A stretch of DNA of 64,000 nt from Prorocentrum cordatum. Taxonomy: Eukaryota > Sar > Dinophyceae > Prorocentrales > Prorocentraceae. The notes under the pieces are model-generated. The model was given only the letters and a program-made list of their open reading frames with translations, was not told where the DNA came from and ran no database searches. The position numbers and the translations under genes are program-made. Each line of letters begins with the position of its first letter. Within the stretch, counting starts at the first letter, position 1. Positions 1 to 64,000 of this stretch are shown here, piece by piece. Where the stretch lies: the NCBI GenBank assembly GCA_963575745.1, contig CAUYUJ010018295.1, positions 64,501-128,500 of the forward strand, read 5' to 3'.

Positions 1-75
1 TCGCTCGCCTTCTTGATCTGAGCTCGATCGGGTACCTTTTACTGCCAAAAAGCACACAGGCGGGATTGGCTGTTG
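1..75 (+). repeat. R245 interspersed repeat, 3' part
   Basis: The window opens inside a repeat that recurs at 2391-2665, 16811-17035, 41979-42195, 44781-45005 (reverse) and 47612-47885. Its recognisable end runs from a CGCTCGCCGTCTTAATCTC-like stretch, through an AGCTCGATCGGGTA segment and the word ACTGCCAAAAAGCAC, to a GGCGGGATCGGC segment. It leads straight into 177-bp satellite, as at the other copies. No coding potential is seen. Confidence 0.7.
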
Positions 76-690
76 GAGTCATCTTGATACGCGTTGTCGG
101 TATTTTGTACGAAACTCGAGCTGTAGGGAAGCCACAGAGACCGATTCAGAATGATCAGGCGCGTTCGCCTGTCGCATCCAGAGGTCTGAACTCGGTCTAC
201 TGCTCGAGCTTGGTCCGCGAAACTATTCGTTTTCTTCGAGTCATCTAGAGAGATGCTCTCGGTTTTCTGCACTCTACTCGGTCTGTAGGGGGCTATAGGG
301 CTGGCAATCAGAGAAACTGATTCGGAGAGATCAGGCGCGTCCGCCTGTCGCATGCAGAGGTCTGAACTCGGTCTGCTACGAGTTTTCTGAACTTAACTCG
401 AGCTCTAGGGGAGCTACAGAGCTGAAACGAACAGAAACCGATGTAGAATAATGAGGCGCGCTCGTCTGTTGCATCCGGTCTGCTACTCGAGCTACGCGAA
501 TCTATTCGTATTCTTCGAGTCATCTTGAGAGGTACTGTCGGACTGTAGGAGATCTACAGAGCTGATACGCACAGAAACTGATTGATGCGCGTTCGTCTGT
601 TGCATCCAGATGTCTGAACTGTTTTCTTTACTGGCTTGGTCTGTAAACTATTCGTATTCTTCGAGTCACCTTGATAGATGTTGTTCCGTT
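76..690 (+). repeat. 177-bp satellite (S177) array
   Basis: These are diverged tandem copies of a monomer of about 177 bp. Diagnostic words are GAACTCGGTCTGCTACTCGAG, CTATTCGTATTATTCGAGTC, GCTGTCGGTTTTCTGTACTT, GAGCTACAGAGCTGATAC and CATCAGGCGCGTTCGTCTGT, in that order. Spacing was measured on the cleaner copies at 47.99-48.35 kb. Short ORFs here are not conserved between monomers, so this is satellite and not gene. Confidence 0.85.
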
Positions 691-950
691 CTGCATTGAA
701 CTGGCAACAGCAGAAGAACAAGCGAAGGCCGACGGCCGGACCCAACAGCAGACAGGAGGGAGGAAGGGGAAAGAGGAAGGGAGAGAGGGGGGGCAGGGAG
801 GGGGAGAGGAGGAGGGAGACAGAGGCGAGGAGGATCAGCCGCGCCAGTCGCGACACCCGCGAAGAGGATGGAAGGCGAGCGGGACGCGAGACGAAAACGT
901 GGGCCTCCAGTCATCACAATGGCAGGCCCGCGCACGGAGGAGGCGCTGAA
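691..950. repeat. GA/GC-rich low-complexity insertion in satellite
   Basis: A purine-rich block (AGGAGGGAGG-like runs around 755-835) followed by a GC-rich stretch splits an S177 monomer. The satellite resumes near 956 with ACAGAAACCGATCCAGAAGC. The overlapping open frames follow purine-run composition and have no recognisable domain. Confidence 0.7.
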
Positions 951-1309
951 GCCGCCCGAGCACAGAAACCGATCCAGAAGCATCAGGAGCGTTCGTCTGT
1001 TGCATCGAGAGGTCTGAACTTGGTCTGCTATTCGAGCTAGGTTCACAAAGTTATTCGTATTGGAACGATATTTTTTCCCAAATGGTGGTGATTTCTTCAT
1101 TGAACTCGAGCGGCCGAAAAATCAGAAGGAAATCATGAGGCGTGAAGCAAACGCCAAACACGGATTCGTACTCTGCTACTTTCTCCCTAATGGTATTCTC
1201 TACGCGCTGCAGGTGAGCTGCAGAACTGTTCAGCACAGCAATGGGATATCACTAGACGCCTGAGATCAATCTGCTATCAGCTCGGGCTGGAAAACTATTC
1301 GTTCTCTGG
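951..1309 (+). repeat. S177 monomers including a variant subtype
   Basis: Normal S177 sequence passes at about 1045 into a variant monomer with ACGATATTTTTTCCCAAATG, a segment around GGCCGAAAAATCAGAAGGAA, and CAAACACGGATTCGTACTCT. The same subtype recurs at about 1690-1960, 41400-41640 and 43050-43400. It usually sits next to a PAL copy, which suggests it is the junction form of the array. Confidence 0.7.
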
Positions 1310-1367
1310 AAGCTCAACGAGTCTCCCGGCGGTAAGAAAGGTTGACGGTTTACCGCTGGCGCCCAGT
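1310..1367 (+). repeat. PAL palindromic repeat
   Basis: This copy has left arm AGCTCAACGAGTCTCCCGGC, the variant centre GGTAAGAAAGGTTGACGG and right arm TTTACCGCTGGCGCCCAGT. It is of the AAGAAAGG-centre subtype, also seen at 2002, 41645, 43409 and 48612. It carries no insertion. Confidence 0.8.
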
Positions 1368-2001
1368 TGGTTTGCTACTCGACCTAGGTCTGCAAAACTA
1401 TCCGTATCGTTCGAGTTATCTCGAGAGGTGCTGTCGGTTTTCGTACGTAGCTCGGGCTGTAGGAGAGCTACAGAGCTGATACGCACAGAATCTAATTGGA
1501 CTTCATCAAGCTGGTTCGTCTGTTGCATCCAGAGGTCTAAACTGGGTTTGCTACTGGGTCCGCGAAATTATTCGTATTATTCGAGTCATCTTGACAGGTG
1601 TTGCTTTTTCTTGAACTCGGGCTGTAGGACAGCTACAGAGCTGATGCGCACATAGAACGATCCATAAGCATCAGGTGCAGGTCTGAACTCGGTCTGCTGC
1701 CCGAGCTAGGTTCACACAATTATTCGTACTCGACCGATATTTTTTCAAAATGATGGTGATTTTCTTCACTGAACTCGAGCTGCAGAGCAGCTCGAGCGCT
1801 CTTGGGCCGAAAAGTTAAAAGGAAATTGAGGCGCGAAGCATCTAGACGCTTGGTTTGGTCTGTTGTGAGCGTAGACGCCAAACACGGATTCGTACTTTAC
1901 TACTTTCTCCCTAACGGTACTGTTCTTCTCGTGTTCTACACGCTGCAGAACTGAGAAACTATTCGTTCTCTGCTAATTCTCTGCACATTATATATGGTCA
2001 G
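1368..2001 (+). repeat. S177 array between two PAL copies
   Basis: About three S177 monomers, the last of the AAACACGGATTCGTACT variant subtype (about 1690-1960). The array runs into TTATATATGGTCAGGAAGCT, which precedes PAL at several other places (26030, 43395). No gene is seen. Confidence 0.8.
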
Positions 2002-2060
2002 GAAGCTCTACGAGTTCCCCGGCGGTAAGAAAGGTTGACGGCTTATCGCCGGCGCCCAGT
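2002..2060 (+). repeat. PAL palindromic repeat
   Basis: Left arm GAAGCTCTACGAGTTCCCCG, centre with AAGAAAGGTTGACGG, right arm CTTATCGCCGGCGCCCAGT. It abuts repeat R300 at the CCCGGAAAGCTTTCTGAGAG word. Confidence 0.8.
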
Positions 2061-2390
2061 TTCCCGGAAAGCTTTCTGAGAGCTAAAGGGGTATAGATTA
2101 GAAGCCGGACGGTGGTGGTGCCCGCCAGCAGCCCATCTCCGCCGCTCCGAGCCGGCAGCGGGTCCGCAGAAATGCAGGATCGCTTCAGAAGGTTTGACAG
2201 AGCTCTGCAGGCGCCCCAGGTGGGTTTGACAGAGCATTGCAGGTAGTCGCGCGTCCACGCGTGCCTGCACGCGTGCAGGCAGCCAGACGTGCTTTCGAAG
2301 CGCTTCAGGGGAGCCCCAGGGAGCTTTCTAGGAAAGATCTCCCGTCCCGAAGGGTCTCCTCGCTCCCCGGGTTTTGGACGTTACCAGTAA
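2058..2390 (+). repeat. R300 GC-rich interspersed repeat
   Basis: A repeat of about 300 bp beginning CCCGGAAAGCTTTCTGAGAG and containing GAAGCCGGACGGTGGTGGTG, a self-complementary CACGCGTGCCTGCACGCGTG region near 2255-2275, and a GTTTTGGACGTTACCAG end. Other copies are at 38969-39262, 40747-41090 and 49080-49378, with a reverse copy at 46663-46965. The ORFs inside it do not stay open across copies. Confidence 0.8.
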
Positions 2391-2665
2391 CTCGTAGAGC
2401 TCCCCTTAGTTGCTGGAAGCTTAAGAGCAGTTTCGGGGCGCTGGAGAGATAGTTGGCAAGAAAAATCTCGACGGACCTTTTTCTGATTTTTGGTCGGTTG
2501 AAAATGTTGTTCTCGAAATTCAACAATTCGTTTGAGCTTTAGTATTTCTTCCCGTGATATTCGATCTTATTCCCGCTCGCCGTCTTAATCTCAGCTCGAT
2601 CGGGTAGATATCACTGCCGAGAAGCACTGCGGCGGGATCGGCCGTTTCGGGTCATCTTCACACGC
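2391..2665 (+). repeat. R245 interspersed repeat
   Basis: Starts near CTCGTAGAGCTCCCCTTAG and TTGCTGGAAGCTTAAGAG, passes GGCGCTGGAGAG, AAAAATCTCGACGGACCTTT and TCGAAATTCAACAATTCG, and ends in GGCCGTTTCGGGTCATCTTC at the junction with S177. It is one of the fullest R245 copies here. Confidence 0.75.
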
Positions 2666-3700
2666 GGTGGCGCTTTTCTGAACATAACTCGAGCTTTATA
2701 GCACATCTACAGAGCTAATATTAACAGAATCCCTGTTAGAATGATCAGGCGCGTTCGTCTGTTGCATGCAGAGGCCTGAATTCGGTCTGCTACCCGAGCG
2801 AAACTATTCAGATTATTCGAGTCATCTTGACGGTGCTTTCGGTTTTCTGTGTTGAACTCGAGACGTAGGACACCTACGGAGCTGATATTAACAGAAACCG
2901 ATCTAGAATCATCAGGCGCGTTCATCTGTTGCATCCAGAGGTCCGAACTCGGTCTGCTACTGGAGCTAGGTCCGTGACCGTATTCGTATTGTTCGAGTCA
3001 TCCTCAGAGATGCTGTCGGTTTTCTGAACATAACTCGAGCTGTAGGACAGCTACATAGCTGATACTAACCGAAACCCTCTTAGAATGCCCAGGCGCGTCG
3101 TCTGTTGCATCTAGAGGTCTGAACCCGGTCTGCCCCGAGCTAGGTCCCCGAAACTATTCATATTATTCCAGTCATCTTGACAGGCGCTGTCGGTTTTCTG
3201 TACTCAACTCGAGCTGTCGGGCAGCTACAGAGCTGATACTAACCGAAACCTTCTTAGAATGCCCAGGCGCGTTCATCTGTTGCACCTGGAGGTCTGAACT
3301 CGGTCTGCTACTCGAGCTAGGTCCGCAAAACTATTTGTATTATTCGAGTCATCTGGACAGGTGCTGTCGGTTTTCTGGACTTAACTCGAGCTAGGAGAGT
3401 GACAGAACTGATACTTACAGAAAACCATTGAAATCATCAGTCTCGTTCATCTGTTGCATCTAGAGGTCTCAACTCGGTCTGCTACTCGAGCTAGGTCCGT
3501 GAACGTATTCGTATTATTCGAGTCATCCTGAGAGATGCTGTCCGTTTCCTGTACTTAACTCGAAATGTGGGAGGGCCACAGAGTTGTACGCACATCAACC
3601 GATTCAGCATCATCAGGCGCGTGCGTCTGTTGCATCTAGAGCTCTGAACTCAGTCTTGTATTCGAGTCTGCTATCAGCGGAGACCGAACAACTATTCGTT
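2666..3700 (+). repeat. S177 array, about six monomers
   Basis: Consecutive monomers can be followed by the GAACTCGGTCTGCTA-type words near 2775, 2945, 3122, 3297 and 3474. This is the longest uninterrupted S177 run in the left part of the window. The last monomer carries the CTCGAAATGTGGGAGGGCCA variant also seen at 25870 and 48440. Confidence 0.85.
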
Positions 3701-3733
3701 CTCTGCCAATTCTTTGGACATAGAAGATGGTAG

Positions 3734-3777
3734 GAAGCTCTGCGAGTCCCCGGCGGTGAGAAAGGTCGACGCCCAGT
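3734..3777 (+). repeat. PAL repeat, shortened copy
   Basis: Left arm GAAGCTCTGCGAGTCCCCGG, then GTGAGAAAGGTCGACGCCCA. The right-arm TTTACCGCCGG is missing. It faces an oppositely oriented copy at 3799, so the pair forms a larger inverted repeat around GGCCGACCCGGCCCGGGC. Confidence 0.65.
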
Positions 3778-3798
3778 TGGCCGACCCGGCCCGGGCGG

Positions 3799-3853
3799 AC
3801 TGGGAACCGGCGGCGACCCGTCAACCAGGTTACCGCCGGCACCTCGTAGAGCT
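3799..3853 (-). repeat. PAL palindromic repeat, reverse copy
   Basis: Reads ACTGGGAACCGGCGGCGACC, then CGTCAACCAGGTTACCGCCG, then CACCTCGTAGAGC on the plus strand: PAL in reverse orientation. It has the AACCAGG centre of the insertion-competent type but is empty. Confidence 0.75.
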
Positions 3854-3894
3854 TTTTTCTTGCGCAACGCTCCTCGGGACACATGAAGGAAGCT

Positions 3895-4199
3895 TCTGAA
3901 GCTCTACGAGGTACTATGTGACGACTTTGGGTCGGTTGTGCTAGATATGAAAGATATTTGACCATTTATTTTGAGAAACCAGATTTTTCGCATCTGTAGT
4001 GGGTTATGCCGCGTCTGCCAGTCAAATTCTCAGGTCCGTAGGTGCAGTATTATTATCAAAAACACTTGGAGGAACCGACGTTGGATACAAAACAGAACAT
4101 TTTTTTTTTATAGAAAAAAAGAAAAAGAAAACAATAGTTTTTTTGTATCTTCCTCCAGAAGCTTTCTTCATGTGTTCCGAGGATCGCCGTGGTCGAAGA
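3895..4199 (+). repeat. R290 interspersed repeat
   Basis: A repeat of about 290 bp with the order GTCGGTTTTGCTAAGATTTG-like start, TTTTGAGAAACCAGATTTTT, GGGTTATGCCGCGTCTGCCA, GGTCCGTAGGTGCAGTATTA, AAACACTTGG, a short AT-rich run, CTCCAGAAGCTTTCTTCATG and a CCGTG..GAGAGCTCTACG end that merges into PAL. Copies at 26220, 39265, 39671, 39963 and 41706 have the same order and the same PAL at their 3' end, so R290 and PAL spread as one composite. Confidence 0.8.
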
Positions 4200-4230
4200 G
4201 AGCTCTACGAGGTTCCCGGCGGTAACCAGG
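4200..4230 (+). repeat. PAL left half, split by LINE-1a
   Basis: GAGCTCTACGAGGTTCCCGG then CGGTAACCAGG, directly followed by the LINE-1a 5' end. The matching right half is at 10265-10311. The bases AACCAGG occur on both sides of the insert (4224-4230 and 10265-10271), consistent with a target-site duplication of up to 7 bp. Confidence 0.85.
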
Positions 4231-4235
4231 GATCT

Positions 4236-4373
4236 CGGCTCAAGACATCTCGGCTCTAGGGCTCCTGGATCCCACAGGAGCTCAGGGGGTGTCGGCGCCG
4301 CGGGGAAGCGGCGCGGCGGCCATCGCTGCCATCGACGAGTACGGCATCTTCCAGGCAAGCCAGGCCGCCTGCT
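4236..4373 (+). promoter_or_regulatory. LINE-1a 5' leader
   Basis: A GC-rich leader with CTCGGCTCTAGGGCTCCTGG and a potential stem formed by GTCGGCGCCGCGGGGAAGCG and the following GCGCGGCGGCC. LINE-1b carries the same leader with only one or two changes. Its first bases, GGCTCAAG, equal the last eight bases of the dinoflagellate spliced leader. An internal promoter would be expected for this class but no motif can be named. Confidence 0.5.
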
Positions 4374-5993
4374 TTGTGTGCTGTATTTGTTGTTGTTTTG
4401 CTTGTCGTGTGTGCAACAACGGACGGGTGCGACTTTTCAATACTTGCTAGACGTTTCCAGCTGGAGGATATTTCCCCGACTGTACCTTATTTGCAGGGCT
4501 CACAGGATTACGCTGTTGAGAGACCAGATTCTGCTGTGGAGAGAGCGTCTCGGAAGAGGCAAATTCAGGATACCGAGCAAATTGTGCGTGACCTTCCACT
4601 GGACGGGAGATTGAATACGGCCGACTCCACACCAGATAGTGATAGTCATTGTGTTGTCCCATCTTCATTTGTGAATATGAATACAGGACTCATGAATATG
4701 ATGCAGACTCCTTCCAACGCAGCTGTGGCGGGAAATACAATCAACGGAGGGCGTGTGGGAGGGGCTCCAGCAGGTCAGGTCAGTCCTGGAGGTCAAGGAT
4801 CTGGAGGCGCTCCTGTTGTTCCTAGAGGCCCAGCTCCACAAGGTGCTCTAGGGGGACCCCCAGGTATGCCCACGGAGGCACAACAAGCGGCGGCCCAAGC
4901 GGCTGTTGTCCCTGAAGGTGCTGGAGAGCGTCAGGGTATGCAGGGCGTTAGCGACGACGCCCAACGAAATGTCAAACATCGTGTCAACGGTCCTCAGGAG
5001 GCACTCTTGGGGGAACTCGAGGAGAAACGAAAGAAACTCAGTGTGGTCTCGGATGAGGCCCCATCCTGGTTCAAGGCCTTCGCGGAGCTCAACGTACTCG
5101 AGAGCAAAGTTAGGCAACAAGAAAACGTCGAAATTAGGGCCGACATTCAGAGCATCTCGAACCGTCAGGAGGCCTCCGACATCAGGATGAACAACTTGGA
5201 ACGACAGATGCAGGACCTCAAGAAGAACCCCAGTGTGATATCAGGTGCTGCCTCGACCACGGCACCTTCCTACGGAGGAGGCCCACCAGGACTCTCGGGA
5301 CCATCCAGCTTCAATCCCAGCTATGTGGAGCTCACAGGCTGGACTGACTGGAACGGGACAGCGGTTACACGTTCGGCCAGTATGATGAGAGACACGGACG
5401 CTGCACAATTCATCACTAATCTGAAGACGGCCATCGCTGCAGAGGATGAAGCTAGGATCGATTACGAGGGCACATTACGTATGAATGGAAGTAGAATGAT
5501 GTTGAGTACGATCAAAATCAAATTCATTGTAGGAACCGACTCTTCGACACTATACAACGTGAAGCGTGCTTTTGATGATGCTCTAACTCCGAATCCCCAG
5601 AGGAATGCGGCTCAGGTTTCGAGGTCACCTCCAGACTATGACAGCATGTTCCAGGGCATGTTACAACGACCCAGTCGGGTCCGAGTACGTATAGAAGCTC
5701 CACCGTGGAAACGCGATCATATCGGAGCTGTGGGACGCTTCTACGGGACATACCGTGAGTGTACCAACAGCGAGGCCATGGAGATCAGGGGGGAGACAGG
5801 ATCGGGACCCAACGGACGGAGCACAATGTGGACCAAGCCGCAGGATCCTCAACATCGACCCGTGGAACTGGCATCCTTTCGTATCAATACGGGGTGGACA
5901 GTGGACCGCGAGATCTGGGAGGGTGTACTTATGCGCAGCGGTGTGACGACGACATACGACACATTTGTTGCGAATCTTGCCGGCAGGGTGTGA
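4374..5993 (+). CDS. LINE-1a ORF1 protein (coiled-coil, putative RNA-binding)
   Basis: An open frame of 539 codons; the first in-frame ATG is at 4677 (residue 102), so either translation starts there (438 aa) or a non-ATG start or upstream exon is used. Residues 120-170 are Gly/Pro-rich, about 213-285 look like a charged coiled coil (LGELEEKRKK to LERQMQDLKK), and about 315-539 form a globular C-terminal part with VELTGWTDWN, VRVRIEAPPW and INTGWTVDREIW. The last three have counterparts in LINE-3 ORF1 (VECKGWVTDWN, IRVSVEVAPW, GWTIRGEI). Coiled coil plus C-terminal domain resembles LINE ORF1 proteins that coat the element RNA, but no named RNA-binding motif is certain. It ends 66 bases before ORF2. 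Confidence 0.85.
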   Translation: MCAVFVVVLLVVCATTDGCDFSILARRFQLEDISPTVPYLQGSQDYAVERPDSAVERASRKRQIQDTEQIVRDLPLDGRLNTADSTPDSDSHCVVPSSFVNMNTGLMNMMQTPSNAAVAGNTINGGRVGGAPAGQVSPGGQGSGGAPVVPRGPAPQGALGGPPGMPTEAQQAAAQAAVVPEGAGERQGMQGVSDDAQRNVKHRVNGPQEALLGELEEKRKKLSVVSDEAPSWFKAFAELNVLESKVRQQENVEIRADIQSISNRQEASDIRMNNLERQMQDLKKNPSVISGAASTTAPSYGGGPPGLSGPSSFNPSYVELTGWTDWNGTAVTRSASMMRDTDAAQFITNLKTAIAAEDEARIDYEGTLRMNGSRMMLSTIKIKFIVGTDSSTLYNVKRAFDDALTPNPQRNAAQVSRSPPDYDSMFQGMLQRPSRVRVRIEAPPWKRDHIGAVGRFYGTYRECTNSEAMEIRGETGSGPNGRSTMWTKPQDPQHRPVELASFRINTGWTVDREIWEGVLMRSGVTTTYDTFVANLAGRV

Positions 5994-6059
5994 CGGTGCA
6001 GAGGTGCCAGTCGGGCTGGTGGCCCCACAGCCCAGCATAGGCTAGGCACCCAGAATCTT

Positions 6060-9000
6060 ATGAAACAAGGGGCTACAGCAGATCGGGGATTTGCTTGCAT
6101 GAGGGCACTTCTTTCTCACGGCTGTGAAGTGTTCTGTTTACAGGAGTGTGAACACTTACCGTCCAAGTCAATTCAGCTACTTGGCTGGCACCTAGTTTAC
6201 TCAAGTGACAGGAAGGCTTCCATAGCTTTGAGGGGGAAGTCTTGTCACAACATAGTTCGTTCTTGGAGTAATCATGCTCGTCTTGCTATGGTGTGCTTGC
6301 GTCATCCGTGTATCTTTCTTGTCTCTGCGTACTTTCCGACCAGATCGGAGAATCGTTCATTGGAGGTGGCTTTTGAGATGCTGAAAACAATCGAAACAAC
6401 TTATCGGAGGTGGAAGGAGGAATGCAGATACACTTGCGAGCTTGTGATTGCAGGGGATTTTAATGTTGAGCTTGCGCCCGACATCACCTGTTCAGGAGGC
6501 ACGGTGACTGGAGGTGCTGTGCAGATTCTCGACGGGAGGGGATATGGGAATGATACGGAGGATAGACGGTGGGAGGAGGACATGTGGCGATCTCAGCTGC
6601 AGGAGTGGCTGTGTCGGATGCGCTTGCTGGCAGTCAATTCCCTTGGCTCGCCGTACTCTCGGCAGCCGACTTTCGTGCATCGTGCGAACAATGCTCGACG
6701 CAAGTCTGGGGCGAAGACTTTTGCGACAAAAGTGCTTGACTATCTCATGGTCCCACAATCCTGGGAGGGTGACTTGGTTGAATGCCGAACGGATTGGATC
6801 CCAGAGACCCCGACTACCAACTTCTCGGATCATGCCTGTGTCTACGCCGAGTTCCATATGCAGAACCCTCAGGTCACGAAATATCAGGGTCCCCCTAGCC
6901 ACCACACAAGCCACAAAGAGTTCCAATCGTATCGGGAGGAGGCCCAATTTCAGGTCCTGGCGGACGTCCAGATCCCGACGGTGCCCCCACAGCGTCTTGC
7001 TGAAACGATTGCTGGTCATGCGTTACCGCTCCTCACGGTGAGGGCCCCCAGGTACTCACGAGGGCTTCCGCCGAGTAGGACTCCCCAGCATGTCGAGCTG
7101 GAGGTACAACTCAGAGAGGCACGTGCTAGGAAGGACAGAGCGTTGGCTCGGGACCTTCGACGTCGCATCAGACCGCTTGCGCGGGAATATCGCCGACGGA
7201 AGGTGGAGTGGGAGGCGCTACCATCTAGGAAGGGGAGGAGGACACGTGTGACGGAGTTGAGGGTGACGGACACTGGGGGAGGGGATACGGGGCCTACGAC
7301 TATGATGACGGAGGACAGGGAACTGTGGGCGGAGGAGGTGGAGCGATATGCTGTGCAGAGTATGACTTGTGATGACTCCAGAGCCCGCAATCGGGAGCTT
7401 GTGTCCACACTGCGTCGCCATGCATCTCAATCAACAGCCTCTTCGGACAACACACTTACGATTACATACTCTACTATTCTGCAGGCGCGGAGCAGGCTCC
7501 GATCAGGACGGGCCTGTGGGCCCGACGGCATCTCGGTTGAACTTCTCAAATCTCTTTCGTGGAGGTCGGTGCGCTCTATCTGTAAGGTTTTCTCTGATAT
7601 ATTCAACGGGCTTCGCCCGACGCCAAGGGAATGGCAGGAGGTATATCTAACACTTATGCCGAAAACGAGCAAACTGGAGACATTGCGACAAACAAGGAAC
7701 CTGCTTGTTGGAAATACCTTGGCCAAGTGGTATCTCACGTGTGTGACGATTTTACTGGAACGATGTGTGGAACCCTTCATGAGTGATATGGCGATTTACG
7801 GTTTTACCAGCGGACGACGCTGCTGGGAGATTTCATCGGCCATGAAATGTATTGCACAACATGCTTCCACATGGGGGCGAGATCAAACGGCGTGGCTCCT
7901 CAGCTGTGACATCGAGCGGGCGTTCGACGCTGTGACGTTGCCGACAGTCTCGAGAGCGATGACGGCCCTTGGGATCAGTGCACGGTTACAGTATGCGTTA
8001 TTGGAGCCTCTCTCATCTACATCATGCACGGTGCTGTTTGAAGGAGTGACAATCCCTAACGTGCAATGGGATAGGTCGCTCCGTACTGGGGGTACCGAAT
8101 CACCGATCGCGTTTACCATTGTCACTATTGCTATGTGGCGGGATGTGATTGCTCGCCTGGACCAGCGCGGCGTCGGAGTCGAGATGCCATGCCATGATGA
8201 TCATTGCCGGTATGCACGTTGGAATCGCGCACTCTGGGCTGACAATATTTTTCTGGCCGCCAAGTCAGCATCGGAGGCGCAGTTAGCGGCCGCAGCCTTC
8301 ACTACTGCTCTCAGGGATTGGGGGATGGAGTGGAAGGAGGAGAGTCTAGAGATGATGGTGTGTGGTACTCAGTGCACTGACACGGTCACGGTTCAGATTG
8401 GCTCGCGGATTGTTCCTTTCAAGCATGTTGACAGTTTGAATGTGCTGGGGTATCAGATTCCCAGGAGTTTCACTTCTATTCACGCGGATGTGCAGGAACG
8501 CGTCCAGCAGGCCCGAAGGGCATTCTTTGCGCAGGTACAATACTTTACGTGCAGGGCGTTGCCTCTGGTGAAGAAGTTTCGTCGATATCAATCGACTGTG
8601 CAGAGACGCCTTTTATATGCAGCAGAGGCCATCACGATTGACAGTGAGTGTGTGAGGGTTATCCATGCGTTCGAGGGTATGTGTCTTCTGAGAATGTCAG
8701 GGAGGAGGAAGCCAGGAGATGTGGGGTGGGAGGTTTGGCGGCCAGCTGCACTGACACGAGTCAGGACAATCTTCTGCGATGGGGGTTTCCCGTCGGCTGT
8801 GCAGATGCTGTGTTGGAAGAGCTGGGGCATGATGCGCTCCACGAGGCAATATTTACTATCCTTGGAGGAGGACAGGACGGCAAGGACGGAGGTGGAGGTG
8901 GAGGGATCAACGACTCAACGTGCTAAACGTGTCCGCTTTACGGATGGACGTGGGGAGGATATACCTGCTGCGACTGTGATGGAGGTGGAGGGGAGGATTA

Positions 9001-10322
9001 CGGACATGGAGAGGAGGCTGGAGGATCTCTGCTCGCAGGTCGCCTGTTCCATTGCCCGCTCACAGCCGATGCCCTGTGGGGAGGGAGCTGCCCACACTCT
9101 CAGAGACGAGCCGCTTGCCGTCTCAAAGGGGAGGAGGGCCTTTCGAGACTCCCGACGGGCGCTTATGATGTACAATGTTGGCTGGGTCACGGCTCGCGAC
9201 ACAATAACAGAGGTTCCACGACAACACGGCAACAGGGCCTTATCTAGTTCGGGCAAACGGCTTCGTGGAGGCCCTGTGTCTGTGGGCGGACGGTCTTGGC
9301 AGTTCCCATACATTCAGTTCTTTGGGGAAAAGTGGTGGGAGTCTGTACGGGGTGATTGGGTTCAATTCTTGGAGGTATGGAAGCAACTCCTTATACAATA
9401 CAACAAATCTAAGGTCTATGACTACTTTGTGGTGTCTTGGAAGGGCTCTCCTAATGGACCTCGAGGCTCCCCTGAGGCTCGTGAGAAGGCCGATACCGAG
9501 ATGGTCGATACCGCGACCAACCCTCTGCACCCCAAGTATGACCCCAAAGAGTCTGACAAGCTTGCAATACGATATGCGATGATCCAGGAACGTGCGACTG
9601 TGTGGGACATATCGTCAGAGGGTTTTGCTGCTGAGTTCAAGGGTGACTCACTACTTATCTGCTCCTGGCTCCAGGGTAAATGGAGATGTGAGAATCGTGG
9701 CTACTGCAAGAGGACAGCTGCCATGATTGATTGTACCTTTGAGCTTGCTGCGTGTTTCAATCTGAGGCCTGCTGCCTTGGGACGTGAGATATGGAGGCAC
9801 GAATTCAGGGAGGACAATACACGAGCGGATGAATTGACGCATGAGGCCAGATGTGGCCGCACATTCTACAGAACTCATTGTTATCTATATCCATTCGAAA
9901 CTTATCTCGTACCGTTCGCTATCAGGGGAGGCTTTGATGGCGGGGTTGACCAGCAAGGATCAGGATGTGGTTTCTGGCTTCAGATCGGCTTAATCAATAC
10001 TCAGTGCAATCCCAGTGAGATAGGCATCGCTTCCGCGAGAACCGTGGGCCCCTTCCCTGCTGGGCATGAGTTTGCTGTTTCTAGTGCCGTGCCCCTCGTT
10101 TGGAGGGATGTGGCCGAGGCCGCGTGGCTCCTCGAAGGAGCTACAGTCACAGAATGTGAATTGTCGGCAGCCGAAGCGCTGCTTAGCGCTGCCCGTGTGC
10201 TTCTGCGGGACCGGTCCTCGCCCAGCTGCACTCAGCTGGGAACGCGAGTCCAAACAAACAAACAAACCAGGTTGACGGTTTACCGCTGGTTCCCAGTAAC
10301 TCGTAGAGCTCCCCTTAGCTAG
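6060..10322 (+). CDS. LINE-1a ORF2: APE endonuclease, reverse transcriptase, permuted RNase H
   Basis: 1420 codons from ATG 6060. The N-terminal APE-type endonuclease shows LQE (28-29), AGDFN (131-135), KVLDYLM (224-230) and SDH (256-258). The reverse transcriptase shows GPDGIS (487-492), PKTSKLETLRQTRNL (534-548), motif A CDIERAFD (D617), GGTESP (677-682) and motif C ALWADN (724-729), which keeps only the first catalytic aspartate of YADD. The C-terminus carries RNase H motifs in rotated order: KGDSLLICSW (D1196), HEFREDNTRADEL (H1247, D1257), then FDGGVDQQGSGCGFW (D1293) and TECELSAAEALL (E1367). The element itself supplies no stop: the frame runs through the CAAA tail into PAL and stops at TAG 10320. 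It would nick the target, prime reverse transcription and may remove RNA. Confidence 0.93.
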   Translation: MKQGATADRGFACMRALLSHGCEVFCLQECEHLPSKSIQLLGWHLVYSSDRKASIALRGKSCHNIVRSWSNHARLAMVCLRHPCIFLVSAYFPTRSENRSLEVAFEMLKTIETTYRRWKEECRYTCELVIAGDFNVELAPDITCSGGTVTGGAVQILDGRGYGNDTEDRRWEEDMWRSQLQEWLCRMRLLAVNSLGSPYSRQPTFVHRANNARRKSGAKTFATKVLDYLMVPQSWEGDLVECRTDWIPETPTTNFSDHACVYAEFHMQNPQVTKYQGPPSHHTSHKEFQSYREEAQFQVLADVQIPTVPPQRLAETIAGHALPLLTVRAPRYSRGLPPSRTPQHVELEVQLREARARKDRALARDLRRRIRPLAREYRRRKVEWEALPSRKGRRTRVTELRVTDTGGGDTGPTTMMTEDRELWAEEVERYAVQSMTCDDSRARNRELVSTLRRHASQSTASSDNTLTITYSTILQARSRLRSGRACGPDGISVELLKSLSWRSVRSICKVFSDIFNGLRPTPREWQEVYLTLMPKTSKLETLRQTRNLLVGNTLAKWYLTCVTILLERCVEPFMSDMAIYGFTSGRRCWEISSAMKCIAQHASTWGRDQTAWLLSCDIERAFDAVTLPTVSRAMTALGISARLQYALLEPLSSTSCTVLFEGVTIPNVQWDRSLRTGGTESPIAFTIVTIAMWRDVIARLDQRGVGVEMPCHDDHCRYARWNRALWADNIFLAAKSASEAQLAAAAFTTALRDWGMEWKEESLEMMVCGTQCTDTVTVQIGSRIVPFKHVDSLNVLGYQIPRSFTSIHADVQERVQQARRAFFAQVQYFTCRALPLVKKFRRYQSTVQRRLLYAAEAITIDSECVRVIHAFEGMCLLRMSGRRKPGDVGWEVWRPAALTRVRTIFCDGGFPSAVQMLCWKSWGMMRSTRQYLLSLEEDRTARTEVEVEGSTTQRAKRVRFTDGRGEDIPAATVMEVEGRITDMERRLEDLCSQVACSIARSQPMPCGEGAAHTLRDEPLAVSKGRRAFRDSRRALMMYNVGWVTARDTITEVPRQHGNRALSSSGKRLRGGPVSVGGRSWQFPYIQFFGEKWWESVRGDWVQFLEVWKQLLIQYNKSKVYDYFVVSWKGSPNGPRGSPEAREKADTEMVDTATNPLHPKYDPKESDKLAIRYAMIQERATVWDISSEGFAAEFKGDSLLICSWLQGKWRCENRGYCKRTAAMIDCTFELAACFNLRPAALGREIWRHEFREDNTRADELTHEARCGRTFYRTHCYLYPFETYLVPFAIRGGFDGGVDQQGSGCGFWLQIGLINTQCNPSEIGIASARTVGPFPAGHEFAVSSAVPLVWRDVAEAAWLLEGATVTECELSAAEALLSAARVLLRDRSSPSCTQLGTRVQTNKQTRLTVYRWFPVTRRAPLS
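10251..10267 (+). repeat. LINE-1a 3' tail, CAAA units
   Basis: About four CAAA units end the element, a short-tandem tail typical of non-LTR elements that do not end in poly(A). The LINE-1b tail is identical. The frame of ORF2 passes through it, so a change in unit number would shift the frame at the C-terminus. Confidence 0.85.
10265..10311 (+). repeat. PAL right half, 3' flank of LINE-1a
   Basis: AACCAGGTTGACGG, TTTACCGCTGGTTCCCAGT and then AACTCGTAGAGCTC. With the left half at 4200-4230 this rebuilds a normal PAL including both outer CTCGTAGAGCTC-type arms. It supplies the last codons and the region of the stop codon of LINE-1a ORF2. Confidence 0.85.
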
Positions 10323-10710
10323 TTGCTGGAAGCTTAAGAGTAATTCCGGGGCGCTGGAGAGCTAGTACCTCGTAGAACTTTTCGTTATCGATGAGCCGCA
10401 GGAATTCTGGCGCGGGGTGGAGCTAGTTGGTCGACCCGGCCAGAATGGACAAAGTGGCAACTTTTTTGTCGGTTTTCTCAATATTTGAAAGATATTTGAC
10501 AATTCATTTTGAGAAAGCAGATTTTTACGCCGAGCATTGGCATATAAAATTTGTTCTCAGAGCAGCTCAGCTCTCTAGAGCCAGTTTTACTTTCGAACAA
10601 TTAGGAGCAACCGACATCAAGTTCACAACGAAACATGCAAATACGACGTTCTTCTAGAAATGCTCCGATAAGCAGTCTGCTTTGAATACGAGCACTCTCA
10701 CGCGTGCAAG
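10312..10710 (+). repeat. Fragments of R245, R125 and other repeats
   Basis: An R245 start (TTGCTGGAAGCTTAAGAG, GGCGCTGGAGAGCTAG) is followed by R125 (CGATGAGCCGCAGGAATTCT, GGGGTGGAGCTAGTTGGTCG, TCGGTTTTCTC near 10385-10480). A segment with AGAGCAGCTCAGCTCTCTAG, ACCGACATCAAGTTCA and GAGCACTCTCACGCGTGCAA is also found in part near 48690-48760 and 49800-50160. No gene is seen. Confidence 0.6.
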
Positions 10711-10740
10711 GAGCTCTACGAGGTTCCCGGCGGTGACCAG
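10711..10740 (+). repeat. PAL left half, split by elements A and B
   Basis: GAGCTCTACGAGGTTCCCGG then CGGTGACCAG, interrupted after GACCAG. The right half, with the same GACCAG, begins at 16782. The variant CGGTGACC matches TTCACCGCCGGCGCC on the right, so both halves come from one PAL copy. Empty copies of this subtype are at 48762 and 49959. Confidence 0.85.
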
Positions 10741-10847
10741 CAGGCCAAGGCCTCCTCGAGCGGCATTGTGCCGTGCCTGGTGTTTGGTTCTCTTTACCGT
10801 ACACGGTGCTTCAGTGTCTGTTTTGCCTGAGTACCGTACACTCTCAT

Positions 10848-10965
10848 TGATTGTTGGAGTACGATACACTTCATTGATTGACGAAGGCCTGTCCACGCCC
10901 ATTGTCGTCGGAGTGCACATTATTGTTGAGATTGTCGGAGTATCGTTGGAACAGCATTTTCCTTG
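10848..10965 (+). repeat. 5' monomer repeats of element A
   Basis: Four or five degenerate units around CATTGATTGTTGGAGTACGA, the same unit that is expanded to about 22 copies in LINE-3 (32868-33360). Variable-number 5' units of this kind act as promoters in some LINEs; here that role is only suggested. Confidence 0.65.
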
Positions 10966-11038
10966 GTTATCTCAACTGTCCATCTAGTTTTTGCTTGTGA
11001 TTTGCCTTCTTCTTGTCGAGCGAGTCCACGTTTTATAT

Positions 11039-12562
11039 ATGGAGTTTGTTTCATCTGAATTGTCAGGCGCGGACTTTGTTGCTTCAGATTGGACAGATAC
11101 GGCGTTGTTTACTTCCGAGTTCCTCGCTTGCTTGTCTGCTCGTTTGTCTGCGGTCGAAGTGTGTGTTAGTGATCTATATTGCCGTGTTCGCCCTTCGTGC
11201 GGAGGTGAGTCTCGCCTGCATGAGCGAGACCAGCTGTATGGGCATGGTGTCAAAGTTTCTCAATCGAAGTTGCGCCGCCTGCGGGCAAAACGTGTCAGGT
11301 ATCGTTTGTGGTCCACGGCTCGGGGGCCAGATCCGTCGTGCCTTGTTCGCGCGGGCATTTGCGCGCCCAGATAGTATCGGAATTTCTGCTCGGACGATTC
11401 TGAGGAAGAGGAGTGGGTTGAGGACACTTGTGGAAACCAGCCTGATATGGATGCTGTTGAATTGGCTGGCAACTCTTTGTGTTCGCAGTGTTCCGACTGT
11501 GGGACTCAGACAGATCCCTGTGTTCACATTGCGAGTGAGACTCAGACTGATACTTGTGCTCTCTTTGTTGTTGAGGAGGAGAAGGAGGAGTGTCATCGAG
11601 TGCGCGCTGATCAGGGTGATACTTCTGCAGTTGGGAGTTCCAATGCAGTCGGGAGTTCCACAGCTCGGAGTGCAGTAGGAAATTCCACAGTTCGGAGTTC
11701 CGCTGATGCAGTTGCTGATGCAGTTGGGAGTTCAACAGCTGGGAGTTCTGCAGTTGGGAGTACCGCGGTTTGGAGTTCAGCTGATGCAGTAGGGGGTTCT
11801 ATGACTGGGAGTTCTGCTGTTGCAGTTGGGAGTTCAACGGGGGCTGACCACAGAATTCGGTCAGATTCTGTGGTTGGGAGTTCTGCAGTTGCGGAGATGG
11901 AGCTGGTGGGGGTGGCGGAGGAGGATTATGTTCATGAAGTTTCCACGGCAGTTGCTAAGATTGATTTGCAGGAAAAGGAGGTGATGGAAGAGGATGAGGA
12001 TGACTTGCAGCACAACCAAGCACCTGACGCAATGGTTGATGTTGAAACAGCAGTGGAGCTCGTGCCAACAAACCTGCGGATCAGAAAATATTGCTTTGAA
12101 CGGCCGATTGTTACGGACAGGCAGGCTATTGCCTCCGCCTGGCAACAGTGGCAATGTGGTTTGGATCCCGAGGCGCTCTGTAGCAGTGCTCCAGACAGTC
12201 AACCTCTTATATACACGGACCCCCGCACATTCCAATAGTTGAATATGCTTCAACGTCTTCTGGGCAGTGGCTACTCCCATGCGGATATCTCGTACTTTGA
12301 GGGCTGTCTGGTTGCAGCGGGCTGGGATGAGGAGCTCGGTGTAAGCTCCGTTTCCTGTATAGAGCCACTTCCGCGGGGATGTGGTGGACGGTGGAGGAGT
12401 TGCTGCAAACATCGGGTCACGGTGTGGCATGCTTTGCAGTGCAGCGAGGTCTGGGATGGTGCTTTCCACGATGAAGAGCGCATGAATGATTTTCTTGAGT
12501 CGGTCGTTTTTCGTCTAGGACGTGATGGGCCGAGGATCTGGGAAGACGTTCGGCAAAGTTAG
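11039..12562 (+). pseudogene. Element A protein, one frame with two in-frame TAG stops
   Basis: From ATG 11039 (MEFVSSELSG) a single frame can be read to 12562, about 508 codons, broken only by TAG at 11372 and TAG at 12236. Reading continuity favours one protein: after the first stop comes an acidic stretch (NFCSDDSEEEEWVEDTCG), then a CSQCSDCGTQTD cysteine cluster, a Ser/Ala/Val low-complexity linker of repeated AVGSS-like units (about 11625-11890), an acidic segment, then NLRIRKYCF (about 12072). The last part is 107 codons with several cysteines. NLRIRKY is also in element B (15918), so the core is shared. No known family is recognised. It could be an ORF1-like partner protein; the stops may mean decay. 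Confidence 0.6.
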
Positions 12563-12947
12563 ATGCGCTGACTGGTCTCATAAGAGGATTGGGGCAGCTC
12601 CTATCGGGGCAGGTGCATAGGCCACTTGCTTTGATTGTACTCGCTGATTTTCACTTTGTTTCACTTTCTTACCTGCATTCTGACCTTTAATCTCTTGTAC
12701 ATTCTCAGTGGTGCTGAGACGGTAATCGCTGTATAAACCAGTGGTTACTGTATGGTCTCTCACTGCTTCTATTCCTCTTTACATTATTAGTTGTTTTCGC
12801 GTATACTTGCAGTCTTGTGCATATCTGTACAGCTTCGCTGTTGATGCACCTCTGCTTTAATCTTTGCAGCTTCGCTGCTTAGGTTTTTTGTGTTTAGGCC
12901 TGCTCCCATGGGAGCTCGAACCGGCCTTCGCAAAAGACGCAAAAGAC
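12563..12947 (+). other. Element A 3' untranslated end
   Basis: From about 12708 (CAGTGGTGCTGAGACGGTAA) to the tail, this region matches 16528-16782 of element B, with GTACAGCTTCGCTG, TTTGTGTTTAGGCCTGCTCC and CGCAAAAGACGCAAAAGACC in the same order. Shared 3' ends usually mean recognition by the same reverse transcriptase. Confidence 0.75.
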
Positions 12948-12957
12948 CAGGTTGACG
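12946..12957 (+). repeat. PAL-centre remnant between elements A and B
   Basis: ACCAGGTTGACG lies between the element A tail and the start of element B. It is the PAL centre and marks the place where a second insertion used the target copy next to an existing one. Confidence 0.7.
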
Positions 12958-13146
12958 CTGTCCCTCCTCGGGGATCTCAGCGGTGGCCTGGCCCGTCGGG
13001 GGCCTCCTCAAGCCTGTCTCCTCAGGCTGCCCCCTGGGCGGCCGTGTGCGCGCGGGCGGGCCGTGCGATGGCGGCTTGAGCACCTCTTGTCTCTGCAGTG
13101 GGTGGAGTCAGATTTGTTGTGTGAGTACCCCTTGCTGTGCGGTGCC

Positions 13147-13887
13147 ATGACAACGCAATTTTGTACCTCGTCGACTTCTACTTTGCATGCCATATCTCAT
13201 CCCGTTTCTTCTTTCCCATCCTCGTCGTGGCGGCGGAGAGCGAGAAGGCTGAGACTCGCCATGTTTCGACAAGCCCTCTTTGACATCCATGCTCTGCAGT
13301 GCGTTCCAGTGGGGGTGCAGTCTCCAGAGGTGGTGCAGTCTCCAGCCGTGGTGCAATCTCCAGAGAACCGTGTGCTAGAGGCTCTGGGTGTGATGACTGA
13401 GTCATTCGACGGAGTCGCTAAACCCGATGGGCCAAATGATCGTGGGAAAGCTTTCTCGTCTTATTCTGTTGCTTATTCTCCAGATGCGGTGCAGTCTTCA
13501 GATGGTGTGCTGGGTTCTGTTTCTTTTCTTCCTGGTGTTCAGAATGAGGAGCTGCAGGGCGAGGAGTTGCAGAATGAGGATTTGCAGAGTGAGGAGGTGC
13601 TGAATGAGCAGTTGCATTATTCTCAGCATATTGTTTCTTTGGATTCCAGCTCTGAAGTTTGTCACGCTTCATCTCCGGACGCTCTGTCGGATTGTCTTGG
13701 GAAGGCTGGGCAGGAAGATCTTAAGGTGTGGAAGGAGGTGGAGGAGTCTCCTGATGTGGTGGAGTTGCATGATGAGGAGTTGCAGGGTGAGGAGTTGCAG
13801 AATGAGGAGTTGCGGAATGAGCAGTTGCATTATTCTCATCATGAAGACTCTACAGGCTTACGCCACATCCGCCGACCCCTTCTGTGA
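13147..13887 (+). CDS. Element B N-terminal ORF, internal acidic repeats
   Basis: 246 codons from ATG 13147 (MTTQFCTSST); the frame is also open upstream to 12952 but ATG 13147 is the natural start. Two sets of internal repeats are visible: VQSPEVVQSPAVVQSPE (near 13315) and EELQGEELQNEDLQSEEVLN, which recurs as EELQGEELQNEELRNEQLH near 13774. Both LHYSQH and LHYSHH close a repeat block. The domain is not recognised. It ends at TGA 13885, which lies inside a GTGAGT word. The downstream half of the protein probably continues at 15795, so this is likely an interrupted or intron-split gene. Confidence 0.5.
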   Translation: MTTQFCTSSTSTLHAISHPVSSFPSSSWRRRARRLRLAMFRQALFDIHALQCVPVGVQSPEVVQSPAVVQSPENRVLEALGVMTESFDGVAKPDGPNDRGKAFSSYSVAYSPDAVQSSDGVLGSVSFLPGVQNEELQGEELQNEDLQSEEVLNEQLHYSQHIVSLDSSSEVCHASSPDALSDCLGKAGQEDLKVWKEVEESPDVVELHDEELQGEELQNEELRNEQLHYSHHEDSTGLRHIRRPLL

Positions 13888-14478
13888 GTGTTGCGAGGCC
13901 AGGAGTTTCTGGCCAGCGGCGTCTTGTGTGAGGGTGCGGTGTCGCGCGCGGGTGGTGGCAGATATGTAGGGGGTCCAACTGTTTGCGTGATGCCGGTGGT
14001 CTGGGGCGTGTTTTGCGAGCGTTTTGCGTGCTGTGCACCCGGGTGCGGGGTGTCCTTCTGGGAGGTCGGCCTTTCGACCCGCAACCAAGTGGAGGAGCAC
14101 TGGAAGACGAAAGGAGCAAGAGTAGTGTGTGGAAGCTGTGATCAGCGAAGCATCACAGCGAAAGATGTGGCAGATGAATCGAAACGGGTGAAGAGGCCGT
14201 TGACGTTCGCAGCGCACGCGAAACAGTTCGCGCGGCAGCAGCACATTAGCGCCGAGCAAGATAGTGAGCACGTCGCGAGGAAGAGTAAGGTTGTATGCGC
14301 GGAGTGCATTGCAGTTGGCGTGACGGCTCGCAATACGGAAGCGTCTGGGGGTCTTTTGGGGGCCTCCTGGGGGCCTCTTGTGGGCTCCTTGGGGCGTCTT
14401 GGCGGTTTCTTGAGGGCCGTTGGCGGCCTGTTGGGGCGCTCTTGGGGCCCCCTGGGGCTCGTGGGGGCGGAAAGCTAG
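13888..14478 (+). CDS. Cysteine-cluster ORF, function unknown
   Basis: In the same frame as 13147-13887 after one TGA. Residues about 48-150 have a patterned cysteine arrangement: CCAPGCGVSFWEVGLSTRN, RVVCGSCDQRSITAKDV, KVVCAECIAVGVTARNTE. Repeated VVC-x2-C pairs with basic spacers suggest small zinc-binding units, though no named zinc-finger family fits with certainty. The last 45 codons run into the minisatellite (GGLLGASWGPLVGSLGRLGG) and are composition-driven. There is no independent promoter evidence. It could be an exon of element B, part of the inserted repeat, or chance. Confidence 0.35.
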   Translation: MLRGQEFLASGVLCEGAVSRAGGGRYVGGPTVCVMPVVWGVFCERFACCAPGCGVSFWEVGLSTRNQVEEHWKTKGARVVCGSCDQRSITAKDVADESKRVKRPLTFAAHAKQFARQQHISAEQDSEHVARKSKVVCAECIAVGVTARNTEASGGLLGASWGPLVGSLGRLGGFLRAVGGLLGRSWGPLGLVGAES

Positions 14479-15690
14479 ATTTTTGAATTGTTGGTTGCCC
14501 TCTTGGGCCCCTCTTGGTGCCGTCTTGGAGCCTTCTTGGGCCGTTTTGGGGACCTCTTGGGCCGTCTTGGGGCCATATTGGACCGTCGCGGGGCCGTCTT
14601 GGGGGCCTCTTGGGCCGTCTTGGGGCGGTTTTCGGGGCCTCTTGGGCCGTCTAGGAGCGTCGGAAAGCCCAGAAGGCGGATGTGTGAACATTGTACGCTG
14701 CACGACGGGAATACGTACATGTCTGCCTCCAGGGACCGTCTTGGGACGCATCTTGGGGGCCTCTCAGGGGCGTGTTGGGCCATCTGGAGGCCATTTCGGG
14801 TGTCTTCGATCGCTCTTGGACCGTGTGGGACCATGTTGAGCTCTCTTGGAAGCCACTTGGAGCGCTCTTGGGGCCGTCATCGGGGCTCTCTTGGGCCGTC
14901 TTCGGCGCCGCTTGAGCCGTCTTAGCGCCTTGTTGGGCTGTCTTGGGGTCCTCTTGGAGGCTTCTTGGGCCGTCTTGGGGCGGTCTTGGGGGCCTCTTGG
15001 GCCGTCTGGGAGCGTCGGAAAGCCCGAAAGGCGCATTTGTGAAAAACGCACGCTTTACGAAGGAAACGGGTTAATTTTTGCGTCTAGAGGCCCTCTTGGG
15101 ACGCATCTTGGATGCCTTGGGGCCTCTTGGGGGCATCTTGGGCCGTCAGGAGGCCGTCTTCGGTGTCTTTGATCGCTCTTGGGCTGTCTGGGACCATATT
15201 GAGCTCTCTTGGAGGCCACTTGGGGCGCTCCTGGAGCGCTCTTGGGGCCCTTTTCGGGGCCCTGTTGGGCCGTCTTGGACGCTTGTTGGGCCGTCTTGGG
15301 GCCCTCTTGGGCTATCTTGGGACCCTCTTGGAGGTTTCTTGGGCCGTCTTGGGGCGGTCTTCGGGGCCTCTTGGGCCGTCTTGGAGCGTCGGAAAGCCCA
15401 GAAAGCGAATTTGAGAAAATTATACGTTTTACGAAGGGAATGGGCCAATTTTTGCGTCTAGGGACCCTCTTGGGACGCATCTTGGAGGCCTCTTGGGGCC
15501 TCGTGGGGACCTCTTGGGCCGTCTTGGAGGCCTCTAGGCTCGTCTCGGGGCCATCTTGGGCGTGTGCGAGCGCTCGTTTGGCGTCTCGGGGCCCTCGTGG
15601 GCCGTCTTGGAGGCTTCTTGGAGCCTTCTGGGCCCGTCTTGATCCCCTTTTGGGCCCAAAAGAGCCCCGTGGCGCGCTCGTGGTGGGCCC
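14340..15690. repeat. CTTGGGGCC-type degenerate minisatellite with 350-380 bp higher order
   Basis: It consists of words such as GGGGCCTCTTGGGCCGTCTT repeated with variation. A higher-order unit is marked by a non-G-rich insert with GGAAAGCC, a TTACGAAGG-like stretch and TCTTGGGACGCATCTTGG, near 14660, 15012 and 15391 (spacing about 352 and 379). On the minus strand it reads as long Pro/Arg/Lys/Gln frames, and on the plus strand as Gly/Leu/Trp frames; both follow from composition. Confidence 0.8.
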
Positions 15691-15750
15691 GGGGGGGGGG
15701 GGTCAAATCTCCGGTTTGGGGTCCCTGGGGGGGGGGGTTATGGGGGGGGA
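15690..15750. repeat. G-run cluster
   Basis: Three runs of eight to ten G within 60 bases, at the right edge of the minisatellite. They could fold as a G-quadruplex and could also be a site of sequencing error. Confidence 0.6.
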
Positions 15751-15794
15751 ACTATCTCACACGCCTAGAGACCCACAAGGGGTCGGCGGATTCT

Positions 15795-16214
15795 ATGGCT
15801 TCACACCCTGGGAGTTCCACGACTGGGAGTTTATCTAAGGCAGTTGTGAGTTCAGCAGTGACGGAGGACGAGGAGAAACGTGTCCATGCAGATTACTTGT
15901 ATCAGTTGGCGTGCAATTTAAGGATCAGGAAATACGGTTTCCGCAAGTCTGGCTGGGTAAAGCTCGTTCACTCTTTCACGGCTGCCACGCTGTATCGCCT
16001 TATGGCCTCGGGTGCCGAGGAGAAGGCTGTGTTGCTTGAGTCGCTTCTTTGGGATCGCGCGAGACTTGGTCCGATAGCCAATTTGACCCATCTGTCGACG
16101 GAAAGCGTTACGAAAGCTATGTGCGACGTGTTGGAATTTCAGGATGAATGGATGCGTCGCAATGTAATGAACTACCGCGAGTTGGCGGCCAAGGTCGGAC
16201 ACCCAATTGATTGA
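15795..16214 (+). CDS. Element B C-terminal ORF with NLRIRKY core
   Basis: 139 codons from ATG 15795. It begins with Ser/Ala/Val linker sequence (GSSTTGSLSKAVVSSAVTE) like that of element A, then DYLYQLACNLRIRKYGF, where NLRIRKY equals the element A segment near 12072. It ends with a helix-rich, weakly charged region (EEKAVLLESLLWDRARLG, ESVTKAMCDVLEFQDEW). The family is not recognised. The match with element A over linker and core shows that a protein, and not just sequence, has been kept. It is probably the C-terminal half of the protein started at 13147. Confidence 0.5.
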   Translation: MASHPGSSTTGSLSKAVVSSAVTEDEEKRVHADYLYQLACNLRIRKYGFRKSGWVKLVHSFTAATLYRLMASGAEEKAVLLESLLWDRARLGPIANLTHLSTESVTKAMCDVLEFQDEWMRRNVMNYRELAAKVGHPID

Positions 16215-16782
16215 GTGATTGAGTGATTGCACATGCTTCTGTTTGTGTTTCTCCCCCACTCTTCCCCGCTGTTTTGCCCCTGGGTTCGCTTTGGCTCTTT
16301 GGGCTTCTCCCGCTCTCCCGCTGGCTTTCCTTCCGCTCTCCGCTGGCAGGTCTCATAAGTGGATTTGTTACGCTCTCTTTGCTTACATTTGATGTTCAAT
16401 TCATTCCTTATTCTTTGTTGCATTCACGTCAGTTCAGTGACCTTTGAACGTGACTTTCCGTGATTTGTCACGTGGTGCCTCAAAGTAGGCCTTTGATCTA
16501 GTCGACACTACACTGCTTTTACTTTCAGTGGTGCTGAGACGGTAATCGCTATATGTGGTTACTGCATGGTCTCGCACTGCTTTGCTTCCCTCTTTCTATG
16601 TTTATTTGTCTTCTCGTGTATTGGCAGTTTTGTGCATATCTGTACAGCTTCGCTGTTTGATGCACCTCTGCTTTGATCTTTGCAGCTTCGCTGTCTTCCT
16701 GTACAGCTTCGCTGTTTAGGTTCTTTGTGTTTAGGCCTGCTCCCATGGGGGCTCGAATTGGCCTTCGCAAAAGACGCAAAAG
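16215..16782 (+). other. Element B 3' untranslated end
   Basis: The last 255 bases match element A's end. GTACAGCTTCGCTGT is present one extra time (about 16640 and 16697). The tail is again CGCAAAAGACGCAAAAGACC. The first part (16220-16520) has no match in A. Confidence 0.7.
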
Positions 16783-16813
16783 ACCAGGTTGACGGTTCAC
16801 CGCCGGCGCCAGT
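16782..16813 (+). repeat. PAL right half, 3' flank of element B
   Basis: GACCAGGTTGACGG then TTCACCGCCGGCGCCAGT, completing the left half at 10711-10740. The 6.05 kb between the halves are elements A and B. Confidence 0.85.
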
Positions 16814-17035
16814 TGGCCAGAAAAATTTCGACAGACTTTTTCTGACTTTTGGTCTGTTGAAAATTTTGTTCTCGAAATTCAACAATTCGTTTGAGCTCTA
16901 GTATTCTTTCCCGCGATATTCGATCTTATTCCCGCTCGCCGTCTCAATCTCAGCTCGATCGGGTGGATATTACTGCCAAAAAGCACTGCGGCGGGATCGG
17001 CTGTTTCGGGTCATCTTGACACGCGGTGTCGGTTT
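16811..17035 (+). repeat. R245 interspersed repeat
   Basis: Starts GTTGGCCAGAAAAATTTCGA, passes TTCTCGAAATTCAACAATTC and CTCGATCGGGTGGATATTAC, and ends GGGTCATCTTGACACGCGGT. It lies between PAL and S177 exactly as at 41979. Confidence 0.75.
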
Positions 17036-17530
17036 TCTGAACATAACTCGAGCTATAGGACAGCTACAGAGCTGATATTCACAGAAACCCTCTCAGCATC
17101 ATCAGGCGCGTTCGTTTGTTTCATCTAGAGGTCTGAACTCAGTCTGCTACCCGAGCTAGATCCGCGAAACTAGTCGTATTATTCGAGTCGTCTGAATAGA
17201 CGCTGTCAGTTTTCTGTACTTAACTCGAGCTGTAGGACACCTACAGAGCTCATGTTAACAGAAACCGATCGAAAATCATCAGGCGCGCTCATACGTTGCA
17301 TCTAGATGTCTGAACTCGGTCTGCTATTCGAGCTATGTTTACAAACCTATTCGTATTATTCGAGTCATCTTGACAGGTGCTGTCGGTTTTCAAGACTTAA
17401 CTCGAGCTTTGGGACAGCTACAGAGTTGGTACTTACCGAACCCATTCGAAATCATCAGGCGCGTTCATCTATGGCATCTAGAGGTCTGAACTCGGTCTGC
17501 TACTCGAGCTAGGTCCGTGAACCTATTCGT
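17036..17530 (+). repeat. S177 array, about three monomers
   Basis: GTCTGAACTCGGTCTGCTAT-type words near 17130, 17308 and 17485 give a spacing close to 177. The last monomer is cut at GAACCTATTCGTAGTGTTCC and is followed directly by the CCCCACATCCTAAGTGGGG hairpins. Confidence 0.85.
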
Positions 17531-17533
17531 AGT

Positions 17534-17583
17534 GTTCCCCACATCCTAAGTGGGGTTCTTCCCCACATCCTAAGTGGGGTTCT
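17534..17583. repeat. Two CCCCACATCCTAAGTGGGG hairpins
   Basis: The short inverted repeat CCCCACATCCTAAGTGGGG occurs twice in tandem, each followed by TTCTT. Single copies recur at about 19912 and 23446, each time at the start of a CAT-rich block, so the hairpin marks the 5' edge of that block. Confidence 0.75.
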
Positions 17584-17805
17584 TGTCTTCTCTGCACATC
17601 CTCCGCGCAGGATCTCTCGTCCTCCTCCCTCTTCTCTGCTCCTCTTTGCTTCCTCCTCCGCATCATCATCACCATCACCATCACTCCCCACTCATCATCA
17701 TCATCATCACCATCAGCATCACCATCACCATCCCACGATCACTCACCGTCATCGGCATCGAACGATCATCATCATCATCATCACTACTCGCTGACTTGAG
17801 GCCTG
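17584..17805. repeat. CAT-rich block 1 with conserved leader
   Basis: The leader TCCGCGCAGGATCTCTCGTC and CTCTGCTCCTCTTTGCTTCC precede CAT/CAC trinucleotide runs, interrupted by CACGATCACTCACCGTCATC. The same order occurs at 19905-20355, 22430-22848 and 23446-23695. Reading frames through it are His- or Ser-rich only because of the CAT runs. Confidence 0.8.
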
Positions 17806-19133
17806 ACTATGGAGGAAGTCTCGAGCGGGAGCCTCGTCTGTGAGTGAATTGTGAGGAAGTCTCAGGCGGGGGCCCGTTCCCTATGGGGCCCGCAGATCAT
17901 GTTATTAATCCGAGCGGGTCATCGGATTCTTGTCACTGTCGTCACTTTTGGGCTCCTCAGGTCTGAATTTGGAAGAAGCATCAAGCGGGGGCCTCGTCTG
18001 TGAGTGAATTGCGAGGAAGTCTCAGGCGGGAGCCCCCTCCTTGTGGGGCCCGCAGATCATGTTACTAATCAGAGCGGGTCATCGGATTCCTGTAACTGTC
18101 GTCACTTTTTGGGCTCCTCAGGTTTGAATTTGGAGGAAGTATCAGACAGGAACCTCGTTTGTCAGTGAATTGCGAGCAAGTCTCAGGCGGGAGCCCCCTC
18201 CTTATGGGGCCCGCAGATCATGTTATTAATCCGAGCGGGTCATCGGATTTCTGTAACTGTCGTCACTTTTGGGCTCCTCAGGTCTGAATTTGGAAGAAGT
18301 ATCAAGCGGGACCCTCGTCTGTGAGTGAATTGTGAGGACGCGTCAGGCGGGGGCCCCCTCCCTATGGGGCCCGCAGATCATGCTATTAATCCGAGCGGGT
18401 CATCGGATTCATGTAACTGTCGTCACTTTTGGGCTCTTCAGGTCTGAATTTGGAGTAAGTATCAAGCGGGAGCCTCGTCTGTGAGTGAATTGTGAGGAAG
18501 GCTCAGGCGGGGGCCCCCTCCCTATGGGGCCCGCAGATAATGTTATTAATCCGAGCGGGTCATCGGATTCTTGTCACTGTCGTCACTTTTGGGCTCCTCA
18601 GGTCTGAATTTGAAGGAAGTATCAAGTGGGAGCCTCGTGTGTGAGTGAATTGCGAGGAAGTCTCAGGCGGGAGCCCCCTCCCTATGGGGCCCGCAGATCA
18701 TGTTATTAATCCGAGCGGGTCATCGGATTCCTGTAACTGTCGTCACCCTTGGCATCCTGAGGTCTGAATTTGGAGGAAATATCAAGCGGGAACTTCGTCT
18801 GTGAGTGAATTGTGAGGAAGTCTCAAGCGGGAGCCCCCTCCCTATGGGGCCCGCATATCATGTTACTAATCCAAGCGGGTCATCGGATTCCTGTAACTGT
18901 CGTCACTTTTGGGCTCCTCAGGTTTGAATTTGGAGGAAGTTTCAAGCGGCACCCTCGTCCGTGAGTGAATTGTGAGCAAGTCTCAGGCGGGGCCCCCCTC
19001 CCTATGGGGCCCGCAGATCATGTGACTAATCCGAGCGGGTCATCGGATTCTTGTAACTGTCGTCCTTTTTGGGTCCTCAGGTCTGAATTTGGAAGAAGTA
19101 TCAAGCGGGGCCCTCGTCTGTGAGTGAATTGTG
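17806..19133 (+). repeat. 160-bp satellite (S160) array 1, about 8.3 units
   Basis: The word GTGAGTGAATTG-type recurs at about 18005, 18166, 18326, 18486, 18646, 18806 and 18966, so the period is 160 (once 161). Each unit holds GGCCCCCTCCCTATGGGGCC (a potential hairpin), TTAATCCGAGCGGGTCATCG, ACTGTCGTCACTTTTGGGCT, CCTCAGGTCTGAATTTGGA and AGCCTCGTCT. Divergence between units is low. Confidence 0.93.
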
Positions 19134-19880
19134 AGGACGCGTCAGGCGGGGGCCCTCCTATGGGTCCCGCAGCTCACGTGGTTCCTCCGGGTCATCCTCC
19201 GGCGCGCGTCCTTTGGGTTGTCCTCCGGCGCGTATCGGCTGGGGCGCACGTCGTGCGCTTCCTCTTGGTCGTGTTCCGCACGAGGACGAGGAGGAGGGGG
19301 ATTGCCAGGAAAAGGAGGAGGGATGATGCAGGGCGAGACAGGAAAGCAGGAAGAGGAAGAGGCTGAGGGGAGGAAGGATGAGGAGGAAAAGGAGGAGGAG
19401 GAATGCCCGAGGAGGCCCCAGTAGGTCCCAGAAGGCCCGGAAGGCTCCAGGAGGCCCCAAGAGGCCCCAGGAGGCCCCAGGAGGGGGCAGGAGGCCTAAG
19501 GAGGAGGCGGGAGGAGGAGGGGGAGGAGGAGGAGGGGGGGGAGGGGGGGGGGGAGAATATGGAAAGGAGGAGGAGGAGGAGGAGGAGGAAGCGGATGAGG
19601 GAGAGGGAGAGGAGGAGGACAGGGGATGAGGAGGAGGAGGAGGAGGAGGAGGAGGAGAAGGGGGAGGGAGAGCAGGAGGAGGAGGCAGGAGGCAGGAGGG
19701 GCAGGGGGAATGGGGGGGAGGAAGCATAACGAGGGGGGGGGGGAGGTGGAGGAGGCAAGAAGAGGAGGAAGAGGCAGGGGTTGAGGCAGGGGGAGGAGCA
19801 GACAGGAGGAGAACGAGGAGGCAAGAGTAGGTGGGAGAAGGGAAGGGGCAGGAGGATGCCCCCATGCAAGCTAAGGAGAT
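19134..19880. repeat. GA-rich block 1 of the higher-order array
   Basis: Begins as a diverged S160 unit (CTCCTATGGGTCCCGCAGCT), then GGTCATCCTCCGGCGCGCG, then long AGG/GGA runs and AAGAGGCCCCAGGAGGCCCC. Nearly the same block returns at 21661-22425 and 25026-25825, with length differences only in the GGA runs. The long frames on either strand are Arg/Glu/Gly- or Pro/Ser-rich and reflect composition. Confidence 0.85.
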
Positions 19881-19899
19881 TCTCATGCGGGGTCCTTCC

Positions 19900-20355
19900 G
19901 TCGGAGTAATTCCCCGCATCCTAAGTGGGGTTCTTGTTCTCTGCGCGCCCTCCGCGCAGGATCTCTCGTCCTCCTCCCTCTCCTCTGCTCCTCTTTGCTT
20001 CCTCCTCCGCATCATCATCGCCATCGCCATCACTCCCCACTCATCATCATCATCGCCATCATCATCACCATCACCATCGCACGATCACTCACCATCATCG
20101 GCATCGAACGATCATCATCATCATCATCATCATCACCACTACTCGCTGACTCACCACTTCGTCCCCATCATCGTCACCAGCATCTACCATCATAATCGCA
20201 CGATCACTCACCATCAGCACTCATCATCATCACCATCATCATCATCACGTCGTCATCATTACCACCACCACCATCATCATCGTCATCATCGTCATCAATC
20301 ATATATCATCATCAAACACCGTCGTCATCATCCCATCACCATCATCCACCAAGAG
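19900..20355. repeat. CAT-rich block 2
   Basis: CCCCGCATCCTAAGTGGGG, the TCCGCGCAGGATCTCTCGTC leader, then CAT/CAC runs longer than in block 1, with a second section around TCACCATCAGCACTCATCAT and GTCGTCATC. It ends at ATCATCCACCAAGAGGG, which joins the next S160 array inside a unit. Confidence 0.85.
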
Positions 20356-21660
20356 GGGTCCTCGTCTGTGAGTGAATGGTGAGGAAGTCCCAGGCGGGAG
20401 CCCCCTCCCTATGGGGCCCGCAGATCATGTTACTAATCCGAGCGGGTCATCGGATTCTTGTAACTGTCGTCACTTTTGGGCTCCTCAGGTCTGAATTTGG
20501 AGGAAGTATTAAGCGGGAGCCTCGTCTGTGAGTGAATTGCGAGGAAGTCTCAGGCGGGGGCCCCCTCCCTATGGGGCACGCAGATCATGTTATTCACCCG
20601 AGCGGGTCATCGGATTCCTGTAACGGTCGTCACTTTTGGGGCTCCTCAGGTCTGAATTTGGAGGAAGTATCAGGCGGGAGTCTCGTTTGTCAGGGAATTG
20701 CGAGCAAGTCTCAGGCGGGAGCCCCCTCCCTATGGGGCCCGCAGATCATGTTATTAATCCGAGCGGGTCATCGGATTCTTGTAGCTGTCGTCACTTTTGG
20801 GCTCCTCAGGTCTGAATTTGGAAGAAGTATCAAACGGGGCCCTCGTCTGTGAGTGAATTGTGAGGAAGGCTCAGGCGGGGGCCCCTTCCCTATGGGGCCC
20901 GCAGATCATGTTACTAATCCGAGCGGGTCATCGGATTCCTGTAATTGTCGTCATTTCTGGGCTCCCCAGGTTTGAATATGGAGGAAGTATCGAGCGGGAG
21001 CCTCGTCTGTGAGTGGATTGTGAGGAAGTCTCAGGCGGGGCCCCCCTCCCTATGGGGCCCGCAGATCATGTTATTAATCCGAGCGGGTCATCGGATTCTT
21101 GTCACTGTCGTCACTTTTGGGCTCCTCAGGTTTGAATTTGGAGGAAGTATCAGGCGGGAACCTCGTTTGTGAGTGGATTGTGAGGAAGTCTCAGGCGGGA
21201 GCCCCCTCCCTATGGGGCCCGCAGATCATGTTACTAATCCGAGCGGGTCATCGGATTCATGTAACTGTCGTCATTTTTGGGGTCCTCAGGTTTGAATATG
21301 GAGGACATCAAGCGGGAACCTCGTCTGTGAATGAATTGCGAGGAAGTCTCAAGCGGGGGCCCCCTCCCCATGGGGCCCGCTGATCATGTGATTAATCCAA
21401 GCGGGTCATCGGATTCCTGTAACTGTCGTCACTTTTGGGCTCCTCATGTCTGAATTTGGATGAAGTATCAGGCGGGGGCCTCGTTTGTTAGTGAATTGCG
21501 AGCAAGTCTCAGGCGGGAGCCCCCTCCCTATGGGGCCCGCAGATCATGTTAATAATCCGAGCGGGTCATCGGATTCCTGTAACTGTCGTCACTTTTGGGC
21601 TCCTCAGGTTTGAATTTGGAAGAAGTATCAAGCGGGGCCCTCGTCTGTGAGTGAATTGTG
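20356..21660 (+). repeat. S160 array 2, about 8 units
   Basis: Same unit and orientation as array 1. One unit near 21300 has lost two bases (GGAGGACATCAAGCGG). Some units read GTGAGTGGATTG or GTCAGGGAATTG at the usual GTGAGTGAATTG word. Confidence 0.92.
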
Positions 21661-22425
21661 AGGGCGCGTCAGGCGGGGGCCTTCCTATGGGTCCCGCAGC
21701 TCACGTGGTTCCTCTGGGTCATCCTCCGGCGCGCGCTTCCTCTGGGTCGTCCTCCGGCGCGTATCGGCTGGGGCGCACGTCGCGCGCTTCCTCTGGGTCG
21801 TGTTCCGCACGAGGACGAGGAGGGGGAGGATTGCCAGGAAAAGGAGGAGGGATGATGCAGGACCAGACAGGAAAGCAGGAAGAGGAAGAGGCTGAGGGGA
21901 GGAAGGACGAGGAGGAAAAGGAGGAGGAGGAATGCCCGAGGAGGCCCCAGTAGGTCCCGGAAGGCCCAGAAGGCTCCAGGAGGCCCCAAGAGGCCCCAGG
22001 AGGCCCCAGGAGGGGGCAGGAGGCCTAAGGAGGAGGCAGGAGGAGGAGGAGGAGGAGGAGGAGGAGGGGGGGGGAGGAGGGGGGAGGAATATGGAAACGA
22101 GGAGGAGGAGGAGGAGGAGGAGGAAGCGGATGAGGGAGAGGGAGAGGAGGAGGACAGGGGATGAGGAGAGGAGGAGGAGGAGGGGAGAGGGAGAGCAGGA
22201 GGAGGAGGCAGGAGGCAGGAGGGGCAGGGGGAATGGGGGGGAGGAAGCAGAACGAGGGGGAGGGGGAGGAGGTGGAGGAGGCAAGGAGGAGGAAGAGGCA
22301 GGGGTTGAGGCAGGAGGAGGAGCAGACAGGAGGATAACGAGGAGGCAAGAGTAGGTGGGAGAAGGGAAGGGGCAGGAGGATACCCCCATGCAAGCTAAAG
22401 AGATTATCATGTGGGGTCCTTCCGT
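21661..22425. repeat. GA-rich block 2
   Basis: A close copy of block 1, again opening TTCCTATGGGTCCCGCAGCT. An extra repeat of CGCGCTTCCTCTGGGTCGT is present near 21740 and 21788. Ends with TACCCCCATGCAAGCTAAAG. Confidence 0.85.
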
Positions 22426-22429
22426 CGGA

Positions 22430-22848
22430 GTAATTGTTTTCTCTGCGCACCCTCCGCGCAGGATCTCTCGTCCTCCTCCCTCTCCTCTGCTCCTCTTTGC
22501 TTCCTCCTCCGCATCATCATCACCATCACCACCACTCCCCACTCATCATCATCATCATCACCATCAGCATCACCATCACCATCGCACGATCACTCACCAT
22601 CATCGGCATCGAACGATCATCTTCATCATCATCATCATCACTACTCGCTGACTCACCACTTCGTCCCCGTCATCATCACCACGATTTACCATCAGAATCG
22701 CACGATCACTCACCATCAGCACTCATCCACACCACCATCATCATCATCACGTCGTCATCATCACCACCACCACCATCATCATCATCAATCATAAAATCAT
22801 CAAACACCGTCGTCATCATCCCATCACCATCATCCACCAAGAGGGAGC
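22430..22848. repeat. CAT-rich block 3
   Basis: Same leader (CGCGCAGGATCTCTCGTCCT) but without the CCCCACATCCTAAGTGGGG hairpin. The two CAT sections and the ATCATCCACCAAGAGGG end are as in block 2. Confidence 0.85.
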
Positions 22849-23440
22849 CTCGTTTGTGAGTGAATTGTGAGGAAGTCTCAGGCGGGAGCCCCCTCCCTAT
22901 GGGGCCCGCAGATCATGTTATTAATCCGAGCGGGTCATCGGATTCTTGTAACTGTCGTCACTTTTGGGCTCCTCAGGTCTGAATTTGGAGGAAGTATCAA
23001 GCGGGGGCCTCGTGTGTGAGTGAATTGCGAGGAAGTCGCAGGCGGGGGCGCCCTCCCTATGGGGCCCGCAGATCATGTAATTAATCCGAGCGGGTCATCG
23101 GATTCCTGTAACTGTCGTCACTTTTGGGGCTCCTCAGGTCTGAATTTGGAGGAAGTATCAGGCGGGGGCGTCGTTTGTCAATGAATTGCGAGCAAGTCTC
23201 AGGCGGGAGCCCCATCCCTATGGGGCCCGCAGATCATGCTACTAATTCGAGCGGGTCATCGGATTCCTGTAACTGTCGTCACTTTTGGGCTCCGCAGGTC
23301 TGAATTTTGAAGAAGTATCAAGCGGGGCCCTCGTCTGTGAGTGAATTGTGAGGACGCGTCAGGCGGGGCCCCCCTCCCTATGGGGCCCGCAGAGCATGTT
23401 ACTAATCCGAGCGGGTCATCGTATTCCTGTAACTGTCGTC
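22849..23440 (+). repeat. S160 array 3, under 4 units
   Basis: The shortest S160 run of the four. Stops inside a unit at GTAACTGTCGTCATTTTTCC, where the hairpin of CAT block 4 begins. Confidence 0.9.
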
Positions 23441-23445
23441 ATTTT

Positions 23446-23645
23446 TCCCCACATCCTAAGTGGGGTTCTTGTTTTCTTTGCACACCCTCCGCGCAGGATC
23501 TCCTCATTCTCCCTCGCCTCTGCTCCTCTTTGCTTCCTCCTCCGCATCATCTTCACCATCGTCATCACTCCCCACTCATCATCATCATCACCATTCGCAT
23601 CAGCATCACCATCCCACGATCACTCACCATCATCGGCATCGAACG

Positions 23646-23679
<34 letters not shown>

Positions 23680-23695
23680 CTACTCGCTGACTTGA
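23446..23695. repeat. CAT-rich block 4, short form
   Basis: Begins CCCCACATCCTAAGTGGGG; the leader is shortened (CTCCTCATTCTCCCTCGCCT) and there is only the first CAT section. It matches block 1 in structure, ending CGCTGACTTGAGGCCTGAAT like 17790. Confidence 0.85.
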
Positions 23696-25025
23696 GGCCT
23701 GAATATGGAGGAAGTATCAGGCGGGAGCCTCGTCTGTGAGTGAATTGTGAGGAAGTCTCAGGCGGGAGCCCCCTCCCTATGGGCCCCGCAGATCATGTTA
23801 CTAATCCGAGCGGGTCATCGGATTCTTGTAAGTGTCGTCACTTTTGGGTTCCTCAGGTTTGAATTTGGAGGAAGTATCAAGCGGGAGCCTCGTCTGTAAG
23901 TGAATTGCGAGGAAGTTTCAGGCGGCCCCCCCCTCCCTATGGGGCCCGCAGATCATGTTACTAATCCGAGCGGGTCATCGGATTCTTGTCACCGTCGTCA
24001 TTTTTGGGCTCCTCAGGTGTGAATTTGGAGGAAGTACCAGGCGGGAGCTTCGTTTGTCAGTGAATTGCGAGCAAGTCTCAGGCGGGGCCCCCCTCTCTAT
24101 GGGGCCCGCAGATAATGTTATTAATCCGAGCGGGCCATCGGATTCTTGTAACTGTCGTCACTTTTGGGCTCCTCAGGTTTGAATTTGGAAGAAGTATCAA
24201 GCGGGGCCCCCGTCTGTGAATGAATTGCGAGCAAGTCTCAGGCGGGAGCCCCATCCCTATGGGGCCCGCAGATCATGTTATTAATCCGAGCGGGTCATCG
24301 GATTCTTGTAATTGTCGTCATTTTTGGGCTCCTCAGGTTTGAATATGGAGGAAGTATCAAGCGGGAGCCTCGTCTGTGAGTGAATTGTGAGGAAGTCTCA
24401 GGCGGGGCCCCCCTCCCTATGGGGCCCGCAGATCATGATAATAATCCAGGCGGGTCATCGGATTCCTGTAACTGTCGTCACTTTTGGGCTCCTCAGGTTT
24501 GAATTTGGAGGAAGTATCAAGCGGGAGCCTCGTCTGTGAGTGAATTGTGAGGAAGTCTCAGGCGGGGACCCCCTCCCTATGGGGCCCGCAGATCAGGTTA
24601 TTAATCCGAGCGGGTCATCGGATTTTTGTAACTGTCGTCACATTTGGGATCCTCAGGTCTGAGTTTGGAGGAAGTATCAAGCGGAGGCCTCGTGTGTGAG
24701 TGAATTGTGAGGAAGTCTCAGGCGGGGGCCCCCTCCCTATGGGGCCCGCAGATCATGTTATTAATCCGAGCGGGTCATCGGATCCCTGTAAGTGTCGTCA
24801 CTTTTGGGTTCCTCAGGTTTGAATTTGGAGGAAGTATCAGGCGGGAGCTTCGTTTGTCAGTGAATTGCGAGCAAGTTTCAGGCGGGGGCCCCCTCCCTAT
24901 GGGGCCCGCAGATCAGGTCATTAATCCGAGCGGGTCGTCGGATTCCTGTAACTGTCGTCACTTTTGGGCTCCTCAGGTCTGAATTTGGGAAGAAGTATCA
25001 AGCGGGGCCCTCGTCTGTGAGTGAA
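23696..25025 (+). repeat. S160 array 4, about 8.3 units
   Basis: Same length class as arrays 1 and 2. One unit near 23895 reads CTGTAAGTGAATTG. Another near 24985 has an extra G in the GAATTTGGG word. Confidence 0.92.
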
Positions 25026-25825
25026 TTGTGAGGAAGTCTCAGGCGGGGGCCTTCCTATGGGTCCCGCAGCTCGCGTGGTTCCTCCGGGTCATCCTACGGC
25101 GCGCGCTTCCTCTGGGTCGTCCTCCGGCGCGTATCGGCTGGGACGCGCGTCGTGCGCTTCCTCTGGGTCGCGTTCCGCACGAGGACGAGGAGGAGGAGGA
25201 TTGCCAGGAAAAGGAGGAGGGATGATGCAGGACGAGACAGGAAAGCAGGAAGAGGAAGAGGCTGAGGGGAGGAAGGACGAGGAGGAAAAGGAGGAGGAGG
25301 AATGCCCGAGGAGGCCCCAGTAGGTCCCGGAAGGCCCAGAAGGCTCCAGGAGGCCCCAAGAGGCCCCAGGAGGCCCCAGGAGGGGGCAGGAGGCCTAAGG
25401 AGGAGGCAGGAGGAGGAGGAGGAGGAGGAGGAGGAGGAGGAGGAGGAGGAGGGGGGGGAGGAGGGGGGAAGAATATGGAAACGAGGAGGAGGAGGAGGAG
25501 GAAGCGGATGAGGGAGAGGGAGAGGAGGAGGACAGGGGATGAGGAGGAGGAGGAGGAGGAGGAGGAGAAGGGAGAGGGAGAGCAGGAGGAGGAGGCAGGA
25601 GGCAGGAGGGGCAGGGGGAATGGGGGGGAGGAAGCATAACGAGGGGGAGGGGGAGGAGGTGGAGGAGGCAAGAAGAGGAGGAAGAGGCAGGGGTTGAGGC
25701 AGGAGGAGGAGCAGACAGGAGGAGAACGAGGAGGCAAGAGTAGGTGGGAGAAGGGAAGGGGCAGGAGGATAACCCCATGCAAGCTAAAGAGATTATCATG
25801 TGGGGTCCGTCCGTCGGAGTAATTT
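25026..25825. repeat. GA-rich block 3
   Basis: Third copy of the block, with the longest GGA run (about 25408-25455). It ends TCCGTCGGAGTAATTTGAGT, where S177 resumes, so this is the right edge of the higher-order array. Confidence 0.85.
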
Positions 25826-26040
25826 GAGTCATCTTGACAGATGCTGTCGGTTTTCTGTACTTAATTCGAAATGTGGGAGGGCCACCGAGCTCGTGCGCAC
25901 ATCAATCGATTCAGCATCATGAGGCGCGTGCGTCTGTTGCATCAAGAGCTCTGAACTCAGTCTTGTATTCGAGTCTGCTATCAGCGGAGGCTGAACAACT
26001 ATTCGTTATCTGCCAATTCTTTGGACATAATATATGGTCA
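25826..26040 (+). repeat. S177 monomer, GTGGGAGGGCCA variant
   Basis: One monomer and part of a second with TCGAAATGTGGGAGGGCCAC, like those at 3565 and 48440, running into ATAATATATGGTCAGAAGCT before PAL. Confidence 0.8.
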
Positions 26041-26110
26041 GAAGCTCTACGAGTCCCCCGGCGGTAAGACAGGGCGGTTTACCGCTGGCGCCCAGTACCT
26101 CGTAGAGCTC
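26041..26110 (+). repeat. PAL palindromic repeat with both outer arms
   Basis: GAAGCTCTACGAGTCCCCCG to CCCAGTACCTCGTAGAGCTC. The centre is shortened (GGTAAGACAGGGCGGTTTAC), so TTGAC is lost. The outer arms AGCTCTACGAG and CTCGTAGAGCT are perfect inverted repeats. Confidence 0.8.
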
Positions 26111-26437
26111 TTCGGCGTCGATGAACTAGAGGAATTCTGGCGCGGGGTGGAGCTAGTTGGTCGATCCGACGAGAAGAGACAATGTGATAACTTTCGGTCG
26201 GTTTTCCTAAGATTCGAAAGATATTTGACAATTCATTTTGAGAAACCAGATTTTTCGCACCCGTAATGGGTTATGCCGCGTCTGCTTGTCAAATTCGCAG
26301 GTCCGTAGGTGCAGTATTGCTATCAAAACACTTGGCGGAACCGTCTTTGGATAAAATCATAACGTGATTTTTCGAGTTTTTTGGGTCTTACTCCAGATGC
26401 TTTCTTTATGTGTACCGAGAAGCGCCGTGCGAGAAGA
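26100..26437 (+). repeat. R125 and R290 repeats
   Basis: R125 (GTCGATGAACTAGAGGAATT, CGCGGGGTGGAGCTAGTTGG) runs to about 26205, then R290 (GATTCGAAAGATATTTGACA, AGAAACCAGATTTTTCGCAC, GGGTTATGCCGCGTCTGC, CTTACTCCAGATGCTTTCTT) ends in the next PAL. Order and spacing match 39545-39905. Confidence 0.75.
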
Positions 26438-26491
26438 GAGCTCTACGAGGGCCCCGGCAGTGACCTGGTTGACGGTTTACCGCCGGTTCCA
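26438..26491 (+). repeat. PAL palindromic repeat, empty site
   Basis: GAGCTCTACGAGGGCCCCGG, CAGTGACCTGGTTGACGG, TTTACCGCCGGTTCCA. The CCTGGTTGACGG centre equals the subtype used by LINE-1b and LINE-3 about 200 bases downstream, so it serves as an uninterrupted reference. Confidence 0.8.
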
Positions 26492-26689
26492 TTATGGTGA
26501 CCCGGGGTCGGTTTTTCGAAGATGGCGAGAGATGTTGAAATTCGTTTTGCAAATTTGAATGTTTATTCTATGCAGTGAATCATGGCGCTTTCGATGGTGC
26601 AATCCGCAGGGCACTAGCTGCACTATTTTGATCAAAAGACTAGGGGGCGCCAACATTGTGTACGACTGAAAACAACATTTCTTTATTCA
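26492..26689 (+). repeat. Diverged R290-like repeat
   Basis: GGGTCGGTTTTTCGAAGATG, GAAATTCGTTTTG, AATCCGCAGGGCACTAGCTG and TTTTGATCAAAAGACTAGGG show the R290 order with heavy divergence. It again ends in a PAL left arm. Confidence 0.5.
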
Positions 26690-26710
26690 GAGCTCTACGA
26701 GGGTCCCGGC
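26690..26710 (+). repeat. PAL left arm, 5' flank of LINE-1b
   Basis: GAGCTCTACGAGGGTCCCGG then C. Compared with an empty PAL, about ten bases (CGGTAACC region) are missing before the LINE-1b start, suggesting a small target deletion at the 5' junction. The right half is at 38716. Confidence 0.75.
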
Positions 26711-29700
26711 TCAAGACATCTCGGCTCTAGGGCTCCTGGATCCCACGGGAGCTCAGGGGGTGTCGGCGCCGCGGGGAAGCGGCGCGGCGGCCATCGCTGC
26801 CATCGACGAGTACGGCATCTTCCAGGCAAGCCAGGCCGCCTGCTTTGTGTGCTGTATTTGTTGTTGTTTTGCTTGTCGTGTGTGCAACAACGGACGGGTA
26901 CGACTTTTCAATGCTTGCTAGACGTTTCCAGCTGGAGGATATTTCCCCGACTGTACCTTATTTGCAGGGCTCACAGGATTACGCTGTTGAGAGACCAGAT
27001 TCTGCTGTGGAGAGAGCGTCTCGGAAGAGGCAAATTCAGGATACCGAGCAAATTGTACGTGACCTTCCACTGGACGGGAGATTGAATACGGCCGACTCCA
27101 CACCAGATAGTGATAGTCATTGTGTTGTCCCATCTTCATTTGTGAATATGAATACAGGACTCATGAATATGATGCAGACTCCTTCCAACGCAGCTGTGGC
27201 GGGAAATACAATCAACGGAGGGCGTGTGGGAGGGGCTCCAGCAGGTCAGGTCAGTCCTGGAGGTCAAGGATCTGGAGGCGCTCCTGTTGTTCCTAGAGGC
27301 CCAGCTCCACAAGGTGCTCTAGGGGGACCCCCAGGTATGCCCACGGAGGCACAACAAGCGGCGGCCCAAGCGGCTGTTGTCCCTGAAGGTGCTGGAGAGC
27401 GTCAGGGTATGCAGGGCGTTAGCGACGACGCCCAACGAAATGTCAAACATCGTGTCAACGGTCCTCAGGAGGCACTCTTGGGGGAACTCGAGGAGAAACG
27501 AAAGAAACTCAGTGTGGTCTCGGATGAGGCCCCATCCTGGTTCAAGGCCTTCGCGGAGCTCAACGTACTCGAGAGCAAAGTTAGGCAACAAGAAAACGTC
27601 GAAATTAGGGCCGACATTCAGAGCATCTCGAACCGTCAGGAGGCCTCCGACATCAGGATGAACAACTTGGAACGACAGATGCAGGACCTCAAGAAGAACC
27701 CCAGTGTGATATCAGGTGCTGCCTCGACCACGGCACCTTCCTACGGAGGAGGCCCACCAGGACTCTCGGGACCATCCAGCTTCAATCCCAGCTATGTGGA
27801 GCTCACAGGCTGGACTGACTGGAACGGGACAGCGGTTACACGTTCGGCCAGTATGATGAGAGACACGGACGCTGCACAATTCATCACTAATCTGAAGACG
27901 GCCATCGCTGCAGAGGATGAAGCTAGGATCGATTACGAGGGCACATTACGTATGAATGGAAGTAGAATGATGTTGAGTACGATCAAAATCAAATTCATTG
28001 TAGGAACCGACTCTTCGACACTATACAACGTGAAGCGTGCTTTTGATGATGCTCTAACTCCGAATCCCCAGAGAAATGCGGCTCAGGTTTCGAGGTCACC
28101 TCCAGACTATGACAGCATGTTCCAGGGCATGTTACAACGACCCAGTCGGGTCCGAGTACGTATAGAAGCTCCACCGTGGAAACGCGATCATATCGGAGCT
28201 GTGGGACGCTTCTACGGGACATACCGTGAGTGTACCAACAGCGAGGCCATGGAGATCAGGGGGGAGACAGGATCGGGACCCAACGGACGGAGCACAATGT
28301 GGACCAAGCCGCAGGATCCTCAACATCGACCCGTGGAACTGGCATCCTTTCGTATCAATACGGGGTGGACAGTGGACCGCGAGATCTGGGAGGGTGTACT
28401 TATGCGCAGCGGTGTGACGACGACATACGACACATTTGTTGCGAATCTTGCCGGCAGGGTGTGACGGTGCAGAGGTGCCAGTCGGGCTGGTGGCCCCACA
28501 GCCCAGCATAGGCTAGGCACCCAGAATCTTATGAAACAAGGGGCTACAGCAGATCGGGGATTTGCTTGCATGAGGGCACTTCTTTCTCACGGCTGTGAAG
28601 TGTTCTGTTTACAGGAGTGTGAACACTTACCGTCCAAGTCAATTCAGCTACTTGGCTGGCACCTAGTTTACTCAAGTGACAGGAAGGCTTCCATAGCTTT
28701 GAGGGGGAAGTCTTGTCACAACATAGTTCGTTCTTGGAGTAATCATGCTCGTCTTGCTATGGTGTGCTTGCGTCATCCGTGTATCTTTCTTGTCTCTGCG
28801 TACTTTCCGACCAGATCGGAGAATCGTTCATTGGAGGTGGCTTTTGAGATGCTGAAAACAATCGAAACAACTTATCGGAGGTGGAAGGAGGAATGCAGAT
28901 ACACTTGCGAGCTTGTGATTGCAGGGGATTTTAATGTTGAGCTTGCGCCCGACATCACCTGTTCAGGAGGCACGGTGACTGGAGGTGCTGTGCAGATTCT
29001 CGACGGGAGGGGATATGGGAATGATACGGAGGATAGACGGTGGGAGGAGGACATGTGGCGATCTCAGCTGCAGGAGTGGCTGTGTCGGATGCGCTTGCTG
29101 GCAGTCAATTCTCTTGGCTCGCCGTACTCTCGGCATCCGACTTTCGTGCATCGTGCGAACAATGCTCGACGCAAGTCTGGGGCGAAGACTTTTGGGACAA
29201 AAGTGCTTGACTATCTCATGGTCCCACAATCCTGGGAGGGTGACTTGGTTGAATGCCGAACGGATTGGATCCCAGAGACCCCGACTACCAACTTCTCGGA
29301 TCATGCCTGTGTCTACGCCGAGTTCCATATGCAGAACCCTCAGGTCACGAAATATCAGGGTCCCCCTAGCCACCACACAAGCCACAAAGAGTTCCAATCG
29401 TATCGGGAGGAGGCCCAATTTCAGGTCCTGGCGGACGTCCAGATCCCGACGGTGCCCCCGCAGCGTCTTGCTGAAACGATTGCTGGTCATGCGTTACCGC
29501 TCCTCACGGTGAGGGCCCCCAGGTACTCTCGAGGGCTTCCGCCGAGTAGGACTCCCCAGCATGTCGAGCTGGAGGTACAACTCAGAGAGGCACGTGCTAG
29601 GAAGGACAGAGCGTTGGCTCGGGACCTTCGACGTCGCATCAGACCGCTTGCGCGGGAATATCGCCGACGGAAGGTGGAGTGGGAGGCGCTACCATCTAGG

Positions 29701-32700
29701 AAGGGGAGGAGGACACGTGTGACGGAGTTGAGGGTGACGGACACTGGGGGAGGGGATACGGGGCCTACGACTATGATGACGGAGGACAGGGAACTGTGGG
29801 CGGAGGAGGTGGAGCGATATGCTGTGCAGAGTATGACTTGTGATGACTCCAGAGCCCGCAATCGGGAGCTTGTGTCCACACTGCGTCGCCATGCATCTCA
29901 ATCAACAGCCTCTTCGGACAACACACTTACGATTACATACTCTACTATTCTGCAGGCGCGGAGCAGGCTCCGATCAGGACGGGCCTGTGGGCCCGACGGC
30001 ATCTCGGTTGAACTTCTCAAATCTCTTTCGTGGAGGTCGGTGCGCTCTATCTGTAAGGTTTTCTCTGATATATTCAACGGGCTTCGCCCGACGCCAAGGG
30101 AATGGCAGGAGGTATATCTAACACTTATGCCGAAAACGAGCAAACTGGAGACATTGCGACAAACAAGGAACCTGCTTGTTGGAAATACCTTGGCCAAGTG
30201 GTATCTCACGTGTGTGACGATTTTACTGGAACGATGTGTGGAACCCTTCATGAGTGATATGGCGATTTACGGTTTTACCAGCGGACGACGCTGCTGGGAG
30301 ATTTCATCGGCCATGAAATGTATTGCACAACATGCTTCCACATGGGGGCGAGATCAAACGGCGTGGCTCCTCAGCTGTGACATCGAGCGGGCGTTCGACG
30401 CTGTGACGTTGCCGACAGTCTCGAGAGCGATGACGGCCCTTGGGATCAGTGCACGGTTACAGTATGCGTTATTGGAGCCTCTCTCATCTACATCATGCGC
30501 GGTGCTGTTTGAAGGAGTGACAATCCCTAACGTGCAATGGGATAGGTCGCTCCGTACTGGGGGTACCGAATCACCGATCGCGTTTACCATTGTCACTATT
30601 GCTATGTGGCGGGATGTGATTGCTCGCCTGGACCAGCGCGACGTCGGAGTCGAGATGCCATGCCATGATGATCATTGCCGGTATGCACGTTGGAATCACG
30701 CACTCTGGGCTGACAATATTTTTCTGGCCGCCAAGTCAGCATCGGAGGCGCAGTTAGCGGCCACAGCCTTCACTACTGCTCTCAGGGATTGGGGGATGGA
30801 GTGGAAGGAGGAGAGTCTAGAGATGATGGTGTGTGGTACTCAGTACACTGACACGGTCACGGTTCAGATTGGCTCGCGGATTGTTCCTTTCAAGCATGTT
30901 GACAGTTTGAATGTGCTGGGGTATCAGATTCCCAGGAGTTTCACTTCTGTTCACACGGATGTGCAGGAGCGCGTCCAGCAGGCCCGAAGGGCATTCTTTG
31001 CGCAGGTGCAATACTTTACGTGCAGGGCGTTGCCTCTGGTGAAGAAGTTTCGTCGATATCAATCGACTGTGCAGAGCCGCCTTTTATATGCAGCAGAGGC
31101 CATCACGATTGACAGTGAGTGTGTGAGGGTTATCCATGCGTTCGAGGGTATGTGTCTTCTGAGAATGTCAGGGAGGAGGAAGCCAGGAGATGTGGGGTGG
31201 GAGGTTTGGCGGCCAGCTGCACTGACACGAGTCAGGACAATCTTCTGCGATGGGGGTTTCCCGTCGGCTGTGCAGATGCTGTGTTGGAAGAGCTGGGGCA
31301 TGGTGCGCTCCACGAGGCAATATTTACTATCCTTGGAGGAGGACAGGACGGCAAGGACGGAGGTGGAGGTGGAGGGATCAGCGACTCAACGTGCTAAACG
31401 TGTCCGCTTTACGGATGGACGTGGGGAGGATGTACCTGCTGCGACTGTGATGGAGGTGGAGGGGAGGATTACGGACATGGAGAGGAGGCTGGAGGATCTC
31501 TGCTCGCAGGTCGCCTGTTCCATTGCCCGCTCACAGCCGATGCCCTGTGGGGAGGGAGCTGCCCACACTCTCAGAGACGAGCCGCTTGCCGTCTCAAAGG
31601 GGAGGAGGGCCTTTCGAGACTCCCGACGTGCGCTTATGATGTACAATGTTGGCTGGGTCACGGCTCGCGACACAATAACAGAGGTTCTACGACAACACGG
31701 CAACAGGGCCTTATCTAGTTCGGGCAAACGGCTTCGTGGAGGCCCTGTGTCTGTGGGCGGACGGTCTTGGCAGTTCCCATACATTCAGTTCTTTGGGGAA
31801 AAGTGGTGGGAGTCTGTACGGGGTGATTGGGTTCAATTCTTGGAGGTATGGAAGCAACTCCTTATACAATACAACAAATCTAAGGTCTATGATTACTTTG
31901 TGGTGTCTTGGAAGGGCTCTCCTAATGGACCTCGAGGCTCCCCTGAGGCTCGTGAGAAGGCCGATACTGAGATGGTCGATACCGCGACCAACCCTCTGCA
32001 CCCCAAGTATGACCCCAAAGAGTCCGACAAGCTTGCAATACGATATGCGATGATCCAGGAACGTGCGACTGTGTGGGACATATCGTCAGAGGGTTTTGCT
32101 GCTGAGTTCAAGGGTGACTCACTACTTATCTGCTCCTGGCTCCAGGGTAAATGGAGATGTGAGAATCGTGGCTACTGCAAGAGGACAGCTGCCATGATTG
32201 ATTGTACCTTTGAGCTTGCTGCGTGTTTCAATCTGAGGCCTGCTGCCTTGGGACGTGAGATATGGAGGCACGAATTCAGGGAGGACAATACACGAGCGGA
32301 TGAATTGACGCATGAGGCCAGATGTGGCCGCACATTCTACAGAACTCATTGTTATCTATATCCATTCGAAACTTATCTCGTACCGTTCGCTATCAGGGGA
32401 GGCTTTGATGGCGGGGTTGACCAGCAAGGATCAGGATGTGGTTTCTGGCTTCAGATCGGCTTAATCAATACTCAGTGCAATCCCAGTGAGATAGGCATCG
32501 CTTCCGCGAGAACCGTGGGCCCCTTCCCTGCTGGGCATGAGTTTGCTGTTTCTAGTGCCGTGCCCCTCGTTTGGAGGGATGTGGCCGAGGCCGCGTGGCT
32601 CCTCGAAGGAGCTACAGTCACAGAATGTGAATTGTCGGCAGCCGAAGCGCTGCTTAGCGCTGCCCGTGTGCTTCTGCGGGACCGGTCCTCGCCCAGCTGC

Positions 32701-32737
32701 GCTCAGCTGGGAACGCGAGTCCAAACAAACAAACAAA
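26707..32737 (+). mobile_element. LINE-1b, full-length non-LTR retrotransposon
   Basis: Second copy of LINE-1a. Both ORFs are full length. About 13-14 amino-acid differences were noted in ORF2 (for example QPTF to HPTF, TFAT to TFGT, WNRALW to WNHALW) and two in ORF1, with no frame damage. Near-identity with no indel over 6 kb implies recent transposition or recent duplication or conversion. The 3' tail is the same CAAA run and is followed by CCTGGTTG of PAL and then LINE-3. The two copies have different outer flanks, which favours separate insertion over block duplication. Confidence 0.93.
26845..28464 (+). CDS. LINE-1b ORF1 protein (coiled-coil, putative RNA-binding)
   Basis: 539 codons, same architecture as 4374-5993. 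It differs at residue 19 (Tyr for Cys) and residue 23, where ATA of LINE-1a is ATG here (26911), giving an in-frame start 79 codons upstream of the ATG shared by both copies. Whether the N-terminal 100 residues are translated is therefore open. Stop TGA at 28462, then 66 bases to ORF2. Confidence 0.85.
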   Translation: MCAVFVVVLLVVCATTDGYDFSMLARRFQLEDISPTVPYLQGSQDYAVERPDSAVERASRKRQIQDTEQIVRDLPLDGRLNTADSTPDSDSHCVVPSSFVNMNTGLMNMMQTPSNAAVAGNTINGGRVGGAPAGQVSPGGQGSGGAPVVPRGPAPQGALGGPPGMPTEAQQAAAQAAVVPEGAGERQGMQGVSDDAQRNVKHRVNGPQEALLGELEEKRKKLSVVSDEAPSWFKAFAELNVLESKVRQQENVEIRADIQSISNRQEASDIRMNNLERQMQDLKKNPSVISGAASTTAPSYGGGPPGLSGPSSFNPSYVELTGWTDWNGTAVTRSASMMRDTDAAQFITNLKTAIAAEDEARIDYEGTLRMNGSRMMLSTIKIKFIVGTDSSTLYNVKRAFDDALTPNPQRNAAQVSRSPPDYDSMFQGMLQRPSRVRVRIEAPPWKRDHIGAVGRFYGTYRECTNSEAMEIRGETGSGPNGRSTMWTKPQDPQHRPVELASFRINTGWTVDREIWEGVLMRSGVTTTYDTFVANLAGRV

Positions 32738-32874
32738 CCTGGTTGCCTCCCTCCTCTGGGGTCTGGCGGCTGGGGGCTCCCGTTTGGGGCTCTCGTCTCG
32801 AGCGGCATTGTGCCGTGCTGCTTTGTTTGGTTCTCATTACCGTACACGGCCTGTGTATCGTACGTGCTCATTGA
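28531..32874 (+). CDS. LINE-1b ORF2: APE endonuclease, reverse transcriptase, permuted RNase H
   Basis: 1447 codons from ATG 28531. All motifs of the LINE-1a protein are kept: LQE, GDFN, SDH, GPDG, CDIERAFD, ALWADN, then the permuted RNase H with GDSLLICSW, HEFREDNTRADEL, FDGGVDQQGSGCG and TECELSAAEALL. The element part ends at the CAAA tail (VQTNKQT). Beyond it the frame reads into LINE-3 sequence (WLPPSSGVWRLGAPVWGS) and stops at TGA 32872, so the last 40 or so residues are foreign and differ from those of LINE-1a. This confirms that the element has no stop codon of its own in this frame. Confidence 0.92.
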   Translation: MKQGATADRGFACMRALLSHGCEVFCLQECEHLPSKSIQLLGWHLVYSSDRKASIALRGKSCHNIVRSWSNHARLAMVCLRHPCIFLVSAYFPTRSENRSLEVAFEMLKTIETTYRRWKEECRYTCELVIAGDFNVELAPDITCSGGTVTGGAVQILDGRGYGNDTEDRRWEEDMWRSQLQEWLCRMRLLAVNSLGSPYSRHPTFVHRANNARRKSGAKTFGTKVLDYLMVPQSWEGDLVECRTDWIPETPTTNFSDHACVYAEFHMQNPQVTKYQGPPSHHTSHKEFQSYREEAQFQVLADVQIPTVPPQRLAETIAGHALPLLTVRAPRYSRGLPPSRTPQHVELEVQLREARARKDRALARDLRRRIRPLAREYRRRKVEWEALPSRKGRRTRVTELRVTDTGGGDTGPTTMMTEDRELWAEEVERYAVQSMTCDDSRARNRELVSTLRRHASQSTASSDNTLTITYSTILQARSRLRSGRACGPDGISVELLKSLSWRSVRSICKVFSDIFNGLRPTPREWQEVYLTLMPKTSKLETLRQTRNLLVGNTLAKWYLTCVTILLERCVEPFMSDMAIYGFTSGRRCWEISSAMKCIAQHASTWGRDQTAWLLSCDIERAFDAVTLPTVSRAMTALGISARLQYALLEPLSSTSCAVLFEGVTIPNVQWDRSLRTGGTESPIAFTIVTIAMWRDVIARLDQRDVGVEMPCHDDHCRYARWNHALWADNIFLAAKSASEAQLAATAFTTALRDWGMEWKEESLEMMVCGTQYTDTVTVQIGSRIVPFKHVDSLNVLGYQIPRSFTSVHTDVQERVQQARRAFFAQVQYFTCRALPLVKKFRRYQSTVQSRLLYAAEAITIDSECVRVIHAFEGMCLLRMSGRRKPGDVGWEVWRPAALTRVRTIFCDGGFPSAVQMLCWKSWGMVRSTRQYLLSLEEDRTARTEVEVEGSATQRAKRVRFTDGRGEDVPAATVMEVEGRITDMERRLEDLCSQVACSIARSQPMPCGEGAAHTLRDEPLAVSKGRRAFRDSRRALMMYNVGWVTARDTITEVLRQHGNRALSSSGKRLRGGPVSVGGRSWQFPYIQFFGEKWWESVRGDWVQFLEVWKQLLIQYNKSKVYDYFVVSWKGSPNGPRGSPEAREKADTEMVDTATNPLHPKYDPKESDKLAIRYAMIQERATVWDISSEGFAAEFKGDSLLICSWLQGKWRCENRGYCKRTAAMIDCTFELAACFNLRPAALGREIWRHEFREDNTRADELTHEARCGRTFYRTHCYLYPFETYLVPFAIRGGFDGGVDQQGSGCGFWLQIGLINTQCNPSEIGIASARTVGPFPAGHEFAVSSAVPLVWRDVAEAAWLLEGATVTECELSAAEALLSAARVLLRDRSSPSCAQLGTRVQTNKQTWLPPSSGVWRLGAPVWGSRLERHCAVLLCLVLITVHGLCIVRAH
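32738..32745 (+). repeat. PAL-centre remnant between LINE-1b and LINE-3
   Basis: CCTGGTTG, part of the PAL centre, sits between the LINE-1b tail and the LINE-3 start. Compare the ACCAGGTTGACG remnant between elements A and B. Confidence 0.65.
32788..32865 (+). promoter_or_regulatory. 5' region shared by LINE-3 and element A
   Basis: CTCGAGCGGCATTGTGCCGT, then TTTGGTTCTC, then TACCGTACACGG, in the same order as 10755-10806 in element A. Conservation between a LINE and a non-autonomous element outside coding sequence suggests a promoter or packaging signal. The exact function is not visible. Confidence 0.5.
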
Positions 32875-33360
32875 TTGTCGGCGAGCAGATTCATTGATTG
32901 TCAGAGTACACACTTCATTGATTGTCAGAATACACGCTTCATTGATTGACGGAGTGCGCGTTCATTGATTGTCGGAGTACACATCATTGATGGTCGGAAT
33001 TTGCATTCATTGTGGTCGGTGTACGCATTCATTGACTGTCGGAGTACATCTTCATTGAGAGGCTGCGCACTGTATTCTTTCATTGATTGTTGCAGTACGC
33101 ACTTCATTGACTGTTGCATTACACGCTTCATTGATTGTCGGAGTACACATTCACTGATTGTGGGAGTACAGACCCATTGATTGTCGGAGTACACTTCATT
33201 GACGGTGGTTGATTGTCGGAGTGCGCATTCATTGATTGTGGGAGTACATACTCATTGATTGTCGGAGTACACTTCATTGGCGGTGGGAGTACACGTCCAC
33301 TGATTGTCGGAGTTCATATTCATTGATTGTTAGAGTACACGTTCATTGCCTGTTCAGTGC
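32868..33360 (+). repeat. LINE-3 5' monomer array, about 22 units of 22-24 bp
   Basis: Units vary around CATTGATTGTCGGAGTACAC. They end about 110 bases before the ORF1 ATG. Element A has four or five degenerate units at the same place. Tandem monomers upstream of ORF1 recall the monomeric promoters of some mammalian L1 elements. Confidence 0.85.
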
Positions 33361-33467
33361 ACACGTCCATCGCGGCGTGGGACACACAACCCAGCCCGTC
33401 GTGGGGAAGTGGGGGGCTGCCTCCGAGTGTTGAGTCGAGTGATTTCGGTTACCCATCATCAGTTGCA

Positions 33468-34508
33468 ATGGCGGTGTCGAGTGATGTGGCAATGGCAGAG
33501 GCTGAGACTGAACGTAAACGGATGAGGGAGGAGGAGCAGTCGGGATCAGCAAATCTGTTGAGTGAGCTTCAGAGAATGATGGCGCAACAAACGCAGAGTG
33601 TGACGGCGGCCGTTCTCACAGCTGTTGATGGAAAAATCGAGACGGTCAAAACGGCAATTACAGCAGTTGACAGCAAGGTGGATGCCGCCCAAAAATCTTT
33701 CAATCAGGATATGCAGGCTCTCTCACGTAGGCAAGCAGATCTGGAGACTAAGTTTCTGAATCATATTGTTGGCAGCGACGGGGCGGCATCAGAGACGTCC
33801 ACTAGAGCGCCAGCGGCTTCAAGCCAGGGGTCAGGCACAGCTCCAGGGCGTTTCAACTTTCAGTGGGGGCCAAGTTTTGTTGAGTGCAAGGGGTGGGTTA
33901 CGGATTGGAACAACCATGGGTTGAGATCCCGTCAGATGATGGCCCAGGATGTTCTGACGACCCTGCTCAACTCAATTAAACAACGCATCATTCAGTCTGG
34001 AGAGCGGTGCAATTGTATCGACGAGGAGGCGACGACGAACGCAAACTCGGGTAGGGAGTACTTTGGATATGGGCGTTTGAGAATCTATTTCAAGAGAGGT
34101 ACTCCAGGACAGAAGTTGTGGGCACTTAGACGGTCACTGTTATCTAATCTGGCCCTTGCGAGTGATGATATCAATAGACTTCCGTGGCCCGATGCGGCCA
34201 ATATTCGGGTGTCTGTGGAGGTCGCCCCATGGAAGACTGTACATGTCCAAGCTTCAGGCAAGTGTCATGCTGTGTGGGCTCAGGTGTGCAGGAACGGAAC
34301 CATCATACGCTCAGAGTTGGGCAGTGGTCTGGGGGAACCATATGTGCGGGCGCGTGCATCCAGTGATGCGCAGAATGCAGGTCAGATTGTCTTGATATTT
34401 CAGCCAGGGCCACATGCGCAGGAGGGGTGGACGATTCGGGGCGAGATTAAATCATATGAGCCGAATTTGGACATTGCAGGCCTCAAGGCGCGACTATCAG
34501 CGCCGTGA
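33468..34508 (+). CDS. LINE-3 ORF1 protein
   Basis: 346 codons from ATG 33468 (MAVSSDVAMAEAETERKR); the frame is open further upstream but without ATG. An N-terminal charged stretch is followed by a probable coiled coil (about residues 30-105, heptad-like LLSELQRMMAQQTQSVTAAV to ALSRRQADLETKFLN), a Ser/Ala/Gly linker and a C-terminal domain. Homology to LINE-1 ORF1 is visible as FVECKGWVTDWN, IRVSVEVAPWKTVHVQASG and GWTIRGEIK. The tail LDIAGLKARL may correspond to YDTFVANLAG. It is likely the RNA-coating protein of the element. It ends at TGA 34506, just before the ORF2 region, and is intact although ORF2 is not. Confidence 0.8.
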   Translation: MAVSSDVAMAEAETERKRMREEEQSGSANLLSELQRMMAQQTQSVTAAVLTAVDGKIETVKTAITAVDSKVDAAQKSFNQDMQALSRRQADLETKFLNHIVGSDGAASETSTRAPAASSQGSGTAPGRFNFQWGPSFVECKGWVTDWNNHGLRSRQMMAQDVLTTLLNSIKQRIIQSGERCNCIDEEATTNANSGREYFGYGRLRIYFKRGTPGQKLWALRRSLLSNLALASDDINRLPWPDAANIRVSVEVAPWKTVHVQASGKCHAVWAQVCRNGTIIRSELGSGLGEPYVRARASSDAQNAGQIVLIFQPGPHAQEGWTIRGEIKSYEPNLDIAGLKARLSAP

Positions 34509-34573
34509 CGACGAGAGGTCCGTCTAGGCTCGTGGAACCTACGACGGAGAGGACAACTTACTATCCACACAAT

Positions 34574-37500
34574 ATGAAAGGGGCGGATGTGACACTCCTG
34601 GGGGTACAAGAGTGTCAAAATCTTTGGGATCGTCGTTCTGAGCTGTCAGGTTCGGGTGAAGGTGCTATTCGCGCGATTTTTGATAGCTCCCGCAAGGTTG
34701 CCATCCTGTATAAGGATAATTGGCGGAAGCACCGCCTTGCTACGTTGAAGGGGGAAGGTTACGTTGCCATAGGATTTACGACGGTCACGGTTGTTTCGTG
34801 CTATTTGCCCAATGCTGAGGATGTGACGTTGAGGAGTGATGACATTACGAATGAGAAGTTTCAGAACATTATATATAATTTGAGTGAGGCCCTGGAGAAC
34901 TATTTCCACAGGTACCCTAGGAGGCCCCAGAAGGTGGTGTTGCTCACGGATGCCAGCGTGGAACTGTCGCCAGATACGAGCTGTAACGGTCTACAACTTA
35001 CGGGGAGGGATTGCTGGAATCAGCTCTGGTCTACTCGGGTGGGGCATCACGTGTGCGTTGGAGGAGGAGGGAGGCAATGAAGGAGGCGCTTCTTCAGTTC
35101 TGTGGGAGGCGGAGGATTGTGATGGCCACATTTGGACCCAGGAGGCCTACTTGGATCCCGTCGGGTCTTGGGGCTCCCAGTGTCTTGGACTATATTGGGT
35201 AACCCGGTGCACAGTCGGAGGCGGGGGTCAAATTCATCCAACCACTGGGGGCGACGGCGCTGACTGCGGTATCGGATCATGCTCTGTTACACGCCACATT
35301 ACCATGTGCTCCGACGGGTGTGCGCAGGCAGAAGCCGAAGGCGACGAGGGCCTCCAATCTGGTCCACTGGGCTCCCGAGGATCCTTAGGCTTACGCACGG
35401 GGGGCGGAGATTGCTTTCACCGCGTACGGGGCAATTCCTGTCAGGTCTGCTGCCACGACGCCTGATGAGGGCTGGGAGCTGGTCAGCCGTTCCCATCCTC
35501 GTGTGGCGCGCCAGCTTAGGACCGTGGTGGAGGAGGAGGATAACAGCACGGACAGTACGGAGACTATGATGGAGGACTTGGAGGAGTGGGAGGAGGTGGA
35601 GGATGTGACGACGCAGAGCGTTCAGGCGGTGGGTTCACCCACTTGTGAAGGCGAATCCATAAATACGGCGATTGTGTCGGCGGCCAGTCTCGCACCCCAT
35701 GCACAGGGGCGACAGGTCCAACGCCCCAAGAAGCCAGAGCAGTTGTGGAGGATGGAGGAGGAAATGAAACAGCTCAGGAGAGAAAGGAGGTGGGAGGACT
35801 GCAAGCAGTTACGACGGCGGTGCCGACCTGCGAAGAGGAAGTGCCGGGCTGAACTGGTCAGGTTTCAATTTACCAGGGAAGGACGGAGTAAACGTACACA
35901 CAATCAGGTGTTGGAGGTGGTTCAGGGGGACGGTGGTATTCATAGATCTGAGGACTTGGAGGAGTGGGAGGCGGAGATCGGACGGTTTGCATGTGCCACT
36001 ATTCAATGCGAGGAGGCTCGCAGGGCTAGTGCACAGACGTTGGAGACGGCGAGGTGTGCAGCAGCGGCCTCGCATCGGACACTAGACATTCGCATGTCCC
36101 TGGTGTTGCGAGCTCGTGCGCGACTCAAGAGGGGAGGAGCAGCGTCATGCGATGACGTGTCGCCCGAAATGCTCAAGTTGCTTCCTTGGGCGTGTGTGCG
36201 CCGTGTACGTGACTTCTTTCAGCGCCTGGCCTGTCGGGGGAATCTCACGCCGCAGTGCTGGAGAAAATTCCTTGTCACTCTGATCCCGAAAAGCCCCCAA
36301 ATGACCGAACTCAAAGACGCTAGAAACATATGCCTCATACCTCTTATGTCCAAATGGTACAGCCTGTGTCTCACTATACTTGCGGAGGAATAGTTAACAA
36401 AGCTCCGACCTCATACGTGCTTGTTCGGCTTTGCGGCAGGTAGGAAACCACATGAAATTACGGCGGTACTCAAGAGGCTCTCACAGCACGCGTGTCTCTG
36501 GGGCAAAGGGGAATCATTATATCTTGAGAGTGCAGACGTACTACAGTGCTTTGACCATGTGACGTTGACGTTGGCGTATAACAGCCTTGTATCATTGGGG
36601 TTCCCCTCGGAGCTCATATTTGCCCTCTTGGAGCCCATGCGTGAGAACGTGTGTCAGATGTCCTTTGAAGGTGTGCGGTGGACGGATTGGGTGTCTTGGG
36701 ATAGGAGTATTCGCACGGGAGGAGTGGAGGGCCTCTTCTTGTTCAAGGCTGTCTCGGTGTATCTATGGGAGAAGGTGGTACGGCAGTGGGAGGAGAACGA
36801 CTATGGTTATGAATTGGAGACCCCCTTGAGTGGAGGTAGGAGGAGGATTGCACATGCTCTGTGGGCGGACAATTTGTACGTGTGTGCACGGTCCCTGGAC
36901 GAACTTCGGGAGATGATGTCTATGCTCACGGTGCCGTTGGCTCAGGCGGGCCTGCGGTGGAAACCCTCATCGCTTGGATACCTCTTGTGTGGAGGCTGGC
37001 CTCGCTGTTCTGATACCGAGCTTCGCGTGTGGGTGCCTGAGTATGGTGAGGAGTTGGTCCTGCCACGTCTTCGTCAGATGTCAGCTCTGGGAGTGGAACT
37101 CTTTGATGACTGGAGTGAGCAGCGGGACTCTGTCCTTTACAGCGTGCCAGGCGTGCGTGGATGTGTGATGTGCAGTTCTATCGCTGTAGACAGTTACCTA
37201 TGCGTGATCGTTGTATGCGTTACATTGCACGGGTGCAGTCCATTGTATTGTATGCATGTGAAGGTATGACGGCGGATGAGGGTACCATTCAGAAGTTATA
37301 TGCGTGGGAGGGTCAACTGCTGGCGATCATAGGTGATCTTCGTAAGAAGGCGAGTGAGGGCTGGACTGTGTGTACTCAGAGGCGGCTGCGCTATGGTCGC
37401 CATCATTTTGCTAGGTACGGCTTCCAATCATTGGTCCAAAGATTTCTCAGAAAGCAGTTTGGCTGGGCAAAAGATGTGGCATCGTTCGCTTGTATGCATA

Positions 37501-38680
37501 CGTGTGCACCTATGTTAACGCCCGCGTCGGGGGGGGAGGCGCATGCCAATCGGCGTCAGCGTACGGGGATCTCCCGTGAGACGGTGCGGGGCCAACGACA
37601 GAGGCTCTCGACCACCCAGCCTGGTGAGGCTCCGACACCAGCACCACCTGTGTCGGATGACATGTCAAGACTCTTTGTTCTTTCACGTGTTGCGATGCTG
37701 CATGGATTGGGGGAGTGGGCGGAGAGGGGGGATGCTATGATTGCTGCAAGTGGGAGGAGGACGGAGATAACCAGACTAACAGGGAGGAGGTTACCTAGAG
37801 GCTACAGGCCGTGGGACTTCCTATTTGCGCAGGCTGCTGGTGTGAATTGGTGGCGCCATCTCGACTGGAGTGAACATGGTTTTCGCGAGTTTGCTACGGC
37901 CCGACTGTGTGCGGCGGGATTTTCACATATGACGGAGGGCTTTATCTTTAAGGAGGAGGGAGGTCAGGTACACAGAGAGGAGGAGGAGGAGGACAAACAG
38001 TATACACAGGCAGCGCTTGATCGTATTGCCAGGCGCCTCGCAGCAAACTTTGAAAGTGAGGTCCGCTTCGAGCGACGAGGCGGAGTTGCGATGGAGCTGC
38101 TGGGCGACTCCATGCTGATAACCAACTGGATGAGGGGAAGGTGGACTTGCAACAGCAATATATGCCGATCGCAGGTGGGGGAGGTTATTGATATGTTAGA
38201 CGACGCCTCTCGAAATTTTAAGCTGCAGGGCCCAGCCACAGGATATGATTTGTGGCGTCATCACTATCGTGAAGGCAATGACCGTGCCGACCGACTGACT
38301 TGGGAAATCAGACATCTACCATTACAATCGAGGTACAGAAGCATTCAACAACATAAAAACAATACTGAACATTGATCGCAATCCGTGGTGCGTACGACGG
38401 TGGCGTTAGCAGTGCAGGTGCTGGGGGAGGATGGTGGCTAGACGGTGAGTTCATCAGTGAGCAATCTGGGGAGGGGGTCTGTGATTGCCTGCGCACGTTT
38501 ACCCGTCCGTTGGCGGAGGAGGCTTTTGGCCTGCTTCCCGATGCGACGGTTACTCAGTGTGAGCTTGAGGCCGCCTCGAGACTTGCCCGCTCTGCTTGCG
38601 AGATACTTCAAGAGTATCACGTTTTTCAGGGTACATCCAGCCCACAGGGGATGGCTGCGCCAACCCGACCGCCCTTGTAG
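34574..38680 (+). pseudogene. LINE-3 ORF2 remnant: endonuclease, reverse transcriptase, permuted RNase H
   Basis: A decayed ORF2 that can be followed through frame changes near 35000, 37150 and 38365 and through in-frame stops at about 35176 (TAA), 35387 (TAG) and 36391 (TAG). The endonuclease keeps VQECQ and SDHALL (about 35270) but GDFN has become TDAS. RT: PKSPQMTELKDARNI (about 36288), motif A SADVLQCFDHV, RTGGVEG and motif C ALWADN (about 36856). RNase H motifs again come rotated: GDSMLITNWMRGRW (38105), HHYREGNDRADRL (about 38262-38296), then YDGGVSSAGAGGGWW (38395) and TQCELEAASRLA (38561). A proper stop (TAG 38678) precedes the tail, unlike LINE-1. It cannot make a functional protein as read. 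Confidence 0.85.
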
Positions 38681-38715
38681 GGCCCCGTGGTCGGACCGCA
38701 AACCGCAAAACAAAT

Positions 38716-38745
38716 CTGGTTGACGGTTTACCGCCGGCTCCCAGT
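38716..38745 (+). repeat. PAL right half, 3' flank of LINE-3
   Basis: CTGGTTGACGG, TTTACCGCCGGCTCCCAGT. With the left arm at 26690 it brackets about 12.0 kb of stacked LINE-1b and LINE-3. Confidence 0.85.
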
Positions 38746-39481
38746 TGCTCTCCGGGCTTTGGTCGCTACCAAGTGGATGCTACTAAGTGGGCGCTTCGAA
38801 TGGCCGACCCGGCCCGGGCGGACAATGTGTCAACCTGGACTACCTCGTAGAGCTCTTCGGCATCGATGAGCTAGAGGAATTCCGGCGCGGGGTGGAGCTA
38901 GTTGGCCGACCCGGCCGAGGCGGGCAAAGTGGTAACTTTCAGTCGGTTTTGCTAAGATTTGAAAGATATTCCCGGAAAGCTCTCTGAGAGCTATAGGGTT
39001 TCAGATTAGAAGCCGGACGGTGGTGGTGCCCGCCAGCAGCCCATCTTCGCCGGTCTAGAATCCCTGCAGCGGCTCGTTTGGGGTCGCAGCCCGTCCGGGA
39101 GAGCTTCCGGCGCGCGTCCACGCGTACCTGCACGCGTGCAGGCGCGCATGGAAGCGTGTCTGGCAGCGCTTCCGAAGCGCTTCAGGGGAGCCCCCCAGAG
39201 CTCTCCAGGCAAGATTCCGTCCCCGAGGGTCTCTTCGCTCTCCGGGTTTTGGACGCTACCAAGTTTGACCATTCATTCTAAGAAACCAGATTTTTCGCAC
39301 CTGTAGTGGGTTAGGCCGCGTCCGCCAGTCAATTTCTCAGGTCCGTAGGTGCAGTATTACTATCAAAAGACTTGGCGGAACCTTCTTTAGATAAAAACAT
39401 AAAAACGTGATTTTTCGAGTTTTTTCGGGTCTTGCTCCAGACACTTCCTTTATGTGTACCGAGGAGCGCCGTGAGAGAAAA
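38746..39481 (+). repeat. Mosaic of R300 end, R125, R300 and R290
   Basis: A short piece with CTCTCCGGGCTTTGGTCGCT (R300 end), R125 at 38841-38965 (CCTCGTAGAGCTCTTCGGCA, CGATGAGCTAGAGGAATTCC), R300 at 38969-39262 and R290 at about 39265-39481 starting TTTGACCATTCATTCTAAGA. R300 here follows R125 at the word TTTGAAAGATATTCCCGGAA, the same junction as 49070-49090, so R125-R300 also spread as a composite. Confidence 0.75.
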
Positions 39482-39558
39482 GAGCTCTACGAGGGCCCCG
39501 GCGGTAACCTGGTTGACGGTTTACCGCCGGTTCCAAGTCGGTTTACCTCGTAGAGCTC
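39482..39558 (+). repeat. PAL palindromic repeat with both outer arms
   Basis: GAGCTCTACGAGGGCCCCGG, CGGTAACCTGGTTGACGG, TTTACCGCCGGTTCCAAGT, then CGGTTTA and CCTCGTAGAGCTC. This is the most complete empty PAL in the window and the best reference for the unoccupied site. Confidence 0.85.
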
Positions 39559-39905
39559 TTCGGCGTCGATGAGCTAGGAATTCCGGCGCGGGGTGGAGCT
39601 AGTTGGCCGACCCGACCAAAAGAGACAATGTGGTGACTTTGGGTCGGTTTTGCTAAGATTTGAAAGATATTCGACCATCCATTTTGAGAAACCAGATTTT
39701 TCGCACCTGTAGTGGGTTATGCCGCGTCTGCCAGTCAAATTCTCAGGTCCGTAGGTGCAGTATTACTATCAAAACACTTGGAGGAACCGACGTTTGATTT
39801 TTTTTTTTTAAAAAAAAAACAGAAAAACGTGTTTTTTTCCAGAGTTTTTCGTATCTTGCTCCAGAAGCTTTCTTCATGTGTTCCGAGGACCGCCGTGCAA
39901 GGAAA
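39559..39905 (+). repeat. R125 then R290
   Basis: R125 (CGTCGATGAGCTAGGAATTC, GGGGTGGAGCTAGTTGGCCG) passes at about 39655 into R290, which contains a run of T and A (39798-39820) and CTCCAGAAGCTTTCTTCATG. Confidence 0.75.
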
Positions 39906-39962
39906 GAGCTCTACGAGGGCCCCAGCGGTGGCCAGGTTGACGGTTTACCGCCGGTTCCCAGT
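39906..39962 (+). repeat. PAL palindromic repeat
   Basis: GAGCTCTACGAGGGCCCCAG, CGGTGGCCAGGTTGACGG, TTTACCGCCGGTTCCCAGT. Empty; CCAGG centre as used by LINE-1a. Confidence 0.8.
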
Positions 39963-40194
39963 TTCGAAGACTGTGAGATTTTGAAATTCGTTTTGAGAAC
40001 TGGTAATTTTCGCACCTGTAGTTGGTTATGCTGCGTCCGCCAGTAAAAGTCTCAGGGTTGTAATTGTAGTATTACTATCAAAACACTTGGCGGAACCGAC
40101 TTTCGGTAAAAACAGAAAAACTTAATTTTCAAGTTTTTGAGCTCACGCGTAGGGAAGCTTCTCCCATGGTTCCGAGCAGCGTGGTGCGAGAAAA
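39963..40194 (+). repeat. R290 interspersed repeat, diverged
   Basis: Begins TTCGAAGACTGTGAGATTTT. Diverged at GGTTATGCTGCGTCCGCCAG and CTCACGCGTAGGGAAGCTTC. Confidence 0.7.
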
Positions 40195-40251
40195 GAGCTC
40201 TGCCAGGCTCCCGGCGGTAACCTGGTTGACGGTTTACCGCCGGCTCGCAGT
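40195..40251 (+). repeat. PAL palindromic repeat
   Basis: GAGCTCTGCCAGGCTCCCGG, CGGTAACCTGGTTGACGG, TTTACCGCCGGCTCGCAGT. The left outer arm has two changes. Confidence 0.8.
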
Positions 40252-40746
40252 TTGAACATTCGTTCCGAGAACCGGTATTTTTCGCACCTGTAGTGGGTTA
40301 TGCCGCGTCCGCCAGTGAAATTGTCAGGTCCGTAGCTGCAGTATTACTATCAAAACATTTGAAGGAACCCACTTCGGATAAAAATTGAAAAACGTATTTT
40401 TTCGAGTTGTCAGCTCACGTGTGAGAGCTAGGTCCGCTAAACTATTTGATTATTCGAGTCATTTTGGCAGGTGCTGTCGGTTTTCTGTACTTAACTCGGG
40501 CTGTAGAAGAGGTACAGAGCTGGTGTTTACAGAAACCGATTCATAATCATCAGGTGCGTCTGTCTCTAGCATCTAGGGGTCTGAACTCGGTCTACTACTC
40601 GAGCTAGGTCGCGAAATTATTCGTATTCTACGAATTCTGTTGGCGGATACTGTCGGTTTTTGGTGTTTAATTCGAGCTGTAGAGGAGCTACAGAGCTGAT
40701 GCGCATGCGTGACATATTCAGAATCAAGGCGCGTTTGTGAGTTACA
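40252..40746 (+). repeat. R290 fragment and S177 monomers
   Basis: R290 runs to about 40420 and stops at GTTGTCAGCTCACGTGTGAG. S177 then begins in mid-monomer (GAGCTAGGTCCGCTAAACTA), with two monomers to the R300 junction at GTGAGTTACATTCCCGGAGA. Confidence 0.7.
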
Positions 40747-41090
40747 TTCCCGGAGAGCTCTCTGAGAGCTAGAGGGTTTTGGATTAGAAGCCGGACGGTG
40801 GTGGTGCCCGTCAGCAGCCCACCTTCGCCGCTCCAGAATCCCCGGAGAAGGTTGTTTGAGCTGGCAGCGGGTCCGGGGGCGCTTCCGGCAAGCGTGCACG
40901 CGTGCCTGCACGCGTGCAGGCGCGCGTGGAAGCCTTCCTGGCGGCGTTTCAGAAGCACTGCAGGGGAGCCCCCCAGAGCTCCAGAAGCGCTTCGCGAGAG
41001 CGTCCGAGGGCCTCCAGGAAAGGTTTTCGGTGTGTGTTTTCTTTTGCTTTCTGGTCTTTGCTCTCCGGGTTTTGGGCGCTACCAAGTCTA
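40747..41090 (+). repeat. R300 GC-rich interspersed repeat
   Basis: CCCGGAGAGCTCTCTGAGAG to GGGTTTTGGGCGCTACCAAG. It contains the CACGCGTGCCTGCACGCGTG core at about 40898-40920 and an extra stretch GAGGGCCTCCAGGAAAGGTT not in the copy at 38969. Confidence 0.75.
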
Positions 41091-41644
41091 GAGTTGACAG
41101 GTGCTGTTGGTTTTCAGTACTTAACTCGGGCTGTAGAAACGCTTTAGAGCTGGTACTCACAGAAGCCGATTCTGAATCATCAGGAACGCTTGTCTGTTGC
41201 ATCGAGAGGTCTGAACTAGGTCCGCGAAACCATTTGTATTCTTCGATTTCTCCAAACAGGCGCTGTCGGTGTTCTGTACTTAACTCGAGCTTTAGCATAG
41301 CTGCAGAGCTTGTGCGCGCACATAATCGATTCAGAATCACAGGCGCGTTGTCTGAAGCATCCAGAGCTCTGAACTCAGTCTGCGACTCGAGCTAGGTCGC
41401 AGAACTATTCGTATTGGACCGATTTTCTTCGAAATGACGGTGAATTTATTCACCTAACTTGAGAGCTCTTTGGCAATGAGATGGAAATCATGAGGCGCCG
41501 CTTGGCTGGATCTGTTCAGCACAACAATGGAAAGGGAATTATCAGCGGCAATAGTATCTAGACGTCTGAGATCAGTCTGCTATCAGCGCTCGGACTGAAA
41601 AATATTCGCCCCCTGCTACTTCTCTGGACATAATATATGGAAAG
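41091..41644 (+). repeat. S177 array ending in variant subtype
   Basis: Two standard monomers, then the GACCGATTTTCTTCGAAATG variant from about 41400, ending with ATAATATATGGAAAGGAAGC in front of PAL. Confidence 0.75.
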
Positions 41645-41703
41645 GAAGCTCTACGAGTCTCCCGGCGGTAAGAAAGGTTGACGGTTTACCGCCGGCGCCC
41701 AGT
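41645..41703 (+). repeat. PAL palindromic repeat
   Basis: GAAGCTCTACGAGTCTCCCG, GCGGTAAGAAAGGTTGACGG, TTTACCGCCGGCGCCCAGT. AAGAAAGG-centre subtype; empty. Confidence 0.8.
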
Positions 41704-41921
41704 TTAACCATTCATTTTGAGAAACCAGATTTTTCGCACCTGCAGTGGGCTATGCCGCGTCTGCCAGTCAAATTCTCAGGTCCGTAGGTGCAGTATTACT
41801 ATCAAAACACTTGGCGGAACCGTCTTTGGATAAAAACATATAAACGTGATTTTTAGAGTTTTTTTCGGGTCTTGCTCCAGACGCTTCCTTTATGTGTACC
41901 GAGCAGCGCCGTGCGAGAAAA
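41704..41921 (+). repeat. R290 interspersed repeat
   Basis: TTTAACCATTCATTTTGAGA to CGTGCGAGAAAAGAGTTCTA. Very close to the copy at 39265. Confidence 0.75.
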
Positions 41922-41976
41922 GAGTTCTACGAGGGCCCCGGCGGTAACCTGGTTGACGGTTTACCGCCGGTTCCAA
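41922..41976 (+). repeat. PAL palindromic repeat
   Basis: GAGTTCTACGAGGGCCCCGG, CGGTAACCTGGTTGACGG, TTTACCGCCGGTTCCA; runs directly into R245. Confidence 0.8.
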
Positions 41977-42195
41977 TTCCGGGGCGGTGGAGAGCCAGTT
42001 GGCAAGAAAAATCTCGACGGACCTTTTGCTGACTCTTGGTCGGTTGAATTTTTTTTCCCGAAATTCAACCATTCGTTCGAGCTCTAGTATTTTTTCTGAC
42101 CATATTCGATCTTATTCCCGCTCGCTGTCTTAATCTCAGCTCGATCGGGTACCTATTACTGCCAAAAAGCGTTGCGGCGGGATCGGCCGTTTCGA
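41977..42195 (+). repeat. R245 interspersed repeat
   Basis: CCGGGGCGGTGGAGAGCCAG to GGCGGGATCGGCCGTTTCGA, then S177 (GAGTCATCTTGACAGG). Confidence 0.75.
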
Positions 42196-43408
42196 GTCAT
42201 CTTGACAGGGGCTGTCGGTTTTTTGTACTTAACCCGAGCTGTAGGAGAGCTACAGAGCTGATACTTACAGAAACCGATTCAGAATTATCAGGCGCGTTCG
42301 TCTGTTCCATCCAGAGGTCTGAACTCGGTCTGCTGCCCGAGCTAGGTCCGCGAAACTATTCGAGTTCTTCGAGTCATCTGGAGAGGTGCTGTCGGTTTTC
42401 TGTACTTAACTCGGGCTGTAGGTTGGCTACAGGGCTGGTAATTGCAGAAACCGGTTCGGAGACATCAGGCGCGTCCGCCTGTCGCATACAGAGGTCTGAA
42501 CTCGGTCTGCTACTCGAGCTGGGTCCGCAAAACTATTCGTATCGCTCGGGTCATCTCGACAGGGACTGTCGGTTTTCTGCGCTTAAATCGTTCTCCAGGG
42601 GAGCTACAGAGCTGATGCGCACAGAAACCGATGCAAGATAATCAGGCGGGTTCGTCTGTTGCATCCAGAGGTCTGAACTCGGTCTGCTGCTCGAGCTAGG
42701 TTCGCGAAACTATTCGTATCGTTCGAGTCATCTTGAGAGGTGCTGTCCGTTTTCGCACGTAACTCGGGCTGTGCAGAGATACAGAGCTCATACGCACAGA
42801 AACTGATTTGGAATCATCAGGCTTGTTTGTCTGTTGCATCTAAAGGTCTGAACTGGGTCTGCTACTCGGGCTAGGTCCGCAAAACTATTCGTATTCTTTG
42901 AGTCATCTTGACAGATGTTGTCCATTTTCTGTATTGAATTCGGGCTGTAGGAGAGTTACAGAGCTGGTACGCACAGAAACTGATGCAGAAGCATTGGGAG
43001 CGTTCGTCTGTTGCATCGATATGTCTGAACTCGGTCTGCTATCCGAGGTAGGTTCACAAACTATTCGAGTTCGACCGACATTTTGTTTCAAATGATGGTG
43101 CATTTCTTCACTGAGCTCGAGCTGCAGAGCAGCTCGAGAGCTCTTCGGCCGAAAAATCAGAAGGGCATCATGAGGCGCGAAGCATCTAGACGCTTGGTTT
43201 GGGTCTGTTGTGAGCGCGGACGCCAAACACGGATTCGTACTCTGCTATTTTCTCCCTAGTGGTATTTTCTACACGCTGCAGATGAGCTATAGAACTGTTC
43301 AGCACAGCAATGGGATATCACTAGACGCCTGAGATCAGTCTGCTATCTGAGCTCGGGCTCAAAAACTATTCGTTCTCTGCTAATTCTTTGGACATAATAT
43401 ATGGTCAG
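42196..43408 (+). repeat. S177 array, about six to seven monomers
   Basis: Monomers can be followed at 42310, 42490, 42668, 42845 and 43020. The variant subtype (GACCGACATTTTGTTTCAAA) occupies about 43050-43400 and joins PAL. Between-copy differences are mostly single bases. Confidence 0.85.
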
Positions 43409-43467
43409 GAAGCTCTACGAGTCCCCCGGCGGTAAGAAAGGTTGACGGTTTACCGCGGGCGCCCAGT
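43409..43467 (+). repeat. PAL repeat, left member of an inverted pair
   Basis: GAAGCTCTACGAGTCCCCCG, AAGAAAGGTTGACGG, TTTACCGCGGGCGCCCAGT. It meets its mirror copy with no spacer at 43467/43468 (CCCAGT then ACTGG). Confidence 0.8.
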
Positions 43468-43527
43468 ACTGGACGCCGGCGGTAAATCGTCAACCTTGGT
43501 TACCTCCGGGGGACTCGTAGAGTTTCC
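43468..43527 (-). repeat. PAL repeat, right member of the inverted pair
   Basis: ACTGGACGCCGGCGGTAAAT, CGTCAACCTTGGTTACCTCC, GGGGGACTCGTAGAGTTTCC: reverse PAL with several changes. From here to about 47.1 kb all repeats run on the minus strand. Confidence 0.75.
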
Positions 43528-44780
43528 TTGCAATATACCACCTCCAAAGAATTAGATGAGTAAGAATAGTTGTTCAGCCCGCTAATAGCAGACTGATTGC
43601 AGCCGTCTAGATTCAACTAGCGCCGCTGATGATTCCCTTCCCATTGTTGTGCTGATCGGCTCTGTAGCTCATCCGCAGCGCGAGTTTTACCAATATAACC
43701 CATTCCATCTCCAAGAAATTAACAGGGTACGAATAGTTGTTCAGCCCGAGCGCTGATAGAAGACTGATTTCAGGCGTCTAGATATCAAATAGCGCGCCTG
43801 ATCATGTTCTTCCAATTGACGTGCCTAGAGCTCTTGAGCTCATCTGGAGCTCGAGTTAAGTCAGAACAATCAAGTCTATCACCAGGAAAATAGCAGAGTA
43901 TGAGTAGTTATTCGGCTTCTGTGCTGAGAACAGACCGGATCCGAGCGTCTAGATACTTCAGACTAGCGCGTCCGATGATTCCATCCCGCTTCCTGTGCCA
44001 GAGAGCTCTGAAGCTTGGACGCAGCTCGAGTTCGGTCAAGGAGCTCACTACCATTTAAAAGAAATCGATGGAATAGGAATAGTTTTGCGGACCTAGCTCC
44101 AGTAGCAGACTGAGTGCAGACCTCTAGATACTTCAGACGAACGCGCCTGATAATTCTGAATCGAGTACGTGTGCGTATCAGCTCTGTAGCTCTCCGACAG
44201 CTCCAGTTAAGTAGAGACAACCGACAGCAGCTGTCCAGCAAATTCGTACAATACGAATAGTTTTGCGGATCTAGCCTGAGTAGTGGACCGAGTTCAGACC
44301 TCGTAGATGCTTCAGACGACCGCGTCTGATGATCCTGGTTTGGTTTCTGTGCGCACCAGCTCTGTAGCTCTCCTACAGCTCGAGTTAAGTATAACAAACC
44401 GACGGCATCTGTTAAGCAAATCGGTACAATACGAATAGTTGTGCAGACCTAGCTCGAGTAGTAGACCGAGTTCAGGCCTCTAGATGCTCCAGGCGACCGC
44501 GTCTGACGATTCTGAATCGGTTTCTGTGTGTACCAGCTCCATAGCTCTTCTACAGCTCGAGTTTTGTACCAAAAACCCAGCAGCATCTGTCAAGAACATC
44601 GATAGATTACGAATATTGTTGCGGACCTCGCTCGAGTAGCAGACTGAGTTCAGACCTCTAGATGCTTCAGATGAACGCGCCTGGTGATTCTGCATCGGTC
44701 TCTGTGAGTATCAGCTCTGTAGCTCTCCCAACGCTCGAGTTAAGTACAGAGCAACGACAGCACCTCTCGAGATGACTCGA
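43528..44780 (-). repeat. S177 array in reverse orientation, about seven monomers
   Basis: Reverse-complement S177 words (CAGACCTCTAGATGCTTCAG, AGCTCTGTAGCTCTCCTACA, GAATAGTTTTGCGGACCTAG) recur at about 177-bp spacing. Monomers 43528-44040 are more diverged and include a reversed variant subtype. Confidence 0.8.
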
Positions 44781-45005
44781 AGCAGCCGATCCCGCCGCAA
44801 GGCTTTGTGGCAGTAAAAGGTACCCGATCGAGCTCAGATTGAGACGGCGAGCGGGAATAATATCGAATATCAGGGGAAAAATATTAGAGCTCTAACGAAT
44901 GGTTGAATTCGAGAACATAATTTTCAACCGAGCAAAAGTCACCAAAAGTTCTGTCGAGATTTTTCTTGCCAACTAGCCTTCCAGCGCCCCGGGATTACTC
45001 TTCTA
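44781..45005 (-). repeat. R245 interspersed repeat, reverse
   Basis: From GCCGATCCCGCCGCAAGGCT through GGTACCCGATCGAGCTCAGA and GAGATTTTTCTTGCCAACTA to CCAGCGCCCCGGGATTACTC. Its orientation matches the surrounding reversed S177. Confidence 0.75.
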
Positions 45006-45690
45006 GCTTCGCCGCTACCGCTCTAAAGGAAGCTCTACGAACTACTTCATACGAACGCGCCCGATGATTCTGAATCGATTACGTGGGCGTATCAGCTCTG
45101 TAGCTCTCCTACAGCTCGAGTTGAGTAGAGACAACCGACAACAGCTGTCAGGAAAGTTCGTGCAATACGAACAGGTTTGCGGACCTAGCTCGAGTACTGG
45201 ACCGAGTGCAGACCTCTAGATGCTTCAGACGACCGCGTCTGATGAGTCTGGATCGGTTTCTCTGCGCACCAGCTCTGTAGCTCTCCTACAGCTCGAGTTA
45301 AGTACAAAAAACCGACAGCATCTGTCAAGCAAATCAGTAGAATACGAATATTTTCGCAGACCTAGCTCGAGTAGTAGACCGAGTGCAGACCTCTAGATGC
45401 TTCAGATGACCGCGTCTGATGATACTGGATTGGTTTCTGTGCGTACCATCTCTGTAGCTCCCCTATAGCTCGAGTTAAGTACGAAAAACCGACAGCATCT
45501 GCCAAGAAAATCGATAGAATACGAATAGTTTCGCGGACCTAGCTCGAGTAGCAGACTGGTTCAGGCCTCTAGATGCAACAGACGAACGCGCCAGATGATT
45601 TTGAATGGTTTCTGTGAGTACCAGCTCTGCAGCGCTCCTACAGGTCGAGTTAAGTACAGAAAACCGAAAGCACCTCTCGAGATAACTCCA
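45006..45690 (-). repeat. S177 array in reverse orientation, about four monomers
   Basis: Begins near GGAAGCTCTACGAACTACTT and runs to ACCTCTCGAGATAACTCCAA. Same reverse words as 43528-44780. Confidence 0.8.
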
Positions 45691-45942
45691 AGCTGACGGT
45701 TCCAGCAAGTGTTTTGATAATAATATTGCAGCTACGGACCTGAGAATTTCACTCGCAGACGCGGCGTGACCCACTACACGTGATAAAAAAAACTCGTTTC
45801 TTAAAATGGGTTGTAAAATGTCTTTCAAATCTTAGCAAAACCGACCCCGAGTGATCGCATCATCTCTTAATGTCGGGTCTGCCTAGCTCCAGCCTGCTCC
45901 CAGATTCCTCTTAGCTCATCTTGCCGAAGAGCTCTACAAGGT
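45691..45942 (-). repeat. R290 fragment and R125, reverse
   Basis: CAAGTGTTTTGATAATAATA to AAATCTTAGCAAAACCGACC is reversed R290/R125 junction sequence, then GGTCTGCCTAGCTCCAGCCT and CTTAGCTCATCTTGCCGAAG are reversed R125. Confidence 0.7.
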
Positions 45943-45999
45943 ACTGGGAGCTGGCGATAAGCCGTCAACCAGGTTACCGCCGGGACCCTGGTAGAGCTC
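45943..45999 (-). repeat. PAL palindromic repeat, reverse
   Basis: ACTGGGAGCTGGCGATAAGC, CGTCAACCAGGTTACCGCCG, GGACCCTGGTAGAGCTC. Empty. Confidence 0.8.
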
Positions 46000-46130
46000 T
46001 TGTCTGCACGGCGCTGCTCGGAATTCATGGGGGAGCTTTCTTACTTCAAAAATTACGTTGTTCTCAGTTTTTACCGAAAGTCGGTTGCTTCAAGTGTTTT
46101 GATAGTAATACTGCAGCTACGGACCTGAGA
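46000..46130 (-). repeat. R290 fragment, reverse
   Basis: CTTGTCTGCACGGCGCTGCT, ATTCATGGGGGAGCTTTCTT, CAAGTGTTTTGATAGTAATA, CTGCAGCTACGGACCTGAGA: R290 in reverse, truncated by the next PAL. Confidence 0.7.
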
Positions 46131-46187
46131 ACTGGGAGCCGGCGGTAAACCGTCAACCAGGTTACCGCTGGGAGCCTCGTAGAGCTC
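46131..46187 (-). repeat. PAL palindromic repeat, reverse
   Basis: ACTGGGAGCCGGCGGTAAAC, CGTCAACCAGGTTACCGCTG, GGAGCCTCGTAGAGCTC. Empty, well preserved. Confidence 0.8.
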
Positions 46188-46662
46188 TTTTTCTCGCGCG
46201 GCGCTGCTCGGAACGCATGGAAAGAGCTTCATCACGCGTTCGACGAAAACTCGAAAAATACATTTTTGGTTTTCATCGAAAGTTCGTTCCGCCAAGTGTT
46301 TCGATAGTAATACTGCAGCTACGGACCAGAAAATTTCACTGGCAGACGCGGCACAACCAACTGCAGATGCAAAACATACCGTTTCTTGAAACGAATGTTC
46401 AAATATCTCACTATGTTCGCCCAACGGGCCCAAAGTTCACACATTGTCCGTCGGGGCCGGGTCGGCCAACTAGCTGCACCCCGCGCTGGAATTCCTCTAG
46501 CTCATCGATGCCGGAGAGCTCTACGAGGTATTTGGCTGGCGGACGCGGCATAACCGACTACAGGTGCGAAAAATACCGGTTCTCAAAACCAATGTTCAAA
46601 TCTTTCAGAAAGTTCGGTCAACCGACCCAGAGTTCACACATTGTCCACCCAGGCCAGCTGGG
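46188..46662 (-). repeat. R290 and R125 copies, reverse
   Basis: R290 (CTTCATCACGCGTTCGACGA to CAAATATCTCACTATG), R125 (GGGCCGGGTCGGCCAACTAG, CATCGATGCCGGAGAGCTCT), then a second R290/R125 fragment (CTGGCGGACGCGGCATAACC, AGTTCACACATTGTCCACCC). Confidence 0.7.
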
Positions 46663-46965
46663 TCACTTGGTAGCGTCCAAAACCTGGAGAGAGAAGAGAC
46701 CCTCGGTGACGGGAAATCTTTCCTGGACAGCTCTCGGGGGCTCTCCTGAAGCGCTTCTGAAGCGCTGCCAGGCGGGCTTCCACGCGTGCCTGCGCGCGTG
46801 CAGGTACGCGTGGCCGCGTGCCGGAAGCGCTCCCGGACCCGCTGCGACCCCGAACGAGCTGCTGCCAGGATTCTGGACCGGCGAAGATGGGCTGCTGGCA
46901 GGCACCACCACCGTCCGGCTGCTACTCTGAAGCCCTCTAGCTCTCAGAGAGCTCTCCGGGAAACT
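46663..46965 (-). repeat. R300 GC-rich repeat, reverse
   Basis: GGTAGCGTCCAAAACCTGGA to TCTCAGAGAGCTCTCCGGGA. Contains the CACGCGTGCCTGCGCGCGTG core. Confidence 0.75.
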
Positions 46966-47447
46966 AGCTGCACCCCGCGCCAGAATTCCTCTAGCTCATC
47001 GATGCCGAAGAGCTCTACGAGGTATTACTTTGAAGCTTCCAGCAACTAGCGAAGGGAAGATCTACGAGTTACTTGTCTAGCTTCGCCGCTAACCCTCTCG
47101 GGGAAGTTGTGCGAGTTACTCTGTAGTTTCCAGCAACTAGCGACGGGAAGCTCTACGAGTTAGAGGTCGGGTCTGCCTACGAGCTCCAACCTGCGCCCGA
47201 ATTTATCTTAGCTCATCTTGCCGAGGAGCTCTACGAGGTGCAGTTTAGCGTGCGTGGTAACGCTGGCAACAAGCTCTGGAGACGCTGGAGAGCTTCACTG
47301 CGAAGCTGCCAATACGCTGGAAAGCTTTCCTCAAGAGCTCTGGGGGGCTTTGCTCGAGCACTTCTGAAGCGCTGCCAGGCGCGCTTCCACGCGTACTTGC
47401 GCGCTTGAAAACACGCGTGGACGCATGCCAGAATACCTAGTAGAGCT
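46966..47447. repeat. Short fragments of R125, R245 and R300
   Basis: R125 reverse to about 47025, then repeated words CTTCCAGCAACTAGCGA and GGAAG.TCTACGAGTTA (R245 5' end, reverse) near 47035, 47115 and 47145, then a partial R300-like piece around 47280-47440 (GAAGCGCTGCCAGGCGCGCT, TCCACGCGTACTTGCGCGCT). Orientation changes within this stretch. Confidence 0.55.
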
Positions 47448-47611
47448 CTTCGTTATGGATGAGCTAGAGGAATTCCGGCGCAGGCTGGAGCTAGTTGGTC
47501 GACCCGACCACGCACCTGTGGGAGAGTATGAGTGCCTCTGCGTCTTAATATGAGCTCCGTAGGCGCACTTCTATTATGATAACACTTAGGGGAACTAACT
47601 TAACTCGTAGA
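47448..47611 (+). repeat. R125 fragment and R290-like piece
   Basis: TAGTAGAGCTCTTCGTTATG, GATGAGCTAGAGGAATTCCG, then CGCACCTGTGGGAGAGTATG and GATAACACTTAGGGGAACTA, a worn R290 core. Confidence 0.55.
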
Positions 47612-47885
47612 GCTTCCCTTAGCTAGTTGTTAGAAGCTTAAGAGTAATTCCGGGGCGCTGGAGAGCTAGCTGGCAAGAAAAATCTCGACGGACCTTCTGG
47701 TGACTTTGGGTGGATTGAAAATTTTGCTCTCGAAATTCATCAATTCGTTTGAGCTCTAGTATTTTTTCCCGTGATATTCGATCTTATTACCGCTCGCCGT
47801 CTTAATCTCAGGTCGATCGGATAGATATTACTGTCAAAAAGCACACGGGCGGGATCGGCCGTTTCGGGTCATCTTGACACGCTGT
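47612..47885 (+). repeat. R245 interspersed repeat
   Basis: TAGCTAGTTGTTAGAAGCTT to GGGATCGGCCGTTTCGGGTC, then S177. Confidence 0.75.
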
Positions 47886-48611
47886 GGCGGTTTTCTGAAC
47901 ATAACTCAAACTATAGGAGAACTACAGAGCTGATATTAACAGAAACCCTCTTAGAATGATCAGGCGCGCTCGTCTGTTGCATCCAGAGGTCTGAACTCGG
48001 TCTGCTACCCGAGCTAGGTCCGCGAAGCTATTCGTATTATTCGAGTCATCTTGACAGGTGCTGTCGGTTTTCTGTACTTAACTCGAGCTGTAGGGCAGCT
48101 ACAGAGCTGATGTTAACAGAAACCCATCCAGAATCATCAGGCGCGTTCATCTGTTGCATCTAGAGGTCTGAACTCGGTCTGCTACTAGAGCTATGTCCAC
48201 GAACCTATTCGTATTATTCGAGTCATCTTGACAGGTGCTGTCGGTTTTCTTGACCTAACTCGAGCTGTAGGAGATCTACAGAATTGATACTTACAGAAAC
48301 CCATCCAAAATCATCAGGCGCGTTCATCTGATGCATCTAGAGGTCTGAATTCGGTCTGCTACTCGAGCTAGGTCCGTGAACCTATGTGTATTATTCGAGT
48401 CATCTTGAGAGATGCTGTCGGTTTCCTGTACTTAACTCGAAATGTAGGAGGGCCACAGAGTCGTGCGCACATCAATCGATTCCGCATCATCAGGCGCGTG
48501 CGTCTGTTCCATCTAGAGCTCTGAACTAAGACTTGTATTCGAGTCTGCTATCAGCGAAGGCCGAAAAACTATTCGTTCTCTGCCAATTCTTTGGACATAA
48601 GATATGGCAAG
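47886..48611 (+). repeat. S177 array, about four monomers (reference for the period)
   Basis: The word AACTCGGTCTGCTA-type starts at 47994, 48171 and 48348, giving 177 twice. The last monomer is the AATGTAGGAGGGCCACAG variant and ends with ATAAGATATGGCAAGGAAGC. Confidence 0.88.
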
Positions 48612-48670
48612 GAAGCTCTACGAGTCCCCCGGCGGTAAGAAAGGTCGACGGTTTACCGCCGGCGCCCAGT
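48612..48670 (+). repeat. PAL palindromic repeat
   Basis: GAAGCTCTACGAGTCCCCCG, AAGAAAGGTCGACGG, TTTACCGCCGGCGCCCAGT. Empty. Confidence 0.8.
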
Positions 48671-48761
48671 CATGTCGACGTGAAAGATGAAAAATTTGAG
48701 ATTTAACGAGAATCTTCTGCGAAGTTCTCTGCTTCGATTCTGAGCACTCTTACGCGTGCAA

Positions 48762-48818
48762 GAAGCTCTACGAGGTTCCCGGCGTTGACCAGGTAGACGG
48801 TTCACCGCCGGCGCCAGT
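48762..48818 (+). repeat. PAL palindromic repeat, empty site like that of elements A and B
   Basis: GAAGCTCTACGAGGTTCCCG, GCGTTGACCAGGTAGACGG, TTCACCGCCGGCGCCAGT. The preceding GAGCACTCTTACGCGTGCAA also precedes the element A insertion at 10691, so this is a close uninterrupted relative. The stretch 48671-48761 is a fragment of the same family as 10600-10710. Confidence 0.8.
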
Positions 48819-49080
48819 GTGCTCCCGGACCAGTGCCGGGACCGGCGAGTTGCTGCGAGGATCGTGGAGCGACGGGCGCAGGGTGGAGCTAGTTGGCAGA
48901 CCCGACCTTACGAGACAATGTGTTAACTTTGGGTCGATTTCTGTATCTTACCTTGTAGAGCTGTTCTTCATCGATGAGCTAGAGGAATTCCGGCGCAGGG
49001 TGGAGCTAGTTGGTCGACCCGACCAGAAGAGACAAAGTGGTGACTTTTGGTCGGTTTTGCTAATATTTGAAAGATATTAT
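48819..49080 (+). repeat. R125, two tandem copies
   Basis: A first worn copy (CGCAGGGTGGAGCTAGTTGG near 48879) and a complete one from ACCTTGTAGAGCTGTTCTTC to GCTAATATTTGAAAGATATT. Confidence 0.7.
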
Positions 49081-49378
49081 CCCGGAGAGCTCTCTCAGAG
49101 CTAGAGGGTTGTAGAGTAGAAGCCCGACGCTGGTGGTGCCCGCCAGCAGCCCACCTTCGCGGCCCCAGAATCCTCGCAGCAGCTCGGTTGGGGTCGCAGC
49201 GGGTCCGGGGGCGTTTCTGGCACGCATCCACGCGAGCCTGCACGCGTGCAGGCACGCCTGGAAGCGTGCCTGGCAGCGCTTCAGAAGCGCAGCAGGACAG
49301 TCCCCCAAGGCCTTCCAGCACAGATTTCCCGTTCCCGAGGGTCTCTTCGCTCTCCGGGTTTCGTGCGCAACGAATGAC
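49080..49378 (+). repeat. R300 GC-rich interspersed repeat
   Basis: TCCCGGAGAGCTCTCTCAGA to CTCTCCGGGTTTCGTGCGCA. Follows R125 at the same junction as 38969. Confidence 0.75.
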
Positions 49379-49705
49379 AATACCTCGTAGAGCTCGTCGT
49401 CATACCTCGTAGAGCTCTTCGGCATCGATGAGCTAGAGGAATTCCGGCGCGGGGTGGAGCTAGCTGGCCGACCCGATCATGATGACGTTGGGTCGGTTTT
49501 GCTAAGATTTGAGAGAGTTTTGACAATTTATTTTTAGAGAGCAGATTTTCGCACCTGTAGTGAGTTATGACGCGTGCGCCTGGAAATTTTCAGGCCCATA
49601 GGTACAGTATTACTATAAAACACTTGGAGCACAACTTTTTCGAGTTTTTCGGGTCTCCAACCAGAAGCTCCTTTCATGTGTTCCGAGGAGCGACGTGCAA
49701 GAAAA
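49379..49705 (+). repeat. R125 then R290
   Basis: TACCTCGTAGAGCTC occurs twice in a row (49380 and 49406), then R125, then R290 from about 49505 (GAGAGCAGATTTTCGCACCT, ATGTGTTCCGAGGAGCGACG). Confidence 0.7.
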
Positions 49706-49762
49706 GAGCTCCACGAGGTTCCCGGGGGTAGCCAGGTTGACGGTTTACCGCCGGTTCCCAGT
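49706..49762 (+). repeat. PAL palindromic repeat
   Basis: GAGCTCCACGAGGTTCCCGG, GGGTAGCCAGGTTGACGG, TTTACCGCCGGTTCCCAGT. Empty CCAGG-centre copy like the LINE-1a target. Confidence 0.8.
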
Positions 49763-49958
49763 CGATGAGCTAGAGGAATTCCGGCGCGGGGTGGACCTAG
49801 TTCGTCAGAGCAGCTCAGCTCCTCTCGGGGAGTTTTTTTATGGGTTTACTTCCGGGAACCGACCAGTATTAACATCAAAAAAAATCCAAAATTAAGATGT
49901 AAAGAACATCTTCTACAGAGTTCTCTGCTTCGATTCTGAGCACTCTAGTTTGTGCAAG
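49763..49958 (+). repeat. R125 fragment and short AT-rich repeat
   Basis: CGATGAGCTAGAGGAATTCC, then GAGCAGCTCAGCTCCTCTCG, TTACTTCCGGGAACCGACCA and TTCTGAGCACTCTAGTTTGT, related to 10560-10710. Confidence 0.6.
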
Positions 49959-50014
49959 GAGCTCTATGAGGTTCCTGGTGGTGACCAGGTTGACGGTTTA
50001 CCGCCGGCGCCAGT
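49959..50014 (+). repeat. PAL palindromic repeat, empty site like that of elements A and B
   Basis: GAGCTCTATGAGGTTCCTGG, TGGTGACCAGGTTGACGG, TTTACCGCCGGCGCCAGT. The GTGACCAGG centre equals that occupied by elements A and B. Confidence 0.8.
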
Positions 50015-50232
50015 TCATTTTTAGAAAACAGATTTTTACGCCGAGCATTACATTTAAATTTTGTTCTTAGAGCAGCTCAGCTCTCTAGATCCATTTTTAG
50101 AATCAGTTTACTTCCGGGAACCGACTTCATGTTGACGTCAATCGTTTTCTAGAAGTACTCTGAGAAGCTCTCTGCTTCGAACCTGAGCAGTTACGCGCGC
50201 AACAGGTTGTCGGTTCGCCGCCGGCGCCAGTT
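50015..50232 (+). repeat. Repeat fragment and PAL right half
   Basis: TAGAAAACAGATTTTTACGC to CGAACCTGAGCAGTTACGCG is a copy of the 10500-10700 repeat. PAL lacks its left arm here; CAACAGGTTGTCGGTTCGCC then GCCGGCGCCAGT (50201-50232) remains. Confidence 0.6.
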
Positions 50233-50975
50233 GTGTAAAATTTTAAAGTTCGTTTGAAGAGCTGGTATTTTTCTCACGTGTAGTGGCTTATGCTGCGTCT
50301 GCCAGTGAAATTCTCAGGTCTGTAGCTGCAGTACTGTCAAAGCACTTGCAGGAACCAACTGAGTTTCAAGTTGTCTTGATACGCGTTGACGGTTTTCGGT
50401 CCTTAACTCGAGATCTGGGAAAGCTACAGAGCTCATGCTTAGAAAAATATTTGGATCAGGCGCGTTCGTCTGTTGCATCCAGAGGTCTGAACTCGGTCTC
50501 ATACTCCAGCTAGGTCCGCAAAACTATTTGTATCCTCCGAGTCATTTTGACAAGTCCTCTCGGTTTTCTCTATTTAACTGAAGATTTTGAAGTACAGAGC
50601 TGGTGCGCACATGAACCGATCCAGTATCACCCGCCGCGTTCTTTTATTGCATCGAGAGGTCTGAACTCGGTCTGGTACTCGAGCTCAGTCCACGAAAATG
50701 TTTAGTTCGCAGAACGGACCGTAAGAGACAATGTGATGACTTGTGGTCGGTTTTTCTATCCGCAAAATTGAAAGTTCGTTTTGAGAACTTGTGTTTCGCT
50801 CACGTGTAGTGGGTTATGCCGCGCCTGCCAGTGGAATTCTCAGGTCCGTAGCATTACTATCAAAACACTTGCTGGAACCGACGTTGGATACAAAATGAGA
50901 CAAACGTATTTTTTAGCTTTTTTGACGCTCGAGAAAGCGTTTTCCATGTGTTTCGAGCACGGCCGCGCGAGAACT
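50233..50975 (+). repeat. R290 fragments around S177 monomers
   Basis: R290 core at 50233-50350, S177 at about 50370-50700, then R125/R290 from GGACCGTAAGAGACAATGTG to GAGCACGGCCGCGCGAGAAC. The S177 part is diverged. Confidence 0.65.
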
Positions 50976-51029
50976 GAGCTCTACGAGGCTCCCGGCGGTT
51001 ATCTGGTTGACGGTTTACCGCCCGATCCA
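50976..51029 (+). repeat. PAL palindromic repeat
   Basis: GAGCTCTACGAGGCTCCCGG, CGGTTATCTGGTTGACGG, TTTACCGCCCGATCCA. Empty; the right arm has changes. Confidence 0.75.
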
Positions 51030-51286
51030 TAATCGAAAACCTTGTAGCTCTCAGAGAGCTCTCTGGGAACTTAGCAGAACTGACCCAAAGTCACCACATT
51101 GTCCTTCTGGTGCAATCGACCGACCAACTAGCTCCGCCCCGCCCCGGAATTCTTCTAGCTCATCGATAACGAGGACCTCTACGAGGTCCTAGCTCTCCAG
51201 CACCGGAATTACTCTCAAACTTCCAGCAACTAGCTAATCTACGAGTTATTTCTCTTCTAGCGCCGCTAACGCTTGAAGGAAAGCTC
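51030..51286 (-). repeat. R300, R125 and R245 fragments, reverse
   Basis: CTCTCAGAGAGCTCTCTGGG (R300 start, reverse), then reversed R125 (CGACCGACCAACTAGCTCCG, TAGCTCATCGATAACGAGGA), then reversed R245 start (AGCTCTCCAGCACCGGAATT, ACTTCCAGCAACTAGC). Confidence 0.6.
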
Positions 51287-51342
51287 CTGGGCGCCGGCGG
51301 TAAACCGTCAACCTGGTTGCCGCCGGGGACCTCGTGGAGCTC
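51287..51342 (-). repeat. PAL palindromic repeat, reverse; last copy
   Basis: CTGGGCGCCGGCGGTAAACC, GTCAACCTGGTTGCCGCCGG, GGACCTCGTGGAGCTC. To its right the PAL/S177 mosaic ends. Confidence 0.75.
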
Positions 51343-51600
51343 CTAGCCACGTGTCATAAGTCCACGCATATCTCTGGAGTGCGCACGATGAGAATATTTC
51401 CAATAATATAATGAACGCATACATGTGAGAGTTTTAGTGCGTCTTTCAGCGCGCGAGAGCAATGCTGCCGCGGCAGCGCACATGTATGTAGACATGTACA
51501 GATGGACAAGTATGCGAAAATACGATCGACGTCAGCAGGCGCGGCAACGCACCGGGCACGAGCGCGCGCGCACATGCGCGCGCACGCGAGTATATGCAGA
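51343..51600. other. Unassigned sequence before CA repeats
   Basis: Mixed sequence with ATGCGCGCGCACGCG-type purine-pyrimidine alternation near 51560-51590. I see no gene, RNA or recognised repeat. Confidence 0.4.
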
Positions 51601-51603
51601 ATC

Positions 51604-51870
51604 TCACGCGCGCACGCACTCACAACCACGCGCGCTCACTCGCGCGCCGGCACCCCCTCGCGCACACACACACGCACACAAACACACACACACACAAAAA
51701 CACACACACACACACACATTCGCGTGCGCATACAGACACGAACACAGACACAGACACAGACACCCCCACACGCACACGCACACACACAGACGCGGCCACA
51801 CACACACACGCACACACACACACCTGCCTGCCATACAAAAACACACACAAACGCAAACATCTACAGATGC
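51604..51870. repeat. CA-rich microsatellite
   Basis: (CA)n with CG and GA interruptions, for example ACACACACACACACATTCGC. Alternating purine-pyrimidine sequence can adopt Z-DNA. His/Thr and Cys/Val frames across it are artefacts of the dinucleotide. Confidence 0.9.
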
Positions 51871-52189
51871 AGACGGACAGACGCCTTCGCCCCTGGCCGT
51901 CCTGCTCCTCCCGTTCCCTCCACTCCAGTTCCTGCTGCTGCTCCTCGTCCTCGTCGTCCTCCCTTTTCTCCTGCTCATCTTCCTGCTGATCGTGCTCTTA
52001 TTGCCCCGGGTCCGCTATGGGGGTCTACTCATCTTCCTCATCATCCTGCGCGATGGGGTCCTTTTCGGAGTCCCAGGTTGGCTCTGAGACGCGTCCGCCG
52101 ATCGGGAGAAGCCAGCGCCGTGGTAAGGGATGGGATGGGAGGGGTAGGGCGTCAGATAAGACGCGCGCGTACCTAGCTTGCCTGCGCCC

Positions 52190-52665
52190 CTCTGCCCTTG
52201 CCCCCGCACCCCCCCCCCTCCCCGCGCCCCCCCCCCGAATGCTCCCCCGCCGTCCCCGGGCCCTCCCCCTCTTATTCCGACCGTGCCCCCCCCCCGCTCC
52301 TCCCCTGCCCCCCCCATTACCGTCGTCCTCCCCCGACCCTCCGCGGGCCCCTGCCCCCCCCCCCCCCCCGTGCCCCCCCCCCCGCCCTCCCGAGCGCCCC
52401 TCCCCTTATTCCGGCCGTGCGCCCCTCCCTGCCCTTCTCACCCCTTGCGCCCCTCTCCCCTTGCCGCCGTGCTTCCCTCCACCCTCCCCGGGCCCTCGCA
52501 CCTCCCCCCCCGTGCCCCCCCCCCCGGGCCCCCCCCCGACCGTGCGCTCCCCCCCCCCGCCCCCCCTTCTCCTTGCCGCCGTGCCCCCCCGCCCTCCCCC
52601 CCCCGCGCCCCCGCGCCCCCTCCCCCGCGCCCCCCCCCGCCCCCTGCCACGCGCGCGCGCGAATT
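52190..52665. repeat. C-rich polypyrimidine block
   Basis: Runs of up to about fourteen C with CTCC, CGCC and GTGCC interruptions, flanked at 51890-52000 by CTCCTGCTGCTGCTCCTCG-like CT sequence. Proline-rich frames follow from CCC. It is a G-quadruplex or i-motif candidate. Confidence 0.85.
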
Positions 52666-52768
52666 ACACATCTTCTGAAACCGTTACCAGAGACCTTAGC
52701 ACACCCCGACCTCTGCAAGCGCCGAGGGGGATTCTGCCGAGGGAGAGGACTACCCGCGCGTTTCTTTC

Positions 52769-52786
52769 CGTAGCCGTTTTGGCTCC
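52769..52786 (+). other. Relict dinoflagellate spliced-leader sequence
   Basis: CCGTAGCCGTTTTGGCTC matches the known dinoflagellate spliced leader (CCGTAGCCATTTTGGCTC, normally followed by AAG) at 17 of 18 positions. It is followed by CACTATGCC, so the last AAG is not kept. Genomic relicts of this kind are known to arise when trans-spliced mRNAs are reverse transcribed and inserted. No donor GT follows it, so it is not an SL RNA gene. The downstream sequence does not give a recognisable protein. Confidence 0.65.
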
Positions 52787-52969
52787 ACTATGCCGCCCTC
52801 TTCCCTCGCCATCCCTGGTTTTCCCCATCTCCCATGGACCCGCGTCGTCATTGTATGATCCTCGGCGCGCGTGCCCCTTGTTAATGGGGAACAATGGAGG
52901 AGGAAGAAGGGGAAGGGGGATGGAAGAGGAAGCGCTCTAGACCACCGACGCCCAGAGGGCTGGTGGGAT

Positions 52970-53110
52970 TCAAGTCCAACTCCTCGAACTCCTCCTCCTC
53001 CTCCTCCTCGTCCTCCTCCTCGTCCTCCTCCTCCTCCTTCTCCTCCTGTTCCTCCTCCTGTTCTTCTTCTTCCTCCTCCTCCTCCTCCTCCTCCTACTCC
53101 TCCTCGCCCT
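52970..53110. repeat. TCC-rich microsatellite
   Basis: TCC and TCCTCG units with CTTCTCC interruptions, passing into CAT units at about 53108. Confidence 0.88.
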
Positions 53111-54270
53111 CGCCATCGCCATCGCCATCACCGTCGCCATCACCATCGCCATCGCCATCACCATCACCATCACCATCACCATCACCATCACCATTACCAT
53201 CACGATCGCCATTATCATCATCATCATCATCACCATCATCATCATCAACGTCATCATCATCAACAGCATCAACATCAACATCAGTAGCATCATCATCATC
53301 ACCATGATCACCAGCATCATCACCATGATCACCAGCATCGTCATCGTCATCGTCATTGTCATCTTCATTATCATCGTCAGCATCATCATCGTCACCGTCA
53401 TCGTCATCGTCATCATCGTCATCCTCACCACCATCACCAGCAGCATCACTAGCATCAACATCATCAGCATTATCATCGTCATGATGATCACCATCATCAT
53501 CAGCATCATCAACATCAACATCGTCAGCATCGTCAGCATCGTCAGCATGGTCATGAACATAATAGTATGCGTCATCATCAGCATCAGTATCATCAGCATC
53601 ATCATCATCAGCAGCAGCAGTCGCATCATCGACACCATCTTCATCAGCATCATCATCATCAGCAGCATCATCTTCACCATTATCATCATCAGCAGCATCA
53701 TCATCGACATCAGCATACTCAACATTTTCATTACCACCATCATCAGCATCGTCATCATCAGCATCATTATCAACGTCATCCTGATCGCCATCAACATCAT
53801 CATCATCATCGCAATAATCATCATCAGCAGCATCATCGTCATCATCAACCTCAACAACATCATCTTCACTATCAACATAGTCATCCTCAACATCATCCGC
53901 CTCATCATCAACAACAGCATCATCATCATCGACAGCATCGTCACCATCATCATCAATAAAATCATCATCATCATAAGCATCATCATCATCATCAGTATCA
54001 TCACTACCAATTTTATCATCACCACCACCACCGCTATCATCACCAGCAGCATCATCAGCATCATCATCATCATCATCCTCATCGTCATCATCATCATCAT
54101 TAGCATCATCATCGTCATCATCATCATTATCATGACCGTCTCAATCATCAGTATCATCACCATCACCATCACCATCATCATCATCATCATCATCGTCGTC
54201 ATCATCATCATCATCATCATCATTATCATCTCCTCCTCATCCTCATCATCCTCATCCTCATCCTTTCACG
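53110..54270. repeat. Long CAT/CAG-rich trinucleotide array
   Basis: About 1.15 kb of ATC/CAT units with regular substitutions to GTC, AGC and AAC. All three forward frames are Ile-, Ser- or His-rich, and the minus strand gives a 400-codon Met/Leu frame; each is explained by the repeat. It is a longer relative of the CAT blocks at 17.6-23.7 kb but lacks their leader. Confidence 0.9.
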
Positions 54271-54294
54271 TTTGACCGACCTTAGGTTATCTTG

Positions 54295-54660
54295 TGGCCT
54301 TAGTCCTCCTCCCCCTCCTCCTCCTCCTCCTCCTCCTCTTCATACTTGTCCTCGTCTTTCTCGTCCTCCTCCTTCTCCTGCTCCTTTTTCTTCTCCTTCT
54401 CCTCCTCCTCCTCCTCCCCCTCCTCGTCCACCTCCTTCTCCTCCTCCTCCTCCTCGTATTCCTCCTCCTCCCCTTCCTCCTCCTTCTCCTCCTCCTCCCC
54501 CTCCTCGTCCTCGTCCTCGTCCTCCTCCTCCTCCTCGTATTCCTCCTCCTCCCCTTCCTCCTCCTCCTCCTCATCCTCCTCCTCATCCTCCTCATCCTCC
54601 TCGTACTCCGGCTCCTCCTCCACCTCCTCCTTCTCCGCCCAAGCCTCTTCCCCTTTTTAT
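54295..54660. repeat. TCC-rich microsatellite
   Basis: CTCCTCCTC with TCGTCC and TTC interruptions; ends before TTTATTCAGTGTGTTGTTTC. Confidence 0.88.
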
Positions 54661-54900
54661 TCAGTGTGTTGTTTCCCCTACTACGAGCGATAGTGCTCCT
54701 GCTGTTGATGGCGGCTCTGTCCTATACACGTCTCTCCGAAGTGAATCTTCAACACCGCGCTCACCTCCCGTCACCATCCTGGAACCATCCGGGGGTTCCA
54801 AGGGACATTTGAACCCATGTGGGACGCACGAGGGCGTGCAAAACGGCGCAGGAAAGCACGAGGTGGTCAACAAAAAATGCCTTACTCCCCCGCGTCGCGT
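54661..54900. other. Unique-looking 240 bp between microsatellites
   Basis: Non-repetitive sequence (for example GGAACCATCCGGGGGTTCCA, an imperfect inverted repeat at 54780-54800). No ORF with a recognised domain. Confidence 0.4.
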
Positions 54901-54904
54901 CATC

Positions 54905-55645
54905 CTCCCCATCACCATCACCAACACCAGCATCAGCATCGCCATCACCATCACCAGCATGAGCATCAGCAGCATCAGCACCATCACTATTGACACTACC
55001 ATCGTACCTATCAACTTCATGACATCATCATAATGTACAACGAACCCATCATCAGCATCGCGACAACCACCACACTCATCATCCTCATCATCACCCCCAT
55101 CATCATCGTGATCATCGTCTCTTTCTGCATCAGCATCCAGATCAGCATCAGCATCACCATTATCATCATCATCAACAGCATCACCAGCATCATAAATCAG
55201 CATCGTCAGCAGAAGCAGCATCAGCATCAGCATCAGCATCAGCATCAGCATCAGCATCAGCATCAGCATCAGCATCAGCATCAGCATCATCATCATAACA
55301 GTGGCCATTACAATCATTATCATCAGCAGCATCCGCATCATCATCGTCACCGGCATCAACATCAGCAGCAGCATGATCATCAGCAACACCATCAGCCTTA
55401 TCATCGTCACGATCATCAACATCGGCATCATCATCAGCATCATCCGCATCATCATCATCTTCAGCAACATCATCATCATCATAATCATCGTCATCATATG
55501 CACCTTCACCATCATCATCGTCGTCATCAGCATCATCACCAGCAGCATCATCACCAGCAGCACCTTCATAATCGGCAACATCATCAGCATCACCACCATC
55601 ACCATCAGCATCATCATCACCACCATGACTATCAGCATCATCATT
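54905..55645. repeat. CAT/CAG trinucleotide array with a pure CATCAG section
   Basis: Includes a clean run of the hexamer CATCAG at about 55210-55290 (around thirteen units), then interrupted CAT/CAC units. The recent clean run suggests active slippage. Confidence 0.88.
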
Positions 55646-55858
55646 TAAGAGCCTGTTCGCAGAGGGTGACGGGCGCAGGATGCCTTTCACAGTTCAGAAT
55701 CTCGCGCGGCCCAAAAATGATCAGCGAGGGAAAACAAACCGACAAGCAACATTGCAAAATTGGGCAACATGTGGTATTCAGCATCGCGCGCCACATTCAG
55801 AATACCATTGGAAATCCGCCGACCCCTAGAGCGCGTGAGACGTCGATCTTCACAACCT
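55646..55858. other. Unassigned sequence
   Basis: Mixed sequence after the CAT array (AAAACAAACCGACAAGCAAC, TGAGACGTCGATCTTCACAA). No gene recognised. Confidence 0.35.
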
Positions 55859-55861
55859 GAC

Positions 55862-56345
55862 AAGACGAGAACGGGAAGCGCCGCTTTGTCCACAAGGCTT
55901 GTCAGATAACGTCTGGTTGAGCATGCCGAAGAACTCCGCGCTGGCGCGCCGTGCTGGTCTGCCGTGTCGGTCTGCCGCGCCGGCATTGCCTCCGCCCCAT
56001 CCTTCTCCTCCTCCCCTCATTCCTCCTCCTCCTCCTCCTTCTCCTCCTCCCTCCCTTCTTCGACGCCATCTGCCTCTTTTCCTCCCCCCACTCCTCCTGC
56101 TGCTGCTCCTCCCCCGCCTCTTCTTCTCCCCCCACTCTTTTCCTCCCGTTGCTGCTGCTGCTGCCGCACCAGCCCCACCCCCCGCAAACGATTAGCCGGG
56201 GACCGCGCGCGGAGGGGGGGGGGCGAGCGCCTTCCCCACAGAGAGCTCGCCAGAACTCGCGTCGCGCGCGGAGAGCGGGCTTAGTGGTTGCTTTTCCGAG
56301 CTTAGTGGTTGCCTGTGGTTCCTGTGGTTACTCTGGTGCGAGCGT
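55862..56345 (+). repeat. Segmental duplication, copy 1 (430-480 bp)
   Basis: GAACGGGAAGCGCCGCTTTG, GCTTGTCAGATAACGTCTGG, then CT-rich sequence with CTTCGACGCCATCTGCCTCT and GAGCTCGCCAGAACTCGCGT, ending with repeated GAGCTTAGTGGTTGCCTG. The same order is at 57236-57660, about 1.37 kb downstream. Confidence 0.85.
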
Positions 56346-56409
56346 GCGTGTATGTGCGCGGGCCTGTGTATGTGCCTGTGTGAGCGGTTGCGTGCGCGCG
56401 CGCGTGTGC

Positions 56410-56625
56410 GTGGGGTTGTGTTATGGGGGCGACGGGCGGGGGGGGGGCGCACGGCGCGCGCGAGGGATGTGTTACGGGGGCGACGGGCGGGGGGGACGCG
56501 CGAAGCGCGCACAGGATGCGTCATGGGGGCGACGGGCGGGGGGGCGCACGGCGCGCGTGCGGGATGTGTTCTGGGGGCGACGGGCGGGCGGGATGCACGG
56601 CGCGCGCGCGCAACGAAGGCGGAAG
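56410..56625 (+). repeat. 54-bp minisatellite, about four units
   Basis: Units of GGGGGCGACGGGCGGG followed by CGCACGGCGCGCG and a GGATGTGTTATG-like end. Two worn units follow copy 2 of the duplication at 57720-57815, so the minisatellite was part of the duplicated segment. Confidence 0.85.
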
Positions 56626-56629
56626 AGAA

Positions 56630-56905
56630 TGACGAGGAGGCGGAGGAGGAGGAGAGGAGGAGGAGGAGGAGGAGGAGGAGGAGGAGGAGGAGGAGGAGGA
56701 GGAGAGGAGGAGGAGGAGGAGGAGAGGGGGAGGAGGAGGAGGAGAAGGAGAAAGAGGAGGAGGAGGAGGAGGAGGAGGAGGAGGAGGAGAGGAAAAGGAG
56801 GAGGATGACGAAGGAGACGGAAGAGACGGAGGAGAGACGAAGGAGACCTCAGAGACGGAGGAGACGGAGACCTCAGAGATGGAAGAAACTCAGAGACGGA
56901 GACGG
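56630..56905. repeat. GGA-rich microsatellite
   Basis: AGGAGGAGG runs, ending with GAGACGGAGACC-type repeats. It lies between copy 1 and copy 2 of the duplication. Confidence 0.88.
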
Positions 56906-56958
56906 AAAATACGGAAGAGACAAGACCTCGAGCTACGATGCTGCGAGTGCCGTTGTCC

Positions 56959-57200
56959 GAGGATGTCTCGAACGATAGCCTCAATTTTATCGAAAGACGT
57001 CTTAACCACACGGACTTAACATCTCAATGTTTTGAGGATGTCTCAGACGAAACGGCAATTTCCAACGACTCGCTGAATTTCGCGAGCGACCTCTGTACCT
57101 TATTTTCCGAGGATGTCTCCAGCGAGAGCTTCATTTTGAATGCAAGACGTCTTAAATACACGGCTTCAACATCTCACTTTTGCCGAGGATGTCTCTTGCG
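56959..57200 (+). repeat. 75-bp tandem repeat, about 3.2 units, in frame
   Basis: GAGGATGTCTC occurs at 56959, 57034, 57109 and 57185 (spacing 75, 75, 76). In the frame starting ATG 56938 each unit is 25 codons: SEDVSNDSLNF, FEDVSDETAIS, SEDVSSESFIL. The frame stays open from 56938 to 57510 but runs into duplication copy 2. It may be a fragment of a repeat protein; no family is recognised. Confidence 0.7.
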
Positions 57201-57235
57201 GAACGGCCATTTCGAGGGGAACCTGACCGGACAAG

Positions 57236-57660
57236 AACGGGAAGCGCCGCTTTGTCCACAAGGCTTGTCAGATAACGTCTGGTTGAGCACGCCAAAGAAT
57301 TCCGCGCTGGCGTGCCGCGCTGGTCTGCCGCGCTGGTCTGCCGCGCCGGCCCCGCCTCCTCCCCATTCCTCCCCTACTCCTCTCCCTCCTCCTCCTCCTC
57401 CTCCTTCCCTTCTTCGACGCCATCTGCCTCTTTTCCTCCCCCCACTCCTCCTGCTGCTGCTGCCGTTGCTGCTGCTGCCGCGCGAGCCCCCCCCCCACAC
57501 AGACGAGTAGCCAGGGATCGCGCGGAGGGGGGGGGCCAAGCGCCCCCCCACTGAGAGCTCACCAGAACTCGCGTCGCGCGCGGAAAGCGGGATTAGTGGT
57601 TGCTTCTCCGAGCTTAGTGGTTGCCTGCGGTTGCTGTGGTTCCTCTGATGCGAGCGTGCG
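57236..57660 (+). repeat. Segmental duplication, copy 2
   Basis: Second copy of 55862-56345, with small differences (TTGAGCACGCCAAAGAATTC versus TTGAGCATGCCGAAGAACTC) and a shorter CT-rich part. Confidence 0.85.
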
Positions 57661-57837
57661 AGCATGCACGCGCGCCTGCTCAGGCGCCTGCGTGAGCGGT
57701 TGCGCGCGCACAGGGTTATGGGAGCGACGGGAGAGAGGGATGTACGGCGTGCGTGCAGTGTGTCGTGGGGGCGACGGGCGGCGGGGACGCACGGCGCGCG
57801 TGCGGCATGTGTCATGTGCCTTCTTGATCTCCTGCTA

Positions 57838-57919
57838 TCTTTTCTCCTCGTCCGTAATATTTTTTTCCTCTTCCTCTTACGTGCGTTTCTTCTTGTCGCG
57901 AGCCGCTAGTCTCTAGCAG
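57838..57919 (+). promoter_or_regulatory. Possible trans-splice acceptor of the glycosyltransferase gene
   Basis: A pyrimidine-rich tract (ATTTTTTTCCTCTTCCTCTT, TTTCTTCTTGTC) is followed by CTCTAGCAG at 57911-57919, 56 bases before the ATG. Dinoflagellate mRNAs receive a spliced leader at such AG sites; the actual site here is inference. No TATA box is seen. Confidence 0.35.
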
Positions 57920-57975
57920 TTTTGACGCACCCGAGTCCAGCAGGTCCAAGTGTGTCTTTGCTGCTGTTGGTTACC

Positions 57976-59484
57976 ATGGAACGGGGCGGGCGCGTTTTGG
58001 CGGTCTCTTGGCCGGTGTGCGCGGCCGTCTTCTGGATTTTGCAAGGTCAGGACTCGGACAAGGACCTGACTCTCGGAGGCCATGTCTCTGCAGCGAGGGA
58101 GGCATACATAGAGGAGAAGACGCAGATCGACCGAGGTGTGATGCAGAGGGTCCAACATCTGGAGGTTCCGCCCGCAGCCGTTCAGTTCGCCCCGAAGGTC
58201 GCCTTTCTCTTCCTGACAAAGCAGAAGCTTCACAATTTGAACATCTGGAAGTCGTTCTTCAGGGACGCACCCAGGGACCGGTACTCTATCTATGTACATG
58301 AATCTCGAAACGATGTACGATCAACAAAACAATCAGTGTACCAGCCACTGGCTGAATATGGAGCCCAGACGCTTCCTTTCATCAATGGTACCTGGTGTGC
58401 GCTTGCTGGCTTGGAGGCGGGCGCTCTACAAATGATGTTACAGGACCCCAACAATGCCCAATTCGCATTGTTGTCTGACTCATGCATTCCCCTGAAGTCC
58501 TTCGCTTACGTCTACCACGACCTGGTGGAGCTGTCGCCCAAGACTAGCAAGGTTTGCCTCGCCGAGACGGCTCAGTACAGAAAGATTGGCGAGCAAATGA
58601 AGTTTGATGGAAGTACTGGGTGCGTCTTCAGGGACTTCTACTCAAGATATGAGCCGCTGGTTCGACATCATCACCAGTGGGCCGTCCTGTCCAGAGAACA
58701 TGCAGCAACATTTGTGCGGCGTGGGTTGGAAAGCCATCACAGGTACTACAATGCATGGCGGCAGGCAGTTCCAGACTGGGCTCAAGCAGGCTATGGCTGC
58801 AGCTGTGAAGCCACTCCTCTGGCTTCGCTGCTGGTCGATATGCATGCAAAAGGCCAGAGCAGTGGTGACTACTTTGAGGACCTCAAGCTTGCTGGAGTAG
58901 AACAGAAGTGCTTGACTTTTGTCCATTGGCATGGCTGCTTTGTCGGCCACAAGCTGAATAGGGATAACGAGTGGAAGTTTATTGCGCGCATTTTGCAGTC
59001 TTCACCGGTCTATATAATGCAGTACCTCGCAGGGCACGACATGGACATAGTGAACAATCCACTGCACAGGCCCATGAACTCGTTTCCGTACGAATTCAGA
59101 ACGGCGATTGAAATGGACTACCTCAATGATTTGGCCGACCACAGTTTCATGTTCGCCAGGAAATTCCACCCAGGGGTGCAGGTCCTGCTGGCGGACGGCT
59201 CGAGAGAACCCCTTGATGATGTTCTGCCTCGTGTGTGGCGTCGTGTGGACGAGGCGGGCAGCTCAGGAACAGTTTGGACCAGGCTCAGAAATCCAGAGCT
59301 CCCTCCTCCGTACTCCCTGGTGGGCCGTGTTGTGATTGCTTGGTTCGGTTCGATGATCGCGTCGCTTGTCAGCGTACTCTTATGTGATCATGCTTGCGCC
59401 AGGGTTCTACCGTTCACCCTTCTGATGCTGACTTCTGTGGTCATGTTCTATGGCCTGATCTTTAAGTCATCCGACATCAACTGA
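57976..59484 (+). CDS. Family 14 glycosyltransferase (core-2/I-branching type), membrane protein
   Basis: 502 codons from ATG 57976, in the strong context ACCATGG; the frame is open 18 codons upstream but without ATG. It has the family 14 (Branch) layout: KVAFLFLTKQKLHN (74-87), DRYSIYVHES (101-110), FALLSDSCIPL (163-173), the HHHQWAVLSREHA stretch (231-243) and FARKFHPG (393-400). In this family the enzymes transfer N-acetylglucosamine or related sugars onto glycans in the Golgi lumen. A hydrophobic segment at 7-22 could be a signal anchor. Unusually, two further hydrophobic segments lie at the C-terminus (449-470 and 477-494). No intron is needed to read the domain. Donor and acceptor sugars cannot be inferred. 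It is the only ordinary host gene in the window. Confidence 0.9.
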   Translation: MERGGRVLAVSWPVCAAVFWILQGQDSDKDLTLGGHVSAAREAYIEEKTQIDRGVMQRVQHLEVPPAAVQFAPKVAFLFLTKQKLHNLNIWKSFFRDAPRDRYSIYVHESRNDVRSTKQSVYQPLAEYGAQTLPFINGTWCALAGLEAGALQMMLQDPNNAQFALLSDSCIPLKSFAYVYHDLVELSPKTSKVCLAETAQYRKIGEQMKFDGSTGCVFRDFYSRYEPLVRHHHQWAVLSREHAATFVRRGLESHHRYYNAWRQAVPDWAQAGYGCSCEATPLASLLVDMHAKGQSSGDYFEDLKLAGVEQKCLTFVHWHGCFVGHKLNRDNEWKFIARILQSSPVYIMQYLAGHDMDIVNNPLHRPMNSFPYEFRTAIEMDYLNDLADHSFMFARKFHPGVQVLLADGSREPLDDVLPRVWRRVDEAGSSGTVWTRLRNPELPPPYSLVGRVVIAWFGSMIASLVSVLLCDHACARVLPFTLLMLTSVVMFYGLIFKSSDIN

Positions 59485-60230
59485 GCATCTACCGCACGTT
59501 TTCATGAGGGACGGGGAGAAGAGATGGAGGGGGATGGGTGGGGGGCCGAGTTGGTGGTAGGAGTATGTACAATGGAAGGTCGGTAGAGGTAGCTCCCCGG
59601 CATGCCCGATGGTCGTTCGGGGCTTGCAAGCATGTGTCATGAAGTTTGTCACAGAAGTATTCTGTCTGTAATTCGGTTAGCCACCTTCACGCTGCAACGA
59701 CGCTGGTTGTAGCCTAGAGCGCAGAAAAGCCAGAGAGCATGCGGCCACATTGACCTCCCCGTGGCTCGGTCACACGTGGGGCTGAGCGGCTCGCAGGGCC
59801 TCCCTCCAGTGAGGGGGAAGCGGGGCACCTGTGGTCACGCCCTCAATCATTCTCGTGCTCGAGTGTCCAGTGCGAAGACGCTGGACGTGCTCCAGTGCGT
59901 GCAGGTATTCGGTAGTAGAGAGAAATAACGGTGTTGAGGTGGGAAGGATGGCCATGAACATGCTGCATGCTGACACGGACGTTCTCAAACGAAAACATGG
60001 TCGGATGTTCCATCGTGGCTGTGGGTGTTTGCGAGAATTTTTGGGGATCAATTCAGAGTTGAGGCTGAACGCCAATAATTTCCAGACGTGACAGGATCGC
60101 TGCATTATGAATCTCTGAATCGGTTCATGATTCATGCATTCGGCAGCGCTTGTAGCCTTGCGAGGATAATATATTAAGGTTATCGAAATTCTGGACGCTT
60201 CGCTGGCAAGCTACCCCCCTTCCTTTCCGC
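59485..60230 (+). other. 3' flank of the glycosyltransferase gene
   Basis: Non-repetitive, moderate GC. Contains the 3' untranslated region; its end is not visible because dinoflagellates lack a clear AATAAA signal. ORFs of 60-120 codons on both strands have no recognised domain. Confidence 0.45.
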
Positions 60231-60289
60231 GACCATGAGCACTCAGTCCATGTTACTGAAGGCGCAGGTGCCACACTATTCTCGGCACA

Positions 60290-61000
60290 TCGGGGGCCCA
60301 CCTCCGATCCTGAACGCAGCGGGGGCGTCGCTGAGCACAGCTGCCCCGTGCCAGCGCAGCAATGAGTCTCAGGCGGATTCCATCCCAATCATTCTGCGGC
60401 TGTTAGCTTCGCCCTACCAGAGGCCCGGCAGACTGCATGCGGAGTGACCCGCCTCCGTCCTGCGGCTGACGTTTAGATTCGAACCGAGCAACGTGGTCCC
60501 CAATGCCAGCGCTGCAAACGTCTCAGGCAGACCCTACTCAATCTTTCTTCGGCTGTTAGCTGTACCCTACCAGAGCAATGCTATACCAATCTTACTGCGG
60601 CTGTCAGCTGCGCCCTACCAGAGAACCGGCCCTGCCCTGTCTCAGGCGAAGCTTTTGTTCCCCTTGCCTGCGGCTGTTCGCTGCACCCTACCAGAGCACA
60701 AGGCCCCGTCGTTCCTGGCCGTCTCCAGGCTTCCGCGCCCGCCTACTGGCCCTTCCGCAGGGTGGGCCGCTGGTGGCGGCGGTACCCCCCCCCGCTCAAC
60801 GGTCTCGGCCCCCCGTCCGTGCTTTGGGGTGTCGTTCGTGGTTCTTCCCCGCCACCTCGCTGCTGTAGCTGCAACCCAGCACAGCTGAGCCACCCCACTG
60901 AAATGGCCACCGTTCTCAGCCCGCCCCATGCTGTGCCTGCCCTTGCCCGTCTAGCATTTGTGCTTCAGCAGTTGTGCTTCTTGCGGCATTAGGTGAGCGG
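60290..61000 (+). repeat. Dispersed repeat (CAGCGCAGCAA family), first cluster
   Basis: CCGATCCTGAACGCAGCGGG to TTAGCTTCGCCCTACCAGAG matches 62363-62480. Further units start at GCCAGCGCTGCAAACGTCTC (60507) and follow as CTTCGGCTGTTAGCTGTACC and CTGCGCCCTACCAGAGAACC. Repeated words are TGCGGCTGTTAGCTGCACCC and CCTACCAGAGAACCGGC. Confidence 0.75.
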
Positions 61001-61051
61001 GCATTGTCTGATTGTGGTCAAGGAGGCTAATCAGGAGGTTGCACAGCGCCA

Positions 61052-61097
61052 GAAGCTCTCTCTCTTTCTTTCTTTCTTTCTCTCTCTCTCTCTCTGT
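61052..61097. repeat. CT/CTTT microsatellite
   Basis: CTCTCTCTCTTTCTTTCTTT followed by a CT run, directly upstream of duplication copy 1. Confidence 0.9.
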
Positions 61098-61103
61098 TGT
61101 GGG

Positions 61104-61335
61104 AAGATATAGTACCCCTTGAACACACATCGACGCTGCAATACAACAAAGTGGGTGCACTTTCAGTGAAGTTCCAGCTATGGTCACAGCTACGGTCAAG
61201 TATCCGTGGAAGGCTATACTATCAGGTAGCGTGATTCTCCGTGGACATCGCCTCGCAATTCGCAGGCCTGCGTGTGGAGTGGGTATGGTGGCAGGCGCAC
61301 CCTTGGAGAGAAATAGTCAACATAGATCGGCCTGG
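61104..61335 (+). repeat. Segmental duplication, copy 1
   Basis: AGATATAGTACCCCTTGAAC, ACACATCGACGCTGCAATAC, GTGGAAGGCTATACTATCAG, GATTCTCCGTGGACATCGCC and CCTTGGAGAGAAATAG. The second copy is at 61988-62225, about 884 bases downstream. Confidence 0.85.
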
Positions 61336-61399
61336 TAATGCGGATGTGTGGTCCCCACCCTCCCCGCCCCCAGTCGTGGGCAGCCGACAGCTGCCCCCC

Positions 61400-61985
61400 A
61401 CCTGCCTCTCCGTCTGTCTGCTACCAGAGAACCGGCACAGTGCAGGCGGAGTGACCCCCCTACGGCCCGCGCCTGACGTTTGGAGTCGACTTGACCAGCG
61501 CGGTGGCCGTGCCCAATGCCAGCGCAGCAGAATGTTTCAGGCGAGCCCTATTCAATCTTCCTGCGGCCGCACCTACCAGAACAATTCCAATCTTTCTACG
61601 GCTGTCAGCTGCACCCTACCAGAGAACCGGCGCGCTGCAGGCGGAGTGACCCCCTTCCGTCCTGCGGCTGGCCTTTCGATTCGAACTGGGCAGCGTTGTG
61701 ACTGTGCCCAATGCCAGCGCAGCAAAATGTCTCAGGCGAGCCCTTCTCAATCTTCCTGCGGCTGTTAGGTGCACCGTACCAGAACAGTTCCAATCTTGCT
61801 GCGGCTGCCAGCTGCATCCTACCAGAGAACCGGCACGCTGCAGGCGGAGTGACCCCCCTCCATCCTGCGGCTGACGTTAGGATTCGTATTGTGCAGCGGG
61901 GTGACCCAGGTTGCCCAACGCCAGCGCAGCAATATGTCTCAGGCGAACCCCTCCCAATCTTTCTGGGGAAGCTCTTGCTCACGTG
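61400..61985 (+). repeat. About 200-bp repeat, three units
   Basis: Units carry CCAATGCCAGCGCAGCA, ATGTCTCAGGCGAGCCCT, TCAATCTTCCTGCGGC, ACCAGAGAACCGGCGCGCTG and CAGGCGGAGTGACCCCC. Starts at about 61512, 61708 and 61917 (spacing 196 and 209). Frames through it change from unit to unit, arguing against a repeat protein. Confidence 0.8.
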
Positions 61986-61987
61986 GG

Positions 61988-62225
61988 AGGGATATAGTAC
62001 CTCTTAGAACACACATCGACGCTGCAATACAACAGAGTGGGTGCACCCTCATTGAGGTTCCAGATGGTCACATCAACGTTCCAGCTTCCGTGGAAGGCTA
62101 TGCTATCAGGTAACGTGGTTCTCCGTGGACATCGCCGCGCAGTTCGCGGGCCTGCGTGTGGGCTACGGCGGCAGGCGCGCCCCTTGGAGAGAAGTTTTTC
62201 AACGGAGATCGGCCTGGTAATGCGG
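61988..62225 (+). repeat. Segmental duplication, copy 2
   Basis: GATATAGTACCTCTTAGAAC to CCCTTGGAGAGAAGTTTTTC, then GGCCTGGTAATGCGGAGGTG, as at 61326 in copy 1. Several percent divergence. Confidence 0.85.
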
Positions 62226-62339
62226 AGGTGTGATCCCCACCCTCCCCGCCTCCGGTCGTGGACAGCCGACAGCTGCCCCCGGCCTGCCTCTTCGTGCCCC
62301 CCTCCTGTCTGTTTCGGGCGACTGCCCCTTCGCGCAGTT

Positions 62340-62830
62340 CTGGGCGCATCGGGGGCCCACCTCCGATCCTGAACGCAGCGGGGGCGTCGCTGAGCACAGC
62401 TGCCCCGTGCCAGCGCAGCAACGTGTCTCAGGCGAATTCCATCCCAATCATTCTGCGGCTGTTAGCTTCGCCCTGCCAGAGAAAGGGCAGACTGCAGGCG
62501 GAGTGGCCCCCCTCCGTCCCGCGGCTGACATCCGGAGTCCGACTGAGCAGCCTGGCGCCCCAGGTTGCCGAATGCCAGTGCAGCGGCGCGTCTCAAGCGC
62601 ACCGAATTCCAATCTTTCTGCTTCTGTCAGCTGCGCCCTTCCGGAGAACCGGCGCGCTGCAGGCGCAGTGACTCCCTTCCGTCCTGCGGCTGACGTGTGG
62701 TTCGAGCTGAGCAGCGCGGTGACTCAGGTTGCCCAGTGCCAGCGCAGCAAAATGTCTCAGGCGAACCCTATCCCTATCCTTCTGCGGCTGTTAGCTGCAC
62801 CCTACCAGATCACGCGGCATTCTCCGACGC
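62340..62830 (+). repeat. About 200-bp repeat, second cluster
   Basis: Three more units (CCGTGCCAGCGCAGCAACGT at about 62404, GAATGCCAGTGCAGCGGCGC at 62570, CAGTGCCAGCGCAGCAAAAT at 62733; spacing about 165). They follow duplication copy 2 as the first units follow copy 1. Confidence 0.8.
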
Positions 62831-64000
62831 TCCCACGTATTCCCCCACTTCGGGTTGTGTCGCGGAGTGGTGCAGCCTTCCAGCAGACACCGTGCTTCCC
62901 CTGCGCCCCGTCCCTGCCCACTTGGCATGCTCTGTGCCGCTGACGCGGCCCTGGCCCTTGGCGCCCTGTGGTGACGTGGTCAGTCTGTGCCTGGTCACTC
63001 CTGGCCACAGTGCGCGTGCTCTACGTATTCACCCAGCTCCTTTCCTGGCGGCGCACCGCCTTCTGGTTCACCGGCAGTGACAGCGCCTCACCAGTTCGCG
63101 GCTCGGCCACTTGCACAGTGCTGGACAGGCGTCTCTGGCGTGCAGTTCCAAATTCTACCTCTGGCACCTCTGCCTCAGGAATGCAAGATGCATCAGCTTC
63201 CCTGGGCGTTGCAGACCAGCCACCCAGTACTACCAGCCGCTGCTGCACTTCAGCCGCTGCTTCTGAGTGCTGGCCAGGCCGGCTGGCGAGCCGCTTAGTA
63301 GCTAATTTGGCTGGCCCGTGCCCCGGACTCCCTCCCGCCGCCCGCCCGCTGCTGCGCGTCCGCGACCCAAAAAAGCATTCGGCACAGAGCGGGGGCTGGA
63401 CACCCCCCCGCTGCCGCTCCCAGGCCATTCACCAACTTCTCTCATTGGGCTGCAGGTCTCAGGCGACGTCGCTCCCCTCCGCGCAGAAACTGGCTCCGGA
63501 CGTGCCCGCGCTGGCCCCCATCGTGCTGTTGGCCTCAGGCGGCGCGCCCCCCGCCCTGAGTCGCATGCGCGGCGGGCGCAGGCGACCGCCCCCCCGGCCG
63601 GCCTGGTGCGCCGCTGTCGCCATTGGGTTACCCTTGGCTCAGACGGCGCACCCCCCGCTCGAAGGCTGACTGCCAACGGGCCCGGGCTGGGCACCCCGCC
63701 CTGCTGGCCCTGTCACCTCGTCGCCGCCGGTGTGTGCCCCATCTTGCCTCCCTTGTGGCTCCTGGATGGCGTCGGCCATGCGGATGGAATGCGCGGCCCT
63801 GGAGATGGCCCGTTGGATGTGACGGCGCTTGCGCTTGCGGTTCCGCGCCAGCGGCCACTTCGCGACCACCCAAGTGCGCCTCGGCTGGGCACGACGCTCT
63901 ACTACAAGTTCCGGCTCCTCGGCAAGGGGCCTCGTCCTCGGCGTGGCCTGAGCCTGATCTGCGGCGCGTCTCCCCCCTCTCCGCCGTGTTTTCTTTTTCG
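62831..64000. other. GC-rich sequence without a recognised gene
   Basis: Open frames of up to 233 codons exist (for example 62968-63669 plus), rich in Ala, Pro, Arg and Ser, with no domain I recognise and no match on comparison within the window. C runs such as GACACCCCCCCGCTGCCGCT are present. It may hold an exon of a gene extending beyond the window, but nothing shows this directly. Confidence 0.4.

Follow-up and report, generated by a model that had tools for sequence, protein, structure and literature searches.

A very probably circularly permuted archaeal-like RNase H domain in the ORF2 of a LINE lineage

Retroelements are classified with RNase H as one of the marker domains, which is identified through its motif order, and in other LINEs this domain is believed to remove the RNA from the hybrid after target-primed reverse transcription. 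The human L1 is not known to have an RNase H domain. We have analyzed a stretch of 64,000 nucleotides of Prorocentrum cordatum (the window, hereafter) in which a first-pass annotation had described an RNase H at the end of the ORF2 of a LINE, with its motifs present and its second half placed ahead of the first. The question raised by this locus is whether such an arrangement is one permuted domain, the remains of two, or something unrelated to RNase H. Our analysis indicates that the ORF2 C-terminus in this LINE lineage is very probably a single archaeal-like RNase H domain, naturally circularly permuted.

Motif order in three LINE copies

Repeats abound in the window, which contains several LINE copies (Table 1). 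Two of them, LINE-1a and LINE-1b, share 6050 bp with 99.5% identity (4225-10274 and 26697-32745). The ORF2 of LINE-1a contains a LINE-type reverse transcriptase, RT (Pfam RVT_1, 44.6 bits, E 1.7e-11). Its closest solved sequence relatives, among the matches listed, were five PDB sequences of the human LINE-1 ORF2p (8uw3, 8sxt, 9k6g; E 1.6e-8 to 5.6e-8), and LINE-1 ORF2p stood among the best PDB matches of the ORF2 RT with E 3.1e-8. The N-terminus of ORF2 is weakly endonuclease-like (Exo_endo_phos at E 0.13, under the cut-off; exodeoxyribonuclease III at E 0.68; a GDFN motif seen by eye). The search of Rfam gave no matches. Within the shared element the ORF2 of LINE-1a and LINE-1b has no stop codon: the frame crosses the CAAA-repeat tail, and the stop is supplied by the differing flanking DNA (10209-10322 and 32680-32874), unlike in the third LINE, where a stop codon precedes the tail.

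Table 1. Coordinates of the LINE features in the window.
Feature	Position	Strand	Description
LINE-1a ORF2 (P0001)	6060..10322	+	1420 aa; RT at residues 566-800
Conserved stretch before strand 4, LINE-1a	9540..9614	+	helix 57-76 in the model of relative P0015; kept across the family
RNase H second half (B), LINE-1a	9615..9851	+	strand 4 to helix E, residues 1186-1264; D1196, H1247, R1250, D1257
Linker, LINE-1a	9852..9917	+	residues 1265-1286; old C-terminus to old N-terminus
RNase H first half (A), LINE-1a	9918..10208	+	strands 1-3 and helix A, residues 1287-1383; D1293, E1367
LINE-1b ORF2	28531-32874	+	1447 aa
Permuted RNase H (putative), LINE-1b	32086..32679	+	motif order as in LINE-1a
Third LINE	34595..38758	+	ORF2 interrupted by frameshifts and stop codons
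RNase H second half (B), third LINE	38013..38312	+	
RNase H first half (A), third LINE	38378..38602	+	other frame than B, 65 nt downstream of B

At the C-terminus of the LINE-1a ORF2 the motifs follow each other as GDS (D1196, in KGDS), H1247, RAD (D1257), DGG (D1293, in FDGG) and CEL (E1367); the residue numbers and the swapped order of the first-pass annotation are right in P0001. The canonical succession of strands 1, 2 and 3, helix A, strand 4, helix B, strand 5 and helix E is replaced here by strand 4 to helix E, a linker, strands 1-3 and helix A. The linker, previously put at about 35 residues, is of 22 (1265-1286), 36 being the number that separates D1257 from D1293. A family profile of B gave a single match in P0001 (1186-1264). 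That of A, run over the whole protein, matched at 1285-1379 only, in two pieces flanking a long insert, so that no first half was found upstream of B, in agreement with what had been annotated. The conserved stretch ahead of strand 4 might be a relic of a lost helix A.

The fourth position of the D-E-D-H-D set had been assigned to H1247. This residue stands 10 residues before D1257, a spacing also found in 3u3g and for H124 of E. coli. R1250, located 7 residues before D1257 as in archaeal-like RNase H, may be a candidate as well as H1247. The arginine is not universal in the family, with K in P0005 and P in P0010.

LINE-1b has the same order, as annotated, but being a near-identical copy (two codon differences within residues 1158-1400) it provides no independent support, which comes instead from the third LINE and from 17 of 25 database relatives. 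Over residues 1-1400 the two ORF2 differ in 24 codons, 9 synonymous and 15 non-synonymous, and since the latter are in excess this pair shows no constraint. The third LINE is far more divergent. Joined tblastn matches to ORF2 (35725-38758) had 27-35% identity with E 1e-97, and a weaker piece at 34595-35005 had 25% (tblastn of ORF2 on the window). All four catalytic motifs are present across its two RNase H pieces, B before A, with 65 nt between them against 66 nt in LINE-1a. In a repeat-rich window with several LINE copies, an artefact of assembly or a rearrangement between repeats could in principle swap the order. The divergent LINE shows the same order, however, as do proteins from metagenomes and EukProt, and we regard such an artefact as having almost no chance of being the explanation.

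Relatives in protein databases

We searched for relatives with a profile made from the halves of LINE-1a and of the third LINE in native order, scoring 7997 candidates, and found 25 related proteins (E 5e-101 to 4e-9). Eleven are labelled as EukProt Pyramimonas sp. AAC.1 (Chlorophyta), one comes from ncbi and 13 come from ena or jgi. Single-sequence searches returned no relatives, either with residues 1100-1400 of P0001 (4810 candidates, E <= 1) or with the whole ORF2 (7988 candidates, E <= 1e-3). No relative was found in viral contigs scanned with P0001, the B profile (A3), the A profile (A4) and A8, and tblastn against plasmids gave one match with E 0.4.

In 17 of the 25 relatives B is followed by A in one protein (RAD then DGG), and by motif count and family profiles A was ahead of B in none of the 25. 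Six of those 17 (P0004, P0006, P0012, P0015, P0016 and P0023) have all four motifs, and retain the four acids at 28-54% identity. The full set D, E, D, D is found in LINE-1a, in LINE-1b, in the third LINE over its two pieces, and in 6/25 relatives. P0003 and P0007 lack only GDS because both proteins start later. The E motif is missing in nine of the 17: P0005, P0008, P0013, P0017, P0022 and P0026 terminate early or shortly past strand 2, and P0009, P0014 and P0018 continue without it. The remaining eight relatives comprise five with B only, two with A only and P0010, which is without the end of B. Altogether 19 of 25 lack at least one motif, mostly as fragments. Wherever relatives cover the acids in alignable sequence these are conserved, with the exception of P0010, where the end of the second half is lost. 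P0008 covers part of the post-RT region too.

These proteins bear on a different reading, namely that an RNase H was duplicated and left behind two halves that no longer make up a single domain in cis, the activity being lost or provided only through two ORF2 molecules that exchange halves. The separate frames of A and B in the third LINE and the 15 to 9 excess of non-synonymous changes would fit with it. Nevertheless, the third LINE is frameshifted elsewhere as well, and the linker region is an open frame in the relatives, among them P0017, which is close to the third LINE, so intact relatives of the latter exist. Together with the retention of the four acids in the six complete members, and with the structural model described below, this makes relic halves improbable in our judgement.

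Rotation of the sequence and predicted fold

If the domain is permuted, the sequence with A moved ahead of B should fit RNase HI better than the native one. For the phage/E. coli type we prepared a profile from 57 distinct sequences of 80 loci plus E. coli, and for the archaeal type one from no more than 59 sequences of 80 loci plus S. tokodaii, sequences outside set lengths having been dropped from both. Against the archaeal type, the family alignment scored 64.3 for B alone (E 1.2e-11), 64.6 in native order and 72.6 rotated; the rotated match ran over columns 39-147 on positions 28-124 of the profile, strand 1 being matched only weakly, in a piece of its own. On the phage/E. coli profile the scores were 25.1, 22.2 and 23.8, the rotated alignment being not above B alone. 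Here the rotated alignment matched from end to end, 10-148 on 10-141, and kept the four acids in register, and the native one matched as two out-of-order pieces.

With single proteins and the archaeal profile, rotated sequences scored above native ones in all seven complete members (rotated/native bits: P0023 29.2/18.9, P0015 24.1/15.5, P0016 23.7/16.5, P0006 17.3/15.0, P0001 15.1/6.0, P0004 14.2/9.4, P0012 8.2/5.9). The three most compact members, P0015, P0016 and P0023, matched after rotation in one stretch, from 3-5 to 120-122 of the profile, and in native order as two out-of-order stretches, the second scoring below zero; in the other four only part of the profile was covered by the rotated sequence. 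Rotated P0023 reached E 5.6e-10 over positions 5-122 when 14 sequences were searched. As a length-matched control we used the same halves in native order with the linker removed. On the archaeal profile the rotated sequences exceeded this control in 7/7 and B alone in 5/7 (not in P0006 and P0012). On the phage/E. coli profile they exceeded the native sequence in six of seven, with one tie, and the control in five, with one tie and one loss, that of LINE-1a.

When the residues of A were shuffled, the trials out of 1000 that reached the real score on the archaeal profile were 2 for P0001, 11 for P0004, 99 for P0006, 4 for P0012, 1 for P0015, 3 for P0016 and 3 for P0023; on the phage/E. coli profile the respective numbers were 364, 1000, 19, 70, 0, 0 and 13. 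Shuffling the columns of A in the alignment reached the scores on the two profiles in 4/200 and 18/200 trials, and a start as far N-terminal in 5/200 and 0/200. The compact members give a clear rotation signal, which weakens for LINE-1a itself and for the phage/E. coli RNase HI. In LINE-1a the signal is probably diluted by the long insert between strands 2 and 3. We consider it highly improbable that the domain has another alpha/beta fold, for instance a CinA-like one, whose halves resemble RNase H by chance.

Pfam is in partial agreement. For Pfam RVT_3 (cut-off 21.6 bits), P0015 scored 18.6 native and 21.2 rotated, and P0006 11.9 and 15.6, all below the cut-off; LINE-1a, P0004, P0012 and P0023 gave no RVT_3 match in either order. 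Neither Pfam nor PDB returned an RNase H for LINE-1a rotated as one sequence. When two-row profiles were searched against PDB sequences, the rotated arrangement (A2) had five matches and B alone (A3) nine, three of them RNase H in each case, and A alone (A4) had none. All these matches had E 0.08 or worse, and homoserine kinase was at the top of both lists that had matches.

The model of the LINE-1a domain, from a four-row alignment, was of low confidence (pLDDT 37). AlphaFold2 on the compact relative P0015, with a 21-row alignment, gave a mean pLDDT of 82 and a pTM of 0.75; the confident model is thus of a relative, with 33% identity to the LINE-1a region, and not of LINE-1a. Its strands and helices are arranged as in an RNase H whose chain has been opened ahead of strand 4, with both halves confidently placed as one domain in one chain, which argues against relic halves. 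The permuted reading of the first-pass annotation is supported by this order and by the seven of seven rotations above. In a fold search, residues 78-173 of the P0015 model (the second half) gave a tentative match to archaeal-like RNase HI. The first row from a viral fold library was a pithovirus Ribonuclease H, not significant at E 0.025. A sequential fold search hardly detects the permuted domain. PelC- and CinA-like rows, of low identity and at noise level, were set aside.

Known RNases H, a possible mechanism and other features of the window

The domain resembles archaeal-like RNase HI (S. tokodaii 2ehg and 3aly, Halobacterium 4e19, LC11-RNase H1 4h8k, RNase H 3u3g; Pfam RVT_3) in that B matches by profile and perhaps by fold, the arginine lies 7 residues before the last Asp and the four acids are conserved. 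It differs in the swapped halves, the new linker and the native sequences falling under the Pfam cut-off. By homology it is an RNase H and probably by activity too, although it departs from the defining order of the fold. Plant L1 and oomycete Utopia LINEs have been described to carry an archaeal-like RNase H with R in place of the H of D-E-D-H-D (PMC4640811), and the LINEs studied here share this trait. A host of the plant lineage, suggested by the Pyramimonas label of relatives, would agree with this. The RNase H of Utopia is upstream of the RT and that of LINE-1a downstream, and the passages of that account on these elements do not mention a permuted order. A 2025 preprint (CIRPIN, PMC12667903) has reported, by structure comparison among AFDB clusters, a permuted pair of Ribonuclease H-like domains, a circular permutation within the same kind of domain. 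Its passages on the pair name no proteins and the word 'retrotransposon' is absent from its main text, so that the pair may or may not be the same as the LINE family. In the open-licence PMC literature we have found no permuted RNase H in a LINE.

We propose that the chain would run from strand 4 to strand 5 and helix E, then through a linker of about 22 residues, which should easily join the old termini, into strands 1-3 and helix A, and that D1196, D1257, D1293 and E1367 would form one two-metal active site. Such a domain may strip the RNA from the RNA-DNA hybrid following target-primed reverse transcription, and the permutation would place strand 4, and not strand 1, beside the RT-proximal chain. 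The simplest route to it would be that the domain was duplicated in tandem and the outer halves were then lost; an intermediate with the duplication was not found among the LINEs of the window and the 25 relatives. We think it fairly likely that the whole LINE lineage, probably one of pyramimonadalean green algae, comes from one permuted element, with a working enzyme kept down to about 30% identity and a different RT-RNase H geometry that became fixed. If this is true, one of the classic model enzymes would have a permutant selected in nature, and the family would be a natural permutant series that bears on where the RNase H has to be placed relative to the RT, and on the origin and survival of permutations in mobile elements. 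Besides, since the permuted form is missed by Pfam and nearly escapes the sequential fold search, LINEs that seem to be without RNase H may still carry one.

Other features of the window can be described. A short repeat, GGTTGACGGTTTACCGC, has 23 matches in the window allowing up to 3 substitutions. Copies of it lie where LINE-1a and the third LINE end, and its other half (GAGCTCTACGAGG...CGGTAACC) marks the 5' end of LINE-1a (4200-4230, 10251-10290 and 38718 for these elements). Such an arrangement resembles site-specific insertion, and the CCAGG that flanks LINE-1a on both sides is a possible target-site duplication. At 16740-16790 a tail-like sequence, GCAAAAGACGCAAAAGACC, located immediately before another copy of GGTTGACGGTTTACCGC, may be the 3' end of another retroelement. 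At 17786-25114 a 160-bp tandem repeat forms three arrays, of which the third is interrupted; they alternate with purine-rich low-complexity stretches, within a larger block repeated about three times. Finally, of nine ORF stretches compared with Pfam, that at 57922-59484 alone matched at E <= 0.01, with a domain of the Core-2/I-Branching enzyme type (PF02485, E 1.8e-18).
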